From Eubacteriales bacterium (GTDB taxonomy: Bacteria; Bacillota; Clostridia; Oscillospirales; CAG-382), in assembly GCA_028705495.1 (NCBI GenBank), contig JAQWDK010000003.1, positions 1 to 64,000 on the forward strand: DNA of 64,000 nt. The letters run 5' to 3'. The position numbers and the translations under genes are program-made. The notes under the pieces are model-generated. The model worked only from the letters and a program-made list of their open reading frames with translations, made no database searches and had not been told where the DNA came from. Within the stretch, counting starts at the first letter, position 1; each line of letters begins with the position of its first letter. Below, one piece after another: positions 1-64,000 of this stretch.

Positions 1-2
1 TT

Positions 3-1301
3 GAGAGCGATATAGCCTTGACAGCGATGTTTCTTATAATCGCATGGGTTGTCGGCTACTATGTTAAAAACGAGTCCCAGCGTGTCGAAAAATTAGAGAA
101 ATTCGCGAATATAGACGGTCTTACTGGGCTTTACAACCACCGCTATTTCCACGAATACATGAAATCCATTTGTTCCAGCGACTACACCACTGAGCACTCT
201 ATATCTCTTTTGATGATCGACATAGACTATTTCAAAAGCTACAACGATGTATTCGGGCATCAGAAGGGTGACCTTCTCATTATGCTCATCTCCGACCTTT
301 TTCAGAAGCATTTTGGTAAAGACGGCATGGTTTTCCGCTACGGCGGAGATGAATTTTGTGTTGTTATGCTTGACCGCGGCATAGAAATAGCTTATAATGC
401 AGCTGAGGTGCTCCGTAAGGAAGTCCTCAAAATCGAATACAACGAAAAGAAGATGCTTAGAGAGCGCATATCTGTTTCGATCGGTGTTTCCCAACTCTAT
501 CCCGAAAATGACGATTACCTCTCCCTTATCGAGAGAGCAGACAAAGCACTCTATAAAGCTAAATACCTCGGCAAAAACCGCGTTGAAATGTATTCATCTA
601 TTTTCGACCAGTTCAAGGAGCTCGAGCCTGAGCAGACGAACGCAACCCGCAGTGTTAAACAGCTTATCACCACCATCAACTCCCGTGACAGCTATACATA
701 CCACCATGTTGAACGTGTCGTCCATTTCTGTGAACTGTTCGCGAAACACCTCGAGCTTGACAAAGCCGCAGCAAAACAGCTCATTTATAGCGCATATGTT
801 CACGACTTAGGTAAAATATACATTCCTAAAGAAGTGCTTATCAAAGAAACTCCTCTTGTAAAAGAGGAAATTGAGATGCTCCGCAGCCATGCTACATACA
901 GCGCGCAGATAGCTCGTGAGTTCAAGGGCATGGATGAAATCGCCGACATAGTGCTACAGCACCATGAGCGTTATGATGGTAAGGGGTATCCCAACGGCCT
1001 AAAAGGAACCGAAATATCGTATCTTGCAAGGATTTTGACTATTGTCGACAGCTTTGATGCTATGACAAGCAAGCGCCCATACAACTACAAACGCAGTAAG
1101 TCATACGAAGAAGCGATTGAAGAGTTCAGAGACCACAAGGGTACTCAGTTCGACCCATATCTAACCGATCAATTTATAGAAGTGCTTGAGCTTGTGTTTA
1201 ACAGCACAAAATGCGGCGACCACAAGAGCATTAATATAAACCAGTATACCGGTCTGACTGCATACGCAGAAGAATCAGAGCGTGAAATCCAACTCAAATA
1301 A
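3..1301 (+). CDS. GGDEF/HD-GYP cyclic-dinucleotide signalling protein, 5' truncated by window edge
   Basis: This is a fused diguanylate cyclase and HD-GYP phosphodiesterase; it probably makes or breaks cyclic-di-GMP or a related dinucleotide. The frame is open to the left edge, so the start and probably more membrane segments lie outside the window. The first visible residues are hydrophobic and look like the end of a membrane helix. The GGDEF domain follows (roughly residues 30-190 counted from base 18), with an intact RYGGDEF active-site motif near residue 107 and an upstream DGLTGLYNHR segment. The HD-GYP domain shows HDLGK near residue 262 and HHERYDGKGYP near 315, so both catalytic halves look intact. 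The last eight codons (SEREIQLK) lie inside a dispersed repeat (family 1, 1280-1384), so the natural C-terminus may have been replaced by repeat sequence. The LCP gene follows about 90 bases downstream. Confidence 0.93.
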   Translation, partial: ESDIALTAMFLIIAWVVGYYVKNESQRVEKLEKFANIDGLTGLYNHRYFHEYMKSICSSDYTTEHSISLLMIDIDYFKSYNDVFGHQKGDLLIMLISDLFQKHFGKDGMVFRYGGDEFCVVMLDRGIEIAYNAAEVLRKEVLKIEYNEKKMLRERISVSIGVSQLYPENDDYLSLIERADKALYKAKYLGKNRVEMYSSIFDQFKELEPEQTNATRSVKQLITTINSRDSYTYHHVERVVHFCELFAKHLELDKAAAKQLIYSAYVHDLGKIYIPKEVLIKETPLVKEEIEMLRSHATYSAQIAREFKGMDEIADIVLQHHERYDGKGYPNGLKGTEISYLARILTIVDSFDAMTSKRPYNYKRSKSYEEAIEEFRDHKGTQFDPYLTDQFIEVLELVFNSTKCGDHKSININQYTGLTAYAEESEREIQLK

Positions 1302-1384
1302 AGTTCAACTGCGATGCGTTCACGCCCCCGAAATTCAATAAATTGAATTTACGAACTTGATTAAGCCGTTTTTCGGCAGAATGG
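1280..1384 (+). repeat. Family 1 structured leader element, copy 1
   Basis: This is copy 1 of a dispersed element found at six places in the window, always pointing at the start of a downstream gene. It has three inverted repeats in order: GCGTGAA/TTCACGC, then GAAATTCAAT/ATTGAATTT, then GCCGT/(T)CGGC. It ends in GGCAGAATGG, eight bases before the likely LCP start codon. It overlaps the last codons of the upstream GGDEF/HD-GYP gene. The copies were found by comparing this region with 12521-12627, 37034-37116, 46008-46114 and 55565-55669. Confidence 0.85.
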
Positions 1385-1392
1385 CCATTATT

Positions 1393-2547
1393 ATGAACAA
1401 CAATAAAATAACCTCGTCCAAAAAATCCGGAAGCTTAGGAAAGAAAATTCTTGCAGTCATTTTGATTATGATTGCTCTGCTCTTAGTTGTCGGGTTGACT
1501 GTAGCAGTAATTGTTTATTTCCGCCTTAAGTCTATTCACGACCCGAATGTCACAATCTCCGAGAGAAGTGGCGAATATTCCGCACCTATCGAATATTCGG
1601 GTGATGATTTTTCAAAAGCTGAAAGCTATGAAGAAAGCGACTGGGATTACTCCGAGCCGTTTTATGAAGAATCAGAAGCAGAACCGGCAGAGAGTAAGGG
1701 CGGAAACACCTCAGGTAGCGGTGGTGGAGGCGGCAATTGGGTATGGAGACCGAAGAATATCCCGATTATCAAAAAAGCCCCTATCGACTCTGATATAGTA
1801 AATGTGCTGATACTCGGTGTAGACTCAGCGGATGCAGTCAAGAGCGGCGGCAGAACGGATACGATGATCGTTGCCTCACTCAACAAAAAAACCGGTGAAA
1901 TAAACCTCGTCTCTATGCTCCGCGATTCCTTTGTGCCGATTGAAGGCTATAACTGGAACAGGCTCAACACAGGCTATTTCTTCGGCGGTGTCGGACTTTG
2001 TATCAACACAATAAACGACGTTTTCCTTTTGGATATACAAAGCTATATAATGGTTGACTTTGAATCCCTCCCGAAGCTTGTCGATAAAATTGGCGGTATT
2101 GAAGTTGAACTAACTAAATTTGAAGCCGACTACTACAACAGCAGATATTCATGGAATGTTTCCGCTGGTAAGGTAACGCTTGACGGGAAAAAAGCGCTCA
2201 TTCACGCAAGGAACCGTTCTGTGGGCAATGCTGATTTTGCACGCACAAGCCGTCAACGCGACATGCTTGAGAGGATTATTAATAAAATACTCGACAGAAA
2301 CGACCTCGCCGCAACAATTTCAATGATAAACAGCTCCCTTGATTTAGTTAAAACAAATATCGAACCGGGTGCGCTTGTTTCCCTTGCTACAACGGTGTAT
2401 ACTGGACCAAAAACCACAATAAACTCAATGCGTATGCCTATCGACGGAAGTTATGAAGCATACTGGTACCGAAAAAATATGCTCGTGACTAAAATTGACA
2501 TACCCAAGAACCGCGATGCCATAAGAAAAGCTATATATGGCTCTTAA
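1393..2547 (+). CDS. LytR-CpsA-Psr (LCP) family cell-wall glycopolymer ligase
   Basis: LCP enzymes transfer undecaprenyl-linked glycopolymers such as teichoic acid or capsule onto peptidoglycan outside the membrane. The start at 1393 gives a short basic N-terminus and one membrane helix (about residues 18-40). A Ser/Glu/Gly-rich linker with a pentaglycine run follows (about 50-120), and then the LCP domain from VNVLILGVDS onward. That domain has the conserved Arg/Asp motifs GGRTDTMIV and SMLRDSFV and a late ARNRSVGNADFARTSRQRD segment. An upstream TTG (1357) and ATG (1381) are in frame, but the residues they add (IKPFFGRM) are encoded by the family 1 repeat and are probably not native. A strong terminator follows. 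Confidence 0.9.
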   Translation: MNNNKITSSKKSGSLGKKILAVILIMIALLLVVGLTVAVIVYFRLKSIHDPNVTISERSGEYSAPIEYSGDDFSKAESYEESDWDYSEPFYEESEAEPAESKGGNTSGSGGGGGNWVWRPKNIPIIKKAPIDSDIVNVLILGVDSADAVKSGGRTDTMIVASLNKKTGEINLVSMLRDSFVPIEGYNWNRLNTGYFFGGVGLCINTINDVFLLDIQSYIMVDFESLPKLVDKIGGIEVELTKFEADYYNSRYSWNVSAGKVTLDGKKALIHARNRSVGNADFARTSRQRDMLERIINKILDRNDLAATISMINSSLDLVKTNIEPGALVSLATTVYTGPKTTINSMRMPIDGSYEAYWYRKNMLVTKIDIPKNRDAIRKAIYGS

Positions 2548-2563
2548 AGATGGATAAATATAT

Positions 2564-2597
2564 GCACCTCGCAGAAATAGCGAGGTGCTTATTTTTT
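2564..2597 (+). terminator. Rho-independent terminator after the LCP gene
   Basis: A perfect nine-base stem GCACCTCGC/GCGAGGTGC with a seven-base loop is followed by a T-rich run. It ends the LCP transcript and separates it from the convergent DtxR gene. Confidence 0.88.
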
Positions 2598-2599
2598 TA

Positions 2600-2965
2600 T
2601 TATTTTTTCTTAAATAGCTTTTTGATTGCCTCAAAGCTGTCTTCGCTGATAACATGTTCAATGCGGCATGCATCTTCTGCAGCGGTTTCAGGATTTACAC
2701 CGAGCCCCTCAAGCCATTTTGTAAGCAGTGTATGCCTCTCGTACATGGTTTCGGCAATTTCTTTGCCCTTTGCGGTCAGGTTTATAAATCCGGCGTCGTC
2801 CATGGTGATAAATCCGTTTTCTCGCAGATTTTTCATAGCAACACTGACACTCGGCTTTGTGACTGACAGTTCGTTGACGATATCAATCGAACGAACCGGA
2901 GGGTTTCTGAGATTTAATATCAATATTGTCTCAAGATAATTTTCTGCGGATTCCTGGATAATCAT
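2600..2965 (-). CDS. DtxR/MntR-family metal-dependent transcriptional regulator
   Basis: This is a 121-residue repressor of the DtxR family, whose members sense Fe(II) or Mn(II) and control metal uptake. It has an N-terminal winged helix (YLETILILNLRNPPVRSIDIVNELSVTKPSVSVAMKNLRENGFI in order, residues 9-51). A dimerisation and metal-binding region follows, with ERHTLLTKWLEGLGV and then the AEDACRIEHVISED helix containing the Glu-x-x-x-x-x-x-Glu-His type ligands. It lacks the C-terminal SH3-like domain, as in MntR-like short members. Its start overlaps the end of the transglutaminase gene by four bases, which suggests translational coupling. It is the last gene of the minus-strand operon that begins with the SPT-like synthase, an odd place for a metal sensor. 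Its own target is not evident here. Confidence 0.88.
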   Translation of the reverse strand: MIIQESAENYLETILILNLRNPPVRSIDIVNELSVTKPSVSVAMKNLRENGFITMDDAGFINLTAKGKEIAETMYERHTLLTKWLEGLGVNPETAAEDACRIEHVISEDSFEAIKKLFKKK

Positions 2966-4812
2966 TCTATATCCTCCTTAACGCCGATTTCTTCTGTTTC
3001 CTTTACATCTGTAATAATCACTTCCGTTGACGCTTTAACAGCTTTTTTCTTCACAAAGATAATTGCCACTACAAGCACTATTGCTCCGCCTACAGTTATA
3101 ATCCATAAGACGGGATTTTCAAACCATTTCAGCGGCGGTAGCTTTTCTATCGCCTGTGCGTCTACAATATTGCAGACAGTGCACAACCTTTGTTTTTCAC
3201 CATCAACTTTGCGATCAGGTTCTCTAACTACTGCCCATTCTCCATAATTGTGGATATTTGTTGCAGCAATAGATTCGACTTTTGTTTCCGCACATGTAGT
3301 GCAAGTGAGTTTTTTTTCGCCTTCATTTATGCAGTCAGGTTCTTTTTCTATCTTTTCGTCCCAATTTTCATGCAAGCAACTGAAAACTGCGGTAAATGTC
3401 AAATCCTGCGCAGGCATCTTTTCGGGTATTTCGGGCGACCAACCTGTAAACTCATAGCCTTCCTTTGTCGGCGGTTCAATGGGTTTTATCTTATCTCCAT
3501 CCCAATATTTTATATCGGAAATAAGCTTATCATCCTGCATAAAGCTCACTGTGGATCTTTTTGGAATGTCATCGAGGGAAACCTTTACATTCCTTTTCAC
3601 CTTAGCTGTCGGGTCTTCTCTTATGTAATAAATGAGTTCATTTTCATCAATTGAAAAGCAATAGATATAACCCTTGTCGCTGTTTCTTGTAATCGTCTTC
3701 CTCGAATTGGAGTCTGGGTCAAGTAGCATCACCGTGCTGTCAGTATTGTATATATATAGCCCATCCACTATCGCAAGACCGGAAAAGCAGCCATCCCAGT
3801 ATGATTGGGGGTCCATGTCCTGCCATTTGTTCGAGATACTAAAAACTTTTTTTGATGTCCCAGCTTCGAAATCGTACTTAAACACTCCACCAGCAACTGA
3901 ATCAACAGAATACCAACAATTTTCATAATAGACGAATGGTATTATAACATCCCTCCACGTGTAATCATCGTATTTAGTTGAATCGCAGTCAAAGTCCTGC
4001 TCCCAGTCGTCGCTTTCGTGATATTTTCTTGTCTCGTCATCGCTTTGCAGAAAACTATCGTGATAAACTATACCTGGTTCATCGGAATCATCCCAGGTTA
4101 CATCGACATTATACCATTTGCCGTCTATCTGTACGATATTCCACATATGATTTAACTCATCACTTACAACACACGAGACCGGTATGTCGAGCTCTCTCAT
4201 CGCAGCTGCAAACGCAAGTGAGTAAGCTTGACAGACACCTTCACCTGACAGAAAAAATCTGTACAAATTATATATTTCAAGCTCGTAGTCATACTTGAAA
4301 TTTGAGACTAAATAGTCGTGAATATAAAGTGCCTTTTCAACATCCGACCAGCTGTCTTCCACTCCTTCAACCATCGCTGCTACTCCGTTTTTGTAAGTGC
4401 GATCAGCTTTTTTTATCTCCGCTGTAGATAAGCTATAATGGGGACTTAATTTTATATAGTTTGTGTCATACTCATAATTGAACCCAAATTCAACATAGTA
4501 CAATTCTGGGTTATCATAAAGAACCTTATAATATAACTTGAGTAAATTGTTTATAATATATTCTTCGGTAAATTGCCTACCGTCAAGTAAAAACGAGGTT
4601 CTCCTAAGAGTCAACTCACTATATATTTTATTATAATAGCCTTTTTCTTCAGCAGTTAAACTCGCTAAACGATAGTCTTCGTTCGATATTGTTTCCGCTG
4701 ATACCGCAATTTTTACAAATGATACAGCTGGACCAAAAGATATAAATGCAGCAAGGATTAATGCGATAAAAGGTTTAAACTTGCACTTCATTTTCTTGAA
4801 TTCCTTTTCCAT
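2962..4812 (-). CDS. Surface transglutaminase-like protein with InlB-type repeat and C-terminal membrane anchor
   Basis: This is a secreted, membrane-anchored protein with a transglutaminase/cysteine-protease core. It has an N-terminal signal segment (about residues 8-38). The catalytic triad candidates are Cys in GEGVCQAYS (about 193), His in NHMWN (about 224) and Asp in YNVDVTWDD. A beta-rich middle region follows, then a Flg_new/InlB B-type repeat ending GYEFTGWSPEI. Next come Cys-pair segments (CxxC in LTCTTC and RLCTVC), a final membrane helix near residues 575-595 and a basic tail. Such proteins process or crosslink surface peptides in Clostridia; the substrate is unknown. An ATG eight codons downstream (MKCKFKPF) is an equally possible start. 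The gene lies 50 bases after the aminotransferase and overlaps the DtxR gene. Confidence 0.85.
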   Translation of the reverse strand: MEKEFKKMKCKFKPFIALILAAFISFGPAVSFVKIAVSAETISNEDYRLASLTAEEKGYYNKIYSELTLRRTSFLLDGRQFTEEYIINNLLKLYYKVLYDNPELYYVEFGFNYEYDTNYIKLSPHYSLSTAEIKKADRTYKNGVAAMVEGVEDSWSDVEKALYIHDYLVSNFKYDYELEIYNLYRFFLSGEGVCQAYSLAFAAAMRELDIPVSCVVSDELNHMWNIVQIDGKWYNVDVTWDDSDEPGIVYHDSFLQSDDETRKYHESDDWEQDFDCDSTKYDDYTWRDVIIPFVYYENCWYSVDSVAGGVFKYDFEAGTSKKVFSISNKWQDMDPQSYWDGCFSGLAIVDGLYIYNTDSTVMLLDPDSNSRKTITRNSDKGYIYCFSIDENELIYYIREDPTAKVKRNVKVSLDDIPKRSTVSFMQDDKLISDIKYWDGDKIKPIEPPTKEGYEFTGWSPEIPEKMPAQDLTFTAVFSCLHENWDEKIEKEPDCINEGEKKLTCTTCAETKVESIAATNIHNYGEWAVVREPDRKVDGEKQRLCTVCNIVDAQAIEKLPPLKWFENPVLWIITVGGAIVLVVAIIFVKKKAVKASTEVIITDVKETEEIGVKEDIE

Positions 4813-4862
4813 ATTTTTTGTAGGGGAGGTTCTTTCAAGGTCTGGTGCATGGTTTTGTGTAT

Positions 4863-6107
4863 TTAGTTCTTCTTTACCACTTCAAAGGCTTCGTTTGCCA
4901 CTTGGACGGTTTCTGCTATATCTTCGTCCGACAGCGCGGCGTTGATAAAATGATTGTGGTGGTTTGTGAAATAGACGCCTCTCTTGACACATTCTGCAAC
5001 CCAACGCTGATGCAGGGATAGTGTCGGATCATCAGCAATTCTTAGGTAGAACAATGAAGGCGCGCCGGTGACACGCAGGTCAAATCCATGTGATTTTGCA
5101 GCTCCCACAAGTCCGTCTCTGAGCTTTTTGCCCTTTTCGTCCAAAACTTTTGCGATATCCATCTCTCTCATCTTGGTAACACAAGCAATTCCAGCGGCAA
5201 ATGGTACAGCGGACAACCAGTAGCTTCCTGTGAATGTCATACCTGAGATTGTGTTCTTGAGGAAATCCTTGCCGCAAAGTGCCGAAACATTGTAACCGTT
5301 CGCAAGTGCTTTGCAGAAACAGATCATGTCAGCCTCGAAACCAAAGTAATGGTCGCTACCAGCGATATCAAGCCTAAATCCAGCTCTGACATCGTCGATT
5401 ATAAGAACAGTGTCGTTATCATCGCAGAGCTTTCTGACTCTCTGCCAGAACCCACCGGCAGGAAGGACATTGTCTTTGAAGTTGCCGTGCATATAGGGTT
5501 GTGAAATAACCGCGGCTATTTCGCCCTTGTATTTATCAAATACTTCTCCGAGAGCGTCGGAATCGTTCCATGGGATATATATATTGTTGCAGACATCTTC
5601 TTCTATGATGCCCGGATAATCGAGCTTTTGTGTCCACGGGGAAACACCATGGTAATAGCCTTTGAAGAAAACGATCTTTTTGCGTTTTGTGTAGGCTCTT
5701 GCTGCCATAATAGACAGCGTGGTTACATCGTTTCCGTTTTTGGCGAAAAACGCCCAGTCAGCCGAAGCGACAGTATCCACCATCAGTTCAGCAAATTCAA
5801 TCATTTTAGTTGATGGCGCTGTTATACAGTCACCTTTTTTTCTTTGCTCAGCGGCGGCAGCATCAACATCAGGGTCATTGTAACCGAGTATATTCGGGCC
5901 ATAGGCGCACATGTAGTCTATGAACCTATTACCGTCAACATCCCAAAAATAGCTGCCCTGCGCCTTTTCTGAGAAGAACGGAAATGCTTCGACAGGAACA
6001 AAGCAGCCTTCAGCTGGTCCCTGATGACCGTAAACGCCTGAAGGGATAACTTTTGATGCTCTTTCATAGTATTCGCGGCTTTTATCGTAACGGTTTATTT
6101 CACGCAT
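4863..6107 (-). CDS. Class III PLP aminotransferase, glutamate-1-semialdehyde aminomutase-like
   Basis: This is a fold-type I class III aminotransferase of 414 residues. Typical landmarks are visible: the ANGxD-like FFAKNGNDVTTLSIMAARAYT segment for cofactor phosphate binding, KGYYHG, IIDDVRAGFR (the Asp that pairs with the PLP ring nitrogen) and ICFCKALANGYNVSALCG with the Schiff-base lysine. It resembles the HemL/GSAM branch, but no tetrapyrrole genes are nearby. Its neighbours are an SCP2-like carrier, an SDR and an SPT-like synthase, so a role in amination within an aminolipid pathway is a reasonable inference. The substrate cannot be read from sequence. There is a GGAATGGGAA ribosome site upstream, and the gene sits 28-50 bases from each neighbour. 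Confidence 0.85.
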   Translation of the reverse strand: MREINRYDKSREYYERASKVIPSGVYGHQGPAEGCFVPVEAFPFFSEKAQGSYFWDVDGNRFIDYMCAYGPNILGYNDPDVDAAAAEQRKKGDCITAPSTKMIEFAELMVDTVASADWAFFAKNGNDVTTLSIMAARAYTKRKKIVFFKGYYHGVSPWTQKLDYPGIIEEDVCNNIYIPWNDSDALGEVFDKYKGEIAAVISQPYMHGNFKDNVLPAGGFWQRVRKLCDDNDTVLIIDDVRAGFRLDIAGSDHYFGFEADMICFCKALANGYNVSALCGKDFLKNTISGMTFTGSYWLSAVPFAAGIACVTKMREMDIAKVLDEKGKKLRDGLVGAAKSHGFDLRVTGAPSLFYLRIADDPTLSLHQRWVAECVKRGVYFTNHHNHFINAALSDEDIAETVQVANEAFEVVKKN

Positions 6108-6135
6108 AATTTTTTCCCATTCCTTTCGCTGCTAT

Positions 6136-6888
6136 TTATACGAGATAGTACGAGACTCTGTCGAGTATTCTGTTGAGGTTATCTACCTGCGAAATAAATC
6201 CGCCGATTCTAACCTGACCAAGACCAACAGCTGCGACGGAATTTACCTTACCATCAAATATATTCCGTGCAAGTTCAATCGATTCAAAGCTCATGGATGA
6301 GGTGTATTTCGGGGGGTTCGTGTGTATAGCCTTGAGTTTACCGCCTTTGCCTTCTATACCGACGCAGTAATTGCCGATCATAACAGCGGTTATTCCATCC
6401 TCAAAATTAGATGCGCTGACTTTTCCGACCTTGTCTTCGTTGCCGATTCTTGCGGCAGCTTCAACAATCAGATGCAGCATAATAAGTGTTGAGGTACGGA
6501 AAAAATCTGGGTTCTGAAGGTCAGATTCTGATGCTTTGAGGTATTTGGTAAGTATGTCAGTAAGCTTTGTAAACTTCTTTGTCAAAAACCCGAGTTTCGT
6601 AAAGCCCTTTGACGGGAAGGGTTGGACTGTGCCGTCAATCATACCGTTGAATTTTTCCGGTGATGCGAATGGCAGCTTGATATCACAATTATCTGCACCG
6701 TCTTCAACGCGGCATTTTCCATCCTCGAAGCAAAGTGTTGCAGACGGGCCGCCCTTGACTGATATGCCGAGCCTTACCTTCTCGCCGCGTATAGTGTCGG
6801 CAGCTTCCGGAACAAGCTCACAAAGAATCGGGATATTGCCTAAGATAGCATATAAATTTATATATGCGAGAACTCTGCTGTCCTTCAT
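6136..6888 (-). CDS. SCP2-like lipid-carrier protein, possibly a tandem of two SCP2 folds
   Basis: This protein of about 250 residues has SCP2 (sterol carrier protein 2) features. One SCP2-type strand-rich segment is near residues 40-110 (LGISVKGGPSATLCFEDGKC, then IKLPFASPEKFNGMIDGT). The C-terminus is the typical SCP2 ending, with NIFDGKVNSVAAVGLGQVRIGGF followed by DNLNRILDRVSYYL. SCP2 domains bind acyl chains or other hydrophobic ligands. The start is set at ATG 6888 because AAGGTGG lies eight bases upstream; the GTG at 6900 overlaps that site. It lies between an SDR (21 bases) and a class III aminotransferase, which fits a soluble carrier presenting a lipid intermediate. The ligand is unknown. 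Confidence 0.75.
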   Translation of the reverse strand: MKDSRVLAYINLYAILGNIPILCELVPEAADTIRGEKVRLGISVKGGPSATLCFEDGKCRVEDGADNCDIKLPFASPEKFNGMIDGTVQPFPSKGFTKLGFLTKKFTKLTDILTKYLKASESDLQNPDFFRTSTLIMLHLIVEAAARIGNEDKVGKVSASNFEDGITAVMIGNYCVGIEGKGGKLKAIHTNPPKYTSSMSFESIELARNIFDGKVNSVAAVGLGQVRIGGFISQVDNLNRILDRVSYYLV

Positions 6889-6909
6889 AAAAATATCCAC
6901 CTTATCTTT

Positions 6910-7701
6910 TTATTTGGAGTAAATAGAGCCTACAATTTTATTGACTAATGAGACGGGTAAAATCCTTGATGCTATAACAAATAGTTTGTACTTAAATCCT
7001 ATAACACAAAGGGGTTTAAGGCTTTTCCTCGTTGCGATTGCGCTGATAAATTTGCCTGCTTTTTCGGGACTGACACCATTTCTCTCGTCCCTCTCCATCA
7101 GTTCCACCGAACGACTTATTCTACCGCTGTAAACATCGTCACCCTTATGCAGCTTTTTGCGGGAATCTGAGAAACCTGTCTTAATATCACCCGGCATAAC
7201 AGCGCAGACACCGATACCAAAAGGCGACACCTCGTTTGCAAGAGCTGCCGCAAAGGCATTAAGTGCGGCTTTTGTAGCTGAATAATAGACCTGAAACGGG
7301 ATAGCTAAAGCGGCAGCGACGGAGCTTATGATGATTATATTACCTTTTCCCGCTTTTCTCATATGAGGAATAACGGCTCTGACAGCGCTTACGACACCGA
7401 AGAAATTGAGGTCAAACAGCCTTTTCGCTTCCTCTTCTTCCGTAAATTCCACAGCACCGGATATTCCACCGCCAGCACAGCAAATCAGTGCAGCAATCTC
7501 GCCCTCTGACGCGGCCCTGTCAATCGCAGCCTTTAGCGATTCGGGGTCGGTAACATCGGTTTTTATATGTACTACATTCTCGGAAGGCTCTGTATCTCTG
7601 CGACTAAGCTCATAAACAGTGTACCCTGAGGAGACAAGCTCTTTTACCGTAGCAAATCCGATTCCTGAGCTTCCTCCTGTGATAACAGCGATTTTTTTCA
7701 C
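6910..7701 (-). CDS. Short-chain dehydrogenase/reductase, ketosphinganine-reductase-like
   Basis: This is a classical SDR of 263 residues with an NAD(P) motif TGGSSGIG near residue 10, an NNAG-equivalent ICCAGGG, a catalytic Ser in IISSVAAA and a YxxxK motif in YYSATKAALNAFA. The C-terminal 30 residues are hydrophobic with basic residues (FKYKLFVIASRILPVSLVNKIV) and may sit on the membrane, as in SDRs acting on lipid substrates. It starts with GTG, and AAGGA lies ten bases upstream. It follows the SPT-like synthase by 13 bases, in the position of a 3-ketodihydrosphingosine reductase acting on the synthase product. That role is inferred from order and family, not shown. Confidence 0.85.
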   Translation of the reverse strand: MKKIAVITGGSSGIGFATVKELVSSGYTVYELSRRDTEPSENVVHIKTDVTDPESLKAAIDRAASEGEIAALICCAGGGISGAVEFTEEEEAKRLFDLNFFGVVSAVRAVIPHMRKAGKGNIIIISSVAAALAIPFQVYYSATKAALNAFAAALANEVSPFGIGVCAVMPGDIKTGFSDSRKKLHKGDDVYSGRISRSVELMERDERNGVSPEKAGKFISAIATRKSLKPLCVIGFKYKLFVIASRILPVSLVNKIVGSIYSK

Positions 7702-7714
7702 TTTTCTAAAATCC

Positions 7715-8908
7715 TTAAACTATCGCTTCTTGCTCTTGCTTTGTAACAAGAATCGAAGCTAAAATATCCATCGCTTCGTCGAGGAGGGCTTCCGTATGGG
7801 ATGCCATATAGCTGCTGCGGAGCAGACATTCACCCGGGAGGGTTGCCGGAGGAAGAACAGGGTTCAGGTAAACTCCTGCTTCGTAAATCTCTTTTGCTTT
7901 GACGAGGGTGTTGATGGTTTCGTATGTATAAATCGGTATAATCGGGGTTGTCGATTCAATTATCTGCATTCCGCGTGCTTTAAGACCGTTTCTCGCATAA
8001 TTTGAGAGATTTCTCAGCCTTGTGACAATTTCGGGGTGCTTTCTTAGATAGCGAAGTGCGGCAAGCGCGACTGCGCAGTTTGCCGGAGGAATTGACGCGG
8101 AGAAGATAAACGGACGGGATGTGTGACGAACATATTCGCATACTTCTTTTTTAGCTGCCATATATCCGCCAAGGCTTGCAAGGGATTTGCTAAAGGTTCC
8201 CATATATATGTCAACTTCGTCCTCAAGACCGAAATGACTTGCGGTTCCCCTTCCGCCTTTGCCGATAACACCAAGTCCGTGAGCGTCGTCAACCATTACT
8301 CTCGCTCCGTACTTCTTTGCTAAAGCGACGATTTCAGGCAGCTTTGCAATGTCTCCCGACATGCTGAAAACACCGTCGGTGACAATCAGTATTCCACCCT
8401 TACCATGAATTATCTTCAGCTGGCGCTCAAGGTCTTCCATATCACTGTGCTTATAGGAAAAAGTTTTCGCATAGCTCAGACGACAACCATCGTAGATGCT
8501 TGCGTGATTTTCCTTGTCGTTGAGTATGTAGTCACCATGCTTTGTGATTGCGCTGATAATTCCGAGATTGGACTGAAATCCTGTGGAAAAGGTTATTACC
8601 GATTCTTTATTTAGAAAATCGGCAAGCTCCCTTTCTAGCTCAAGATGCATTTCAAGGGTTCCATTAAGAAAACGCGAACCCGAACAGCCTGTGCCGTACT
8701 TTTCAAGTGCTTTTATACCCGCCTCAACAATCTCCGGATTAGTTGTTAAACCGAGATAGTTGTTTGAGCCGAGCATTATGCGGCGCTTGCCTTCCATAAT
8801 TACTTCGATATCCTGTCTTGATTCGAGCGCGTGAAAATATGGATAAATACCCTTTTCCTTCACTTCATCTACAAGAGATCTTTCGAAGCATTTGCTGAAC
8901 AAATCCAT
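7715..8908 (-). CDS. Alpha-oxoamine synthase, serine palmitoyltransferase-like
   Basis: This is a PLP-dependent alpha-oxoamine synthase of 397 residues, the family of serine palmitoyltransferase (SPT), BioF, Kbl and HemA. Visible landmarks are SNNYLGL, GTGCSGSRFLNGT, the catalytic His in NDKENHASIYDG, DDAHGLGVIGKGGRG and the Schiff-base lysine in GTFSKSLASLGG. The DMEDLERQL, FSASIPPANCAVALAAL and YLNPVLPPA segments resemble, from memory, bacterial SPTs of Bacteroidetes more than Kbl or BioF; a phylogeny would decide. The reaction would condense an amino acid with an acyl thioester to give a ketoamine. It is the first gene of the minus-strand operon that continues into an SDR, SCP2 carrier and aminotransferase. 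There is no biotin or threonine-catabolism gene nearby, which argues against BioF or Kbl. Confidence 0.85.
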   Translation of the reverse strand: MDLFSKCFERSLVDEVKEKGIYPYFHALESRQDIEVIMEGKRRIMLGSNNYLGLTTNPEIVEAGIKALEKYGTGCSGSRFLNGTLEMHLELERELADFLNKESVITFSTGFQSNLGIISAITKHGDYILNDKENHASIYDGCRLSYAKTFSYKHSDMEDLERQLKIIHGKGGILIVTDGVFSMSGDIAKLPEIVALAKKYGARVMVDDAHGLGVIGKGGRGTASHFGLEDEVDIYMGTFSKSLASLGGYMAAKKEVCEYVRHTSRPFIFSASIPPANCAVALAALRYLRKHPEIVTRLRNLSNYARNGLKARGMQIIESTTPIIPIYTYETINTLVKAKEIYEAGVYLNPVLPPATLPGECLLRSSYMASHTEALLDEAMDILASILVTKQEQEAIV

Positions 8909-9072
8909 AAAAACGATTCCCCTTTTTATTATTGATGCTAAGCTCCTAATCAGCTCAGCGGAGAGACAAAATATTTGCTAATGGGTAATGAATGCTGTGC
9001 GAAAGCGACTGTGAGAAGCGGAAAAATGACCGCTTTCTCTTACCTGTATGCAAGTTTATTTTTATTATTTCT
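8909..9072 (-). other. Structured 5' leader of the SPT-like operon
   Basis: About 160 bases separate the promoter at 9073-9101 from the synthase start. On the minus strand they hold a nine-base stem (9013-9021 with 9030-9039, GAGAAGCGG on the plus strand) and a smaller GCTGAGCT/AGGAGCTTAGC hairpin near 8938-8960. No known riboswitch motif was recognised. An AAGGGG ribosome site lies about ten bases before the ATG. Confidence 0.4.
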
Positions 9073-9101
9073 ATATTACTCTAAAATGTAGCTTTTGTCA
9101 A
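9073..9101 (-). promoter_or_regulatory. Sigma-A promoter of the SPT-like operon
   Basis: Read on the minus strand this is TTGACA, a 17-base spacer and TAATAT. It is the only strong promoter upstream of the synthase gene and would drive the six-gene operon. Confidence 0.75.
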
Positions 9102-9192
9102 TGAAACAATGCTTTGATATTCAAAATTTTAATACGCTTTTACATATTTATAATATTCGGCAAAAAAACATATATGCTTTTTCCCCAAAAAG

Positions 9193-9219
9193 CAAAAAAA
9201 CAACCGGCTTTCGCCGATT
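9193..9219 (-). terminator. Minus-strand terminator inside the 9.1-9.5 kb gap
   Basis: On the minus strand AATCGGC/GCCGGTT with a GAAA loop is followed by GTTTTTTTG. It would stop transcripts arriving from the GC-rich segment at 9240-9340, where there is no coding sequence. A second hairpin (TGCTTTTT/AAAAAGCA, 9175-9194) lies just beyond it. Confidence 0.55.
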
Positions 9220-9239
9220 GAGTGATTTTGATTAGATTT

Positions 9240-9345
9240 CGCCCGGCCGCACCGGGTATGCCGCTGCCGCTGGCATACCCGCCGGACGTGCTATGGTTAG
9301 GAAAGGAGGGGAAATATATTCTTCGCCGGTCGCGGGCGCGTGTCT
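9240..9345. other. GC-rich hairpin island with no ORF, candidate non-coding RNA
   Basis: The gap 9102-9492 has no credible gene. Within it, this segment is far more GC-rich than the flanks and contains a perfect ten-base stem CGGGTATGCC/GGCATACCCG (9253-9262 with 9272-9281), flanked by CCGGCC and GCCGG. A minus-strand terminator follows at 9193-9219. A short structured RNA on the minus strand is possible but unproven; I do not recognise its family. Confidence 0.35.
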
Positions 9346-9469
9346 TTGCTTTAATGCGATCATGTATAATACTCGGGAGAGGTTGTTTTTGTTACATTTA
9401 AATTATTAACTTTTTGTAACTATTGAAATGTGGCTCTCTAAAGCAGTAACACACCTTGATTCTTTGTTA

Positions 9470-9498
9470 TTTACAAACAAATCCGGCCATGTTATAAT
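9470..9498 (+). promoter_or_regulatory. Sigma-A promoter with family 2 leader
   Basis: TTTACA, a 17-base spacer and TATAAT. The -10 box is immediately followed by the family 2 stem GTCGTGC, so the transcript begins inside or next to that stem. Confidence 0.7.
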
Positions 9499-9576
9499 AG
9501 TCGTGCATATACCAAAGCCTAATTAATAACAACCAATCGGCACGACCCGACAAAATCTTCAATTTTGTGAAAAGGA
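9493..9576 (+). repeat. Family 2 leader element, copy A
   Basis: The order is TATAAT, GTCGTGC (9500-9506), core GCCTAATTAATAACAACCAATC, GCACGAC (9540-9546), then a second hairpin CAAAATCTTCAATTTTG (9551-9567) and AAAAGGATGG, which serves as the ribosome site for the gene at 9588. The same arrangement occurs at 27640-28012 (tandem) and, without the second hairpin, on the minus strand at 56955-57007. Confidence 0.75.
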
Positions 9577-9587
9577 TGGTAAAAACA

Positions 9588-10235
9588 ATGCCTGCAATGA
9601 GTACATTCCTGACAGTAAGAATATTTGTTACGGTTGCTTTCGCTGTTGCCGCTTTTATATTTTTCAAAAAGAAGTTCAAGAAATTCAAGGTGATGGAATA
9701 CCTTTTCACGGTTACAATTTTTTTCGCGCTTTCTGCTTTTGTTCCCGCTGAGAATATCTTCAAATTCGCGACTCCTGGTGCCGCTCTCCAGTACCAGACT
9801 ACAAGACATGCTACTGATGTAATCAATTCTGAAAAGTTTTCTGTTGTCCTCTACAAGAAAAACGAAAGAGCGGTCGGCGTTTTCCAGACCGGTAAAAGCG
9901 GAAACAAATACACCTTACCCATGCTTTTTAACGACACGGGTAAGATGCTCGATATGCCTTACGATTATCCGGGTTTGACAGCTTATATCTGCCGTGCGGG
10001 CGGTTCCGACAAAGCGATTTTGGTAATAATCGAATACGATGCCCTTACCGAAGGCGATAGATATAGCTACACCGACACCCAAAACAGCCTCTTTAAACAA
10101 CTTGATAAGCGTTTGCTGACAAAAGATGATGAAACAATCGTTTCAATCCACTATGCCGAAATTGACGCTAATGACAAGAATTACAGCCTTTCAATAGATA
10201 ATAAGGTTGTGTTTAGGGATTTGAAAATTAAATAA
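9588..10235 (+). CDS. Uncharacterised membrane-anchored protein
   Basis: I do not recognise a family. From ATG 9588 (AAAAGGATGG upstream; the in-frame GTG at 9567 lies in the leader hairpin) the protein has about 215 residues. Two hydrophobic segments sit near residues 5-25 and 37-55, separated by a very basic stretch (KKKFKKFK). A soluble domain of about 150 residues then carries many Tyr, Asp and Lys residues and a SVVLYKKNERAVGVFQ start. The topology suggests an extracytoplasmic domain. The gene stands alone, is driven by a good promoter and carries the family 2 leader, shared with polA and the DUF3810 gene. Confidence 0.7.
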   Translation: MPAMSTFLTVRIFVTVAFAVAAFIFFKKKFKKFKVMEYLFTVTIFFALSAFVPAENIFKFATPGAALQYQTTRHATDVINSEKFSVVLYKKNERAVGVFQTGKSGNKYTLPMLFNDTGKMLDMPYDYPGLTAYICRAGGSDKAILVIIEYDALTEGDRYSYTDTQNSLFKQLDKRLLTKDDETIVSIHYAEIDANDKNYSLSIDNKVVFRDLKIK

Positions 10236-10256
10236 CAAGCGCTATTGTTATTGCGG

Positions 10257-10946
10257 TTACTTTTCTTCCATCTTGTAAAAGGTTATATTTTGGTTTTTAT
10301 CACAAACGGCTAAAAAAACATCCTTCGCTGAGTTAATCCTGTTTTGCTTAAGTTGCTTAGTAAGCCAGTTGAGGTCAAGCCCGAGGGACTGTAAATTCTT
10401 TTCCAATATTCTACCATCCATAATAATTTCCGAATACAATGTTTCCTGTTTAGGTTTTATTTGAAAATCTTCCGGAATTGCCGGGCGGCGTTCGCTGACA
10501 GGTAAGATCGTCAGTTTACCGTTGTATTCGAACATAGCCGTCTCTATACTGCTCAGATCAAAATAACCTTGTTCTCGGCACATAACCAAAAACTCATTGA
10601 TATCAAGCTTGACTTTCTTCATATTCTTCTTATCGATTTTTCCGCCGTTCATTATGATTTTCGATGTACCATTGAGGCACTTACGCGCACGCGTAAATTT
10701 TCTCGATATAATACCTATCGTAAGCGTCGCTAGCGCATATAATATCATCGCCAAAAAAGGTTTCCACGGTGCTTCCAATTCCGTAGCAAATTCCGCGGCT
10801 ATCGAACCGATTGTAATACCGGTGATGTAGTCGAAAAAATCAAGCTGCGAAACTTGCTTTTGTCCCATAAGTTTGGTTAATAAAAACAGTGTCGCATAAG
10901 AAAATATGCTTGTTAAAAAAATCGAAATAAACTCCATAATCCCCAA
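10257..10946 (-). CDS. YetF/DUF421 family membrane protein
   Basis: This 229-residue protein matches the YetF (DUF421) pattern. Hydrophobic N-terminal helices include LLTKLMGQKQVSQLDFFDYITGITIGSIAA, the family hallmark, then IILYALATLTIGIISRKF. A cytosolic alpha/beta part follows with INGGKI-like IIMNGGKIDKKNMKKVKL, a DINEFLVMCREQGYFDLSSIETAMFE segment and a second repeat (SEIIMDGRILEKNLQSLGL). Family members affect spore germination or envelope properties in Bacillus; the biochemical function is not settled. Its end faces the gene at 9588 with only about 20 bases between stops. Confidence 0.88.
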   Translation of the reverse strand: MGIMEFISIFLTSIFSYATLFLLTKLMGQKQVSQLDFFDYITGITIGSIAAEFATELEAPWKPFLAMILYALATLTIGIISRKFTRARKCLNGTSKIIMNGGKIDKKNMKKVKLDINEFLVMCREQGYFDLSSIETAMFEYNGKLTILPVSERRPAIPEDFQIKPKQETLYSEIIMDGRILEKNLQSLGLDLNWLTKQLKQNRINSAKDVFLAVCDKNQNITFYKMEEK

Positions 10947-10988
10947 CCCGAATTCATTTATTGTGAAATTAGTTTGTGTAGTTTAGGA

Positions 10989-11156
10989 TTATAAATTCAT
11001 TGTACGCTTTGACGCAATTATGGCAAGGTTATCACCTATAGCGCAAAACAAGCTTGACAAGATGCTTAAATCTTCGGCGCTTATATTTTCTGAAATAATT
11101 ATGGCTATTATTGATGCGAGAAGTACAAGTTCATTGCCTGAATTACAGTTTTGCAT
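10989..11156 (-). CDS. Small 55-residue protein, DUF6774-like
   Basis: A short ORF begins MQNCNSGNELVLLASIIAIIISENIS and ends with ILSSLFCAIGDNLAIIASKR. This resembles, from memory, the small DUF6774 proteins common in Clostridia, which pair a hydrophobic helix with an (L/F)xxxGDxLAxIA motif; the function is unknown. The start at 11156 is preferred because the upstream in-frame residues fall in a remnant of the family 1 element (11166-11184), whose AGAATGG lies nine bases before this ATG. Confidence 0.6.
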   Translation of the reverse strand: MQNCNSGNELVLLASIIAIIISENISAEDLSILSSLFCAIGDNLAIIASKRTMNL

Positions 11157-11165
11157 ATAACAATT

Positions 11166-11184
11166 CCATTCTGCCGTAAACAGC
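11166..11184 (-). repeat. Family 1 leader element, degraded remnant (copy 6)
   Basis: On the minus strand this is GGCTGTTTACGGCAGAATGG, matching only the last hairpin and the AGAATGG end of the other copies. The stem is partly broken and the two upstream stems are absent. It is still placed directly before a start codon. Confidence 0.65.
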
Positions 11185-11253
11185 CACACAAAAATACACC
11201 TATAATCATTTTATGACTAAAAGGTGAGTTATGATTGTTCTTGACAACAAAAA

Positions 11254-11280
11254 AGCACTCGGAAAATTCTCCCGAGTGCT
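11254..11280 (-). terminator. Terminator after the D-Ala-D-Ala carboxypeptidase gene
   Basis: A perfect AGCACTCGG/CCGAGTGCT stem is followed by a T run on both strands. It lies directly downstream of the carboxypeptidase stop codon. Confidence 0.85.
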
Positions 11281-11297
11281 TTTTTTATTTAGTTTTA

Positions 11298-12512
11298 TTA
11301 CTTTGTGAGCCCGAAAACAGACCCCCATATCCTGCTGAAGATAACTGTAAAATCGATTTTGTCGTTTGATTCCATACAGAACACCGGAGCGTTCCCGACC
11401 TCAGTGCCGTTGACATAGTATCTGACAACTCCTGCGGTTTCGCCTTTTGCTACGGGTGCATTCATACTCTCCGCTAACTCAAACTTCGTTTCAACCTTCG
11501 CCTTACCTTTTTCTAAAAGAAGTGACGGCGGTGTGTAGTCGAGCGGGCAAGTCAGTTCAACTCCGCCGTTTATTTTCATAGGGTCAAGGCTGACTTTTTC
11601 AGGTTTTACAACGGAGTAATTTGCGAAAGCAAAATCCAGAAGGCGTTTTGTGCATGCGAATCTCTCGTCCGAAGTCTCTCCGCCTAAGACAACGGCAATA
11701 AGCTGCATCCCGTCACGCTTTGCCGTACCCGACAGGCAGTATTTAGCCTGGGATGTAAACCCTGTCTTCATCCCGTTTGCACCTTGGTAGAATCGGATTA
11801 ATTTATTGGTGTTAGCGAGCCCGAACTCACCGTTCCTGATTGTGTCCATCCATATTGTCGAATATTTGGTGACAAGCGGATATTTGAGCAGTTCCCTTGT
11901 CATCAGTGCGACATCGTATGCAGAGGAATAATGCCCCTCAGCGTCAAGACCATTCGTGTTTACAAAATTGGTATGGTTCATACCTAACTCTTTTGCACGC
12001 TTATTCATTTCAGCGATGAAGGTTTCCTCGCTGCCGTACACATGCTCCGCCAGCGCTACCGTTGCATCATTTGCAGAAACAACGATCAAAGCTTTGAGCA
12101 TATCGTCAACGCTCATCTGCTCGCCGAACTCTAAGTAAACCTGAGAACCGCCCATACTCGCTGCTCTCTCACTGACGGTTACCTTGTCCGTCAGCTTCAG
12201 CTTACCTTCCGTCATCGCTTCCATAACAAGAAGTGTCGCCATAATTTTTGTGACGGAAGCGATCGGCACTTCTTTGTTCTCTTCTTTCGTGTACAATATC
12301 CTGCCGGTTGAAGCCTCCATAAGAAGCATTGACCGTACCGGGAAATCCCCTGTAAAAGTCACGCTTGGAGAAGCGGGCTCATACCAAAATTCTTCCCACG
12401 CGTACTCAAGAGGATAAATTGACGCCTGCTTTTCCTCGTAAGCGGTGACAGGCAGCGCTGAAAAGCAGAAAATTGCTGCGAATATAATTATCGCAATACT
12501 ATTCTTTTTCAT
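11298..12512 (-). CDS. D-alanyl-D-alanine carboxypeptidase, PBP5/DacF type (peptidase S11)
   Basis: This low-molecular-mass penicillin-binding protein trims the terminal D-Ala of peptidoglycan pentapeptides. After a signal peptide (IAIIIFAAIFCFSALPVTA) the S11 motifs are all present: SxxK in ASVTKIM, SxN in SANDATVAL and KTG in GMKTGFTS. A C-terminal beta-rich PBP5-type domain follows, ending in an amphipathic segment (FSRIWGSVFGL) likely to touch the membrane. The chosen start (MKKNSIAI) lies eight bases after the AGAATGG of family 1 copy 2. The longer in-frame start at 12545 would add QPFYGRMDMKM, which is repeat-encoded and nearly the same as the false extension of the LCP gene. A strong terminator follows. 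Confidence 0.93.
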   Translation of the reverse strand: MKKNSIAIIIFAAIFCFSALPVTAYEEKQASIYPLEYAWEEFWYEPASPSVTFTGDFPVRSMLLMEASTGRILYTKEENKEVPIASVTKIMATLLVMEAMTEGKLKLTDKVTVSERAASMGGSQVYLEFGEQMSVDDMLKALIVVSANDATVALAEHVYGSEETFIAEMNKRAKELGMNHTNFVNTNGLDAEGHYSSAYDVALMTRELLKYPLVTKYSTIWMDTIRNGEFGLANTNKLIRFYQGANGMKTGFTSQAKYCLSGTAKRDGMQLIAVVLGGETSDERFACTKRLLDFAFANYSVVKPEKVSLDPMKINGGVELTCPLDYTPPSLLLEKGKAKVETKFELAESMNAPVAKGETAGVVRYYVNGTEVGNAPVFCMESNDKIDFTVIFSRIWGSVFGLTK

Positions 12513-12520
12513 TTTCATAT

Positions 12521-12627
12521 CCATTCTGCCGTAAAACGGCTGCACAAAAAAATAATGAAATTCATTTTATTGAATTTCGAGGCGTGAATGTTTCGCGGTT
12601 TGAATTCAGCTGAGCTTACTTTCACGC
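12521..12627 (-). repeat. Family 1 structured leader element, copy 2
   Basis: On the minus strand the order is GCGTGAA...TTCACGC, GAAATTCA...TGAATTTC, GCCGT-TTT-ACGGC, AGAATGG. The T-A closing pair of the last stem replaces the C-G pair seen in copies 3-5, a compensatory change. It leads into the carboxypeptidase start. Confidence 0.88.
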
Positions 12628-12720
12628 TGTGTCCTTTCGATAAGGTTCTTATGGATAATTATATTCGCCTTGTTCCGCCTTTAGAATAGAAACAATCTTT
12701 ATCCCATATGGTTTTATGCA

Positions 12721-12749
12721 TTGACATTGTTTATCATATATAATATAAT
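12721..12749 (+). promoter_or_regulatory. Sigma-A promoter of the 12787 gene
   Basis: TTGACA, a 17-base spacer and TATAAT, a full consensus match. It lies about 38 bases before the start codon, with AAAGGAG between. Confidence 0.85.
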
Positions 12750-12786
12750 AACAGATAGTACATCTGAATCCTAAAAGGAGTTCATA

Positions 12787-13278
12787 ATGATTACAACAGA
12801 TGAAGCGCGAGAAATTCAAAAAGAGCGAACAAGAAATTGCATTATCATATCAGTCATATCGTTTCTAATCCTTGCTGCAGCGGCGGTTCTGCTTTCAAAA
12901 TATGTTGCAAAAAGCACAGGTGAAAAATGGTTCTTTGTTGTTTTTGCTGGGACAATTGAGCTTCTGATCTTAACAAAAATTCGTTTTGAGCAGTTTTTTA
13001 AGCCCAAAGAAGTGCTTGTAAAGGTGGTAAAAAATGAAGCAGTAACTGTTACACAGAAAAATTATAAAGGTGCAAGCGGGCCCGCTGCAACTTACGGTCA
13101 AGTTGAATACAACCTAATTCAAATGACTCTTGTTGACGAAAAAGGTGTTGAGTTTATAAAAAGGTTTCCTTACCGTTCTGAGCTTGGTACTATCAAAGAA
13201 GGAGACGAACTCAGCATTTTGAGCTTTGTTTACGAACCTGTAGTCGTAAAGCGGTCAAACAATAAACAGAATCCATAG
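12787..13278 (+). CDS. Uncharacterised two-helix membrane protein
   Basis: This protein of 163 residues matches no family I can name. Two hydrophobic helices (about 19-38 and 50-67) form an N-terminal hairpin. A soluble domain of about 90 residues begins PKEVLVKVVKNEAVTV and ends ISILSFVYEPVVVK-like; it looks like a small beta barrel. The aspect resembles DUF2500-type proteins, but I cannot confirm it. It has a very strong promoter and ribosome site (AAAGGAG) and is followed by a zinc-ribbon membrane protein in the same direction. Confidence 0.75.
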   Translation: MITTDEAREIQKERTRNCIIISVISFLILAAAAVLLSKYVAKSTGEKWFFVVFAGTIELLILTKIRFEQFFKPKEVLVKVVKNEAVTVTQKNYKGASGPAATYGQVEYNLIQMTLVDEKGVEFIKRFPYRSELGTIKEGDELSILSFVYEPVVVKRSNNKQNP

Positions 13279-13335
13279 TCATTCACAATAATAAAATATA
13301 TAAGGATTATATAGTTCTTAACCAAGGGGATAAAA

Positions 13336-13806
13336 ATGGTCTGCAATAAATGTGGAGCAAAAACACAGTCCTTAGTCTCATGTCCTGTATGCGGGAGTAG
13401 TGATATCATCCAAACTTCTGCGGCTGAATTAGCACAAGTAGAGGAAAGCCCTCATAGAGTAAGTACCAGGTTAAAAGTGTACTCGATTATTGTTTTTGTC
13501 GCCAGCGCTATAGCAATAATTTTGTATTCCACACTTATATCGGCAACAACCTCTTATCCAAACGACGAGTTCTTCTCACCCAATGTCAAACTTGCAATTT
13601 ACTATATAAGCATCGTCCTTATCTTGTTTGAAGTAACTCTGATGATTTTCATACTGCGGCTAAAAAGATGGGCGTTAAATACATATCTCGTCTTAATAAT
13701 CATTTCCCTTATATTGGATCTATTTCAAGGAGACTTCTTAAAAATAATTATTAATGTCGCACTGCTCGCATTCGTCTTTCAGAAGGATTACGATTACTTT
13801 ACATAA
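13336..13806 (+). CDS. Zinc-ribbon membrane protein
   Basis: This 156-residue protein starts with a CxxC...CxxC zinc ribbon (CNKCG at 3-7, CPVCG at 17-21). A short linker and four hydrophobic segments follow (about 48-68, 84-104, 110-128, 133-150). It belongs to the large group of clostridial zinc-ribbon membrane proteins without assigned function, like the cluster at 36.2-38.3 kb. AAGGGG precedes the ATG. It is probably co-transcribed with the 12787 gene. Confidence 0.78.
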   Translation: MVCNKCGAKTQSLVSCPVCGSSDIIQTSAAELAQVEESPHRVSTRLKVYSIIVFVASAIAIILYSTLISATTSYPNDEFFSPNVKLAIYYISIVLILFEVTLMIFILRLKRWALNTYLVLIIISLILDLFQGDFLKIIINVALLAFVFQKDYDYFT

Positions 13807-13811
13807 TAAAA

Positions 13812-13839
13812 AGCCGGGACGAAATAAATCGTCCCGGTT
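13812..13839 (-). terminator. Bidirectional terminator between the zinc-ribbon gene and the metal ATPase
   Basis: The stem AGCCGGGACGA/TCGTCCCGGTT has a six-base loop and is followed by a T run on the minus strand. It serves the ATPase transcript and probably also the convergent plus-strand genes. Confidence 0.85.
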
Positions 13840-13856
13840 CTCTGTTTTAGTTGATT

Positions 13857-15707
13857 TTATCTTAGCATCCTTATTGCGTTTAGTATTGCAATAACTGCAA
13901 CACCAACATCCGCAAACACCGCAGCCCACATTGTGGCAAACCCTGCCGCGCCGAGGAGCAGTACAATCGCCTTGACTCCGAGCGCGAGAATTATGTTCTG
14001 CGCCACAATTCGCATTGTCTTCTTTGAAAGCTTTATCGCGTCCGATATCTTCGATATTTCATCCGTCATTATCACTATATCAGCGGCTTCAATCGCCGCG
14101 TCAGAACCGAGACCGCCCATCGCGATACCTATGTCAGCCCTTGCAAGTACGGGCGCATCGTTGATTCCGTCACCAACAAACACAAGTTTTCCCTTCGCCG
14201 ACTTTTCCTCAAGGAGCATCTCAACCTTTTCAACTTTATCCGCGGGTAAAAGCTCTGTATAAACCTCATCGATTCCAAGCTGCTCTGCGACTTTTTCTCC
14301 AATCGCCTTTGAGTCACCTGTTAGCATAACTGTTTTCTTTATCTGACCTGCTTTCAGGTATTGGATTGCTTCTTTTGCATCATCCCTGACCTCGTCCGCT
14401 ATCAGTACATACCCTCGGTAAACCCCGTCCACCGCTATATAAACTACTGTTCCGACTTCGTCCGCCGCTTCATCAAAGCTGACATTAAGCTGCCGCAAAA
14501 GCTTTGCGTTACCCACAGCAACTGATTTGCCGCCCACATTGGCGACAACACCGTGACCTGAAATCTCTTCAATTTCAGCGACTTCTGTCGGTTTTATTTC
14601 CTTGCCGTAAGCTTCAATAAGAGAACCGGAAATCGGATGGGTTGAATAGCTTTCAGCATGAGATGCAAGTTTTATGAGTTCATCCCCGCTGATACCTTCC
14701 GGTCTAATCTTTTGAACCTTGAACTGACCTTTTGTCAGCGTTCCAGTTTTGTCAAATACAACAATTTCAGCCTTTGCAAGCGCTTCAAGATAATTGCCAC
14801 CCTTCACAAGTATGCCTTTTTTGGAAACGCCGCCGATTCCGCCAAAAAAGCTAAGCGGTATCGAAATTACCAGCGCACACGGGCAGGAGACAACAAGAAA
14901 CACAAGCGCTCTGCCAAGCCACTCTGAAAACTCCGCTCCCGGTATAAAAAGCGGAGGCAGAACAGCAAGAAGCAGCGCGAAAATTACAACCATCGGTGTA
15001 TAATACATAGCGAATTTTGTTATAAAATTCTCCGAAACCGACTTTTTCTCGCTTGCGTTCTCCACAAGTTCAAGAATTTTACTGACAGTGGACTCGCCGA
15101 ACTCCTTTTCAACCCTTGCTGTCAGAGCACCGGTTATGTTGATGCATCCGCTAAGCAGCTTATCCCCAGGGGATACCTCCCTTGGCAACGACTCGCCCGT
15201 AAGCGCTGATGTGTCAATGGCGGAAGTTCCCTCAATAAGTTCAACATCAAGAGGTATCTTCTCACCAGGCCTTATGACAATTATATCGCCGACTTTAACC
15301 TCATCGGGGTCAACTCTTTCGATAACCCCGCCACGCAAAGCGTTTGCGAAGTCCGGGCGTATATCCATCAGTTCCGCGATCGATTTCCTTGATTTGTCTA
15401 CAGCATAGCTCTGGAACAGCTCACCAACCTGATAGAACAGCATAACCGCGACACCCTCGCTGTAATCACCGATGTAGAAAGCTCCGACCGTTGCTAAGCT
15501 CATCAAAAAGTTCTCGTCAAATACTCTGCCTCGAAATATATTTCTAACGGCTTTGAAGAGTATATCACCGCCGATTATCGCATAAGAAGCAAGGAATATC
15601 GCAAGTTTTATGATTTTATCATCTGTTTTATATATAATAGCGAATGCGTAAATTGCAGCTCCGATAATAATTCTAATCAGCCGTCTTAAGTTGCTGTTGC
15701 TTTTCAT
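13857..15707 (-). CDS. cadA: P1B-type heavy-metal efflux ATPase (CadA/ZntA-like), without N-terminal HMA domain
   Basis: This P1B ATPase pumps Zn(II)/Cd(II)/Pb(II) out of the cell. It has 616 residues with four N-terminal membrane helices, the actuator TGES loop (LTGESLPRE), the CPC metal site (SCPCALVISIP), the phosphorylation site DKTGTLTKG, an HP motif in SYSTHPISG, GDGINDAPVLA and a final helix pair. CPC with these neighbours fits the Zn/Cd class rather than Cu. The N-terminal HMA domain usual in CadA is missing; it is encoded instead by the separate small gene just upstream (four bases apart). Both lie downstream of a promoter carrying CadC-type operators, next to a divergent ArsR-family repressor. 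Confidence 0.93.
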   Translation of the reverse strand: MKSNSNLRRLIRIIIGAAIYAFAIIYKTDDKIIKLAIFLASYAIIGGDILFKAVRNIFRGRVFDENFLMSLATVGAFYIGDYSEGVAVMLFYQVGELFQSYAVDKSRKSIAELMDIRPDFANALRGGVIERVDPDEVKVGDIIVIRPGEKIPLDVELIEGTSAIDTSALTGESLPREVSPGDKLLSGCINITGALTARVEKEFGESTVSKILELVENASEKKSVSENFITKFAMYYTPMVVIFALLLAVLPPLFIPGAEFSEWLGRALVFLVVSCPCALVISIPLSFFGGIGGVSKKGILVKGGNYLEALAKAEIVVFDKTGTLTKGQFKVQKIRPEGISGDELIKLASHAESYSTHPISGSLIEAYGKEIKPTEVAEIEEISGHGVVANVGGKSVAVGNAKLLRQLNVSFDEAADEVGTVVYIAVDGVYRGYVLIADEVRDDAKEAIQYLKAGQIKKTVMLTGDSKAIGEKVAEQLGIDEVYTELLPADKVEKVEMLLEEKSAKGKLVFVGDGINDAPVLARADIGIAMGGLGSDAAIEAADIVIMTDEISKISDAIKLSKKTMRIVAQNIILALGVKAIVLLLGAAGFATMWAAVFADVGVAVIAILNAIRMLR

Positions 15708-15711
15708 CCGC

Positions 15712-15930
15712 TCACCCTACTTTTACTGTTACATCCGGCTCATATTTTGCTACAATTTTCTTTACTGATTCAAAAAGTCCGTCAACCTCTTCTTTTGTCT
15801 CAACTGTTATTTTTGACATAATAAAATTGACGCTCGCTTTTTCAACACCTTCGAGCTTATTCAAAGCTTTTTCTATTTTAGCTCCGCAGCTTGCGCAGCC
15901 GAGTCCTTTTAATCTAAATGTGTTTTTCAT
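15712..15930 (-). CDS. Stand-alone HMA metal-binding protein (metallochaperone)
   Basis: This is a 72-residue single HMA (heavy-metal-associated) domain with the metal-binding motif GCASCG near residue 9 and the typical beta-alpha-beta fold sequence (KIEKALNKLEGVEKASVNF). It equals the missing N-terminal domain of the adjacent ATPase, four bases downstream, and probably delivers metal to it. ATG 15930 is chosen because GAAAGGAATGG lies before it; an in-frame ATG at 15942 falls inside that ribosome site. It is the first gene of the metal operon. Confidence 0.88.
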   Translation of the reverse strand: MKNTFRLKGLGCASCGAKIEKALNKLEGVEKASVNFIMSKITVETKEEVDGLFESVKKIVAKYEPDVTVKVG

Positions 15931-16015
15931 ATATATGACCATTCCTTTCTCACTGACCTGGAAGTTTATCTTTCAATCTTCTACCCTTTGGCGTTTTTTG
16001 TATTGTATGCGCATG

Positions 16016-16033
16016 GTTGAATTATTGTTCAAC
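16016..16033. promoter_or_regulatory. CadC/ArsR-type operator near the metal operon start site
   Basis: A perfect inverted repeat GTTGAA-N6-TTCAAC lies just downstream of the -10 box of the minus-strand promoter, where a repressor would block transcription of the HMA-ATPase operon. Confidence 0.7.
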
Positions 16034-16036
16034 TAC

Positions 16037-16066
16037 ATTATAATTGAACGACCGCTCAACTGTCAA
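16037..16066 (-). promoter_or_regulatory. Promoter of the HMA-ATPase operon with operator in its spacer
   Basis: On the minus strand this is TTGACA, an 18-base spacer and TATAAT. The spacer contains TTGAGCGGTCGTTCAA (16044-16059), an imperfect palindrome of the TGAA-N6-TTCA kind bound by ArsR/CadC repressors. The operator position predicts tight metal-inducible control. Confidence 0.82.
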
Positions 16067-16127
16067 GGGGTAAGGTAAAATATTTATTGAAAAAATCTCA
16101 AAACATACTTCTCCAAAAATAATATAC

Positions 16128-16157
16128 TTGTAAATTTGGCATTATTTGTGTTAGAAT
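16128..16157 (+). promoter_or_regulatory. Possible promoter of the CadC-like gene
   Basis: TTGTAA, an 18-base spacer and TAGAAT; a moderate match, 60 bases before the start codon. No second operator is obvious here. Confidence 0.4.
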
Positions 16158-16218
16158 AGGTTGTGCTTATATTATTATTACCCATTACTTATTACTCGCT
16201 TTATAGGAGGGAACAGGC

Positions 16219-16587
16219 TTGAAAAAAGATGAAATTGTTTGTGATTGCGATGTGATTCACGCAGATGTCGTCGAAAGCGTCAGGCAGAGGATGCCCGACG
16301 AAAACGAGCTCTGCGACCTCTCCGACTTCTTCAAGGTGTTAGGCGACAGTACAAGGGCCCGCATACTTTGGGCACTAGACGAGAGCGAAATGTGCGTTTG
16401 CGACCTTGCTGTACTCCTCAATATGACAAAATCCGCTATCTCCCACCAACTCAGAGCCCTCAGGGAGGCAACACTGGTTAAAAACCGCCGTGACGGCAAA
16501 AATGTCTTTTATTCCATAGCTGACGACCATGTCAAACAGATAATCGAAAAAGGTCTTGAGCATATTAGAGAGCAAAAACAAGAATAA
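16219..16587 (+). CDS. cadC: ArsR/SmtB-family metal-sensing repressor, CadC-like
   Basis: This winged-helix repressor has 122 residues. The N-terminal CDCDVIH motif and the Cys pair in the helix SEMCVCDLAVLLNMT correspond to the cysteines of the CadC alpha3N metal site for Cd/Pb/Zn. The DNA-reading helix is MTKSAISHQLRALREA, followed by the wing VKNRRDGKNVFYSI. TTG 16219 is the start, with TAGGAGGG eight bases upstream. The gene diverges from the HMA-ATPase operon, whose promoter holds two matching palindromes. Metal binding would release the repressor and induce efflux. Confidence 0.92.
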   Translation: MKKDEIVCDCDVIHADVVESVRQRMPDENELCDLSDFFKVLGDSTRARILWALDESEMCVCDLAVLLNMTKSAISHQLRALREATLVKNRRDGKNVFYSIADDHVKQIIEKGLEHIREQKQE

Positions 16588-16601
16588 AAGTTACTTCAAC
16601 C

Positions 16602-16626
16602 TATGGTTGCATATTTTGCAACCATA
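16602..16626 (+). terminator. Possible terminator after the CadC-like gene
   Basis: The stem TATGGTTGCA/TTGCAACCATA has a short loop. No T run follows on the plus strand (an A run does), so it may be a weak terminator or a palindromic protein site. Confidence 0.4.
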
Positions 16627-16749
16627 AAAAAGCTAATTCAATCACAAGTTTATTGAAACTTTGGCGAATATTGTTTAGAATAACATCAGTGGTAGTAGCT
16701 ACACCCATCATAATTATGCTTGGGAAACAAGCATAGGATCGGAGTTAAT

Positions 16750-18003
16750 ATGTTTGATATGAAACAATTCGCCGATTATATTTCAGATAAAAGGCGAAAG
16801 CTCGGACTTACCCAAGAACAGCTCAGCGACCTTGTAGGTGTCACCCATCAAGCGGTTAGCAAATGGGAGCGCGGTGAAGCAATGCCCGAAATCAGTAAGC
16901 TCGGCTCACTAGCAAAAGCTCTCGGAGTCCAGACTGACGAAATTATCGCAAATATGTACACAGAAACCGAAAGCGCGGCGAATGTAAACCAAAGCGGAAA
17001 AGCCGATGCTGAATATTATGCCCTCGCGGACAAGTCAAGCGTGGGTGATGTTTACTATCTTGCACCCGATTTATCTAAGTCCGTCCTGCGCGAAGCGATA
17101 AACACCATCATCGAAACCAAAGGACCGCGTGCCGCATCGATGCTCCTACAGTTCGCGGACGAGGAATATTTAGCAACTGTTGCAGCTCCTATGCTAAGAA
17201 AAGGCGATTTAACGCTTGTCGAATACCTCGACGAAAAATCGATTAAGCGCGAAGTCATCAACCTTATAACATCCGCCGACCTGAGCCCTGATAGGAATTT
17301 CCTGCTCCAAAGCTATCAGAAAGCGGGCATGATTTTAATCCACTCCAAAGATGAAGCATTCATCAATGAAACATTTAATCACGCAGTCGAAGCTACTGGA
17401 AATTGGAATATCTGGAAGGGCTTCATCAATAAATTTCCACCCGAAGTACTTGTCACTCAGGGGACGGATTATATGATAAGGCAAGGCACAAGCGCATTTA
17501 ACGCATGGTGGGGACTTCTTGGTAAGCGTGTTATCGCAAAAATGATGCTTGGTTACGCCGATCATTTTGCCAACAACGACCAGGCATGGCGGGATATTTC
17601 TATTTATCTCGAACATGCTGACCGCCAAATAATGGAGAGCGGAATCAAAGAACGCCTTCTAAATTGCAATCCAAATGTTTTCGCACCGCTTTTCCCAAAG
17701 TTAAGCGACGAGATGAAAAAACTTCTTGAAGAGAAGGGCGTTAAGTACAAACAGCCTGTAAACAATAATAATCGTAACAACTCATATAACTTCAATTTCG
17801 GCAACAAATCAGGAAGAGCAGGAAATTTTGTCGATTCGATTATGAATTTAAGCAACCTGATGGAAAACATAAATAGCCGATTTGAAGAGCTTGAAGGTAG
17901 AATTGACGATCTTGAGGGCAGAATCGATGATATTGAAGACCTAAGCGACCAGATTGAGGACATAAAAGACAGCTTTGACGACCTGAAAGAAGCTTTAAGT
18001 TAG
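16750..18003 (+). CDS. XRE-family regulator with long C-terminal coiled coil
   Basis: The protein has about 417 residues. An XRE helix-turn-helix occupies residues 4-60 (ISDKRRKLGLTQEQLSDLVGVTHQAVSKWERGEAMP). A helical middle region of about 260 residues follows (DEEYLATVAAPMLRKGDL and similar), then an Asn/Gly-rich stretch. The C-terminal coiled coil has repeating LEGRIDDLEGRIDDIEDL heptads. This layout is common in clostridial HTH proteins of unknown target. The start at 16750 is supported by GGATCGGAGT upstream; the TTG at 16720 lacks one. The lysozyme gene follows after nine bases, so the two are probably co-transcribed. Confidence 0.85.
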   Translation: MFDMKQFADYISDKRRKLGLTQEQLSDLVGVTHQAVSKWERGEAMPEISKLGSLAKALGVQTDEIIANMYTETESAANVNQSGKADAEYYALADKSSVGDVYYLAPDLSKSVLREAINTIIETKGPRAASMLLQFADEEYLATVAAPMLRKGDLTLVEYLDEKSIKREVINLITSADLSPDRNFLLQSYQKAGMILIHSKDEAFINETFNHAVEATGNWNIWKGFINKFPPEVLVTQGTDYMIRQGTSAFNAWWGLLGKRVIAKMMLGYADHFANNDQAWRDISIYLEHADRQIMESGIKERLLNCNPNVFAPLFPKLSDEMKKLLEEKGVKYKQPVNNNNRNNSYNFNFGNKSGRAGNFVDSIMNLSNLMENINSRFEELEGRIDDLEGRIDDIEDLSDQIEDIKDSFDDLKEALS

Positions 18004-18012
18004 GAAGGCATA

Positions 18013-18753
18013 ATGTTACGCAAGCGAATACTTATAACTTCGATTATCATTTTTTTGTGCTCAGCAGTTATAATTTCTCTGTACTTCACGGGTGTTTTGA
18101 AGTTCAATAATCCGTCAAAAACAAAATACCCGATAAGAGGTGTTGACGTATCATCATATCAAGGTGTAATCGATTGGGATGTTTTGAGCGCTGAAGGTAT
18201 CGATTTTGCTTTTATCAAAGCAACCGAAGGTTCTGATTTTGTTGACCCGCGATTTTCTTATAATTATGAGAATGCCGTCGGCACCAATTTACGAATAGGT
18301 GCATATCACTTCTTCTCTTTCGATTCATCCGGGGAAACTCAGGCTGATAACTTTATAAATAATGTTTATCAAATCGAAAAGATGCTCCCGCCAGTTGTTG
18401 ATGTGGAGTTTTACGGTAAATACCTGTCTTCACCGCCCACTGATGTCGAAACAATAAAAACTGAGCTGCGTATGATGCTCGAAAGGCTCGAAGAGAACTA
18501 CCGAATTACTCCAATTATTTATGCAACTGAAGAATCATACGTCCTTTTTCTTAAAAACGATTTTATGGAATACCCTATTTGGATACGGAATGTCATCACC
18601 AAACCGTCGCTTTCAGATGGCCGTGAATGGACTTTTTGGCAGTATACAAATAGAGAAACGCTCAAAGGCTACAAGGGAACAGAAAAATATATTGATATGA
18701 ATGTTTTTAACGGTACTGCTGAGGAGTTCGAAAACCTCTTTGGTAAAAAATAA
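18013..18753 (+). CDS. Membrane-anchored GH25 lysozyme (N,O-diacetylmuramidase)
   Basis: This GH25 muramidase cleaves the glycan strands of peptidoglycan. Residues 5-28 form an uncleaved signal anchor. The GH25 barrel runs from about residue 40: RGVDVSSYQGVIDWDVL, AFIKATEGSDFVDPRF, IGAYHFFSF, PPVVDVEF (a conserved acidic pair) and the closing WTFWQYTNRE and YIDMNVFNG segments. The catalytic Asp/Glu positions look intact. The ribosome site is AGGAAGG. It follows the XRE gene closely; the T-box leader of trpB2 begins just after. Confidence 0.93.
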   Translation: MLRKRILITSIIIFLCSAVIISLYFTGVLKFNNPSKTKYPIRGVDVSSYQGVIDWDVLSAEGIDFAFIKATEGSDFVDPRFSYNYENAVGTNLRIGAYHFFSFDSSGETQADNFINNVYQIEKMLPPVVDVEFYGKYLSSPPTDVETIKTELRMMLERLEENYRITPIIYATEESYVLFLKNDFMEYPIWIRNVITKPSLSDGREWTFWQYTNRETLKGYKGTEKYIDMNVFNGTAEEFENLFGKK

Positions 18754-18775
18754 TTTTACCGCTAAAAAATAATTG

Positions 18776-18804
18776 TTGACAATTTTCTCTGATAGTGATA
18801 TTAT
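18776..18804 (+). promoter_or_regulatory. Promoter of the T-box/trpB2 unit
   Basis: TTGACA, a 17-base spacer and TATTAT. It lies 22 bases before the first T-box nucleotides. Confidence 0.82.
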
Positions 18805-18825
18805 GCTATTAAGTTAATAAAACCG

Positions 18826-19105
18826 TTGATTAAGAAGAGTAAGTACGGAAGCAGTTTCCCAGAGAGTGCCGCATTGGTGTGAGCGGTGCAGACGATACCG
18901 TGCCGAATGGACTTATGAGGGCGGGACGAACGGAGCTTTTGGCTCTCAGTAGTGCCCGACGGGGTTCGCCCGTAACAGCGATAGCATATTAACGTATGCG
19001 AAGAGTGGACGGTTTACGTCAATTATGGGTGGTACCGCAGAAGCGATAGCTTAAAAGGCATCGGCTTTTGTCCCTGATTTTTTCAGGGATAAAGGCCGAT
19101 TTTTT
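18826..19105 (+). ncRNA. T-box riboswitch with predicted tryptophan (TGG) specifier
   Basis: The leader has the T-box hallmarks: an AAGAAGAGTAAGTA stem I start, AGAGAG (in CCCAGAGAGTGCC), GAATGGAC with the candidate specifier codon TGG at 18908-18910, and the T-box sequence GGGTGGTACCGCAG at 19027-19040, which pairs with the NCCA end of uncharged tRNA. A long terminator follows. Uncharged tRNA-Trp is predicted to favour antitermination and turn on trpB2. The specifier assignment rests on position and on the downstream gene. Confidence 0.9.
19060..19105 (+). terminator. T-box-controlled attenuator
   Basis: A long stem starts ATCGGCTTTTGTCCCTGA and pairs with TCAGGGATAAAGGCCGAT, followed by six T residues. 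It is the termination half of the T-box switch. Confidence 0.88.
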
Positions 19106-19168
19106 GTTGTCACTTTGTCTTCGCAAAAAAATTATTCAAATGCCAAATATGGCAGAAAGGACATTATT

Positions 19169-20539
19169 ATGTCAAAGAAAGTACCGTACAGAATCTATTT
19201 AAGCGAAGATCAGATACCGAAGTCTTGGTACAATTTGCGTGCGGATATGAAAAACAAACCCGCACCGCTTCTAAACCCCGCAACCCATAAACCCCTCGTT
19301 TATGAGGAGCTCATTCCTATTTTCCCTTCAGCATGTGTAAGTCAAGAGCTTGACAACGATACACGCTATATCGAAATCCCGGATGAGGTCAGGGAGATGT
19401 ACAAAGTGTTCCGCCCCTCGCCGCTAATAAGAGCCTACAACCTTGAAAAGGAGTTAGGAACACCCGCGAAAATATACTACAAATTCGAAGGCAACAACAC
19501 CTCCGGCAGCCACAAGCTAAACAGCTCACTCGCTCAGGCTTATTACGCTAAGGAGCAGGGGCTCACTTCCCTTACAACCGAAACAGGTGCCGGACAGTGG
19601 GGAACCGCAATGGCGGAGGCGTGCTCATACTTCGGACTTGATCTAACCGTTTATATGGTTAAGTGCTCCTACGATCAAAAACCCTTTAGAAAATCGGTTA
19701 TGGGGGTGTTTGGCGGCAAAGTTATTTCATCGCCCAGCAGCACCACAGAAGTCGGAAGGAAGATTCTCGCTGAAACACCTGAAACAACCGGAAGCCTTGG
19801 CTGTGCAATTAGTGAAGCGGTGGAAAAGGCCGTCACAACCGAAAACTGCCGTTATGTACTCGGTTCTGTACTCAATCAGGTTGTCCTCCATCAGTCAATT
19901 ATCGGACTCGAATCAAAGACAGCTCTTGAAATGTATGACGAATATCCCGACATCGTAATCGGATGTGCTGGAGGCGGTTCAAACCTCGGCGGTCTTATCG
20001 CACCATTCGTGCAGGATAAGCTAACAGGCAAAGCTAACCCCGAAATTCTCGCTGTTGAACCCGCATCCTGCCCTTCGTTGACAAGGGGCAGATTTGCATA
20101 CGACTTTTGCGACACCGGCAAAATAACACCGCTTGCAAAGATGTACACCCTCGGCAGCGGATTTATCCCATCTTCAAACCACGCCGGCGGACTTCGTTTC
20201 CACGGTATGTCCCCGATTCTCTCACAGCTCTATTACGACGGTTATATGAAGGCGATTTCCGCAGAACAGACAAAAGTCTTTGAGGCAGCAACATTGTTCT
20301 CAAGGGTTGAAACAATCCTCCCCGCACCCGAATCAGCTCATGCAATTTACGGCGCGATTGAGGAAGCTAAGAAGTGCATCGAGACGGGCGAAGAAAAGAA
20401 GATTCTTTTTGGCCTCACCGGAACTGGTTATTTCGATTTAACAGCTTACCAGTCCTATATGGACGGTACGATGACCGATTATATCCCCTCGGACGAGGAT
20501 CTTGAAAAAGGATTCGATTCACTTCCGAAGGTTGATTAA
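19169..20539 (+). CDS. trpB: Tryptophan synthase beta-like PLP enzyme, TrpB2 type
   Basis: This is a fold-type II PLP enzyme of about 456 residues that matches the long TrpB2 class rather than TrpB1: an N-terminal RIYLSEDQIPKSWYNLRAD segment, RPSPLIRAYNLEKEL, the PLP lysine in NNTSGSHKLNSS, TETGAGQWGTAMA and the phosphate-binding GCAGGGSNLGG. It condenses serine with indole to give tryptophan. No trpA or other trp gene lies in the window, so it may act in indole salvage; the Trp T-box upstream supports a tryptophan role. ATG 19169 has AGAAAGGA eight bases before it, while the in-frame TTG at 19115 has no site. Confidence 0.92.
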   Translation: MSKKVPYRIYLSEDQIPKSWYNLRADMKNKPAPLLNPATHKPLVYEELIPIFPSACVSQELDNDTRYIEIPDEVREMYKVFRPSPLIRAYNLEKELGTPAKIYYKFEGNNTSGSHKLNSSLAQAYYAKEQGLTSLTTETGAGQWGTAMAEACSYFGLDLTVYMVKCSYDQKPFRKSVMGVFGGKVISSPSSTTEVGRKILAETPETTGSLGCAISEAVEKAVTTENCRYVLGSVLNQVVLHQSIIGLESKTALEMYDEYPDIVIGCAGGGSNLGGLIAPFVQDKLTGKANPEILAVEPASCPSLTRGRFAYDFCDTGKITPLAKMYTLGSGFIPSSNHAGGLRFHGMSPILSQLYYDGYMKAISAEQTKVFEAATLFSRVETILPAPESAHAIYGAIEEAKKCIETGEEKKILFGLTGTGYFDLTAYQSYMDGTMTDYIPSDEDLEKGFDSLPKVD

Positions 20540-20551
20540 AAGCACAAAGCA

Positions 20552-20587
20552 GTTCCCCCGTAAAGAAAAGATTCTTTACGGGGGAAC
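20552..20587 (+). terminator. Bidirectional terminator after trpB2
   Basis: A near-perfect stem GTTCCCCCGTAAAGA/TCTTTACGGGGGAAC with a short loop. It also lies at the end of the convergent anti-sigma gene. Confidence 0.85.
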
Positions 20588-20601
20588 ACCTTTTTAGTTT
20601 G

Positions 20602-21585
20602 TTAATCGTTTGAAAGGGTGTAATAATGATTCCGAATCGCCTCTTCGCTAATATCCTCAGTTAAAAGATTTAGTTCAACTGCAAAAGGCATCGTTTTAAG
20701 TATCTCAATATCGGATGCTTTTATATAAGCGATAAAAAAGCCTTCTATTCCATCAACTTCTTGCAATTCTATCTCTGTTTTCAAGCTCTCGAGTCCATCG
20801 AGGTAGATATTATGGAGCTCAGATCGCCATAGTTCCCAATACTGTCTATCGAGTTCGATCCATATCTCTTTTTCTTTTTCCAGTACTTTTTCGATCTCAA
20901 AATAATCCGAATCAGCGGTCAAATCGTTTTCTTCCCATGTAACTGGTAGACCGCTTTCTTCAACTAACTCTTTGTATATTTTCTCAAGTTCTGGTGCGAT
21001 AAAGGGTTTGTAGTAATCGGTACAGCAGAAAAAGTACGGGTCGATTTTGTTCCAAATAACGTTCTTTTTTTCTATGAAGCTTTTATATTCTTCGACTGTT
21101 ACAGTTTTTCGAGTACCATAACCTTCAATTGTTTTACCAACAAGAAAATTTTGGTCAGTTTTTGATTTATAATCAAAATGATAAGGCATGTGCGTCTTTA
21201 TGAGTACATAAAAAAGGCTAGCTTGATTTTCAGGATTTTCGAGAGCTTCTTTTAAATCATCGTCATACATAACAGCCCCCGCAGGTAATACCCAGTCAGA
21301 TTGTAAATTAAAAGGCAATGTAATGCTATTCGCGTAAACAATTCTCTGCGGAAGAGGTGCCGGTTCTGAAATGCTTATCTGGCTACTTTCTGCCATTTCG
21401 GATTGGTCGATTACTATGGGGTTAGGGTTAAATGAGTTCATCGACAAAGATACCGCTACAACAGGAATTAGAATAACCAGAGAAAGTGTAGTTATAAAGA
21501 GCTTTTTTTGGATTTGCTTTTTATTATTACGGTAATCAGCTGCTTTTTTTAATATATATTCTTGCGCTTCTTTGTTGTTTTTCAT
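20602..21585 (-). CDS. Single-pass membrane protein, probable anti-sigma factor
   Basis: This 327-residue protein follows the ECF sigma gene on the same strand (about 90 bases apart). It has a basic cytoplasmic N-terminus (about 28 residues, with AADYRNNKKQIQKK), one membrane helix (residues 29-49) and a large extracytoplasmic region rich in Glu, Trp and Tyr. That topology and position are typical of clostridial anti-sigma factors. No zinc-binding ZAS motif is visible in the short N-terminus, so the assignment rests on context. The signal sensed is unknown. Confidence 0.65.
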   Translation of the reverse strand: MKNNKEAQEYILKKAADYRNNKKQIQKKLFITTLSLVILIPVVAVSLSMNSFNPNPIVIDQSEMAESSQISISEPAPLPQRIVYANSITLPFNLQSDWVLPAGAVMYDDDLKEALENPENQASLFYVLIKTHMPYHFDYKSKTDQNFLVGKTIEGYGTRKTVTVEEYKSFIEKKNVIWNKIDPYFFCCTDYYKPFIAPELEKIYKELVEESGLPVTWEENDLTADSDYFEIEKVLEKEKEIWIELDRQYWELWRSELHNIYLDGLESLKTEIELQEVDGIEGFFIAYIKASDIEILKTMPFAVELNLLTEDISEEAIRNHYYTLSND

Positions 21586-21677
21586 AAGATATCCTTCCTT
21601 ACTTTATTATCTGTAAGTTTGTTTCGTTCGCGTTTTGCGCGATTCGTGCCATGATATACGGCACGAAAGGAACAAAC

Positions 21678-22283
21678 TTATTTACTGAGTGATTTATCAC
21701 TCAGTAATATGCCTTCTTTCTCAAGCAGAGCTTTCAAGGTTGTTTTGACGGATTGACTAATGTTATACAGTTGTTTTTTCGTTTTTCCGAGTATTTTTGT
21801 GATCTCATCATAGCTTTGATTTTCAAAATACATCAGATGGATGAATGCTCTTTGTTCGTCAGGGAGTTTATTTATAGCAGCATTAATCTTTTCGTCGCGC
21901 TCACTGCGGATAAACTCTTCTTCCAGCGACGGTAAATCATCAGGTATTTCAGCCTTTTCATCGAGGGAAACGGGGAGGATGTTCTTCCTTTTTCTGATAT
22001 AGCTGACCGCCTTATTCCTTCCGATTGCGTAAAGATAAGTCTTTAAAGGCGTTTTAAAACTATAACGCTTTGGATGGATTATCAGCTCAAAAAAGGTGTC
22101 GTCCGCAATTTCTTCGGCAGTATCTATATTCCTCACGAACCGGTTTACGAAGAATATAAGACCGCTTCGGTATAAATCCAGTATTTCGCCAAATGCTTCG
22201 TTTGCTTCAAAGGAGAAGTTTTTACTTCCGGTTCCGTATTCAAGAAAACGGCGGTAGCTACTCTCACCGATATCTTTGTTCAG
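21678..22283 (-). CDS. ECF-type RNA polymerase sigma factor, apparently with a CTG start
   Basis: This is a sigma-70 family ECF factor. Region 2 includes FGEILDLYRSGLIFFVNRFVRNIDTAEEIADDTFFELI, and region 4 holds INKLPDEQRAFIHLMYFENQSYDEITKILGKTKKQLYNISQSVKTTLK. The first ATG/GTG/TTG in this frame is GTG 22136, but starting there cuts region 2 in half. The frame is open upstream and encodes the missing 2.1-2.2 part with no ATG, GTG or TTG. A CTG at 22283 (22281-22283) is preceded by GGGAGGGAAAGG and gives a 201-residue protein of normal size. Either CTG is the start or the true start was mutated. The likely anti-sigma gene follows. Confidence 0.78.
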   Translation of the reverse strand: MNKDIGESSYRRFLEYGTGSKNFSFEANEAFGEILDLYRSGLIFFVNRFVRNIDTAEEIADDTFFELIIHPKRYSFKTPLKTYLYAIGRNKAVSYIRKRKNILPVSLDEKAEIPDDLPSLEEEFIRSERDEKINAAINKLPDEQRAFIHLMYFENQSYDEITKILGKTKKQLYNISQSVKTTLKALLEKEGILLSDKSLSK

Positions 22284-22393
22284 AGCCTTTCCCTCCCCTC
22301 GCAGCTGTAAAGGTTCTTCATCTATTAGTCGTTTTACAACCTTATTTTACTATGAAAACAACAAATTATAATGTAAACAATATATGAACGCAG

Positions 22394-22429
22394 AAAATCT
22401 CCCGCACCTTAAAAAGCACGGGAGATTTT
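22394..22429 (-). terminator. Terminator of the 22434-23940 gene pair
   Basis: AAAATCTCCCG/CGGGAGATTTT flanks a loop of about 14 bases that contains a short inner pairing; the T-rich arm acts on the minus strand. It lies at the stop of the 22434 gene. Confidence 0.65.
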
Positions 22430-22433
22430 GTAT

Positions 22434-23087
22434 TTATTCGTCCGGAATAATCATTGTTTTGATAGGATAAATATCATTTATTTTAACATTGTCCTGTTCG
22501 ACAATAAGCTCAAACACTATCGGTCTTATCGTGTCACTTTCCACATCCGAACGGAAAGTGCCGTTGTTGCCCCTGATTTTGTATCTTACCTCAAAAGTGT
22601 CAAGGTAGATAATCGGAGCGGCGTTTGTTCTTTCACGACTGTAAAGGCTTACTTCGATATCGTAAATCTTCTGCATAGTAAATTTTTCGGGCAGATGTTT
22701 TTTCGCGATATACTCGTCCGTAAAATACGACGGATAGCCCTCGTAATTGCCGTTTATAACATTGTTAAAATAGTTGTAGAAAAATCTTGCTGTAATATCG
22801 TAATCATCGAGAATGTTCTCCGTCAGAGAAATTCCATAACCACCGCTGACATAGGTGACATTGCGATCATAAGAGGTATAGATCACATCCTCAAAGATGT
22901 TTTCGCTGTAGTCTGGAGGAAAGAACGTTATCTCCGCTTCAGAGATGGTATCCTTACCACCGCCTGGGTTATTTTTCAGAAAGTCAAGTATGACCGTCAT
23001 CGAATACATCAGGAGCGCAAGTCCGCCAAGCACCACCGTTACGATAATTATCAGCTTTCTTGCTTTCGCTTTTTTATCTTCCTGCAT
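22434..23087 (-). CDS. Uncharacterised single-pass membrane protein
   Basis: I do not recognise a family. The 217-residue protein has a basic N-terminus (QEDKKAKARK), one membrane helix (about 12-34) and an extracytoplasmic domain of about 180 residues that contains FFPPDYSENIF, YYNYFNNVINGNYEGYPSYFTDEY and a beta-rich end. The FFNYFNNVINGNY-like segment recalls the mixed alpha/beta fold of small surface proteins, but no motif is diagnostic. Its start overlaps the end of the sugar isomerase gene by 14 bases, which suggests translational coupling. Confidence 0.7.
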   Translation of the reverse strand: MQEDKKAKARKLIIIVTVVLGGLALLMYSMTVILDFLKNNPGGGKDTISEAEITFFPPDYSENIFEDVIYTSYDRNVTYVSGGYGISLTENILDDYDITARFFYNYFNNVINGNYEGYPSYFTDEYIAKKHLPEKFTMQKIYDIEVSLYSRERTNAAPIIYLDTFEVRYKIRGNNGTFRSDVESDTIRPIVFELIVEQDNVKINDIYPIKTMIIPDE

Positions 23088-23940
23088 AACGCTTGAGGTT
23101 ATTGAATCCGACGCTTATACCTCTGAGCGGATCTTCCATGCCTTCAAACTCGATTGCGAGATAGCCGTCATAACCTGCACGCTTGAGTGTGTCAATGCAC
23201 TGGCGTATCGGAACAGCACCGTGACCGATTATTGCACCGCGGCGGTAGTTGCCCGCTCTCGACATAAACCAGCCTTCGCCGGGGCTGTCAAGACTGCCGC
23301 ATTTAACATGAAAATCTTTTGCGTGAGCGTGACGAGCATATGGAGCCATGATGCCGACGGAAACAGCAGGATCTTCGTCTGCGCAAGTGAAGTTACCCAT
23401 ATCAACGAGAGCGCCAAAGTTCTTTTCGTTTACCGCATTGATGAGTTTTTCAACGCGCTGAGCATCCTGGGAGAAGAAGCCATGGTTTTCAACAGTTGTT
23501 ACAACGCCTTTTTCTTCAGCGTAGCGTGTGATTTCTCTGATAGCGGGAGCCATTAATTCAATAGCATTGTCAAAGCCCCTGCCCACCTTCATCGATGCGG
23601 GGAAACCGCCTGTAACGTCGTGGCGCATAACCGAACAGCCATATGCTGCTGCGATGTCTACATTGCGCTTTACTTTTTCGATTTCGGACTTGAGGTCGCC
23701 GGAAGGTGTGTTGATAAAATCAGCTCCGGTGCAGAAGCAGACAGGTTCGATTCCCGCGCTCTTGCAGTGCTTGTTGATGTCAGCAGCATAAGCGAGGTAA
23801 TCCTCGTAGCCGAGACCGACTTCGATAAAGTCAAGACCTTCGATGCCCATTTCGACAGCTTTGTCGATACAACCCTTGACACCGAGACTGCCATCTGTTG
23901 CGTATTGGTGGAAGCTGTATAAGCTTACGCCTATTTTCAT
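23074..23940 (-). CDS. Sugar phosphate isomerase/epimerase (xylose isomerase-like TIM barrel)
   Basis: This TIM-barrel protein of the AP_endonuc_2 family (289 residues) groups sugar isomerases, epimerases and inosose-type enzymes. Features include KIGVSLYSFHQYA at the start, GIEGLDFIEVG, VENHGFFS with a metal-ligand Glu/His pair, ALVDMGNF, HAHAKDFHVK and a final GYDGYLAIEFEGMED. The Glu-Asp-His-Glu metal site expected for the family appears complete. ATG 23940 is chosen because AAAGGA lies nine bases upstream; the start at 24000 would add a basic 20-residue tail with no site. The substrate is not predictable. Confidence 0.88.
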   Translation of the reverse strand: MKIGVSLYSFHQYATDGSLGVKGCIDKAVEMGIEGLDFIEVGLGYEDYLAYAADINKHCKSAGIEPVCFCTGADFINTPSGDLKSEIEKVKRNVDIAAAYGCSVMRHDVTGGFPASMKVGRGFDNAIELMAPAIREITRYAEEKGVVTTVENHGFFSQDAQRVEKLINAVNEKNFGALVDMGNFTCADEDPAVSVGIMAPYARHAHAKDFHVKCGSLDSPGEGWFMSRAGNYRRGAIIGHGAVPIRQCIDTLKRAGYDGYLAIEFEGMEDPLRGISVGFNNLKRYAGR

Positions 23941-24014
23941 GATTTTTATTCCTTTCGCTTTATGACGGCGGTATTGTCCGTTCCGTCTCTTATTTTTCAA
24001 AATATCATGTTGAA

Positions 24015-24043
24015 ATTATATCATGTTCTTCACGGCATTTCAA
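24015..24043 (-). promoter_or_regulatory. Promoter of the sugar isomerase unit
   Basis: On the minus strand: TTGAAA, a 17-base spacer and TATAAT, about 75 bases before the chosen start. Confidence 0.7.
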
Positions 24044-24186
24044 GTAAAAACAATTAATAATTGCAGTATGCGAAGAATAGTTATGATTATACGGGGAAAA
24101 CCTAAATACATAAATAAAAAGATAAATCTTTCAATCACGAAGTTTGGTTATTCGCAAAGGACGCGATTTTAAAGGAAGGCAAAAAG

Positions 24187-25110
24187 ATGGCGGAAATTAG
24201 AAGAACAGACCTTGCGCTTGAAACGCATGAGCTAAATGCTGAGCAAGGAATTGACGACGGTATTATTACCCGCGAAGAGACAATAAGCGGTGTTCAGGTA
24301 ACCACAGCTGAGATAAAACCTGGTAAGGGCGAGGAAATGTCGGGCAAAAAAGCCGGTATGTATATCACCGTCGACATCGGTCGTGTGTGGCAGTTCGACA
24401 GCGTCCGTGTAAAGGAGATCGCAACTCTGCTCGCAGACAAAATCAAAGCACTGCTCCCAAATTGTGACGGTCCAGTGCTTGTTGCAGGACTCGGCAATGA
24501 AAATGTTACACCTGACTCAATCGGCCCGAAAATCGTCGAAGGTCTTTTAGTCAGCCACCATATAAAAGAGCTAAACACAAAGCTTTATGATACAATCGGT
24601 TTCGGTGATGTTGCCGCTTTTGCACCGGGTGTCCTTGGTCAGACGGGTATCGAGAGCGCGGATATAATAAAAAGTGTCGTCACATCGCTAAAACCTTCTT
24701 GTGTAATAGTCATCGATGCCCTCTCATCCCGCAGACTCGCACGCCTTGCAACAACCGTACAGCTCGCTGATTCCGGCATATCTCCCGGCTCCGGTGTCAA
24801 CAACAGCCGCAGAAGGCTCGACAAGGAGACGCTCGGCGTTCCCGTCGTTTCAATCGGCATGCCGACAGTTGTCGATGCGGCGACCCTTGCATACGATTTG
24901 CTTGAAGAGATTGCAAATCGTGAAAAGCTGAGCATCAATATAACGGAAGAGGTAATAAATAAGTCGCTTACGGAAAACTCGAGAAACTTTTTCATAACAC
25001 CGAAAGAAACCGATATAATTATTATGTCAGGTTCAAAACTTTTGACTATGGCGCTCAATATGGCGCTCCACCCGAACATTCCGCCGGACGAAATACCGGA
25101 GTATTTGTAA
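24187..25110 (+). CDS. gpr: Germination protease GPR
   Basis: GPR (peptidase A25) degrades small acid-soluble proteins when spores germinate. The 307-residue protein shows the family sequence from RRTDLALETHEL (near the propeptide cleavage region), through VLVAGLGNENVTPDSIGPKIVEGLLVS, FAPGVLGQTGIES and VIVIDALSSRRL, to GSGVNNSRRRLDKETLGVPVVSIGMPTVVDA. The conserved Asp residues of the family are present. The ribosome site is AAAGGAAGG. spoIIP follows about 130 bases downstream, the same pair as in Bacillus and many Clostridia. It shows that the organism sporulates. Confidence 0.97.
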   Translation: MAEIRRTDLALETHELNAEQGIDDGIITREETISGVQVTTAEIKPGKGEEMSGKKAGMYITVDIGRVWQFDSVRVKEIATLLADKIKALLPNCDGPVLVAGLGNENVTPDSIGPKIVEGLLVSHHIKELNTKLYDTIGFGDVAAFAPGVLGQTGIESADIIKSVVTSLKPSCVIVIDALSSRRLARLATTVQLADSGISPGSGVNNSRRRLDKETLGVPVVSIGMPTVVDAATLAYDLLEEIANREKLSINITEEVINKSLTENSRNFFITPKETDIIIMSGSKLLTMALNMALHPNIPPDEIPEYL

Positions 25111-25134
25111 GCGCTATTGTTACGGTATTGTAAA

Positions 25135-25162
25135 AACGGTTCAGATTTCGATCTGAACCGTT
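25135..25162 (+). terminator. Terminator between gpr and spoIIP
   Basis: A perfect stem AACGGTTCAGAT/ATCTGAACCGTT with a TTCG tetraloop and a T-rich tail. spoIIP therefore probably has its own promoter or depends on readthrough. Confidence 0.88.
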
Positions 25163-25239
25163 ATATTTTTTTCCTCTCGCGAATATATATATACCATACG
25201 GATAAAATTCCCATATTTTGAATGTGAGGATGGTAATAT

Positions 25240-26256
25240 ATGAGCAGGAGCCGTAAATTTCTTCTTTTGACAGTCGCACTGACCTTTATTCTATCCTTTT
25301 CTTCAATTTACATAACCGGAGCCCTTTATGACAGGGTGATGATGACATCGGAGGACGAGGGAATAGAGGAACATTCGGAGAACCCCGGCGAAGGTTTGAT
25401 TGACCTGTTCCCTGTAAATGATGAGAATGTAGGCGCAATCCTCGGCTACAACCACGGTTTTAAGGGTACGACGGATGTTAAGTTCGTAAAAGCAGTTAAT
25501 CTTTCGATGCAAAATGTTTTTGACGAGCCGGAGCTGCTTGTTTTCAATTCCACAAGCTACAGTATCAATATCGACGATTATATAAATGCAACCTACCCCG
25601 TAGGTAAAGCGGTAATGCCCAGCGATCAGCCGGTGGTGCTAATCATACATACGCATGGAACAGAAGCATACCTTAGCGAAGAGAAGGAGTATTACACCCC
25701 CAGCGAGACATTCCGCAGCACTGACACCTCTAAAAACATCGTGGCTGTTGGCGCGGTTATGGCGAAGAATCTCAACGAACTCGGTGTACCCACACTCCAC
25801 GACAACCGCATGCACGACCTTGACTCCTACAACCGCTCATACCTTAATTCTTATAGAGCCGTAAAAGAGTATTTAGAGCTTTACCCTTCGATTCGTTATG
25901 TAATCGATGTACATAGGGATTCGATTTTTACAGAACAAAACGAAAACCAAAAACCTGTCACTATTATCAACGGCGAAAAAACCGCGCAAGTGATGCTTGT
26001 CGTCGGCACAAACCAAAGCGGCGGGCATGTGAACTGGCGCGAAAATATGACGGTTGCGGTTGCACTTCAAGCAAGATTCAACAATTACCCGACACTTAGC
26101 CGCCCGATTTATGTCCGTACCGGCAACTTCAATCAACAGCTTACACCCGGTATGATGCTGCTTGAGGTCGGTTCTTGCGGCAATACACTCGAAGAAGCCA
26201 ACTGCGCCGCAGAACTTACAGCAAAATGCCTCGCAGAGCTTATAAAAAGCCATTAG
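25240..26256 (+). CDS. spoIIP: Stage II sporulation protein P, peptidoglycan amidase/endopeptidase
   Basis: SpoIIP works with SpoIID and SpoIIM to thin septal peptidoglycan during engulfment. It has an N-terminal membrane anchor (about 8-30), a low-complexity linker, and the catalytic domain beginning PVVLIIHTHGTEAY (first metal His). Then come DNRMHDLDSYNRSYLNSYRAVKEYL, the second His in RYVIDVHRDSI, VMLVVGTN and a closing PGMMLLEVGSCGNTLEEA with the catalytic Glu. All expected catalytic positions are present. AATGTGAGGATGG precedes the ATG. The partner genes are outside the window. Confidence 0.96.
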   Translation: MSRSRKFLLLTVALTFILSFSSIYITGALYDRVMMTSEDEGIEEHSENPGEGLIDLFPVNDENVGAILGYNHGFKGTTDVKFVKAVNLSMQNVFDEPELLVFNSTSYSINIDDYINATYPVGKAVMPSDQPVVLIIHTHGTEAYLSEEKEYYTPSETFRSTDTSKNIVAVGAVMAKNLNELGVPTLHDNRMHDLDSYNRSYLNSYRAVKEYLELYPSIRYVIDVHRDSIFTEQNENQKPVTIINGEKTAQVMLVVGTNQSGGHVNWRENMTVAVALQARFNNYPTLSRPIYVRTGNFNQQLTPGMMLLEVGSCGNTLEEANCAAELTAKCLAELIKSH

Positions 26257-26291
26257 CGAAGCGACATAATAGGTAATGAATAATTATGCAA

Positions 26292-26329
26292 TAGAGCTGT
26301 TGCAAATTTAGCGATTTGCAACAGCTCTA
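26292..26329. terminator. Bidirectional terminator after spoIIP and the 26347 gene
   Basis: A perfect 16-base stem starting TAGAGCTGTTGCAAAT with a six-base loop, between two converging genes. Confidence 0.85.
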
Positions 26330-26346
26330 AGTTATTTATAAATATT

Positions 26347-27270
26347 TTATTTAGAAACTCTTCTCTTAGTGAAGACTACAGTTGAAAATCCGAGTATTGA
26401 AACAGCTGAAATTATATAAAAATAAACGCTACCGTCGCTTGTATCGGGTGTTTCTGAGTTTTCGGTTTGGGAGGTTTCATCCGAAGTTTCATCGGAAACA
26501 TCTTCAGTTTTTTCTGTTACGAATACCTCATAATCGGAAGTGAAAGCGATATCATCGAAGTAAAAAACTTTGTCGGAATAATCACCGCTATCATAATCAA
26601 AGTAGAAGTATACACCGGTTACTTTTTGGGTTGCAGTGTCGAAAGGCAAATCAGATGAATCCCACGATACGAAATCGGATATCGGAAAAGCCATGTAACC
26701 TTTGTAATCCTTTACGGACGAGTTCTGAGCGGTACCGAAACATCCGTCATCACCATGAAGCATTTCTTTCCAATCGCTACCGTCCTGAATAAAGAACTTC
26801 AATCCAGAAACGCCGTCCCTCTCGTCTGTTCTGTACAAAACATGGTTGTTGCCGATGACTCCGAAGCAAGCTTTACGGAAATCGACACCTGTGAAGTCCG
26901 CCCAGACAACAAGATAAGTAGCTCCGTCAATGGAAATGGGTTCTTCTGTATAAAGATTAACACCGACATTAGATCTGTCAGCGCCGCGGTTCTGCTTTAT
27001 AGAAAGCGCTTTGCTTCCGTCAATACCTTTGCTGTCAGCTAATGCAAGATCCGCTTTGTTGGTTACTGTACTGCTGTCATATGCACCTGCGAAGTAATCC
27101 TTGTACTTGTCCGCAGTTACATCGGGTTTATCGATGATGTCCTCTCCCTCTGCTAAAGCTGTGACATCGTCAAAATCGTTGAACGAGACATTGGTCTGTG
27201 CTGCTATTCCGGTTGCTGAAAGAGAAAGCACCATCAGAGCCGCAAGCGCGAAAACGAGTACCTTTTTCAT
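26347..27270 (-). CDS. Secreted surface protein with C-terminal membrane anchor
   Basis: This 307-residue protein has a signal peptide (VLVFALAALMVLSLSATGIAAQT). A beta-sandwich-like domain of about 210 residues follows, with VNLYTEEPISIDGATYLVVWADFTG and a GVYFYFDYDSGDYSDKVFYFDDI ending, like a carbohydrate-binding or galactose-binding module. A Thr/Ser/Glu linker and a hydrophobic helix with a KRRVSK tail close the protein. The region before the helix (TPDTSDG) resembles a decayed sortase signal but is not a clear LPxTG. It may therefore be a membrane-anchored surface binder. The ribosome site is GAGGAG. A consensus promoter is 104 bases upstream. Confidence 0.75.
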   Translation of the reverse strand: MKKVLVFALAALMVLSLSATGIAAQTNVSFNDFDDVTALAEGEDIIDKPDVTADKYKDYFAGAYDSSTVTNKADLALADSKGIDGSKALSIKQNRGADRSNVGVNLYTEEPISIDGATYLVVWADFTGVDFRKACFGVIGNNHVLYRTDERDGVSGLKFFIQDGSDWKEMLHGDDGCFGTAQNSSVKDYKGYMAFPISDFVSWDSSDLPFDTATQKVTGVYFYFDYDSGDYSDKVFYFDDIAFTSDYEVFVTEKTEDVSDETSDETSQTENSETPDTSDGSVYFYIISAVSILGFSTVVFTKRRVSK

Positions 27271-27373
27271 TTCTCTTAATCTCCTGTTATTTTTTTATTT
27301 TACAAAGGACTTTTGCAAACATAGCTTCTTCTACGGAATATTCCTACGCGTGCGTGGCATTAGTTGTAAAATT

Positions 27374-27402
27374 ATAATAACACAATGTATCAACTGTGTC
27401 AA
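27374..27402 (-). promoter_or_regulatory. Promoter of the surface protein gene
   Basis: On the minus strand: TTGACA, a 17-base spacer and TATTAT, about 105 bases before the start codon. Confidence 0.72.
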
Positions 27403-27548
27403 CACTTAATTCACAATATGGGTTTATCATTTCAATGTTTACATAGATTACATTTATTTGGTTGTGAAGTATATTGTATTTAAATTATTAGCAGACAATT
27501 TATAAAGGATTCGTGAAAGAGTGTAGTGATAAGCTCCGGCTTTTTCTG

Positions 27549-27577
27549 TTGACGGAAGGGGATAAATGGTATATAAT
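27549..27577 (+). promoter_or_regulatory. Likely main promoter of the polA operon
   Basis: TTGACG, a 17-base spacer and TATAAT. Transcription from here would run through the whole family 2 tandem array and give a 5' leader of about 450 bases before polA. Confidence 0.72.
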
Positions 27578-27639
27578 GAAAAGGATTGAAAAGGGAAATA
27601 TATCAGTAGGACAATGCATTGTTATTCATAACTCTTTGG

Positions 27640-28012
27640 TATAATAGTCGTGCATTTGCTAAAACCTAATTAATTACCACCAATCAGCACGACCATCAAA
27701 ATCTTCGATTTTGTGAAGGTTAGCTTTATAATATTCTTGTGCATTCACTATAACCTAATTAATCACCACCAATCAGCACGACCATCAAAATCTTCGATTT
27801 TGTGAAGGTTAGCTTTATAATATTCTTGTGCATTCACTATAACCTAATTATTTACCACCAATCAGCACGACCATCAAAATCTTCGATTTTGTGAAGGTTA
27901 GCTTTATAATATTCTTGTGCATTCACTATAACCTAATTATTTACCACCAATCAGCACGACCATCAAAATCTTCGATTTTGTGAAGGTTAGCTTTATAATA
28001 TACTTGTGCATT
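27640..28012 (+). repeat. Family 2 leader elements, tandem array of four units upstream of polA (copy B)
   Basis: There are four head-to-tail units: 27641-27727 (87 bp), 27728-27816, 27817-27905 and 27906-27994 (89 bp each), plus an 18-base start of a fifth. The last two full units are identical. Each unit has TATAAT at its junction, (G)TCGTGC or TTGTGC pairing with GCACGA, core AACCTAATTA...ACCACCAATC, hairpin CAAAATCTTCGATTTTG and TGAAGG. In units 2-4 the left stem changed from TCGTGC to TTGTGC, which keeps pairing through G-U. No coding sequence crosses the array. Confidence 0.92.
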
Positions 28013-28038
28013 CCCCCGCGAGAAAGGACGGTCATAAA

Positions 28039-30549
28039 TTGAAGAGATTTATTGTTTTCGACGGTAACAGCCTTCTTAACCGCGCATATTACGGAATCCG
28101 TCCTCTGACAACAAAGGACGGTCTGTTCACCCATGCGGTTTACGGCTTTTTCAATATAATAAACAAACACCTAAGCTCCGGTGAAAAGTACGACTTTGCC
28201 GCCGTTGCATTCGACCTTCCCGGTCCAACCTTCAGACATACGGCTTTCGACGGCTACAAAGCAACCCGCAAGGGTATGCCCGAGGAGCTTGCTGTTCAGC
28301 TTCCGTACGCAAAAAAACTGCTGCCCGGGATGGGTATAAAAATAATAGAAAGCCCCGGTTACGAGGCTGACGATGTTCTCGGCACAATCGCATCCCTTTG
28401 CGAGAAGGAGGGCGTCCTTTGCGATGTTGTCACCGGCGACAGGGACAGCTTTCAGCTTGTTTCACCGACTGTTACGGTGCTTCTTGTAACGACTAATGAA
28501 ACGAAAATATACGATGTGGCTGCTATCAAAGAACAGTATGGGCTAAAGCCCGAGCAGCTTATCGACGTTAAAGCTTTGATGGGCGACCCCTCCGACAATA
28601 TACCCGGTGTCGCTGGAATAGGCGAAAAAACCGCGTTAAAGCTTATTACAGAATACGGCGATCTCGACAACCTTTACTCCCATGTGGATGAGGTGAAGGG
28701 CAGCGTCGGAACAAAGCTGAAGGATGGTAAAGAAATCGCTTACCTTTGCCGCGACCTCGCAAGAATTTGCAGAGCTGTACCGATTAAACCCGAGCTTGAG
28801 GAGTACATGCTATTGCCCGCCGACAAAAAAGAGCTGCTCGAGCTTTTTACAACTCTTGAATTTTCAAAGCTAATAGAAAAATATGAGCTTAATAAAAATG
28901 ATAATATAGAAGCAAACCCGACCGATACTTTGCCGACTGAACTTTCCGCAATCAAAATAGTAGGCATTGTAGGCACAAAAGCAGCTGCGGTATCTATCGA
29001 AGGCGAAACCGTCACCGTCAGCCTTGGTGGACAAGTTTACACCTGCCCGCTTTCCGCCGAAATAGCACCGCTTTTCACAGAACCAAGTAGGGATATATGT
29101 GTCTGGTCTTATAAAGACACTGCTCACCTTCTCGAAGAAAAGCTTGAGATCAACTTTGTTAGCTGTCGCGATGACATCTCCCTTATGGGTTATATACTCA
29201 ACCCGATTGAAAACGGTTACGACCTGAAGAGGCTCTGTGTTCAGTATGGAATAACCGAAATCCAGTCCGAAGCTGCTGCCCTTTCGACACTTAGAGCGGA
29301 GCTGAAAAAGCAACTTGCCGAAAGCGCTCAGGAAGAACTATACTCTTTTGAAAGAAAGCTCAGCTATGTGCTTTTTGATATGGAAAAAACCGGGTTCAAG
29401 GTTGACAAAGAAGGCCTTGATAAATACTGCGACTATCTCGCAGAAAACCTCGCTCTCGCCGAAAGCAATATCTACTCAATAGCTGGTTGTGAATTTAATA
29501 TAAACTCACCTAAACAGCTTGGAGATGTGCTATTCGAAAAACTTGGACTGCCCCATGGCAAGAAAACAAAGACAGGCTACTCAACAAATGCCGAGGTGTT
29601 AGAAGGCCTTAGGAGTTTCAGTCCCATTATTGATGAGGTCCTGCAGTACCGCCAGCTTGCAAAGCTCAAGAGCACCTATGCTGAAGGCCTTGCAAAGGTC
29701 ATCTCACCCGTTGACGGTAGAATTCACACCACATTCAGGCAGACACTCACGCAAACTGGGAGACTTTCCTCCGTTGAACCTAACCTTCAGAACATCCCCG
29801 TCCGCACGGATGCGGGAAGGGAACTTCGCAAGTTCTTTGTAGCCGATGAAGGAAAGGTTTTAATTGACGCCGACTATTCCCAGATTGAGCTGCGTGTTCT
29901 CGCCCATATTTCAGGCGACGAGGCGCTTATCAACGCATTCCGTGACAACGAAGATATCCACACAATAACCGCCTCTCAGGTGTTCGGCGTTTCTCCTCAG
30001 ATGGTTACATCGGAGATGAGAAAGAGCGCGAAAGCGGTCAATTTCGGTATCGTTTACGGTATATCCGACTACTCGCTGTCGGTTGATATAGGTGTTACAA
30101 AGAAAGAAGCCGGTGACTACATTGGCGGCTATTTCGCAAAGTACCCAAAAGTCCGTGAATACATGGATAGAACTATCGAAAACGCAAAGCGCGACGGTTA
30201 TGTTGAAACACTCATGGGCAGGCGCAGATATATACCCGAACTTCACTCTGCGAAAAAACCCCTTATTCGCTTTGGCGAGCGTGTCGCAATGAACACCCCC
30301 ATACAGGGAACTGCTGCGGATATAATCAAAAAAGCGATGGTTGACGTTTACGATGCACTGGCTGAGGGAAATTATAAATCAAAGCTTATTTTGCAGGTGC
30401 ATGACGAACTTCTCATCGAAGCTCCCGAGGAGGAAGCGGATGAAGTTTATAAGATGCTGATAAAACGGATGGAAAATGCGTTTCCACTCTCCGTACCCCT
30501 TGATGTGGACGCTCATGTGGGCAAGAGCTGGTACGACGCTAAGGGATAG
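28039..30549 (+). CDS. polA: DNA polymerase I
   Basis: DNA polymerase I performs Okazaki-fragment processing and repair synthesis. The TTG at 28039 follows AAAGGACGG by seven bases and gives the family N-terminus (MKRFIVFDGNSLLNRAYYG); the GTG at 28006 would start inside the repeat array. The 5'-3' exonuclease domain (to about 290) shows YEADDVLGTIA and VTGDRDSFQLV. The central 3'-5' exonuclease-like region lacks the DxE catalytic start, so proofreading is probably absent as in Bacillus. The polymerase domain has motif A (VLIDADYSQIELRVLAHIS), motif B (RKSAKAVNFGIVYG) and motif C (LILQVHDELLIEA). rsmI follows after three bases, starting a long operon. Confidence 0.97.
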   Translation: MKRFIVFDGNSLLNRAYYGIRPLTTKDGLFTHAVYGFFNIINKHLSSGEKYDFAAVAFDLPGPTFRHTAFDGYKATRKGMPEELAVQLPYAKKLLPGMGIKIIESPGYEADDVLGTIASLCEKEGVLCDVVTGDRDSFQLVSPTVTVLLVTTNETKIYDVAAIKEQYGLKPEQLIDVKALMGDPSDNIPGVAGIGEKTALKLITEYGDLDNLYSHVDEVKGSVGTKLKDGKEIAYLCRDLARICRAVPIKPELEEYMLLPADKKELLELFTTLEFSKLIEKYELNKNDNIEANPTDTLPTELSAIKIVGIVGTKAAAVSIEGETVTVSLGGQVYTCPLSAEIAPLFTEPSRDICVWSYKDTAHLLEEKLEINFVSCRDDISLMGYILNPIENGYDLKRLCVQYGITEIQSEAAALSTLRAELKKQLAESAQEELYSFERKLSYVLFDMEKTGFKVDKEGLDKYCDYLAENLALAESNIYSIAGCEFNINSPKQLGDVLFEKLGLPHGKKTKTGYSTNAEVLEGLRSFSPIIDEVLQYRQLAKLKSTYAEGLAKVISPVDGRIHTTFRQTLTQTGRLSSVEPNLQNIPVRTDAGRELRKFFVADEGKVLIDADYSQIELRVLAHISGDEALINAFRDNEDIHTITASQVFGVSPQMVTSEMRKSAKAVNFGIVYGISDYSLSVDIGVTKKEAGDYIGGYFAKYPKVREYMDRTIENAKRDGYVETLMGRRRYIPELHSAKKPLIRFGERVAMNTPIQGTAADIIKKAMVDVYDALAEGNYKSKLILQVHDELLIEAPEEEADEVYKMLIKRMENAFPLSVPLDVDAHVGKSWYDAKG

Positions 30550-30552
30550 TAA

Positions 30553-31416
30553 ATGAACAATACAGACGGAAATGCAATAGAAAAAGGCGCGCTTTATGTT
30601 GTCGCGACACCAATCGGCAATATGATGGATATATCAGACAGGGCTAAAAAGGTGCTGGGCGAGGTTGATTTTATTGCAGCTGAGGACACAAGGATTTCTG
30701 GTAAGCTGCTTATGCTTTTGGATATTAAAAAGCCTTTTGTCAGATATTACGAACATAACAAAGAAGCGATGCACGAGCCGATAATTGAAAAACTAAAAAG
30801 CGGACAAGCAGGTGCAATTATAACAGATGCCGGAACCCCCGCAATTTCCGACCCCGGAGAGTTTCTTGTAAAAAGGTGTCTTGGTGAAAACATCAAAGTT
30901 ATCCCCGTGCCCGGAGCCAGTGCGGCAATCGCAGCCCTATCCGTTTCAGGAATGCCCTCCCGTAGTTTTGTGTTTGAAGGTTTTCTGTCTGACAGAAACT
31001 CAGAGCGAAAAAAACAGCTTGAAATGCTAGCCGGGGAAAAACGAACCGCAATACTCTACTGTGCGCCGCATGATATTGTAAAAAGGCTCGGTGAGCTTTA
31101 TGATGCTCTCGGCGACAGAGAGCTTTTTATTGCGAGAGAGCTTACAAAGCTCAACGAAGAGACGATAAAGACCACCCTTTCGAAGGCAGTAGAAAGCCCG
31201 CCCGTCGAAAGAGGCGAATTTGTGCTGATTCTCGGCGGCAAAAAAGATGATGCGGAAGGTGAATTCTGGTCGTCAATGACTATACCCGAACATGTCGCAT
31301 ACTATGAAAAGATAACGGAAAACACAATGGAAGCGTGTAAGCTCTGCGCAAAAGACCGCGGACTTTCAAAAAGCTCCGTCTACTCCGAAATCATAAAGTC
31401 TAAAAGCAACCCCTGA
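30553..31416 (+). CDS. rsmI: 16S rRNA (cytidine1402-2'-O)-methyltransferase
   Basis: RsmI is a SAM-dependent tetrapyrrole-methylase-fold enzyme that 2'-O-methylates C1402 in the ribosomal P site. Landmarks are LYVVATPIGNMMDIS, FIAAEDTRISGKLL, ITDAGTPAISDPGEFLVKRC and PVPGASAAIAALSVSGMPS with FVFEGFL. At 287 residues the length is normal. It starts three bases after polA, so the two are co-transcribed. The AUG may be a few codons late (MEKGALYVV), but the difference is small. Confidence 0.95.
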   Translation: MNNTDGNAIEKGALYVVATPIGNMMDISDRAKKVLGEVDFIAAEDTRISGKLLMLLDIKKPFVRYYEHNKEAMHEPIIEKLKSGQAGAIITDAGTPAISDPGEFLVKRCLGENIKVIPVPGASAAIAALSVSGMPSRSFVFEGFLSDRNSERKKQLEMLAGEKRTAILYCAPHDIVKRLGELYDALGDRELFIARELTKLNEETIKTTLSKAVESPPVERGEFVLILGGKKDDAEGEFWSSMTIPEHVAYYEKITENTMEACKLCAKDRGLSKSSVYSEIIKSKSNP

Positions 31417-31440
31417 AAACGGAAGGAATGGAAAATTAAC

Positions 31441-32640
31441 TTGAAGTATATAGTTCTTGTGGGCGACGGAATGGGCGACCACCCAATCGAAAAACTCGGC
31501 AACAAAACACCGCTGGAAAAAGCGAAAAAGCCAAATATGGATTATATCTCCGAAAGGGGAATGCTCGGTCTTGCAGAAACCGTACCGCCCGAAATGGTTC
31601 CCGAAAGCGACACCGCAAACCTCGCACTTATGGGCTATGACCCCCGAATCTACTCAAAGGGGCGCTCCCCTCTTGAGGCGGTTAGTATGGGTATTGAAAT
31701 GAAGCCCGAGGACACCGCATTCAGATGCAACATCGTAACGCTGACAGACCGTGGTGAGAGCTATGACAATAAGCTCATACTCGACCACAGCGCTGGTGAA
31801 ATCGGTGACGAAGATGCAAGGGAGCTTATTGCGACAATCGATAAAGAGCTTGGCAACGATGTCCGTAAATTCTACGCAGGTGTCAGCTACCGCCACTGCC
31901 TTATCTGGAAGGATTGTCCACCTGTCTGCAATTTTACAAGACCGCACGACATCCTCGGAAAAAGGATCGGCAACTTTTTGCCCGAATGCGACGACTATAA
32001 AAAGCTGATGGTCGAGAGCTTTTCAATTTTACAAAAACACCCGACGAACCTCAGACGAATATCCGAGGGTAAAGAGCCCGCAAACTCCATCTGGCTCTGG
32101 TCAAGCGGTAAAAAACCTCAGCTCCCAGCGTTCTATGACAAATTCGGTATCAAAGCTGCTGCGATTTCAGCTGTGGATTTAATAAAAGGCATCGCAATCT
32201 GTGCTGATATGGAGTCGATTGATGTAGAAGGCGCGACCGGCACACTCCACACAAACTACCGCGGTAAAACAGAAGCGGCAATAAAAGCGCTTGACAGAAG
32301 CCACCTTGTCTATATCCATGTAGAAGCGCCTGATGAGTGCGGACACCGTGGAGAAGCGGAAAACAAGGTGCTTGCTATTGAATACATCGACGGGATGTTA
32401 GGTTATCTTATCTCCGAGCTTGAAGCGAGGGACGAGGATTACCGCATTCTCCTTTGCTGCGACCACCCGACACCAATCGAGCTTCGCACCCATTCCCACG
32501 AGCCTATTCCCTTCGTGATATACGAACGCGGCAGTGAAAGCGGTAGCGGTCTGCGCTACACTGAAGCTGAAGCCTTCAAAACCGGGATTTATATAGAGGA
32601 CGGAACCTCTCTGATTAAGCTGTTAACCGGAAGACAGTGA
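31441..32640 (+). CDS. apgM: Cofactor-independent phosphoglycerate mutase, archaeal (ApgM) type
   Basis: This interconverts 3- and 2-phosphoglycerate in glycolysis. The 399-residue protein is the short archaeal-type iPGM of the alkaline phosphatase superfamily: KYIVLVGDGMGDHPI with the first metal Asp, TVPPEMVPESDTANLALMGYDP with the catalytic Ser, then HVEAPDECGHRGEAENKV, and late LLCCDHPTP and HSHEPIPF metal ligands. TTG 31441 is the start, with GGAAGGAATGG upstream. A second in-frame alternative was not found. It sits mid-operon between rsmI and a serine hydrolase. Confidence 0.93.
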   Translation: MKYIVLVGDGMGDHPIEKLGNKTPLEKAKKPNMDYISERGMLGLAETVPPEMVPESDTANLALMGYDPRIYSKGRSPLEAVSMGIEMKPEDTAFRCNIVTLTDRGESYDNKLILDHSAGEIGDEDARELIATIDKELGNDVRKFYAGVSYRHCLIWKDCPPVCNFTRPHDILGKRIGNFLPECDDYKKLMVESFSILQKHPTNLRRISEGKEPANSIWLWSSGKKPQLPAFYDKFGIKAAAISAVDLIKGIAICADMESIDVEGATGTLHTNYRGKTEAAIKALDRSHLVYIHVEAPDECGHRGEAENKVLAIEYIDGMLGYLISELEARDEDYRILLCCDHPTPIELRTHSHEPIPFVIYERGSESGSGLRYTEAEAFKTGIYIEDGTSLIKLLTGRQ

Positions 32641-32650
32641 AAGGAACAAC

Positions 32651-33739
32651 ATGATGAAAAAACTTTGCGGAAAAAGCCTTGCGCTTCTGCTAAAAAAACT
32701 CGCTTCAGCAACCCTTGCCGTTGTAATCGGATTTATGACAGTCTCAGCTGCGACTCCTTCTGCTAACTACGAGAATTTACAGTCGATGCAGACCACTGTG
32801 CAAACTGTAAATACGACACTAGCTGAAAGAACCAAAGCTCAGTTCTCTCTGATGTCTTTTATCGAGGAGAACAATTTGAGCGCGGAGGATTTTCCCGAAA
32901 CCCTTCCGGAAAAGACACTTGAAGCGCTCGAAAAGCTCTGTGACAGCCGCCCTTATGCAATTTCATTCTACTACTACGACCTCACCACAGGCTTTACGAT
33001 AAGCTATGAAGCTGACCGCACCTTCAGAGGAGCGAGCAGCATAAAAATGCCCTATATCGCTTATGTTTTCGACCTCATAGACAACGGTAAAGCGAGCTTC
33101 GACGATAAAATCGCGCTAAAATCATCCCATATCAAAAACGGAACAAGTGAAATTCGTGATAAAAAGTTCTCCTACGGAACTGAGTTCACCGTCAAACAGC
33201 TTGTAGAATACCTTATGATAAACAGCGACAACACCGCTTTCGCCATGCTCAGCGAAACATATTCAATTAGCAGCTTCGTCACATGGGCGAACGGCAAATA
33301 CGGAACGGATTTTTACAGAGCAAGGAATAAAAACGGAGTCTCCGTTAACTCTATGACCGCAGCAAGCGGGGGCAGGATGCTCAGACTAATCTATGAGAGA
33401 GCCGCCGCAGGTAATGAAAAGTACATATGGCTGCTCGAAATCATGAAGACGGCGAATAAAAACACCTTTGTTAAATCCGGACTTTCCGATAATATCGCTA
33501 TCACCTGGAGCTCAAAGGTTGAGCCAGAGTGGGAAGTTTCTCACAAATACGGCATGGACGTTTACGCTTCCAACGATGCCGCAATTGTTCACTACGCCGA
33601 CAGACCATATGTTCTTGTGATTTTAACCGACTGGGTAGGCACTTCAAGCGACCGTTCGTGGTGGAACGAGACAGAGATGAGAACCGTATCTTATTACATC
33701 TATCAACTTCATAAATATATGGTAAAACTTCAATCATGA
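32651..33739 (+). CDS. Secreted serine hydrolase of the class A beta-lactamase fold
   Basis: This 362-residue protein starts with a signal peptide (LASATLAVVIGFMTVSAATPS). The beta-lactamase-type core has SxxK in ASSIKMPY (about residue 136) and SDN in INSDNTAF. The third motif, normally KTG, reads HKYG. The protein may therefore be a wall-modifying or non-lactamase serine hydrolase rather than a resistance enzyme; I infer this from the altered motif. It ends four bases inside trmK, which implies translational coupling. Confidence 0.85.
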   Translation: MMKKLCGKSLALLLKKLASATLAVVIGFMTVSAATPSANYENLQSMQTTVQTVNTTLAERTKAQFSLMSFIEENNLSAEDFPETLPEKTLEALEKLCDSRPYAISFYYYDLTTGFTISYEADRTFRGASSIKMPYIAYVFDLIDNGKASFDDKIALKSSHIKNGTSEIRDKKFSYGTEFTVKQLVEYLMINSDNTAFAMLSETYSISSFVTWANGKYGTDFYRARNKNGVSVNSMTAASGGRMLRLIYERAAAGNEKYIWLLEIMKTANKNTFVKSGLSDNIAITWSSKVEPEWEVSHKYGMDVYASNDAAIVHYADRPYVLVILTDWVGTSSDRSWWNETEMRTVSYYIYQLHKYMVKLQS

Positions 33740-34440
33740 CAGAAATTGTACCTTTAACCCCTCGCCTGAAACTTGCTTTTGAGCGTGTGCCACAGGACGC
33801 TGAATATATCGATGTGGGAACAGACCACGCATACCTGCCTGCCGCTCTTATAACGGCAGGCAGAATTAAATATGCCACTGCAACGGATGTGCGCGAGGGA
33901 CCTCTCGAAAGAGCAAAAAACACCGCCGAGCGGTTTTCTCTCCTCGACAGAATCCGTTTTGTCACAGCAAACGGTCTTGACTTTGACTTTGGCAACCCTG
34001 ATGCTGTCAGCATTTGCGGCATGGGCGGTGAGCTTATTGCGGAAATTATAGAAGCAGCTGAGCTTCCCGAAAAATGTCTGCTGCTTTTACAGCCTATGAC
34101 AAAAAAAGAGAAGCTGCGCAGATACCTCTGCGAAAACTCCTATGAATTTAATGAGAGCTATGCTATCGAAGGCGATAAGGTTTTTGTGATGATTAGGGCA
34201 AAAAAGTCCCGGAAACCAAACGAAATTACCGACGACGGCATTTCACTTTTATCTGGATACCCCGAAAAAGGACTTGAAAAAAGCGCAGAATATAAAGCTT
34301 ATCTAAAAAATGTTTTATTTACGCAACAAAAGAGGTATAACGGGCTTCTTCGCTCAAAAATAGAAAGATCAGATTTGGAAGAAGCAGAAATAATAGTTAG
34401 TGTGTTACAGAAAAAGTTGGAGGAGATATATGTCATTTGA
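33736..34440 (+). CDS. trmK: tRNA (adenine22-N1)-methyltransferase
   Basis: TrmK methylates A22 in the D-loop region of bacterial tRNAs. It is a class I SAM methyltransferase of 234 residues with PLTPRLKLAFERVP at the start, the SAM motif YIDVGTDHAYLPAALI, ATDVREGPLERA, FVTANGLDF and ICGMGGELIAEII. A C-terminal coiled-coil-like region (EKGLEKSAEYKAYLKNVLFTQQKRYNGL) is typical. It overlaps the hydrolase by four bases and rqcH by 11. Confidence 0.93.
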   Translation: MTEIVPLTPRLKLAFERVPQDAEYIDVGTDHAYLPAALITAGRIKYATATDVREGPLERAKNTAERFSLLDRIRFVTANGLDFDFGNPDAVSICGMGGELIAEIIEAAELPEKCLLLLQPMTKKEKLRRYLCENSYEFNESYAIEGDKVFVMIRAKKSRKPNEITDDGISLLSGYPEKGLEKSAEYKAYLKNVLFTQQKRYNGLLRSKIERSDLEEAEIIVSVLQKKLEEIYVI

Positions 34441-36202
34441 CGGAGGATTTTGTAAAGCAGTAACTGTCAGTCTCGGAAATATTCTGACAGGCGCGAAAAT
34501 TGAAAAAATCCACAGCCCCGAAAAGGACAAGCTGCGGATTTCAGTCTATCTGCCTGAAAATACATCAATTGGCGGCAATGAGCCAACCAGACGGGCAACA
34601 CTAATCGTTTCTATCAATCCAACCCTCCCACTGCTGTTTTTCGGCGAGCCCGAAAGCGACAACCCGTCAGCACCTTCACCGTTTTGTATGCTGCTTAGAA
34701 AGCATCTGACTTCAGCCGCAATCACAGCAGTTTATCAGCCAAAGTTTGACCGTGTTGTTTGCATAGAGATATCAAAAAGAGATGAACTCGGCTATTTTGA
34801 GACGAAAACACTCTGTTTTGAAATTATGGGTAAGTACTCTAATATGTTCTTGCTTTCCGGCAGCGTCAGCGAAGGAAATGCGAAAATTCTCGGATGTGCG
34901 AGAGCCGCAGACCTTACGGAGTCGAAGCGCATCACCCTCAACGGCGCGATATATGAGCTTCCTGAACAGGATAAAATCGATCCGTCCTCAGTTTCGCACG
35001 ACATCTTTTTAGAGCTTGTCACCTCACCCGATAACAGCGAGAAACGCACGGACAGCTTTCTTCTGCAGACTTTTACGGGGTTTTCACCTCTTATTTCCCG
35101 CGAGATAGCGTTTCGTACCGCAGGTTCTACAGACAAAAGCCTAAACGAACAAAACCATGAAAAGCTCTGGGATGCTTTTGAGTCGGTTGTTGGCGATGCA
35201 ATTGGTGGCGGGAAGAATCCTTGTATTATTTACGGCAACGAAGGCAAAAGGATTGCATACTCTTTCACAAACCTATATCAGTACACAGGTTTTGAAAAGC
35301 GTGATTTCACCGATGTTTTTTCGCTGCAAGCAGAGCAGTATGAGAAAACTAAGAACAGTGAACTGACGGGCGGTAAGAAAAGAGAGCTGCAAAAACTTGT
35401 CGCATCAAGAATTGCAAAGACGGAGAAAATCCTGTCCCTAAGACATTCAGAACTTGATGAATGTCGTAAAATGGACGAATACAAGATGATGGGCGACCTT
35501 ATCACCGCCTCAATTTATATGCTAAAGCAGGGGCAGGAAACAGCAGAACTACCCGATTACGAAAACGGCGGCACGATAAAAGTTGAACTTGATCCAAAGC
35601 TTACACCTGCTGCAAATGCACAGCGTTATTATAAAAAGTACCGTAAACTTCGCCATGCTGAAGAAAAACAAATCGAACTTATCGAAATAGCAGAAGCTGA
35701 GCTGAAATACCTTGAGAGCGTCGAGTATTCACTGATGGATGCGCAAAACGAGAGGGAGCTTGAAGATATACGAGAAGAACTTGCCGAGAGCGGTCATAGC
35801 TCACAAAAGAAAAAGAACGGCTTTGTCCAAAAGACTAAAAAAAGTGAGCCGCTAAGGTTCGTTACCTCCGGCGGCTACACTATTAGGGTCGGGAAAAACA
35901 ATGTGCAAAATGATAGACTAACCTTTTCTGCGGACAAGGACGACTTATGGTTCCATGTAAAGAACCTGCCCGGTTCTCATGTGATAATGTACACCGACGG
36001 AGCCGAACCATCCGAAGCGGACTACACCGAAGCGGCTGAGATTGCCGCATATTATTCCCAGGCGAGGGAATCTGCGAAAGTGTCTGTTGATTATACTAAA
36101 AGAAGGTTTCTTAAAAAACCGGCAGGTGCGAAGCCGGGTTTTGTGACATACGATAAATACTATACCGCTGTTGTTTCACCAAAGTCTGGAACTAATGAGT
36201 GA
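34430..36202 (+). CDS. rqcH: Ribosome quality control protein RqcH (NFACT family)
   Basis: RqcH, the bacterial Rqc2/NEMF homologue, binds stalled 50S subunits and adds poly-alanine tails for degradation. From ATG 34430 (TTGGAGGAG six bases upstream) it has about 590 residues: an NFACT-N domain starting GFCKAVTVSLGN, coiled coils around 320-450 (KKRELQKLVASRIAKTEK, KKYRKLRHAEEKQIELIEIAEAEL) and an NFACT-R domain near the end (FVTSGGYTIRVGKNNVQNDRL, DDLWFHVKNLPGSHVI). It overlaps trmK, as the last gene of the polA operon. Confidence 0.95.
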   Translation: MSFDGGFCKAVTVSLGNILTGAKIEKIHSPEKDKLRISVYLPENTSIGGNEPTRRATLIVSINPTLPLLFFGEPESDNPSAPSPFCMLLRKHLTSAAITAVYQPKFDRVVCIEISKRDELGYFETKTLCFEIMGKYSNMFLLSGSVSEGNAKILGCARAADLTESKRITLNGAIYELPEQDKIDPSSVSHDIFLELVTSPDNSEKRTDSFLLQTFTGFSPLISREIAFRTAGSTDKSLNEQNHEKLWDAFESVVGDAIGGGKNPCIIYGNEGKRIAYSFTNLYQYTGFEKRDFTDVFSLQAEQYEKTKNSELTGGKKRELQKLVASRIAKTEKILSLRHSELDECRKMDEYKMMGDLITASIYMLKQGQETAELPDYENGGTIKVELDPKLTPAANAQRYYKKYRKLRHAEEKQIELIEIAEAELKYLESVEYSLMDAQNERELEDIREELAESGHSSQKKKNGFVQKTKKSEPLRFVTSGGYTIRVGKNNVQNDRLTFSADKDDLWFHVKNLPGSHVIMYTDGAEPSEADYTEAAEIAAYYSQARESAKVSVDYTKRRFLKKPAGAKPGFVTYDKYYTAVVSPKSGTNE

Positions 36203-36210
36203 CGGTTATT

Positions 36211-36546
36211 TCAGACTTTTCCGCCACAAGAAGGACAAAAACCTGGTCCGTTTACTGCAGTACCACAGGTCGGACAGAATTTACCTCCGCTAACAACCTC
36301 TTTCTTTTTGCCATTTCTGACAACTATGTAGATGATAAGACCGATTGGGAAAGGAATGAAAAAGCACAGTAACGCCCAAAGACCGGGAGAATCAATATTG
36401 TTTTTCTTTGCGTTCTTGTAAACCCAGACAGTAACGATAATTTGAACTATACCCAAAACTAATGCAAATATTAACGGGACTATTATTGCCAAAAGCCATG
36501 CTGTGCCGAAGTCGCCGGTTGATGGAGCATAAGTATCGAAACCCAT
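36211..36546 (-). CDS. Small membrane protein with C-terminal zinc ribbon (paralogue 1)
   Basis: This 111-residue protein has two hydrophobic helices (about 15-42 and 54-75) in a PLDc_N/cardiolipin-synthase-N-like arrangement: VWVYKNAKKNNIDSPGLWALLCFFIPFPIGLIIYIVVR. A single zinc ribbon follows (CPTCG, CPSCG). The core pattern VYK(N/D)AKK(N/Y)N(I/M)DSPGLW is shared with the next gene, so these are tandem paralogues. The function is unknown. Its stop lies nine bases from rqcH, convergent, with no obvious terminator between. Confidence 0.78.
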   Translation of the reverse strand: MGFDTYAPSTGDFGTAWLLAIIVPLIFALVLGIVQIIVTVWVYKNAKKNNIDSPGLWALLCFFIPFPIGLIIYIVVRNGKKKEVVSGGKFCPTCGTAVNGPGFCPSCGGKV

Positions 36547-36606
36547 TGTAAGACCTACCTTTCAAAATATATTAATCGTTTTTAGTGAAGTCTGAAAGCC
36601 TTTCTT

Positions 36607-37026
36607 TCAGACTTTTGTTCCGCAATTAGGGCAGTTGTTCCAGCCTTCTTTTAGTTGAGAGTTACAGTTGGGGCACGACTTTTGCAGTGCAGTACCGCAA
36701 TTTGGGCAGAAAGCGTTTCCATTTGTCGGAGCTTTACACGAAGGACAGTATTGATCGCTGATAATCGGCTTATTTTTGTTGTTGTTCCTAACAACAACGT
36801 AGACGATAAGGCCGATGAAAAAAGGAATAAAAAGACAGAGCAGGACCCAAAGACCCGGGGAATCCATATTATACTTTTTAGCGTCTTTATAAACCCAGAT
36901 AGCTATCCCGATCTGTACTGCTAAGACAGCGATAAGAATTATAAGCACAATGCCAATAATAGCCCAACCCATTCCCATTCCCACTCCTACTACGTCCTCA
37001 TAATTAAAAAGATGATTGTAATCCAT
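36607..37026 (-). CDS. Small membrane protein with double zinc ribbon (paralogue 2)
   Basis: This is the paralogue of the neighbouring 111-residue protein. It has two helices with the VYKDAKKYNMDSPGLWVLLC core and then four CxxC knuckles in two zinc ribbons (CPSCK, CPNCG, CPNCN, CPNCG). The extra ribbon compared with the neighbour points to duplication within the gene or fusion. Family 1 copy 3 ends seven bases before its ATG and supplies AGAATGG as a ribosome-site-like motif. The function is unknown. Confidence 0.78.
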   Translation of the reverse strand: MDYNHLFNYEDVVGVGMGMGWAIIGIVLIILIAVLAVQIGIAIWVYKDAKKYNMDSPGLWVLLCLFIPFFIGLIVYVVVRNNNKNKPIISDQYCPSCKAPTNGNAFCPNCGTALQKSCPNCNSQLKEGWNNCPNCGTKV

Positions 37027-37033
37027 TTAATCT

Positions 37034-37116
37034 CCATTCTGCCGCTAAGCGGCCGCACAAATTTCGGGGTGTGTGAACGAACCGCAGTTGGTTTTAGTCT
37101 GAGGTATATTTCACAC
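37034..37116 (-). repeat. Family 1 structured leader element, copy 3 (stem B deleted)
   Basis: On the minus strand the order is GTGTGAA...TTCACAC, GAAATTT, GCCGC-TTA-GCGGC, AGAATGG. The first stem differs from the other copies (GCGTGAA/TTCACGC) by a paired C-G to T-A change that keeps it intact. The middle stem is deleted. It leads into the double-zinc-ribbon gene. Confidence 0.85.
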
Positions 37117-37143
37117 CACCTCTCTTTAGTTTTATATTTCATC

Positions 37144-38253
37144 CTAAGCTGAATCGCCCGTAAAGGTTGCAAAGCCGGAAATCTGCTTTAGCCCTTTATC
37201 AATCAGTGTTAAAATGAAAGCCCAGCCTATAACAGTCAAGATCAGTGGAATGATAAACGAGTTCCTGAAAATGTTAATCGGCATATCCCATACCGAGTGG
37301 AGAACCACCGGTACCGCAAACAATTTTAGAAAATCCAACTTAAAGAGCATTCCGAATTCGAAGGGTTTGTCTTTTTTAACAAGGCAAATAGCCGCTCCGC
37401 TCATTGCTGCCCAGATTATATGACCGCCGGATGCGAGAAATCCTCTTAGGTAGATAATCTCAAACATAACCTGAAGATTAAATCCGGTTTGAACAAAGAA
37501 AACAAATGCGTAACCTGCGGATTCGAATACAGAAAAACCTGCACCGATCGCCGCACCGATTAGAATCCCGTTTAGAATATATTTTGAATTAAGCTTAGAT
37601 ATGAACAAAGCGACGACAATAAGTTTACCGACCTCTTCAATTATGCCTACAAGAATTGCATCGATAAAAGAAAACTGCTCTGATATGTTGACGTAGCTGA
37701 ACAAGAAAAGCGTCAGTAAAAGCGATGCACAACCACCGAGGAAAAACAACTTTGAGACGGTTATCATGCTGATATTTCGTGGTGCGTTAGCTTCAAAGAA
37801 GAAGATAACGAGTGTAAGAGGAACAACAAGTGAGCCGATAAAAATTGTTCCCGGTATCATAAGGCTGTTTGAAAAGTTGACAACAGTTACCCGAAGTATG
37901 AAGAACACAAAAGCAAGGAACGCGAAAACCCTCGAAAAGAGCCAAGACTTCTGCCATGAGGCGCAAATAGCCCATTCGGGAGGTGTTGTTTTTGTTAGCC
38001 CCGCTGTGAAAATCTCCTCAGTTTCCTCAGTGCTGTGCTTTTTTATCACATTAATGACAAGGTCGCGCAGTCTGAGTATATCGCTGCCTTTATTCCTTTT
38101 TCCTCTGAAGCGGTTGACTACATCGCCAAGGATTTCGTCGCTTTCTGTCTTACTCTCATTCTTTTCTTTGAGTTTCATGCCACAGTTAGGGCAAAAATCC
38201 GAACTTATATCCGTCCTGTAACCGCAACCGGGGCAGTTTAAACCATAACTCAT
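37144..38253 (-). CDS. Zinc-ribbon PrsW-family intramembrane protease
   Basis: The 369-residue protein has an N-terminal zinc ribbon (CPGCG and CPNCG) and a charged linker of about 80 residues. About eight membrane helices follow with PrsW-family signatures: the IIEEVGKLIVVALF helix carries the EExxK catalytic glutamates, followed by YILNGILIGAAIGAGFSVFESAGYAF and a later SGGHIIWAAMSGAAI. PrsW proteases cut membrane anti-sigma factors in Bacillus. The zinc ribbon at the front and the two zinc-ribbon neighbours suggest a shared sensing module. Its substrate is unknown. Confidence 0.85.
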   Translation of the reverse strand: MSYGLNCPGCGYRTDISSDFCPNCGMKLKEKNESKTESDEILGDVVNRFRGKRNKGSDILRLRDLVINVIKKHSTEETEEIFTAGLTKTTPPEWAICASWQKSWLFSRVFAFLAFVFFILRVTVVNFSNSLMIPGTIFIGSLVVPLTLVIFFFEANAPRNISMITVSKLFFLGGCASLLLTLFLFSYVNISEQFSFIDAILVGIIEEVGKLIVVALFISKLNSKYILNGILIGAAIGAGFSVFESAGYAFVFFVQTGFNLQVMFEIIYLRGFLASGGHIIWAAMSGAAICLVKKDKPFEFGMLFKLDFLKLFAVPVVLHSVWDMPINIFRNSFIIPLILTVIGWAFILTLIDKGLKQISGFATFTGDSA

Positions 38254-38281
38254 AGCTTTTTATCACACCTTGGTTTTTATA

Positions 38282-39226
38282 TTATTCTGTGTCGGCTACT
38301 GTGTTTTTCTCAATAAAACGTTTTACTTCTTCCGCATCCGGTAAGGAAGTATATGCTCCGGGTTTTGTCACCGTCAAAGCACCCACTGCATTAGCATACT
38401 TACAAGCTTTAAATATATCCTTACCGTTTCTTATGTATTCCGTTGCAAGAGCCGCAGTAAACGCATCACCTGCCGCTGTTGTGTCAACTGCATTCACGAA
38501 GTAGGACGGCACTATATCAAAATACTTACCATCATAGATGAACGCGCCCCTGTCGCCGAGTTTTAAGACAACATATTTTATATCGCCCTTTGAACATAAG
38601 GCGGAAGATGCTCTCAGGCAGTCCTCTACACTTCCGGGCTGTATACCGGTCAGTATATTTGTTTCGCTTTCATTTGGTGAAAAAATCTCGATTCTGCCGA
38701 GCTTACCGATCGGATAATCCGCTCTCGCAGGCCCTGCATCGACAATAAGCGGCACATTATTTTCATTTGCCGCCCTTGCGGTATACACAACTGCATCCTC
38801 ACCGATTTCGAACTGAGTCATAACTGCATCAGGATATGAAAGGAACGCATCTTCAATATCGCGGTCTGAAATTTTAGTATTCGCGCCTGGATAGACAATT
38901 ATCCTGTTAGTACCGTTTTTTTCAACCAAAACAACAGCAAGCCCTGTCTGTTCGACTTTATCCGTATAAACGCAGCGCATATCGATACCTATACTCTCAT
39001 AAAGTGAATAAAGCTTTGATCCGTTCGTGTCCTTGCCGATACGGGTACAAAATACAACATCAGCACCCAGTTTTTTCGCAGCGCAGGCAGCATTGGCACC
39101 CTTACCGCCGGGGGCGTAGCCGTAGCTGTCATAAGAAAGCACAGTTTCGCCGGCTGAAGGTATCCTCCCGCAACGTAAGAGCATATCCATATTCGCACTG
39201 CCGACAACAAGCAGACGATTATCCAT
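38282..39226 (-). CDS. rbsK: Ribokinase or related PfkB-family sugar kinase
   Basis: This PfkB-family kinase (314 residues) has the ribokinase start VVGSANMDMLLRCGRIPSAGETV, the GGKGANAACAAKKLGA motif, PGANTKIS and the catalytic region VDTTAAGDAFTAALA with the anion hole and base Asp (family DTTGAGD; here Ala for Gly at one place). Ribokinase is the best match. No ribose transporter is adjacent. It has its own promoter and GGAAGGAG ribosome site. Confidence 0.9.
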   Translation of the reverse strand: MDNRLLVVGSANMDMLLRCGRIPSAGETVLSYDSYGYAPGGKGANAACAAKKLGADVVFCTRIGKDTNGSKLYSLYESIGIDMRCVYTDKVEQTGLAVVLVEKNGTNRIIVYPGANTKISDRDIEDAFLSYPDAVMTQFEIGEDAVVYTARAANENNVPLIVDAGPARADYPIGKLGRIEIFSPNESETNILTGIQPGSVEDCLRASSALCSKGDIKYVVLKLGDRGAFIYDGKYFDIVPSYFVNAVDTTAAGDAFTAALATEYIRNGKDIFKACKYANAVGALTVTKPGAYTSLPDAEEVKRFIEKNTVADTE

Positions 39227-39335
39227 ATTTAATGATCTCCTTCCCTAAATGCAGAAATTTCGGTCTATGACAATAATCGGCTGACATAGGGAAATGTGCG
39301 TTTTTCCGTTTTGTCCGCCGAATCATACCGTAAAC

Positions 39336-39364
39336 ATATTATCACAATTTGTAATAAAAGGCAA
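39336..39364 (-). promoter_or_regulatory. Promoter of the ribokinase gene
   Basis: On the minus strand: TTGCCT, a 17-base spacer and TAATAT, about 110 bases before the start codon. Confidence 0.6.
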
Positions 39365-39401
39365 GGAATTAGTAGAAAATCCACTAAAAAGGGAGTAAAA
39401 A

Positions 39402-40334
39402 CTAAGATTGACTTATCAATGAGTCGCGCGACTTATAAAGCTCAGAAATAAAGAGTTTGTCGACTGCATTCAGATGGGTTCCCTTGCGGTAGATTAGCAC
39501 ATCCCGATACTTCTTTTTATTTGCCGGACATTTTCGGCATGTTAGTCCGTACTGCTTTAGTATCCTCTCCGGCATCGGCGACACCCACATAAAGCTATCT
39601 GCTAAGCTGTCGAGCAGCGCAAACTGACTTGCTCTCTCAAATACAAATACACGCTTTGTCACAAAATCTGAAAGCTCAGCCTTTTTGACATCAATCAGCG
39701 GCAGTGATGGAACGTAAGGGTCCGGATGGGCGATTTCTATACAATTTGAAAGATCAGAAAATTCAAGAATATCTTTTTTGGCCAACGGGTTTTTTTCTGA
39801 TATTAATACATTATAAGAAAACTCATAGACCGTCTCCGCCATAAGGTCCTTTTCATGGAGCATATTTTTGAAATACTGTTCAAAAGTGGTTTGATAGCGG
39901 ATAATACCGAGTCGATAATCAGCTTGCAGAATATTTGTGACCGCACGCATCGCATTGGTTTCTTTGTAAAATATCTCAATATCCCGGCCCCTTTCAAGCT
40001 TCCCGACAAATGCCGCAAATGCTTCACCGACATAGGTTGCGCGAGGGACTGAGATGGAAAAAAGCTGTTTGCCGTTATCTGTGTTTTTGAAAATCTCCTC
40101 AACCTCGTCTACCTGGGCGAGGATTTTCTTTGCGTGATGAAGGAACTCCTCCCCTCTCGGTGTCGGCGAGATGCCCTTTGAGGTTCGCTTGAATATCGTT
40201 ATTCCGAGAGAATCCTCAAGCTCCTTGATTGCACGGCTTAAATTCGGCTGTCCCATGAATAGGTTTTCAGCCGCTTTGTTTATCGAGCGCGTTTTTTCCA
40301 CTTCTACAGCATATTTTAAATGCAATAAATTCAT
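39402..40334 (-). CDS. LysR-family transcriptional regulator
   Basis: This 310-residue LysR-type regulator has an N-terminal winged helix (LLHLKYAVEVEKTRSINKAAENLFMGQPNLSRAIKELEDSLGITIFKR), a linker helix and a substrate-binding domain. The C-terminal effector region (FISELYKSRD end) is divergent, and no ligand can be inferred. It lies directly downstream of the disulfide oxidoreductase on the same strand (24 bases). It may respond to redox or to a metabolite handled by that enzyme; this is inference from position only. Confidence 0.92.
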   Translation of the reverse strand: MNLLHLKYAVEVEKTRSINKAAENLFMGQPNLSRAIKELEDSLGITIFKRTSKGISPTPRGEEFLHHAKKILAQVDEVEEIFKNTDNGKQLFSISVPRATYVGEAFAAFVGKLERGRDIEIFYKETNAMRAVTNILQADYRLGIIRYQTTFEQYFKNMLHEKDLMAETVYEFSYNVLISEKNPLAKKDILEFSDLSNCIEIAHPDPYVPSLPLIDVKKAELSDFVTKRVFVFERASQFALLDSLADSFMWVSPMPERILKQYGLTCRKCPANKKKYRDVLIYRKGTHLNAVDKLFISELYKSRDSLISQS

Positions 40335-40357
40335 CCCTGTCCGCTCCTTCTAAAAAT

Positions 40358-41830
40358 CTATAATCCATCAATTGCCCAAGCAGTAAGTTCACTCAGAGAT
40401 GGGTGTATAACCATTGAGTTGCGAATCGGTGAAAGGGTGCCGGGTGAAACACAGTCCTTGCCGAAGAAGGAGAACAGACCCTTATGCGACTTTTTGCATC
40501 CGATACCGCAAGCCATCAAATAAACAAACGGCTGAACAAGTATTGCCGCCTGCGGTCCGACAATATGCGCCCCTAAGAGCTTTCCTTTGCCGTCGGATAT
40601 GAGCTTCACAAAAACCGCATCCTCGTCCTTGCTTCCGTAACCCATTGCGATACCACCTGCGATGGATGAATAGCTGTTTCTCGAAACCTTGTATGATATT
40701 CCGCGTTCCTTAGCTTGCCGCTCCGTTATACCGACATGAGCAACCTGCGGATGTGTGAAAATTGCCCATGGAACACTATCATAAGAGGCTTTTCTCTTTT
40801 CTCCACCGCCGAAAAGGTTATTTATTAGAATTTCCGCTTCATAGTTTGCCTTATGGCGGAACTTAAATTTACCGTTAATATCACCGATTGCATAAATGCC
40901 TTTTCTTGTGGTCTGCATATATTCATCGGTGACAATCCATCCCGCGCTATCCGTCGCAACTCCGGCTTTGTCAAGTGACAAGGTGTCGCTATATGGTCTT
41001 ACTCCGGTTGCAATAAAAATTTCCTGAGCGGCTATTTGCGTTTTTTCGCCCGTCAGCTTGTCCTCGACTATCATTGTTTTTTGTTTGCCGTCAGATGATG
41101 CGGACAGAGTGTTTTTGTTCCTAAGCACCTTTATACCGTTTTTCGAAAACTGAGCGCTAACAGTATCGCTGATTTCCTCTTCCTCGGAACGAAGGATTCT
41201 TTCATGCTTTGAAATCAGCGTTATTTTTGTTCCGAAGGCTGAGAATATATGCGCAAATTCCGCTGCAATAGCACCATCGCCTACTATTATCAGGTCTTCC
41301 CATGGCTTTTCGTGGGGATATTTATCGCCGAAAAAGCTCTCAGAGGTGATATATCCCGTTTCCTCAAGCCCTTCTATTTCGGGGGTAAATGAATGAGCGC
41401 CCGCTGCAATTACAATTTTGTCTGCTGTGAGAAGGTCATATCTTCCGTCTTTGTTTTTCACCCTTAAAGAGTCGGGTGAAACAAATTCAGCAAAGCCTTT
41501 ATAAACTCCTAAACCTTCTACCCTGTCAAGGCTTTTCTCCATTGTTTCGGAATAATTTATCTGCTTCCACATACGCTCGGAGATAAGTTTCCAATCGACG
41601 GCAGGCTTTTCAAAGTTCAGCCCCACACGACCAGCTTCCGCCGTTTCTCTTATGACATCAGCAGGATAAACAAGCATCTTTGAAGGAATACATCCCTTTG
41701 TTAGACATGTTCCGCCAAATCTCGATGCTTCAATGAGGGCAACGCGCATACCAGAATTAAGCGCAGCTTCTACAACCATAAGCCCTGCCCCACTGCCAAT
41801 TACAGCTATATCGTATTTTTTTGCGTTCAT
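40358..41830 (-). CDS. Dihydrolipoyl dehydrogenase-like FAD/NAD disulfide oxidoreductase
   Basis: This class I pyridine nucleotide-disulfide oxidoreductase (490 residues) has the FAD motif VIGSGAGLMVVEAAL, the redox-active disulfide in FGGTCLTKGCIPSKML, the NAD motif IVGDGAIAAEFAHIF, the second FAD motif GIYAIGDINGK and the C-terminal VIHPSLSE active-site His-Glu region. It is dihydrolipoamide dehydrogenase-like, but no 2-oxoacid dehydrogenase or glycine cleavage genes are nearby. The C-terminus lacks the Cys pair of mercuric reductase. A LysR gene follows it. Confidence 0.88.
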   Translation of the reverse strand: MNAKKYDIAVIGSGAGLMVVEAALNSGMRVALIEASRFGGTCLTKGCIPSKMLVYPADVIRETAEAGRVGLNFEKPAVDWKLISERMWKQINYSETMEKSLDRVEGLGVYKGFAEFVSPDSLRVKNKDGRYDLLTADKIVIAAGAHSFTPEIEGLEETGYITSESFFGDKYPHEKPWEDLIIVGDGAIAAEFAHIFSAFGTKITLISKHERILRSEEEEISDTVSAQFSKNGIKVLRNKNTLSASSDGKQKTMIVEDKLTGEKTQIAAQEIFIATGVRPYSDTLSLDKAGVATDSAGWIVTDEYMQTTRKGIYAIGDINGKFKFRHKANYEAEILINNLFGGGEKRKASYDSVPWAIFTHPQVAHVGITERQAKERGISYKVSRNSYSSIAGGIAMGYGSKDEDAVFVKLISDGKGKLLGAHIVGPQAAILVQPFVYLMACGIGCKKSHKGLFSFFGKDCVSPGTLSPIRNSMVIHPSLSELTAWAIDGL

Positions 41831-41907
41831 ACTCCCGTCCCCCTTTTTTTAAAATTATGTTTTTTCGCCAGAAAAAACTTCCACACCTATTCACTCTTCA
41901 CTATTGC

Positions 41908-42903
41908 CTATTCACTGTACTTATGGTATTCTTCAAGCGTCCAACCTTTCTCATATATCACCGTTGCAACACTCCTGCCGACAAAGCGAAAATGCCAGGA
42001 CTCGTACATTATTTTAGTGACATCCTCCTTGCCCTCCGGGTATCTGAGGATAAAACCAAATTTATGTGCGTTCTCAGCAAGCCAGAACGAACCGGGTGTA
42101 CCGGTAAATTCTGAGTTTGTGTCTGTGTCGTATATATCGACTGCAAGCCCTGTCTGATGCTCGCTATGACCGGGTTTCATACTGAATGTGTAGACATATT
42201 CCTCAAGTTCCGATTCTGTTTTATAGTTTTGGCGGTATTTGTCCTTATAATACTTAAACCACCAGTCTTGGAGTGCATAAGAACGGTAACCGCTCGACAT
42301 ACGGATTTTTGTAAACCCATTCGCAGCTGCTTCTTTTATCAGTGCTTCAAGAGCTTTATCAGCAGTTGCGTTTATTTCCGTATTCTCATATCCCTTTTTT
42401 GTGTTTTGTGATTTAACCAAATTAGGTGGTATGTAATTTTGGGCAACACTTTTTTCTTTATTTACAAGAATCAGCCAATAATCATTTTTATCGCCACTGC
42501 GGTCGGGTTCGATATAATCAAGATACGGCGTTATATCAATCGAATAACTGTACTCGGGTAAACTGACTTCTCCGCTTTCTTCATCATTTGAGATGCTGCT
42601 TTCGGGACTACTTGCGTTATCGTTACTTTCAGAAAGGGACGGAGTACTGGAATTTTTTTCGCTATTTGTAGATATAAGACTGCCGCTTTCATCCCCTTTA
42701 CTCGACAACTTTGAGATCAGTGCTGTTATTAGTAGTATTATAAGTGTCAGGGCTAAAAGCGCGACTGTTATTTTTGCATAATTAGGCGTTCGGGGTTTTC
42801 TTCTCTTAACTTGCTTTCTTTGCTGCATATAATAAGCGGGATTACCGCTGTTCCTTCCGTAATCGTTGTTATAATGTATTAATGCCTTCAGATTAATATA
42901 CAC
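41908..42903 (-). CDS. Membrane-anchored D,D-/L,D-carboxypeptidase, VanY/M15B family
   Basis: This protein of 331 residues has a basic N-terminus and a membrane helix (about 45-65), then a Ser/Glu-rich linker and an M15B peptidase domain. Catalytic motifs are SGYRSYALQDWWF, KPGHSEHQTGLAVDIYD (HxxxxxxD zinc ligands) and the later ESWHFRFVG with the final zinc His. These enzymes trim D-Ala from wall peptides. VanY-like genes occur outside resistance clusters and no vancomycin genes are present here. It has a consensus-like promoter overlapping the lepA terminator. Confidence 0.9.
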   Translation of the reverse strand: MYINLKALIHYNNDYGRNSGNPAYYMQQRKQVKRRKPRTPNYAKITVALLALTLIILLITALISKLSSKGDESGSLISTNSEKNSSTPSLSESNDNASSPESSISNDEESGEVSLPEYSYSIDITPYLDYIEPDRSGDKNDYWLILVNKEKSVAQNYIPPNLVKSQNTKKGYENTEINATADKALEALIKEAAANGFTKIRMSSGYRSYALQDWWFKYYKDKYRQNYKTESELEEYVYTFSMKPGHSEHQTGLAVDIYDTDTNSEFTGTPGSFWLAENAHKFGFILRYPEGKEDVTKIMYESWHFRFVGRSVATVIYEKGWTLEEYHKYSE

Positions 42904-42971
42904 AAAAGCGTAGCTTTCGAATGATGTGCTTAATGACGATGAGCTTAAGAAACATAACTGCTCGTATACTT

Positions 42972-43000
42972 ATTTTATACCGTATGGAGTATAAAGTCAA
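42972..43000 (-). promoter_or_regulatory. Promoter of the VanY-like peptidase gene
   Basis: On the minus strand: TTGACT, a 17-base spacer and TAAAAT. It begins just after the lepA terminator. Confidence 0.7.
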
Positions 43001-43003
43001 CTA

Positions 43004-43033
43004 AAAAGGCGAACAGGGTGATGTTCGCCTTTT
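43004..43033 (-). terminator. lepA terminator
   Basis: The stem AAAAGGCGAACA/TGTTCGCCTTTT has a six-base loop and a T run on the minus strand, directly after the lepA stop codon. Confidence 0.85.
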
Positions 43034-43041
43034 AAAATTAT

Positions 43042-44853
43042 TTAGTCTTCGTCAAGCTTCAGGACTGCCATAAACGCTTCTTGAGGTACCTCGACAGTGC
43101 CGAGCATTCTCATGCGCTTCTTGCCTTCCTTCTGCTTTTCAAGCAGCTTTTTCTTTCTTGTGATATCGCCACCATAGCATTTCGCAAGAACGTCCTTGCG
43201 CAGTGCTTTTACGGTTTCGCGGGCAATAATTTTGCCTCCTATTGCAGCTTGAACCGGTATTTCGAACATCTGTCTCGGTATATGTTCCTTGAGCTTTTCG
43301 ACAATCTTCCTGCCCCTTGCGTATGCACTGGAACTATGGACAATAAAGGACAGCGCATCGACAACATCACCGTTAAGGAGTATATCAAGCTTTACAAGTG
43401 AAGAGAGCTTATAGCCGGTCATCTCGTAGTCAAGTGATGCATAACCCTTAGTGCGAGACTTTAACGAGTCGAAAAAGTCGTATATAATCTCGTTGAGAGG
43501 AAGCTCATAATGAATCTCCGCCCTGTCAGCTTCGATGTAAGTCATATCAATGAGCGTACCGCGCCTTTCTTGGCACAGCTCCATGATACTTCCGACATAG
43601 CCTGAGGGGGTGATAATCGTCGCTTTCGCCATTGGTTCGAAAACCTGTTCAATCTCATCGGGTTTCGGATACTTTGTCGGGTTGTCGATGAATTCTATAG
43701 TTCCGTCCTTGTGTTCTACCTCATAAATAACGCTTGGTGCTGTTGTAATAAGGTCAAGGTTGAATTCACGCTCAAGTCTTTCCTCAACAACTTCCATGTG
43801 AAGGAGCCCCAAAAATCCGCATCTGAAGCCAAAACCGAGAGCCGCTGAGGTTTCGGGTTCATAGATGAACGATGAGTCGTTGAGAGCAAGCTTTTCGAGT
43901 GCATCCTTTAAATCGCCGTATTTCGCACCATCTGCAGGATAAATACCGCTGAACACCATCGGCTGCGACTTTTTGAATCCAGGCATCGGTGCCTCTGTTG
44001 GGTTTTCCGCATCAGTTACAGTATCTCCAACCTCTGTGTCGGCGATATTTTTTATGCTTGCCGTAAAGTAGCCAACTTGTCCGGCGAAAAGTGCTTCCCT
44101 CTGCTGGAGTCCGAAGGGGCGGAGTACACCTGTTTCCACAACTTCAAATTCTGCGCCTGTGTGCATCATTCTGACGGTTTCTCCGACTGAGAGCTTTCCG
44201 TCTAACATTCTTACATAAACTACAACACCCTTGTAGGAGTCGTAATATGAATCGAAAACAAGTGCCTTAAGCGGTGCTGTGGGGTCGCCTTTGGGTGGCG
44301 GAACATGTTTTACCACGCTCTCAAGCACAGCTTTGATATTGTCGCCTGTTTTTGCTGATACGGCAGGTGCTGCGTCAGCCGGAATACCGACAACCTCTTC
44401 AATCTCGTTTCTCGTTTTTTCAACATCTGCACTCGGCAGGTCGATTTTATTGATAACAGGAATTATCTCAAGATTATTGTCTATGGCAAGATAAGCGTTA
44501 GCTAGCGTCTGCGCTTCAATTCCCTGAGTTGCGTCAACGACAAGCAGTGCACCTTCGCAGGATTTTAAAGACCTTGACACTTCGTAATTGAAGTCCACAT
44601 GACCGGGGGTGTCGATGAGGTTTAGATTATATTCGTTGCCGTCGTCAGCCATGTAATTAAGACAAACAGCACGGGCTTTAATCGTTATCCCCCTCTCCCT
44701 CTCAAGGTCCATGCTATCGAGCATCTGCTCAGAAAGATCCCTCTTTTCGACAGTTTGTGTCGCTTCAAGGAGTCTATCGGCAAGGGTTGACTTACCGTGG
44801 TCGATATGAGCTATTATTGAAAAATTTCTGATTCGTTCTTTGTTATATTCCAT
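43042..44853 (-). CDS. lepA: Elongation factor 4 (back-translocating GTPase LepA)
   Basis: LepA is a ribosome-associated GTPase important for translation under stress and for 30S assembly. The 603-residue protein shows [19 protein letters not shown] (P-loop), the RGITIKA switch, [28 protein letters not shown] and the LepA-specific C-terminal domain ending with [31 protein letters not shown]. All GTP-binding motifs look intact. It is transcribed alone from a promoter just upstream. Confidence 0.98.
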
Positions 44854-44869
44854 TGGATTCCATTCGTTT

Positions 44870-44898
44870 ATATTATTCTTGCTTTATACTATTTTCAA
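44870..44898 (-). promoter_or_regulatory. Promoter of lepA
   Basis: On the minus strand: TTGAAA, a 17-base spacer and TAATAT, about 17 bases before the ATG. A small hairpin (ACGATAA/TTATCGT, about 44908-44923) upstream may end the galE transcript. Confidence 0.55.
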
Positions 44899-44988
44899 AT
44901 AAAAGTGACGATAAAATTATCGTTCAAAACACATTCTCTTTAAGAATGCATCACTCTATTTTATCAACTTTTATAATTGAAAATAGTC

Positions 44989-45999
44989 TTAGTTATTATA
45001 ACCTTTTGGGTTTTTAATTATAAAATTATAGCTGTCGCGGCACATATCCTCAAGTCCCAGTTTCGCTTCCCAGCCGAGTTCCTCTTTTGCCTTTGTGCAG
45101 TCGGCGTAAAGGCTTTCAACATCCCCCGGTCTCCTTGGCATACTGACTCTCGGTATCTCAACATTGTTGACTCTTGAGAAGGTGTCGAGAAGGTCCAGCA
45201 CACTGTAGCCGGTCCCGGTTCCGAGATTGTAGGTAAATACACCCTTGTCGCTGTCGCACTTTTTCAAAGCGGCAATATGACCCTGTGCGAGGTCGAGTAC
45301 ATGGATATAGTCACGCACACCGGTGCCGTCATGAGTTTCGTAATCAGTTCCCCAGATTGTCATTTTGTCCATCTTGCCAAGCACAACGCTGCAAATTCTC
45401 GGCATAAGGTTGTTGGGTATGCCATTCGGGTTTTCTCCGAGCATTCCGCTCTTGTGCGCGCCGATTGGGTTGAAGTATCTGAGGAGCGCAATACTCCAGT
45501 CGCCATCGGACACAAAAAGGTCTTTTAGTATGTTTTCAATCATCAGCTTTGTTGAGCCGTAGGGGTTTGTCGTCGATGTAGGCATATCCTCGGTAACCGG
45601 AACCTTTTCTGCAAATCCGTAAACGGTTGCGGAAGAGGAGAAAACAAGTTTCTTTACACCACGACGTTTCATTATCATGCAAAGGTTGAGCGTTCCGGTG
45701 ATATTGTTGTGGTAGTATTCGAGAGGCATTGTAACGGATTCGCCGACCGCCTTAAGTCCCGCAAAATGAATGACCGCATCGATTTTATTTTCACGAAATA
45801 CCCTGTCTGTTGCCACATAATCGAGCAAATCAACATAATAAAAAGGAAAGTCCTTGCCTGTGATTGACTTTATTCTCTTCAGCGATTCTTCAGAGCTGTT
45901 GCTGAGATTGTCAAGCACTGCAATTTCATAGCCTGCCTCAAGGAGTGCTACAGCTGTATGGGAACCGATAAAGCCGGCTCCGCCTGTGATTAATATCAT
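44989..45999 (-). CDS. galE: UDP-glucose 4-epimerase
   Basis: GalE interconverts UDP-glucose and UDP-galactose for surface polysaccharides and galactose use. The 336-residue SDR-family protein has ILITGGAGFIGSHTAVALL, FAGLKAVGES, the SxxxYxxxK catalytic set (FSSSATVYG, NPYGSTKLMIE), LRYFNPIGAH and VRDYIHVLDLAQGH. ATG 45999 gives the normal MILITGG start. An ATG at 46011 belongs to the end of family 1 copy 4 and adds four residues. The gene stands alone between lepA and the ABC exporter. Confidence 0.96.
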   Translation of the reverse strand: MILITGGAGFIGSHTAVALLEAGYEIAVLDNLSNSSEESLKRIKSITGKDFPFYYVDLLDYVATDRVFRENKIDAVIHFAGLKAVGESVTMPLEYYHNNITGTLNLCMIMKRRGVKKLVFSSSATVYGFAEKVPVTEDMPTSTTNPYGSTKLMIENILKDLFVSDGDWSIALLRYFNPIGAHKSGMLGENPNGIPNNLMPRICSVVLGKMDKMTIWGTDYETHDGTGVRDYIHVLDLAQGHIAALKKCDSDKGVFTYNLGTGTGYSVLDLLDTFSRVNNVEIPRVSMPRRPGDVESLYADCTKAKEELGWEAKLGLEDMCRDSYNFIIKNPKGYNN

Positions 46000-46007
46000 A
46001 CCAATGT

Positions 46008-46114
46008 CCATTCTGCCGCGAAGCGGCCAATCAAAAAATCATGAAATTCAACTAATTGAATTTCGGGGGCGTGAACGCTTCGTAGTTGAACTTTATCTAA
46101 GCTGAATTTCACGC
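46008..46114 (-). repeat. Family 1 structured leader element, copy 4
   Basis: On the minus strand: GCGTGAA...TTCACGC, GAAATTCAAT-TAG-TTGAATTTC, GCCGC-TTC-GCGGC, AGAATGG. All three stems are intact. It ends eight bases before the galE ATG. Confidence 0.9.
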
Positions 46115-46135
46115 TATATCTTTGAAATGATTATA

Positions 46136-46978
46136 CTAGTCGAGATTGAGTTTGTTTTTTAGAAGTTTAATGTTGAAGATATATAAAACCGTTGCGATTA
46201 GTGCAGCTGCAAATATCATTGCAAGCAAGAAAGAATGTACTGTCACCATAGAATCTAAATCAGCATTTGTCAAACCTGCGTTTATGGCAGCAGTGCCGAA
46301 AAAAGCACCCGCAATCAATGAAGTAACGAATTGACATGCTATATTAATGCCATAATAAACACCTACACCAAGAGCCACTTTATGTTTTTTGGCCGATATT
46401 GCGCCGATTGTAAATGATAGATAGAATAGTATAATTGAGTATAAAGATGTTAATACCAAATAAACGATGATTTCAATGACAATTAGTAAGACCTCAAAAG
46501 ATTTAATATATCCTGTAATTTCTTTTATAGCTTTGCCTATCTCGTTTATAATAGCCATATTTAAGAACTGCCCGCGTTCGGATGAGATTATCATAAGCGA
46601 TAGTATAAAAACAATAACGCTAACAACTGCACTGAATAAGAGAACAATCGCACCGGCGAGCAGCTTTGCATTGTAAAGCTGAGTTACTTTTACAGGCAAA
46701 GTAAAGGTTAGATAACCTTCATCCTTAAAGAAGTTGGTGTAAAACCTGTTTATAATCAGCACAAGGACAATAAATGTACTAGCTGCGATAAGTATAAAAG
46801 ATATTCCGGAAATAAGAGAAAATATACTGCCTAAGATATTAACTTCTCCAGAAAAAAGGCTTCCTGTGAGCTTTGTAATTACCGCACTTCCGAGCGTTAC
46901 AGCGACAATGAGAAGAAATATACTAACGCATTTTCTGAACAGCGCTTTGAATTCGTATTTCAACAGTTTACCAAACAT
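46136..46978 (-). CDS. ABC-2-type transporter permease
   Basis: This integral membrane protein of 280 residues has six hydrophobic helices, beginning MFGKLLKYEFKALFRKCVSIFLLIVAVTL. It pairs with the ATPase encoded 45 bases upstream. Such two-gene exporters move drugs, peptides or lipids; the substrate is unknown. ATG 46978 is favoured over 46990 because GAAAGG and TATGG precede it. A GntR regulator, usual for this class, is absent. The protein contains a YLTFTLPVKVTQLYNAKLL coupling segment typical of clostridial permeases of this kind. Confidence 0.85.
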   Translation of the reverse strand: MFGKLLKYEFKALFRKCVSIFLLIVAVTLGSAVITKLTGSLFSGEVNILGSIFSLISGISFILIAASTFIVLVLIINRFYTNFFKDEGYLTFTLPVKVTQLYNAKLLAGAIVLLFSAVVSVIVFILSLMIISSERGQFLNMAIINEIGKAIKEITGYIKSFEVLLIVIEIIVYLVLTSLYSIILFYLSFTIGAISAKKHKVALGVGVYYGINIACQFVTSLIAGAFFGTAAINAGLTNADLDSMVTVHSFLLAMIFAAALIATVLYIFNIKLLKNKLNLD

Positions 46979-47035
46979 GATTATGACCATACCTTTCTTG
47001 TCAGGATTGAAAGATTTATCTTTTGGAAAGATTTA

Positions 47036-47731
47036 TTATACTCTAAACATCTCTCTGAAGAGAGCGTCAACTGTCTGTCCGTTCTGTTCTCTGTATTCCT
47101 TCGCATTGCCTGTTAAAAGCATGCTTCCGTTTTTAATAAAAACGAAGTCGTCGAGGGTCTGTTCAACATCATAAATCAAGTGGGTCGATATTAAAACAGT
47201 TGAGTTTTCTTTGTAGTTTGAGATTATTGTATCGAGTATATAATCGCGTGAGGCGGGGTCAACACCTGCTATAGGCTCATCAAGGAGATAGAGCTTCGCT
47301 CTTCTTGCCATAACAAGCACAAGCTGAACTTTTTCTTTTGTTCCCTTTGAGAGTTCCTTTAGCTTTCTTTCGGGCGTAATCTGAAGCCTTGTGAGCATTT
47401 CTATTGCTTTTTCTCTGTCAAAATCAGCGTAGAAATCGGAGAAAAACTCGATAAGATCGTTTACTCTCATCCAGTCGCTGAAATATGTCCTCTCTGGAAG
47501 ATATGAGACAATTGCCTTTGTTTCCGGTCCGGGCATCTTACCGTCAATAAAAATCGCACCTTCAGTCGGGGCGAGGAGTCCTGCGATAAGCTTTATGAGG
47601 GTTGTTTTACCGCTGCCGTTAGGTCCGAGCAGTCCTACAATCTTTCCGCTTTCGAGAGAAAGGTTGAAGTTGTTGAGCGCAAGCACATTTCCGTAGTTCT
47701 TGTAAAGGTTTAAACAATCAAGCAGTGCCAT
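47036..47731 (-). CDS. ABC transporter ATP-binding protein
   Basis: This ABC ATPase of about 232 residues has Walker A GPNGSGKTTLIKL, Q-loop-region VSYLPERTYF, the signature LSKGTKEKVQLVLVMARRA (variant of LSGGQ), Walker B LYLLDEPIAGVD and the H-loop STHLIYDVE. The variant signature LSKGTKEK is usual in this exporter class. ATG 47731 (MALLDCLNLYKNYG) is chosen, with GGAGA upstream; the frame stays open to 47800, but those residues fall across the promoter. It forms an exporter with the next permease gene. Confidence 0.92.
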   Translation of the reverse strand: MALLDCLNLYKNYGNVLALNNFNLSLESGKIVGLLGPNGSGKTTLIKLIAGLLAPTEGAIFIDGKMPGPETKAIVSYLPERTYFSDWMRVNDLIEFFSDFYADFDREKAIEMLTRLQITPERKLKELSKGTKEKVQLVLVMARRAKLYLLDEPIAGVDPASRDYILDTIISNYKENSTVLISTHLIYDVEQTLDDFVFIKNGSMLLTGNAKEYREQNGQTVDALFREMFRV

Positions 47732-47771
47732 TCCCGTTTCTCCGTTTCTATAAATCAGTAATCCATGTTCC

Positions 47772-47800
47772 ATTCTACTCAACAAAGCAGTAAATGTCAA
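47772..47800 (-). promoter_or_regulatory. Promoter of the ABC exporter operon
   Basis: On the minus strand: TTGACA, a 17-base spacer and TAGAAT. It lies back to back with the aspS promoter. Confidence 0.78.
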
Positions 47801-47830
47801 GGCTTACTGCAATACATTGGTGATTTTTTC

Positions 47831-47859
47831 TTGACTAAAGCACTTTACTGTGTTATCAT
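47831..47859 (+). promoter_or_regulatory. Promoter of the aspS-gatCAB operon
   Basis: TTGACT, a 17-base spacer and TATCAT, about 70 bases before the aspS ATG. No T-box was seen in the short leader. Confidence 0.68.
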
Positions 47860-47927
47860 ACTTTAGATATAGTCGATCATTAGATTTCGGCTATAATGCT
47901 CCTATGGAAAGGACAGATTTCAGATAA

Positions 47928-49700
47928 ATGAGCTATAAGGGTACAGAATCAACAATAAGCACAACTTGCGCACATCGCACTCACACCTGCGGACAACTTA
48001 CGACTTCCGACATCGGCAAGCGCGTCTGCGTTTCGGGTTGGGTCGATACAATCCGCGACCATGGCGGTGTCAAATTCGTCGATTTACGCGACCACTACGG
48101 TGTAACACAGGTAGTGCTGCATGACGACGCACTTTTAGACGGTGTCGGCAAGGAATGTGTTATCAGCGCAGAAGGCGTTGTGGAAAAACGTGACGACGAT
48201 AAAATTAATACCAAACTCGTCACCGGTGAAGTCGAAGTTAAAGCCGACAAATTAACTTTACTTGGCGGAGTCCGTGAAAGTATTCCTTTTGAGATTGGCG
48301 ACAGCCGTTCTACAAGAGAGGACATAAGACTAAAATATCGCTTCCTTGATTTACGAAACCCTGAGGTTCATAATAATATAATCCTTCGCTCTAAGGTTAT
48401 CTCGTTTATGAGACAGAAGATGACAGAGCTGGGTTTTCTCGAAATCCAAACACCGATACTCACATCCTCCTCACCCGAGGGCGCGAGAGACTATATAATT
48501 CCCAGTAGGAAGCATAAGGGTAAATTCTATGCTCTTCCTCAAGCGCCCCAAATTTTCAAACAGCTTCTGATGGTCTCCGGATTTGACAGGTATTTTCAGA
48601 TCGCTCCTTGCTTCCGTGATGAGGATGCAAGAGCCGACCGTTCGCCGGGCGAATTCTATCAGCTTGACTTTGAGATGGCTTTCGCCTCCCAGGAGGACGT
48701 TTTCGCAGTTGCAGAAAATGTGCTGTCCGCTGTGTTCGCTGAATTCTCCACTAAAAAAGTAGACAGCGCACCATTTGTCAAAATCCCATACCGTGAAGCT
48801 ATGAAAAAGTACGGCACAGATAAACCCGACCTTCGCAATCCGCTTGAGATTGTCGATTTAAGCGAATTCTTCCAGAAATGCACCTTTGCGCCATTTAAGG
48901 GTAAGACAGTTCGTTCAATTACTGCCGATAACTGCGCTGATAAATCTAAAAAGTTCTTCGAGGAAATGCTTGCATTCGCCAACGGAATAGGCATGCCCGG
49001 ACTCGGCTATATTAAAGTCGGGGAAGATATGTCACTCGCAGGTCCGATTGTCAAATTCATCCCCGAAGAAAAACTTCCTGAGCTTGTTTCTGCCGGTTCA
49101 CTGAAACCCGGTTCGGTAATTTTCTTCATCAGCGATAATGAAGATAAAGCTAATGAATACGCAGGTCAGATCAGATCTGAACTCGGCAAAAGACTTGAAC
49201 TAATAGACAGCGACAGCTTCCGGTTCTGCTTTATAACGGATTTCCCGATGTATGAATATGACGAAACAGGCGCAGTCGCTTTCACCCACAACCCGTTTTC
49301 AATGCCCCAGGGTGGACTTGAAGCGCTAATGACGAAGGAACCTACGACAATAACCGCTTACCAGTACGATATCGTATGCAATGGTATCGAACTTTCCTCC
49401 GGTGCAGTCAGAAACCACGATATTGACATAATGGTAAAAGCTTTTGAAATTGCCGGCTACCCAGAATCCGAAATCCAAAAACGTTTCCCGGCTCTTTACG
49501 GCGCATTCAAATACGGCGCACCTCCCCATGCAGGTATGGCACCCGGTGTTGACAGGATTTTGATGCTGCTTTGCGGCGAAGAAAACATCCGCGAAGTCAT
49601 AGCTTTCCCGATGAACGGAAACGCACAGGACCTTTTGATGGGCGCTCCCTGCGATGTAACGGAAAAACAGCTTCGCGAAGCGCATATTAAAGTAAGGTAA
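47928..49700 (+). CDS. aspS: Aspartyl-tRNA synthetase, bacterial type, probably non-discriminating
   Basis: AspRS charges tRNA-Asp and, in organisms using GatCAB, also tRNA-Asn. The 590-residue class II synthetase has an OB anticodon-binding domain at the start, motif 1 near MRQKMTELGFLEIQTPILT, the SSPEGARDYIIPSRKHKGKFYALPQAPQIFKQLLM signature, motif 2 FRDEDARADRSPGEFYQLDFEM, a bacterial GAD insertion and motif 3 PPHAGMAPGVDRILMLL. It is directly followed by gatC, gatA and gatB; this supports tRNA-dependent amidation of Asp-tRNA-Asn. Whether AsnRS is absent elsewhere cannot be seen. Confidence 0.96.
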   Translation: MSYKGTESTISTTCAHRTHTCGQLTTSDIGKRVCVSGWVDTIRDHGGVKFVDLRDHYGVTQVVLHDDALLDGVGKECVISAEGVVEKRDDDKINTKLVTGEVEVKADKLTLLGGVRESIPFEIGDSRSTREDIRLKYRFLDLRNPEVHNNIILRSKVISFMRQKMTELGFLEIQTPILTSSSPEGARDYIIPSRKHKGKFYALPQAPQIFKQLLMVSGFDRYFQIAPCFRDEDARADRSPGEFYQLDFEMAFASQEDVFAVAENVLSAVFAEFSTKKVDSAPFVKIPYREAMKKYGTDKPDLRNPLEIVDLSEFFQKCTFAPFKGKTVRSITADNCADKSKKFFEEMLAFANGIGMPGLGYIKVGEDMSLAGPIVKFIPEEKLPELVSAGSLKPGSVIFFISDNEDKANEYAGQIRSELGKRLELIDSDSFRFCFITDFPMYEYDETGAVAFTHNPFSMPQGGLEALMTKEPTTITAYQYDIVCNGIELSSGAVRNHDIDIMVKAFEIAGYPESEIQKRFPALYGAFKYGAPPHAGMAPGVDRILMLLCGEENIREVIAFPMNGNAQDLLMGAPCDVTEKQLREAHIKVR

Positions 49701-49726
49701 GACTGATTAAGATAGGACTGATTTTA

Positions 49727-50023
49727 ATGGTAACAAAAGAAGAAGTTTTAAAAATAGCAAAGCTCGCAAGCCTTGAAATTGACGAATCAGAACTCGAAGA
49801 AGCAACTGCGGGTATGTCGGAAATCATCGAGTTTGCTAATAAAATAAACGAAGCAGCTGAGTTTAATTTCGGTGCTGAAGCAGATGTTCCTGACGATGCA
49901 CTAGTTAATGCAATCAGAGCTGATGAAGTCGTCGAATCTTTTACGAACGAAGAAATTCTGAAAAATTGCAAGACCGCGAGAGATGGATTTTTCTATATCG
50001 CGAAGTCAGGCAGAAAAATATAA
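49727..50023 (+). CDS. gatC: Asp-tRNA(Asn)/Glu-tRNA(Gln) amidotransferase subunit C
   Basis: The small subunit (98 residues) wraps around GatA and GatB. It has the usual LKIAKLASLEIDESELEEATAGMSEIIEFANKINE helix pair and an acidic RADEVVES-type end. It lies 26 bases after aspS and two bases before gatA, so the four genes are one operon. Confidence 0.95.
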   Translation: MVTKEEVLKIAKLASLEIDESELEEATAGMSEIIEFANKINEAAEFNFGAEADVPDDALVNAIRADEVVESFTNEEILKNCKTARDGFFYIAKSGRKI

Positions 50024-50024
50024 T

Positions 50025-51455
50025 ATGATGAAAAACCGTATTTCTCAAATACGCTCCATGCTCGAGTCAAAAGAAATTTCATGCACGGAGCTAACAAAAA
50101 AGTATCTCGCCGCCATCGATGCGGAGAACAACTCTTTTCACGCCTTTACAACTATTTGCGAAACAGAAGCGCTTGCGACTGCCGCAAAGGTAGACCGCCG
50201 CATCGCAGAGGGTGAAAAGCTCATGCCGCTTGAAGGCATTCCGATGTCGCTCAAAGACAATATATGCACAAAAGATATAGTTACTTCCTGCTGCTCAAAA
50301 ATGCTTGAGGATTTTGTGCCGATTTATGATGCTACCGTATGGGCAGCATTAAAAGCGTCCAACGCAGTGCTACTCGGGAAGACTAATCTTGATGAATTCG
50401 CTATGGGCTCTTCAAGCGAAACCTCGGTTTGCGGCGGCACTCTCAACCCCTACAGCAAAGACCATGTCGCAGGCGGCAGCTCAGGCGGTTCAGCTTGCGC
50501 TGTTGCAAAAAATATGTCGGTTTACTCCTTAGGCTCCGACACAGGAGGTTCCGTTCGCCAACCCTCAAGCTTTTGCGGTGTTGTCGGACTTAAACCCACA
50601 TTCGGCGCAGTCTCCCGTTATGGCGCGATCTCCTACGCTTCGTCCTTCGACCAGATTGGTCCAATTACAGCAAGTGTGGACGATGCGGCTGAGGTTTTCA
50701 ACGCGATTTCATTTTATGATGAAATGGACGCCACGAGCGACCCTAAAACAAAAAAAGTCGACCTCACAAAGCTTGACGGCAATGTCAGGGGAATGAAGAT
50801 CGGCGTTATAAGGGAATTTTTCGAAAATGGTGTAAAGCCCGGTGTGCTTAGCGCAGTAAATAATTCTATTAAGACACTTTCTGATGCGGGCGCTGAGATT
50901 GTCGTATTGTCAATGCCCGACATCAAATACGCTGTTCCCGTTTATTACATCCTCGCCTGTGCTGAAGCTTCCTCAAACCTCGGTAGATTTGACGGTATAA
51001 GATACGGTTACAAAACCGATTCTTATTCCAACATAAATGAAATGATCGTCAAAACAAGAAGCGAGGGCTTCGGCAAAGAAGTGAAACGCAGAATCCTTCT
51101 TGGAACCTATGTTCTCAGTTCAGGTTATTACGATGCTTATTACAAAAAAGCGCAGGCTATGAGAGCCGCAATAAAGCAGGCTTTTTCAGGTGCATTCGCA
51201 AAAGTTGATGCAATAATCGCTCCGACCGTTCCCACCACCGCATTCAAAAACGGCTTTACGGAAAGCGATCCGATTGAAGCATATATGAACGACATCTGCA
51301 CCGTTCCCGCAAATATCGCTGGTCTTCCTGCAATATCCGTTCCTTGCGGTATGGACGGCGCTTTACCAGTCGGCGCACAGCTTATCGGCAACCGTTTCTG
51401 CGAGCAAACTATACTCAATATCGCCAAAGCAATAGAACAATCTATAAAGTTTTAA
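50025..51455 (+). CDS. gatA: Asp-tRNA(Asn)/Glu-tRNA(Gln) amidotransferase subunit A
   Basis: GatA is the glutaminase of GatCAB and releases ammonia for transfer to the charged tRNA. The amidase Ser-cisSer-Lys triad is visible: Lys in PMSLKDNI, cis-Ser in GGSSGGSACA and nucleophile Ser in GSDTGGSVRQPSSFCG. About 476 residues is normal. ATG 50025 sits two bases after the gatC stop; an in-frame upstream ATG (49983) would overlap gatC and adds residues foreign to the family. Confidence 0.96.
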   Translation: MMKNRISQIRSMLESKEISCTELTKKYLAAIDAENNSFHAFTTICETEALATAAKVDRRIAEGEKLMPLEGIPMSLKDNICTKDIVTSCCSKMLEDFVPIYDATVWAALKASNAVLLGKTNLDEFAMGSSSETSVCGGTLNPYSKDHVAGGSSGGSACAVAKNMSVYSLGSDTGGSVRQPSSFCGVVGLKPTFGAVSRYGAISYASSFDQIGPITASVDDAAEVFNAISFYDEMDATSDPKTKKVDLTKLDGNVRGMKIGVIREFFENGVKPGVLSAVNNSIKTLSDAGAEIVVLSMPDIKYAVPVYYILACAEASSNLGRFDGIRYGYKTDSYSNINEMIVKTRSEGFGKEVKRRILLGTYVLSSGYYDAYYKKAQAMRAAIKQAFSGAFAKVDAIIAPTVPTTAFKNGFTESDPIEAYMNDICTVPANIAGLPAISVPCGMDGALPVGAQLIGNRFCEQTILNIAKAIEQSIKF

Positions 51456-51494
51456 TTCGCTCACCTCATCCAATTTGAAAGAATGGTTATATAT

Positions 51495-52907
51495 ATGAAA
51501 TACGAGCTTGTGGCAGGTCTTGAAACCCACATAGAACTCAGCACAAAAACAAAACTCTTCTGCGGCTGTACCACTGAATTCGGTGGCGAGCAGAACGCAC
51601 ATTGCTGTCCGATCTGTATCGGGCTCCCCGGCACGCTCCCGAAAATTAACGGTGCGGCAATCGACTACACGATTATGGCGGGGCTTGCAACTAACTGCGA
51701 AATCAGCCTTTATTCAAGGATGGACAGAAAAAACTATGTCTATCCCGACCTTCCAAAGGCTTATCAGGTTTCCCAGTTCGACTTTCCGCTTTGCAAAAAC
51801 GGCTTTATTGAGCTATCGAGCGGTAAAAAAATCAGAATAAACAGAATCCATCTCGAAGAGGACGCAGGAAAACTCGTTCACAAGAACGGTGATGTCTACG
51901 TCGACTACAACCGTGGCTGTATTCCTCTAATCGAGGTTGTAACAGAGCCTGATTTCCGCAGTGCGGATGAGATTCTCGAGTATATTGAAAAACTAAGACT
52001 GACGATAAAAAATATCGGTGTTTCCGACTGCAAAATGCAGGAGGGTTCAATGCGGTGCGATGTCAATATCTCCGTCCGCCCATTCGGTGCTGAGAAATTT
52101 GGTACACGCACAGAGATAAAAAATATGAACTCCATAACCTTCATCGGTAAGGCTATCGAATACGAATATGCGCGCCAGTGTGAGCTTCTCGACGAAGGCG
52201 GCAAAGTTGTTCAGGAAACTCTCCACTACATCGAAAGCGAAAACATCACCACGAGCGCAAGGGATAAAGAAGACGCCCAGGACTACCGCTACTTCCCCGA
52301 ACCTGATATTGTACCTATTGTGACAACAGCAAAACGTGTGGAAGAGCTTCGCCAAAGCCTCCCCGAAAACCCGTTTGTCAGAATGGTAAGATTCGAGAGC
52401 GATTACGGCATTGCAGCTGAGGACGCAAAGATAATCGTCAGGTACAAGTTAATTGCTGATTTCTTTGAAGACTCGGTCAAAAACATAAAAAGTCCAAGAA
52501 ACGCAGCCAACCTTATTATCTCATCACTTTTCAGAAGGATGCCGACTGAAACCGAGAAAGAGGACTTCTCCTATCGCATCGATGCAGCGCATTTTAATGA
52601 ACTTTTGACACTCCTTGACGAAGGAAAACTGAGTGCTAACCAGGCGAAAACGCTGTTTGAAAAGATGCTTGATGAAAATAAATCCCCACATGCGTACCTG
52701 ACAGAAGCGGATTTAACCGCACCGGATGACGGTGAGATTGAAAAGCTATGCCGTGATGCGGTTGACAACAACCAAAAGTCCGTCGAAGACTACAAAGCAG
52801 GCAAGGACAAAGCTCTCCAAGTACTTGTCGGCTATGTTATGAAAGCGACAAAAGGCAAATGCGACGGCGCACTTGTGAAAGAAACAATACTGAAGATGAT
52901 ATCGTAA
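51495..52907 (+). CDS. gatB: Asp-tRNA(Asn)/Glu-tRNA(Gln) amidotransferase subunit B
   Basis: GatB activates the tRNA-bound Asp or Glu and transfers ammonia from GatA. The family pattern is complete over about 470 residues: YELVAGLETHIELST, a zinc site formed by CGCTTEF and HCCPICIGLPGTLP, NYVYPDLPKAYQVSQFD, EDAGKL, DYNRGCIPLIEVVTEPD, MRCDVNISVRP and the C-terminal YqeY-like tail ending GYVMKATKGKCDGALV. ATG 51495 is chosen over 51483, which lies in the AAGAATGG site. A terminator follows. Confidence 0.96.
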   Translation: MKYELVAGLETHIELSTKTKLFCGCTTEFGGEQNAHCCPICIGLPGTLPKINGAAIDYTIMAGLATNCEISLYSRMDRKNYVYPDLPKAYQVSQFDFPLCKNGFIELSSGKKIRINRIHLEEDAGKLVHKNGDVYVDYNRGCIPLIEVVTEPDFRSADEILEYIEKLRLTIKNIGVSDCKMQEGSMRCDVNISVRPFGAEKFGTRTEIKNMNSITFIGKAIEYEYARQCELLDEGGKVVQETLHYIESENITTSARDKEDAQDYRYFPEPDIVPIVTTAKRVEELRQSLPENPFVRMVRFESDYGIAAEDAKIIVRYKLIADFFEDSVKNIKSPRNAANLIISSLFRRMPTETEKEDFSYRIDAAHFNELLTLLDEGKLSANQAKTLFEKMLDENKSPHAYLTEADLTAPDDGEIEKLCRDAVDNNQKSVEDYKAGKDKALQVLVGYVMKATKGKCDGALVKETILKMIS

Positions 52908-52912
52908 TAACT

Positions 52913-52939
52913 CAGGCGCAAAGATAATCTTTGCGCCTG
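52913..52939 (+). terminator. Terminator of the aspS-gatCAB operon
   Basis: The perfect stem CAGGCGCAAAGA/TCTTTGCGCCTG is followed by ATGTTTTTTAT on the plus strand. The convergent thiT gene ends just after. Confidence 0.88.
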
Positions 52940-52946
52940 ATGTTTT

Positions 52947-53606
52947 TTATGCTGTTTTCTTCCTGATTGATATCTTCGTCAGCCTTAGTAAGAAAGGTGT
53001 AACCAAAAGGCTTGAGAGCAGTTCCGGTCCCATGTAGATGATGTTGTAAACAAAGGAATAACCCCATGTTCTGTACCTATGAACCATGCTATCAGGGTCT
53101 TCTGCATCCCATACCTTAGTAAGTTCGTACCAAACAAGACCACCGCTTAAAAAATGGCTTAAAAAACGAAGTACGATAACAATTGAAACGCCCGCAACCA
53201 TGGCTGCAAGCTCGCCGCGTTTTTCGCCAAAAAGCGACTTGATTTTTTCGCTGTTCTTAAACATACCCGCAAATCCGAGAACGGTAAAGGCGATGATGTA
53301 GTCAAACAGAATGCAAACCACAACGCCTTTTGCTCCCGCCGCCATTGCGTAACCGACATTTTTCCAACCTAAGATAAGCTGCAGTATGGAATAGGTAAAT
53401 CCTGTTGCAAGCCCCCACTTTATCCCGTGTTTGTAAGCGGCAAGCAGTATCGGAACCATGCTAAGGAGCGTTATACCGCCGCCGAAAGGCATGGGTATTT
53501 CAACTAATGACAGCACTGTTCCGAGTGCGATCATAAGTCCGCATTCAATAAGAATGTATAGATCCTTATTTCTTTTTAATCTTGAGCTAAATGTACTTTC
53601 GTTCAT
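52947..53606 (-). CDS. thiT: Thiamine ECF-transporter S component ThiT
   Basis: ThiT binds thiamine for the energy-coupling factor transporter. From ATG 53606 (AAGGAGGAAG upstream) it has 219 residues and six helices. The pattern ALGTVLSLVEIPMPFGGGITLLSMVPILLAAYKHGIKWGLATGFTYSILQLILG is the family hallmark, and the thiamine-pocket residues WYELT (Trp, Tyr, Glu) near 150 are present. Longer in-frame residues up to 53642 overlap the attenuator. A TPP riboswitch lies upstream. The shared EcfAA'T module is not in the window. Confidence 0.95.
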   Translation of the reverse strand: MNESTFSSRLKRNKDLYILIECGLMIALGTVLSLVEIPMPFGGGITLLSMVPILLAAYKHGIKWGLATGFTYSILQLILGWKNVGYAMAAGAKGVVVCILFDYIIAFTVLGFAGMFKNSEKIKSLFGEKRGELAAMVAGVSIVIVLRFLSHFLSGGLVWYELTKVWDAEDPDSMVHRYRTWGYSFVYNIIYMGPELLSSLLVTPFLLRLTKISIRKKTA

Positions 53607-53632
53607 TTTCTCTTCCTCCTTAAAATAAAAAA

Positions 53633-53654
53633 AGCGAAGCAATAATGCTTCGCT
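53633..53654 (-). terminator. TPP-controlled attenuator before thiT
   Basis: On the minus strand AGCGAAGC/GCTTCGCT is followed by TTTTTTTATTTTA and then the thiT ribosome site. The position between riboswitch and gene predicts transcription termination when TPP is bound. Confidence 0.85.
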
Positions 53655-53723
53655 ACCTGTTCTCTAACGAAAACAGAAAAGATTTCTATTCGACGGCAAG
53701 GGTTAAATTCCCGCCTGCGAAAA

Positions 53724-53818
53724 GCTATCCCTACGACGGCATTACCCGTATCAGGTTCATTGGGTGTTTCTCAGCACAAAACGGCAAGTATACATTACCG
53801 CTAAGGCACCCCATCAGG
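53724..53818 (-). ncRNA. TPP riboswitch (thi box)
   Basis: On the minus strand the leader shows the TPP signature: GGGGTGCC, TGCTGAGA, ACCCAATGAACCTGATACGG and GTAATGCCGTCGTAGGGA. It controls thiT through the attenuator at 53633-53654. Together they form a thiamine uptake off-switch. Confidence 0.95.
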
Positions 53819-53917
53819 CTGCAAATTTGCAACCAGTTGCTTATGACGCATTTTGTGCGTTTTTATCTAAAATTATTCTACACTATTATTTTGAACTTTG
53901 CTTTAACTCTATGTCAA

Positions 53918-54490
53918 TTATTTATCCAGCTTAACACCTGTTATAAATTCTTCAGCATAGGGAAGTGTTTCAACCCAATCACAGAACTGTCTCCATTCGG
54001 GAAGTCTATGGCTTTTACGCTGTGAGTAAACGGTTTTTAAGGCTCTGTAATTTGTCGTAAGCCTTGCGGTCAGCTCAAACCCGCTGGGATTGCTGTACAG
54101 AAGGCGAAGATAGTCCTCGCTGTCCTGTGTCTGGTTGTACTTGTCCCTAAGCTCCTCCATGATATCGATCATGCGAGGGTCAACATACTCGTTGTACTGA
54201 CTGCGTAGGTCAAATCTTGCGATGCGGTGCATCGTCGACTGGGACGACACAAACTCTACAAAGCGGTATCTTTCAAGCTCCACCCACGCTTTATTGGTAA
54301 AGGTCAGGTCGAAGTTTATTTTTATACCCGTCAAGAACTGGTCGTGGCCTTCTCCCTTGCCGCTCTGAGCAAGGCTAATCTGGCGCTTTGTCAACTCTTC
54401 AGTACAGTCATCGGTGTTAACCGCCATCGGGTATTTCGACGCCTTTATACTGGACTCAAGTCCCATTATTTCAACATTCTCTATTTTCAT
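53918..54490 (-). CDS. Divergent ThyX-like protein, function unassigned
   Basis: The protein has 190 residues. Its pattern recalls FAD-dependent thymidylate synthase (ThyX): a central RYRFVEFVSSQSTMHRI where ThyX has RHR-x7-S, and a C-terminal TTNYRALKTVYSQRKSHRLPEWRQFCDWVETLP where ThyX has the arm ending with a basic substrate-binding helix. The canonical HR and spaced Ser-Glu-Ser-Arg residues are not conserved, so it may have lost synthase activity or use another substrate. This reading comes from motif memory only. It lies alone, downstream of the DUF4434 gene. Confidence 0.55.
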   Translation of the reverse strand: MKIENVEIMGLESSIKASKYPMAVNTDDCTEELTKRQISLAQSGKGEGHDQFLTGIKINFDLTFTNKAWVELERYRFVEFVSSQSTMHRIARFDLRSQYNEYVDPRMIDIMEELRDKYNQTQDSEDYLRLLYSNPSGFELTARLTTNYRALKTVYSQRKSHRLPEWRQFCDWVETLPYAEEFITGVKLDK

Positions 54491-54555
54491 TTATTATAAC
54501 CAATCTTTCAGTATTGGGATGTTTTGATTTGCACGAAAGCACAAAACTCCGAGAA

Positions 54556-54579
54556 GACTGAAAAATTTATTTTTCAGTC
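54556..54579 (-). terminator. Probable terminator of the DUF4434 gene
   Basis: The perfect stem GACTGAAAAA/TTTTTCAGTC with a four-base loop begins just after the stop codon. The following T run on the minus strand is weak. Confidence 0.5.
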
Positions 54580-54580
54580 C

Positions 54581-55555
54581 TTAGCCCTTCAAGCGCGAAA
54601 CAAACTCATTATGATGCTCAGGCGGGTTGCGGTCGGGGGCATAGTAGTGGGAATAAGCGAAGGTTACATGCCCTGAAACATAGGGGTCGGTAAGCTCCAT
54701 CTGTTTTATGAAGCGTTCAACCGGTGCGGGAATGAAACGCGGCCCGTCCTTGGGTGAGTTCTTAACCACAGCAGTATCAGTGAAATTCTCGTTGTTCGCC
54801 CAGAAAAGAAGCCCCGGTTTTTTATCTATCGCCTTCTTTATTTCGCGGAAATAGTCTTCGACATGCTCAATTTCCATCCATCCGGCACCAACTGCGTCTT
54901 GTGAGCAGTAGATATCGCCCGGGCGGAAGTCCGTCGTCGCGAAAAAGCGCGCCCATTCCTCGCCTGCTTCTTTTGCCGTACCGCCGTCAAGCCTTACGAA
55001 GGGCGACAGCATAAGTGGCATTGTAGGGTCAAGCACAGTAAGGTGGCGTAGGTTGATGTTCATCATGTCGGAGCAGGCCTTTTCTTTGCCGCTCATACCG
55101 TTGTACATCTCCCAAACATAGTACCATCCGTAAAATGAATCGGGGTATTTTGATTTATAAAGCTCGTAAAGCTCATCGGCGATCTCATTACCAAGCTCTG
55201 CTTGGGATGTGTTCCACTGTTCGTTATTGACAAACTGGGACCACCATTCCGGCGACTCATTGAGCCCGAGAAAAACCTTAATACCGTGTTTTTGTGCTGC
55301 TTTTAGGCATCCTTCAACAATATATTCGCTACCGCTCTTGTATTCCTGCGACGGATATTTTTCCGCCAAGGCAGTAGGATACGCAGCGAAGGTTACCTCA
55401 AGTCCGGGAGTGTTCGCCACCCACTGGATTATAACAGTGTCAATACCTGCTTCAAGCAGATATTTCATGTGGTTGCCCCATTTTTCATCGTCGTAGCTTG
55501 TGAAAGCCCCGGGTTGTAAAAAGGTTCCGGTAAGAGGTGTTCTTGTGTTGATCAT
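54581..55555 (-). CDS. DUF4434-like TIM-barrel protein, putative glycoside hydrolase
   Basis: This 324-residue protein has the appearance of a DUF4434 or GH-like TIM barrel: LTGTFLQPGAFTSYDDEKWGNHMKYLLEAGIDTVIIQWV at the start, KVFLGLNESPEWW, YGWYYVWEMYN with a potential catalytic Glu, PLMLSPFVR, and late LLFWANNENF. No signal peptide is visible, so it may act in the cytoplasm. A specific substrate cannot be inferred. AGAAGGAAGGG from family 1 copy 5 provides its ribosome site. Confidence 0.72.
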   Translation of the reverse strand: MINTRTPLTGTFLQPGAFTSYDDEKWGNHMKYLLEAGIDTVIIQWVANTPGLEVTFAAYPTALAEKYPSQEYKSGSEYIVEGCLKAAQKHGIKVFLGLNESPEWWSQFVNNEQWNTSQAELGNEIADELYELYKSKYPDSFYGWYYVWEMYNGMSGKEKACSDMMNINLRHLTVLDPTMPLMLSPFVRLDGGTAKEAGEEWARFFATTDFRPGDIYCSQDAVGAGWMEIEHVEDYFREIKKAIDKKPGLLFWANNENFTDTAVVKNSPKDGPRFIPAPVERFIKQMELTDPYVSGHVTFAYSHYYAPDRNPPEHHNEFVSRLKG

Positions 55556-55564
55556 ATTACCCTT

Positions 55565-55669
55565 CCTTCTGCCGCGAAGCGGCTTAACAAACGTTAATGA
55601 AATTCAATTCATTGAATTTCGTGGCGTGAATGCATCGCAGTTGGATTTCGTCTAGGCTAAATTTCACGC
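55565..55669 (-). repeat. Family 1 structured leader element, copy 5
   Basis: On the minus strand: GCGTGAA...TTCACGC, GAAATTCAAT-GA-ATTGAATTTC, GCCGC-TTC-GCGGC, AGAAGGAAGGG. Its end reads AGAAGG rather than AGAATGG, a better Shine-Dalgarno match, and lies close to the DUF4434 ATG. A second copy of the last hairpin lies at 55676-55694. Confidence 0.9.
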
Positions 55670-55675
55670 CATCTT

Positions 55676-55694
55676 CCTTCTGCCGCGAAGCGGC
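55676..55694 (-). repeat. Extra family 1 last hairpin flanking copy 5
   Basis: GCCGCTTCGCGGCAGAAGG recurs in direct orientation at both ends of copy 5. This one lies two bases after the stop codon of the DUF3810 gene and may be a transcript end or a trace of how the element arrived. Confidence 0.75.
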
Positions 55695-55696
55695 TT

Positions 55697-56905
55697 TTAC
55701 TTATCGCTGTAATATGCTACTATCGAATCAACAACGAGCCCATAACTTTTTATACCCTCGGTTTGTCCTTGGGATTGTAGAAAAGCATTGTTCACAGTTG
55801 TTGTAACCTTGGATACGGTTTTATTTTTGTATTTATCAAAGAAAACAGAATAGGCCCTGAGTTCGCCTTTAACTGTTCCGGGTATAGCAGAGTAAACAGC
55901 GTTGTACTTGTCCTTGTCGGCTTTTCGCAAGGCCGACAACACATATTCCTGAACATTAAGAAGCGCGCTGTAACGGATATAGTTGTCGGTGCTCTCCATG
56001 CTTACGACAAAGGCCAAGAGGTTCGCCTCATCTTCTCTTGCTATACCTCTCTGGTGCGCCATCTCGTGAGCGACTGTATAAGGTATAACATAGTCGGGGT
56101 AGTGGACATTTATATTCGCCTCGCCTGTAAAAAAGGTGTAGACACCCGCGATTTGACCGTAGGTCATGGGTATGGACATCGCAACAGGCTTCGGTTTCGA
56201 CCAAAAGTTGTTTATAAAATCATGTTGGATTGAATAATCAGAATAAGCCTCATTGAGTCTTTCAATGAGCATATCATAGGAGTAGGGCATATAGGAGCTG
56301 CCGCCATAAACGAAGTTTACCGACTTTTCAATTTCCGTAATTTCGGCACTAATTTTCATCGCCGTTTCTGCAAGCTCATCTGCGCTTACTGCGGTTTTTT
56401 CAAGTCCTAAGTTCTCGTCAAGCGGTGTTCTGAAATAACCTGTAGCAAAATTGAGCATAAAGGTTGAGATAATAAGAAGCACAGCGCAAACCGGCCCCTT
56501 CATTTTCTTCACAAACATCCTTGTACTTGTGTCTCTCTTCATCGCTTTATAAGAAGACACAATATAGGCGACAGCGATTACAGGAGAAGCAAGCAGCAAA
56601 AATTCAGCAATCGAGAACGGAACAAGGGAGGTTATTGTTCCGAAAATCGCTCGCAGATATGTTGCGGGGTATCTTGTGAAAAACTCGGCAAAGGGTTGCC
56701 AAAGGCGGGCGGTGGTGTAGACCGAAACGCTCATCAAGGTTGTTAAAATGCAGAACATAAAGAAGCCGTCGAAAAGCCCGGAGTCGCGAATTCTGTCACG
56801 GAGAGGCTTTTTCTGCTTCTCGGCGGCATTTTTATCCGCCACAGCGGAGTTGGAGTTCTCTCTGCTGTGGTTTTCGTTTATGGGTTTTTGTCTTCTTTTA
56901 AACAT
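55697..56905 (-). CDS. DUF3810 family membrane zinc metallopeptidase
   Basis: The 402-residue protein has a basic cytoplasmic N-terminus (about 45 residues), three membrane helices and an extracytoplasmic domain with a zinc-peptidase motif. That motif is HEMAHQRGI (HExxH) followed by REDEANLLAF, with the third ligand Glu. This is the DUF3810 family, common in Clostridia and Bacteroidetes, with no assigned substrate. A family 2 element (copy C) with a TATAAA box lies 50-100 bases upstream. Confidence 0.85.
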   Translation of the reverse strand: MFKRRQKPINENHSRENSNSAVADKNAAEKQKKPLRDRIRDSGLFDGFFMFCILTTLMSVSVYTTARLWQPFAEFFTRYPATYLRAIFGTITSLVPFSIAEFLLLASPVIAVAYIVSSYKAMKRDTSTRMFVKKMKGPVCAVLLIISTFMLNFATGYFRTPLDENLGLEKTAVSADELAETAMKISAEITEIEKSVNFVYGGSSYMPYSYDMLIERLNEAYSDYSIQHDFINNFWSKPKPVAMSIPMTYGQIAGVYTFFTGEANINVHYPDYVIPYTVAHEMAHQRGIAREDEANLLAFVVSMESTDNYIRYSALLNVQEYVLSALRKADKDKYNAVYSAIPGTVKGELRAYSVFFDKYKNKTVSKVTTTVNNAFLQSQGQTEGIKSYGLVVDSIVAYYSDK

Positions 56906-56954
56906 AAAAACCTCAACTTACACTAAAGACATTGTACTACATTATAATGTATGG

Positions 56955-57007
56955 GTCGTGCTGATTGGTACTGATAATCAGGTTACCGTGAATGCACGAC
57001 TTTTATA
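56955..57007 (-). repeat. Family 2 leader element, copy C
   Basis: On the minus strand TATAAA is followed by GTCGTGC, core AACCTGATTATCAGTACCAATC and GCACGAC (57000-56955). The second hairpin is absent; ACATTATAATGT takes its place. It lies between ilvE, whose stop overlaps the TATAAA box, and the DUF3810 gene, in front of the latter. Confidence 0.72.
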
Positions 57008-58067
57008 CTTTAATTGTCCAGCCGAAGGTGTCGGGCAGTCTGCCCCACTGAATACCGGTTAATGTGTCATAGAGCTTTTGAGCCGTCTCTCCAATTTTTC
57101 CTTCGCTGACGACAATCTTTTCATCGTCCTTTGCAAACAGTCCAATCGGTGAAATAACAGCAGCAGTACCCGTTCCGAAAGCTTCGTCCAGTTTTCCTGC
57201 TTTATGTGCTTCAAAAATTTCATCTACCGAAATTTTGCGCTCTGTTACTTTATAGCCCCAAGAACGAAGCATCTCGATTGCCGACGCTCTTGTTACACCG
57301 GGGAGTATGCTGCCTTCAAGCGCGGGAGTGATAACCTCGCCGTCAATCTTGAAGAAAACGTTCATCGTGCCGACTTCGTCAACATATTTTCTGTGAACGC
57401 CGTCAAGCCATAACACTTGTGAATAGCCAAGCTCATAGGCTTTTTCCTGTCCCTTGAGGGATGCGGCGTAATTTCCGCCTGCTTTCGCAAAGCCTATGCC
57501 GCCTTTTACAGCTCTGACATAGTCGTTTTCAATGAGTATTTTTACCGGGTTGATGCCTTCTTTATAGTATGCTCCGACAGGAGAGAGTATAATACAGAAA
57601 AGGTATTCGTCTGCGGGTCTGACACCGAGATGTGGATCAGTCGCAAAAATAAACGGTCTGATGTAAAGCGATGCGTCTGCAACCGGCGGTACCCAGTCGC
57701 GGTCGATATTTACGAGAGTTTTTATCGCTTCGAGAACATCGTCCGGGTCAACATGAGGAATACAGAGACGTTCGTTGGTGTTATTCATACGCTCAATATT
57801 TTTTTCGGGGCGGAACAGAAGAACGTCCTCTCCGTTCGCTGAGCGGTATGCTTTGAGCCCCTCAAACATCTCCTGACCATAATGGAAAACCATTGAGGCG
57901 GGCGAGAGTGTGAGGTTGCCATATGGTACAATGCGCGCGTCGTGCCAGCCTTTTCCGGTCTTATAGTCCATCAAAAACATATGGTCGGTGAAAAGCTCGC
58001 CGAACTTTAGGTGCTCCCAATCGGGTTTTTGCTTTTTGACTGTAGCTTCAGTAAAGCTGATTTTCAT
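57003..58067 (-). CDS. ilvE: Branched-chain amino acid aminotransferase
   Basis: This class IV PLP aminotransferase transfers the amino group between glutamate and Leu, Ile or Val. The 354-residue protein is of the long eukaryotic-like BCAT form: FGELFTDHMFLMDY, PASMVFHYGQEMFEGLKAYR, YIRPFIFATDPHLGV, KAGGNYAASLKGQEKAYELGYSQVLWLDGVHRKYVDEVGTMNVFF (with the PLP lysine in VKGGIGFAKAGGNYAAS) and FGTGTAAVISPIG. No other branched-chain genes or leader peptide adjoin it. A good promoter is 34-62 bases upstream. Confidence 0.95.
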   Translation of the reverse strand: MKISFTEATVKKQKPDWEHLKFGELFTDHMFLMDYKTGKGWHDARIVPYGNLTLSPASMVFHYGQEMFEGLKAYRSANGEDVLLFRPEKNIERMNNTNERLCIPHVDPDDVLEAIKTLVNIDRDWVPPVADASLYIRPFIFATDPHLGVRPADEYLFCIILSPVGAYYKEGINPVKILIENDYVRAVKGGIGFAKAGGNYAASLKGQEKAYELGYSQVLWLDGVHRKYVDEVGTMNVFFKIDGEVITPALEGSILPGVTRASAIEMLRSWGYKVTERKISVDEIFEAHKAGKLDEAFGTGTAAVISPIGLFAKDDEKIVVSEGKIGETAQKLYDTLTGIQWGRLPDTFGWTIKV

Positions 58068-58100
58068 TTTTATAACTTCCCTTATAAAATTCTTACCTCT

Positions 58101-58129
58101 ATTATAATACCCAAAGCTGTTTTATGCAA
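58101..58129 (-). promoter_or_regulatory. Promoter of ilvE
   Basis: On the minus strand: TTGCAT, a 17-base spacer and TATAAT. Confidence 0.72.
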
Positions 58130-58196
58130 GGGTATTTTACTAATCAGTCTTTTTGATTTTTGTACATATTTAATTTAATTTTTCGAAATATAGTTG

Positions 58197-58225
58197 TTGA
58201 CAAGCAATCTTGTTTATGGTATAAT
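58197..58225 (+). promoter_or_regulatory. Consensus promoter of the tandem lipoprotein genes
   Basis: TTGACA, a 17-base spacer and TATAAT, a perfect sigma-A match about 128 bases before the first lipoprotein ATG. An AAAGGAG with no gene at 58250 suggests a lost or displaced start. Confidence 0.85.
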
Positions 58226-58353
58226 TTGTTTGTAACTCATAAAATATAAAGGAGTGCAAATTGCCTTGAATTGATATCAAAAAGTATATGGGCGCGCAAT
58301 TTCCCTGCATCATAATTATTTAATTATAATATTTTACAAAGGAGTATAACAAT

Positions 58354-59346
58354 ATGAAATCCCTTTATTCAATCTTCCTACAAAAAAATCGTTCAAATAA
58401 GTTAAAGTTTGCACTGGTATACTCGCTTATGATTCTGTCGATTGTTGCTCTTTTATTAACCTCGTGTCAAGTTACCGAACCTAATGTTTCAAATGTCTCA
58501 AAAACAGAAAGCGAAATTAATTCCGGTAATACCTCGGAAATTACTTCTGTTATTGAATCAAATCCTAATTCCGATATATCCGAGATTGATGAAGTCAGCG
58601 AAGTGTCTGAAGAACCGGTTGATATGCCTGTCGGTGTAAGTGAGGTTGATGGTAAATACTATCTTAACCTCGAGGGAGGCAATGATTATATTCCTGGAAA
58701 AGACCCTGTTGTTGAAGGCGGAGATATAAGTTTTAAAGACATAAAAGATTTCAAAGAAAAAATTCAAAGCTTGAATTTCACTGATGAAGAATTCTTAATA
58801 ATGAAACGATTCCAGAAGGACAAATATGGTATAAAATTTTTAAATCATGAAACTATATATTCCCCTGTTGGAATAGTGTCTGATCTTTCTTTTGTTGATA
58901 TAAGATATCTTGGATTTGAAACATATACATTCTGGTTTACAGGAGAAGGAAAGTATATCAATTTTCAACATCAACATCGTGACACATTGAATGAGTTTAA
59001 AAATATTTTTGCGAATGATATGGAAAGTTTAGAACTCAACCCAGAATTAAAAGCGGTTAAGTCAAAAGAAACCTTAAACGGGTTAGAAAAGACTGTTTTA
59101 AAATATCAAAACTCGATGGGTGCAGATGTTATCAAAAAAACCTTCACTTACGAGGTAAACGGCACTAAATATACTGTTTATGAGCATTATGTCGCTGATA
59201 AAAACGACCCAGAATACAACCTTGAGGTCCCAAAGTACTTTAACCTTTGTGCCGAACATGCTGATTATTGTTTTGGTATGGAAGCTGTCGGCTTTGCTCC
59301 CGATGTTGAATTCTTATCTGGACTGGGAATGGAGCTTGTGAAGTAA
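58354..59346 (+). CDS. Lipoprotein, tandem paralogue 1
   Basis: This 330-residue predicted lipoprotein has a basic N-terminus, a hydrophobic segment and a lipobox LLLTSC (Cys near 38). A Ser/Glu/Asn linker follows, then a domain starting EEPVDMPVGVSEVDGKYYLNLEGGNDYIPGKD and ending GVGFAPDVEFLSGLGMELVK. The middle of the domain differs from that of the next gene. I do not recognise a family. The ribosome site is AAAGGAG. It probably sits on the outer face of the membrane. Confidence 0.75.
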   Translation: MKSLYSIFLQKNRSNKLKFALVYSLMILSIVALLLTSCQVTEPNVSNVSKTESEINSGNTSEITSVIESNPNSDISEIDEVSEVSEEPVDMPVGVSEVDGKYYLNLEGGNDYIPGKDPVVEGGDISFKDIKDFKEKIQSLNFTDEEFLIMKRFQKDKYGIKFLNHETIYSPVGIVSDLSFVDIRYLGFETYTFWFTGEGKYINFQHQHRDTLNEFKNIFANDMESLELNPELKAVKSKETLNGLEKTVLKYQNSMGADVIKKTFTYEVNGTKYTVYEHYVADKNDPEYNLEVPKYFNLCAEHADYCFGMEAVGFAPDVEFLSGLGMELVK

Positions 59347-59383
59347 TAATTCTTTAAATAATATTTTAAAGGAGTATCATAAT

Positions 59384-60430
59384 ATGAAATCCAATTATTC
59401 AAGCTTCCCGCAAAAATACCGTTCAAACAAAGTGAAGTTCTTACTGTTTTATTCGCTTATGGTTCTGTTGATTGTTGCTCTTTTACTAACCTCGTGTCAA
59501 GTAACTGAATCAACCGTTTCAAATGCCTCAAAATCAGAAAGTCAAATTAAAACTGACAACATTTCGAAAATTACTTCTATTATTGAATCAAATCCTAATT
59601 CCGACATATCCAAGATTGATGAAATCAGCGTTGAATCAAATCCCATTTCTGACATATCCGAGACCAGCGAAGTATCTGAAGAACCTGTTGATATGCCTGT
59701 CGGTGTAAGCGTGGTTGACGGTAAATATTATCTTAACCTCGAAGGAGGCAATGATTATATCCCTGGTAAAGACATTAAAATTGATAGCTCGGATATTATT
59801 TTCAATGATGCAAGTGAGTTTAAAAGAAAAGTAAAAGCATTGGATTTTACCGAAGAAGAGTTCACGATTATGAAGACCTTTCAAAAAAACAAGTATGGAA
59901 TCAAGTTTATTAACCCAGATTCTATTTGTTCTCCGGTTGGTGTTCCTAAGAATTTAAAACTTGATCGAATGGGTTACCATGGCGGAGAGTATTATAGTTT
60001 TGCTTATGTTGAAAGCGCGAGTAAGAACTTAATGATACATCTAAAAAGTCGGGAAGATGCAGATAGTCATTCGAACTATATCGAAAACGAATTAAAGATA
60101 TTCGAAGATTGGTCAAAAAACGGCACTATATCTAATCTACAAAAAAGTTCTGAATCAGTTGACGGTGTTGATACGCAAGTTTTAAGTTACACAACAAAGT
60201 ACGGTAATAAGAGGGTTGCAAAGCTTTGGGAGTTTACCGTAAACGGTATCAAATATGGAGTGCAAGAATATTATATTGCAGACGAAACAGATCCTGAATT
60301 CAACCTTGATGTGCCTAAATTTTTTGTTGTAAAAGCCATTAACGAAGAGCATTGTTTCTCAATCGAAGGAGTCGGCTTTGCTCCCGATACCATGTTTTTA
60401 TCGGGACTGGGTATGGAGTTGGTTGAGTGA
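59384..60430 (+). CDS. Lipoprotein, tandem paralogue 2
   Basis: This paralogue of the preceding gene has a nearly identical signal peptide and lipobox (LLLTSC) and the same conserved DMPVGVSVVDGKYYLNLEGGNDYIPGKD block and GVGFAPDTMFLSGLGMELVE end. The linker holds an internal duplication (IESNPNSDISKIDEIS, then VESNPISDISETSEVS). The middle region has diverged strongly, so the ends look conserved while the core varies. It starts 38 bases after paralogue 1 with AAAGGAG. A terminator follows. Confidence 0.75.
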   Translation: MKSNYSSFPQKYRSNKVKFLLFYSLMVLLIVALLLTSCQVTESTVSNASKSESQIKTDNISKITSIIESNPNSDISKIDEISVESNPISDISETSEVSEEPVDMPVGVSVVDGKYYLNLEGGNDYIPGKDIKIDSSDIIFNDASEFKRKVKALDFTEEEFTIMKTFQKNKYGIKFINPDSICSPVGVPKNLKLDRMGYHGGEYYSFAYVESASKNLMIHLKSREDADSHSNYIENELKIFEDWSKNGTISNLQKSSESVDGVDTQVLSYTTKYGNKRVAKLWEFTVNGIKYGVQEYYIADETDPEFNLDVPKFFVVKAINEEHCFSIEGVGFAPDTMFLSGLGMELVE

Positions 60431-60453
60431 TAAGTTACAGACATAGACTATGT

Positions 60454-60485
60454 GAAGCAAGCGGAATCCGCTTGCTTCTTTTTTT
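60454..60485 (+). terminator. Terminator of the lipoprotein genes
   Basis: The stem GAAGCAAGCGGA/TCCGCTTGCTTC has almost no loop and is followed by a seven-T run. Confidence 0.88.
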
Positions 60486-60562
60486 GCCTTAAAATCTAAA
60501 AAAATCACATCTCGTTTCAATAGTCAAATTTTAACTGATTATTTTTTATAATCTTTTGGGTG

Positions 60563-60591
60563 TTGACAAAACGAATTCACAAAGGTAGAAT
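60563..60591 (+). promoter_or_regulatory. Promoter of the Gfo/Idh/MocA gene
   Basis: TTGACA, a 17-base spacer and TAGAAT, about 35 bases before the start codon. Confidence 0.82.
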
Positions 60592-60626
60592 TACATTATA
60601 ATAAACCAAGGGTGGTATTTATTTTT

Positions 60627-61685
60627 ATGAGTAAGTTAAAAATCGGAATTATCGGTTGCGGAAACATCAGCAACTATCATATCGGCGGCTATAAAGCTCT
60701 CCCGGACCTTTGCGAAGTCGTGGCAGTCTGCGATATCGACGAAGCTAAGGTTAAATCCTATGCCCAGCATAACGGGGTGGAAAGATGGTACACTGATTAC
60801 AACGAGATGATGGCAAAAGAAAAACTCGACGCTGTATCTGTTTGTACATGGAACGCAGCACACAAAGGCGCCGCAATCGCCGCACTCAAGGGCGGTGCGA
60901 ATGTTATCTGCGAGAAGCCTATGGCGATGAACACAGCTGAAGCGATGGAGATGAAAAAAGTCGCTGAAGAGGAAGGCAAACTTCTGATGATCGCATTTGT
61001 TCGCCGTTTTGGAAACGATGCCGACATACTGAAGAGCTTTGTTGATAACGGTTCGATGGGCGATATCTACTATGCGAAAGCTACATATCTGCGCCGCAAC
61101 GGTTTCCCCGGCGGTTGGTTCGGCGATAAAGAATACGCTGGCGGCGGCCCCCTCATTGACCTCGGCGTTCATGTTATCGACCTTGTCCGCTACCTTGCAG
61201 GCAGTCCCAAACCCGTATCCGCATACGGTGTAACATACGCAAACCTCGGTCCGAACCGTGCTACAGGCGGTCAGGGATGGGTTTCCTCCACATCCGGAGT
61301 GCAGTTCAAGTACAATGTTGAGGACTTCGCGAGCGCCCTCGTCCGCTTTGACAACGGAATGACGCTTGCAGTTGAAGCGAGTTTCAACCTGAACCTCAAA
61401 AACGACACCGGTAATATTGAACTCTTCGGCACAAAATCAGGTGCGAAAATCGACCCTCAAATCGAATTCTTCACCGATATGAACGGTATGATGGTTGACC
61501 TTAAGCCGACGGGTAACACCGCGCTGAACTTCAACGGTCTCTTTAATCGCGAAATGGCACACTTTGTCGACTGCGTCAAAAATGGCACACTCTGCCGCGC
61601 GAAAGCTGAGGACGGTGTTGCTGTTATGCAGATACTCGATGCGATTTACAAGAGTGCTCAAACAGGTAAAGAAGTAAGTATATAA
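60627..61685 (+). CDS. Gfo/Idh/MocA family oxidoreductase
   Basis: This NAD(P)-dependent sugar or inositol oxidoreductase has 352 residues. The N-terminal Rossmann motif KIGIIGCGNISNYHIGGYK, the EKPMAMNTAEA motif (catalytic Lys in CEKPM) and GGGPLIDLGVHVIDLVRYLAG with the catalytic His are typical. ATG 60627 is favoured, since AAGGGTGG lies ten bases upstream and the GTG at 60612 overlaps it. Relatives act on myo-inositol, glucose or UDP-sugars; no sugar operon adjoins. The acyl-CoA synthetase gene converges from the other strand. Confidence 0.93.
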   Translation: MSKLKIGIIGCGNISNYHIGGYKALPDLCEVVAVCDIDEAKVKSYAQHNGVERWYTDYNEMMAKEKLDAVSVCTWNAAHKGAAIAALKGGANVICEKPMAMNTAEAMEMKKVAEEEGKLLMIAFVRRFGNDADILKSFVDNGSMGDIYYAKATYLRRNGFPGGWFGDKEYAGGGPLIDLGVHVIDLVRYLAGSPKPVSAYGVTYANLGPNRATGGQGWVSSTSGVQFKYNVEDFASALVRFDNGMTLAVEASFNLNLKNDTGNIELFGTKSGAKIDPQIEFFTDMNGMMVDLKPTGNTALNFNGLFNREMAHFVDCVKNGTLCRAKAEDGVAVMQILDAIYKSAQTGKEVSI

Positions 61686-61694
61686 AAAATAAAG

Positions 61695-61720
61695 CGGGAG
61701 TTTCCGTGAAGAAACTCCCG
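61695..61720. terminator. Bidirectional terminator after the oxidoreductase gene
   Basis: A perfect CGGGAGTTTC/GAAACTCCCG stem with a six-base loop, between converging genes. Confidence 0.85.
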
Positions 61721-61726
61721 TATCTT

Positions 61727-63385
61727 TTAGTTTGTTACATTAGATCGTCTGATTTTGTTCGATGTTGTCTTAACGAATGGTTCTTTTCGGATGATGACTG
61801 ATGCAATTTGTTTATATAACGGAAGCTCTTCGCAGGTTTTACGGATATCTGCCAAAACCTCTTTTTCCGTTTTTTCCTCGTTTAGAAAAACTTCAGCTAT
61901 CAGTGCACTTTCTTCGCCATGTTCGTTGCGTTCGCTCTTTACGATAACCTCAACGACATACTCAATGCCTTGGATATAGCTCTCGATTTCCTCCGGATAA
62001 ATATTTTTACCGTTTCTGAGGACGATAATGTTTTTCTTTCGCCCGGTTATAACAAGCTGCTCGTATTTATTAATATAGCCGTAGTCTCCGGTGTAGAACC
62101 AACCGTCAATAAGCACTTCCGCTGTTTTTTCCGGCTGCTTGTAATAACCGAGCATAACTATATCACCCTTGACGCAAATCTCGCCGATGCCCTCTTCATT
62201 GGGTTCATCGATACGCCATTCAACGCAAGGCAGTCTTATACCCGTTGTCGTCCAGTCGTTGAAATAGTCGTTGTTTGCGCAAACAAGCGGCGAACACTCG
62301 GTTATGCCGTAGCCGTTTATTAAACTAATGCCGATGTCGTCAAAGAATTGACCGATCTCCGGACGAAGTGGCGCACCGCCGCAGACGACTTTTATAAGCC
62401 TTCCGCCGAACGCTGCATGTACTTTTGCAAACAGCTTTTTCCTCAGATCAATACCGACTTTTCTAAGCGCATTGCTTATTTTTATCATCTTAAAGAAAAT
62501 TCCGCGCTTATTCTCTTTGTCGAGATTCTTCATTATACTTGAATAGAAAACCTCAACAAAAGCTGGCACAAGATAAATATACGAGGGTTTGTATAACTGC
62601 AAATTCCTTAAAACCGCACTCATATTGTCGTTTATGCATATTGTCGCATGATGGTGAAGCGATACAAGAATTCCGCAGACCGACTCATAGGTATGGTGGT
62701 ATGGGAGAACAGAAAGGCAAGAGTCATACACCCTTGAAACCTGCATACCGTAGTAAACGCTTGAAACAAGATTGTGTTCGGAGAGCATTACACCCTTTGC
62801 TGTTCCTGTAGTTCCCGAGGTGTATACAATCATCTTCATCTCATTAGGGTCGCTCTTTAAGGCATCATAGGCGCTCCTATCAAGCTTTTTACCTTTTTCG
62901 AGCAGCTTTTTAAACGATAGTGAAGCATCGTCGTCCTCGGGTTTATCAAGACCGATAAACAGTCTTACATTTGGAAGCCTTCCGTCAGCAGCTGCGGCGG
63001 TAAAAAGCTCCTCATAACGTTTTGCATAGAAAACAACTTCGCTGTCGCTATTGTTAATGATATTAAGAATATCACCTTGAGGCAGTTCTTTATCAATCGG
63101 AACGAAAACACCTGCTGATTTAAGTACGGTAAGGTACACAGTAACCCAACTGTAGCTGTTCTCTCCGATGCAGGCGATATGGCTTTTGCCGAATCCAAGG
63201 TCGGTCAGAGCTGCACCGAGGTTTTCGGTGTCCTCATAGAAGTCATTGTAGGTGACATCAACCACCTCATCGTTTTTCTTGTACCTGAACGCAAGCGATT
63301 GCCCCGCTTCAGCTTTTGCCATTTCAAGCAGCTGCCTAATGCTGTCAAACTTTTTTACTTTGTAAAATACCGGTCCTTTTGCCAT
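61727..63385 (-). CDS. Long-chain acyl-CoA synthetase (AMP-forming)
   Basis: This ANL-superfamily ligase has about 552 residues and activates fatty acids with ATP and CoA. The AMP-binding motif MIVYTSGTTGTAKGVMLSEHN, the VLPYHHTYE segment, INGYGITECSPLVCAN, WFYTGDYGYINKYEQLVITGRKKNIIV and a C-terminal lysine near TTSNKIRR all match. The resemblance is to FadD-like long-chain ligases rather than acetyl-CoA synthetase. The start ATG 63385 has GGAGG eight bases upstream; a TTG at 63388 precedes it. The gene overlaps the stop of the SGNH hydrolase (TGATG), so they are probably coupled. Confidence 0.93.
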   Translation of the reverse strand: MAKGPVFYKVKKFDSIRQLLEMAKAEAGQSLAFRYKKNDEVVDVTYNDFYEDTENLGAALTDLGFGKSHIACIGENSYSWVTVYLTVLKSAGVFVPIDKELPQGDILNIINNSDSEVVFYAKRYEELFTAAAADGRLPNVRLFIGLDKPEDDDASLSFKKLLEKGKKLDRSAYDALKSDPNEMKMIVYTSGTTGTAKGVMLSEHNLVSSVYYGMQVSRVYDSCLSVLPYHHTYESVCGILVSLHHHATICINDNMSAVLRNLQLYKPSYIYLVPAFVEVFYSSIMKNLDKENKRGIFFKMIKISNALRKVGIDLRKKLFAKVHAAFGGRLIKVVCGGAPLRPEIGQFFDDIGISLINGYGITECSPLVCANNDYFNDWTTTGIRLPCVEWRIDEPNEEGIGEICVKGDIVMLGYYKQPEKTAEVLIDGWFYTGDYGYINKYEQLVITGRKKNIIVLRNGKNIYPEEIESYIQGIEYVVEVIVKSERNEHGEESALIAEVFLNEEKTEKEVLADIRKTCEELPLYKQIASVIIRKEPFVKTTSNKIRRSNVTN

Positions 63386-64000
63386 CAACCCGTCCTCCTC
63401 TTTTGAAACATTATGTTATTTTGCATAACATAGTTTATAATTTGTGCTCCGACAATGTCGTAACCCTTTTGTGTGGGATGAATTCCGTCCTCACAAAGGA
63501 GTTTGTCGTAGTTTCGGTTTTTGAGGAATTCTCCTCTGATATCTATAACAGGTGTTCCTGTTTCCACTGCAATACGCAGTGCGAGAGCGTTGTAATGCTC
63601 CTGCCAGCGAGCAAGCATATTTTCATCGCCAAGCCAACTGAGGATATTATCTCTATTTTGCCCGCGAGATATCCAGTTCATATATTTTACCGGATCGAGC
63701 GGAACAAGTGTCGCAATTGCAACTGAAGCACCAGTATTTTTTGCAGCTGTCACCGCAAGACGAAACTTTTCCAGGAAAACATCTTCTGTCGTAAAGGGCT
63801 CAAATTCCCCCGTCGGATTTGCAGAAACCGCAGCCCAGTCGAAATTGCAGTCGTTGCCGCCGAATTCGATTACGCAAATCGAATTTTGGTTTAGATCAAC
63901 ACAAGACTCTAAAAGAATCTCAAGACCTTTATCTACCGTGTAGCCCATACGGGAATGGTTGTCGTATTCGACACCGTATTCCAAGAGTGTATCATAAGCG
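63385..64000 (-). CDS. SGNH/GDSL-family hydrolase, 5' truncated by window edge
   Basis: This SGNH-fold esterase has its N-terminus beyond the right edge, and the frame is open to base 64000. The visible part has block III (VIEFGGNDCNFDW, Gly and Asn of the oxyanion hole) and block V (CEDGIHPTQKGYDIV, catalytic Asp-x-x-His). Block I with the nucleophile Ser lies outside. Members remove acyl or acetyl groups from lipids or sugars. It overlaps the acyl-CoA synthetase, which could reuse a released fatty acid; this is an inference. Confidence 0.85.
   Translation of the reverse strand, partial: AYDTLLEYGVEYDNHSRMGYTVDKGLEILLESCVDLNQNSICVIEFGGNDCNFDWAAVSANPTGEFEPFTTEDVFLEKFRLAVTAAKNTGASVAIATLVPLDPVKYMNWISRGQNRDNILSWLGDENMLARWQEHYNALALRIAVETGTPVIDIRGEFLKNRNYDKLLCEDGIHPTQKGYDIVGAQIINYVMQNNIMFQKRRTG

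Follow-up and report, generated by a model that had tools for sequence, protein, structure and literature searches.

A small hairpin repeat found behind -10 boxes and tandemly repeated upstream of polA in a Eubacteriales bacterium

Upstream of polA in a 64,000-nt stretch of a Eubacteriales genome (the window), we found an array of four 89-bp units and a partial fifth (27640-28013) with two hairpins per unit. The units belong to a dispersed repeat family that we termed F2, and we consider it likely that F2 is a small, species-restricted, non-autonomous mobile element that lies just 3′ of the -10 box and that was amplified in place at polA. We infer its mobility as such and its transcription, as well as any influence it has on the stability or output of the mRNA.

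In the proposed course of events, the element (~97 bp) would lie directly 3′ of the -10 in the order TGnTATAAT, A and hairpin stem, so that it would be transcribed in sense as the start of the mRNA. Through the extended -10 at its right end, ATGATATGGTATAAT, the host promoter would be kept and a second -10 would face the gene, and the likeness of the left and right junctions would permit tandem duplication in place. At polA, 8 bp would have been lost at the unit junction and the copy would have expanded to about four units. The resulting leader of ~360 nt would hold two hairpins in each unit and would most likely start from P1 and perhaps also from the extended -10 of unit 1.

Layout and promoters of the polA array

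The existence of four tandem units and a partial fifth, originally proposed by a sequence-only reading, was confirmed by TRF (27650-28013, period 89, 4.1 copies, 97% matches) and by the stem starts at 27648, 27737, 27826 and 27915 with a partial one at 28004, which are spaced by 89, 89, 89 and 89 (Table 1). The unit lengths of 87, 89, 89 and 89 given in that reading hold when measured from TATAAT to TATAAT (27640 to 27727), but from stem to stem all are 89, because the interval from TATAAT to stem is two bases shorter in unit 1. The last two units, described as identical, are nearly so, apart from one T/A difference where unit 4 ends. Between unit 1 and units 2-4 there are 5-6 differing bases, between units 2 and 3 two, and between units 3 and 4 one. 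Because AAATCTTCGATTTTGTGAAGGTTAGC, with up to three mismatches allowed, occurs four times compared with 0.00 expected occurrences, the array is not a product of chance. The polA units are 93-99% identical to each other and have a deleted junction in common, compared with 79-91% identity to other loci.

Because exact repeats in the array reach 148 bp and the genome is a draft of 63 contigs, the polA unit number is uncertain, and a short-read assembly may miscount it. That the repeat made the unit count of the draft wrong is nevertheless improbable, given that the polA units bear distinguishing bases and that independent arrays with a period of 96-99 bp occur at other loci. Such an artefact would alter the number of units only and would leave the existence of the array unaffected.

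At other loci the unit junction is TTTATGATATGGTATAATAGTCGTGC (period of ~97 bp), whereas at polA it is CTTTATAATATTCTTGTGC (89 bp). Eight bp are gone from the latter, including GGTATAAT and the TG ahead of it, and TTTATGATA was turned into TTTATAATA, creating a new TATAAT that has neither TGn nor a -35. The internal TATAATs at polA are thus not copies of the canonical -10 of the element. The earlier suggestion of four possible -10 boxes was not supported, because the canonical TGGTATAAT is present in unit 1 only, the internal TATAATs lack the extended -10 TG and a -35, and a promoter scan found no promoter within the array. For TGGTATAAT of unit 1, the closest -35-like sequence is TTGTTA at a poor spacing of 15; no -35 lies 17 bp from its TATAAT, which counts against our main reading. 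The promoter noted upstream of the array, P1, proved to be good, with 11 of 12 consensus matches. The transcription of polA is most likely driven by P1, possibly helped by the extended -10 of unit 1. In G001, the only same-genus genome that was examined, polA has a comparable TTGACA..TATAAT near its start and no element.

An operon downstream of polA had also been suggested and is apparent from tightly spaced genes for a tetrapyrrole-methylase family protein, a phosphoglycerate mutase, a beta-lactamase-fold protein, TrmK and an NFACT protein. By analogy with the Correia and BOX repeats (PMC10969869, PMC3049150), the long structured leader may modestly affect polA. The earlier reading also held that the number of units may differ between strains and may tune polA and its operon. 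Elsewhere in the window (58317-60433) lies a tandem gene duplication: genes 58354-59346 and 59384-60430 are neighbours with a DNA identity of 74-81% over parts of their length.

Table 1. Features of the window that are related to the polA array and to the repeat families
Feature	Position	Strand	Remarks
P1, sigma-A-type promoter TTGACG-17-TATAAT	27549..27577	+	11/12 consensus matches
Extended -10 TGGTATAAT	27637..27645	+	canonical F2 junction, left edge of unit 1
Unit 1	27640..27726	+	87 bp TATAAT to TATAAT
Unit 1 hairpin HP1	27647-27653 with 27687-27693	+	
Unit 1 hairpin HP2	27697-27703 with 27707-27713	+	
Unit 2	27727..27815	+	89 bp; deleted junction, left arm TTGTGC
Unit 3	27816..27904	+	89 bp
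Unit 4	27905..27993	+	89 bp; one base off unit 3
Partial fifth unit TATAATATACTTGTGCATTC	27994..28013	+	
polA ribosome-binding module AGAAAGGACGGTCATAA	28021..28037	+	resembles F3 right end
polA (DNA polymerase I)	28039..30549	+	TTG start at 28039; Pfam DNA_pol_A, 5′-3′ exonuclease
Apparent polA operon continuation	30553..36202	+	tight spacing
F2 single copy	9470..9575	+	behind TTTACA(9470-9475)-17-TATAAT(9493-9498)
F2 degraded copy	56931..57012	-	end of upstream gene; sense to DUF3810 gene 55697-56905
Family 1 copies	1266-1381(+), 12524-12627(-), 37026-37061(-), 46011-46117(-), 55560-55690(-)		

Distribution of F2 and its position at promoters

The view that a dispersed family was tandemly amplified before polA was borne out by 36 BLAST matches in the genome, with the array composed of its units; a covariance model yielded 47 matches. 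Further tandem arrays consist of six units of 97 bp (C61), three of 96 bp (C40), two of 97 bp (C32) and, in the ATP synthase operon, two of 98 bp (C11). F2 was not found in G001, and the matches in other relatives, two very short partial matches and a model match of marginal significance (E 0.0076), are read as chance. The same applies to the four matches, in unrelated phyla, from an exact-pattern scan of one genome per species in 84,980 species, and the HP2 pattern was absent from viral contigs and from 62 other genomes of the taxonomic family. A regulon reading was rejected because the genes downstream of F2 and related repeats (polA, recA, ATP synthase, murI, MATE, TetR and capsule genes) have no common function.

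The F2 loci were studied in stretches around the matches, and F2 was oriented in sense to the downstream gene at 22 of 22 loci (20 loci and two partial ones); at C34:151 kb, the gene counted as downstream encodes a HAD-family phosphatase. No relationship exists between the sequences that precede F2 at different loci. Their mean match to TTGACA peaks only 17 bp from TATAAT (3.10 of 6 compared with 1.3-2.1 at other offsets), a signal that none of 5000 shuffles equalled, and at this spacing 10 of 21 upstream sequences have at least four matches to TTGACA. At the left edge of most copies lies TGGTATAAT, and the right end, ATGATATGGTATAAT, is an extended -10 of the element's own. TATAAT flanks F2 on both sides, with a right copy that is nearly constant across loci and that mismatches the left flank at murI, where the left side has no TATAAT.

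For most of the genes downstream of F2, orthologues were found in G001 by one concatenated search, and the promoters were comparable at four. The copy at 9490 lies behind TTTACA-17-TATAAT, and the G001 orthologue has TTTACA and TATAAT and is element-free; at yfhO, TTTACA-17-TATAAT corresponds to TTTACA-17-TATACT in G001. For the gene of a 257-aa protein, similarity to G001 is unbroken up to TATGCTATAAT / TATGCTATACT, and the GDSL lipase gene is the fourth gene with a promoter that is comparable up to the -10. At all four genes, F2 starts right after the -10 and G001 has no element, with the 257-aa protein as the clearest case, short and gapped alignments for the other three and a divergence of G001 that is too high for exact empty sites. 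Because G001 has a -10 at the matching position at these four genes, the -10 appears to be older than the element there.

These G001 promoters, together with the murI copy that has no left TATAAT, argue against the nearest rival, a mobile promoter, in which the element brings TGGTATAAT and selection retained only those insertions that faced the useful way and followed a -35-like sequence by 17 bp. In its favour, the left edge shows almost no variation in TGGTATAAT, and the copies at 56955, murI and ylxQ lie where the upstream gene ends, with no old promoter visible, an arrangement that speaks against our main reading. The conserved G of the left TGGTATAAT fits an element-borne -10 and a preferred target equally well. 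We regard the mobile promoter as unlikely, although it may be right for some loci, and we favour the mobile element positioned just 3′ of the -10.

Hairpins, related subfamilies and repeats at Shine-Dalgarno sites

Both hairpins fold in every polA unit tested, and the left stem TTGTGC of units 2-4 still pairs with GCACGA via one G-U, as had been pointed out previously. Because the HP1 stem is invariant within F2 and hence uninformative on constraint, and because the fold of a single polA unit is not superior to that of shuffled sequences (z about -1), a test between subfamilies was required. Diverged subfamilies in the same genome keep this plan with stems of their own, GCCGCAC/GTGCGGC at cmk (a tandem array of 4 x 99 bp), GACGCGC/GCGCGTC at C61, C47 and C34, and GGGTATGC/GCATACCC at recA, as well as an HP2 variant, CAAAAGC/GCTTTTG; the loops vary between subfamilies. 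In a covariance-model alignment, which is fitted to the structure, 10 of 13 pairs were altered on both sides. A MAFFT alignment, which is not structure-fitted, contained 26 cells changed on both sides, a number reached by 0 of 500 shuffles, and five pairs changed on both sides, a count that 96 of 500 shuffles also attained. Judged from these alignments, constraint probably acts on the stems, either in RNA or in single-stranded DNA.

Hairpins kept by compensating changes across subfamilies and a location that is always in 5′ leaders would also suit a cis-regulatory RNA, in which each unit would be a leader that binds protein or resembles a riboswitch, and repetition in tandem would sharpen polA regulation. 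We hold this to be very unlikely, because the downstream genes are unrelated, the element is missing from the same genes in G001, the subfamilies differ in their loops, and no Rfam family corresponds to it: there was no gathering match in the 64,000-nt window, and the best permissive match was far under threshold. HP2 as a terminator was rejected as well, because no T-run follows it.

The related two-hairpin repeat at recA (L058:4000-4410, C9:35.5 kb) forms its own tandem array behind TTGACA-17-TATATT. At C34:151 kb (L043:3950-4420), two units of a related subfamily are nested in reverse orientation at the right-end TATAAT of an F2 copy, antisense to a nearby gene, indicating that one repeat was inserted into another. 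For the related-subfamily locus at C61:16.4 kb, the orientation was not assignable.

A second family, family 1 (F1), has 48 matches in the genome. Its left flanks contain a Shine-Dalgarno sequence in 15 of 27 cases, compared with 4.5 in shuffles (0 of 2000 as high). The right end GCAGAATGGA sets the start codon at an almost constant distance, and the right end GCCGCTTCGCGGCAGAATGGA provides a new Shine-Dalgarno sequence whose distance to the start codon is fixed, with the native one preceding the element. Early stops in several copies led us to drop a small reading frame in family 1. A third structured repeat family, F3, is located immediately before start codons, at 21560-21720(-) and L041:5190-5340. 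F3 has relatives of similar plan in G001. A G001 repeat that differs in sequence shows the arrangement of family 1, a Shine-Dalgarno sequence followed by TTTGAAAGATAAATCTTTCAAA and a larger hairpin, and ends with AGAAAGGAATGGTCATAANNATG; relatives of this repeat occur in the present genome as well. Because the polA ribosome-binding site matches the right-end module of F3, over 17 bases, the polA leader looks as if it was built from two repeat families.

A tentative and rather doubtful generalization is that a class of hairpin elements inserts exactly behind expression signals and carries a replacement signal at its right end; F2 and its subfamilies would then stand behind the -10, and F1 and F3 between the Shine-Dalgarno sequence and the start codon. 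Because such insertion sites are DNA that is opened or RNA that is bound during expression, movement could target active promoters, unlike known transposition.

Comparison with known small repeats

F2 resembles MITEs in being short (~97 bp), non-coding and dispersed (36 BLAST and 47 model matches). Terminal inverted repeats were not found in F2, as the left GTCGTGC stem pairs internally, nor is the right end, ATGATATGGTATAAT, the inverse of that stem. IS200/IS605-derived elements and REP/RAYT are single-strand hairpin elements that have no terminal inverted repeats and that insert 3′ of a short target. These differ from F2 in that the Y1 (HUH) transposase (PF01797, the sole transposase family searched) was absent from the draft genome, which counts against our main reading, and was detected in control genomes, and HP1 of F2, with a loop of ~33 nt, is unlike a typical end hairpin.

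The Correia or NEMIS repeats of Neisseria have terminal inverted repeats and a target-site duplication. They are small non-autonomous gene-adjacent repeats, some of them with promoters; one lies directly downstream of the mtrCDE promoter, and RNase III can cut the hairpins in RNA (PMC10969869). Unlike them, F2 is ~97 bp long, one-way, anchored at the -10 and tandem, and it shows no terminal inverted repeats and no clear target-site duplication. We know of no sequence relationship between F2 and the STAR repeats of Staphylococcus. As far as the accessible part of the source extends, STAR repeats are interspersed intergenic direct-repeat arrays, like F2, and anchoring to promoter signals is not reported in that part (PMC3532100). 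BOX elements of Streptococcus pneumoniae are small structured repeats that precede genes; their tandem boxB modules vary in number and can alter the expression of downstream genes, and their organization is modular (A-B-C), with IS-like terminal repeats and ends that flank the modules (PMC3049150). In contrast, F2 repeats the whole unit and shows no separate end modules of this type, and its unit number varies from locus to locus in this genome.

Small interspersed repeats are a known kind of element. Their fixed position at -10 or Shine-Dalgarno sites, one-way orientation and right-end replacement signal are unmatched in the literature searched, where no repeats anchored at such sites were reported, subscription journals being mostly outside the search. 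Small repeats are usually viewed as tolerated intergenic sequences, whereas here they occupy set points of the expression machinery and are unidirectional and each equipped with a copy of the signal. Signal-replacing insertion would explain the harmless spread of dozens of copies, including those at polA, recA, the ATP synthase operon and murI, and F2 offers a testable case of repeat-built leaders at housekeeping genes.
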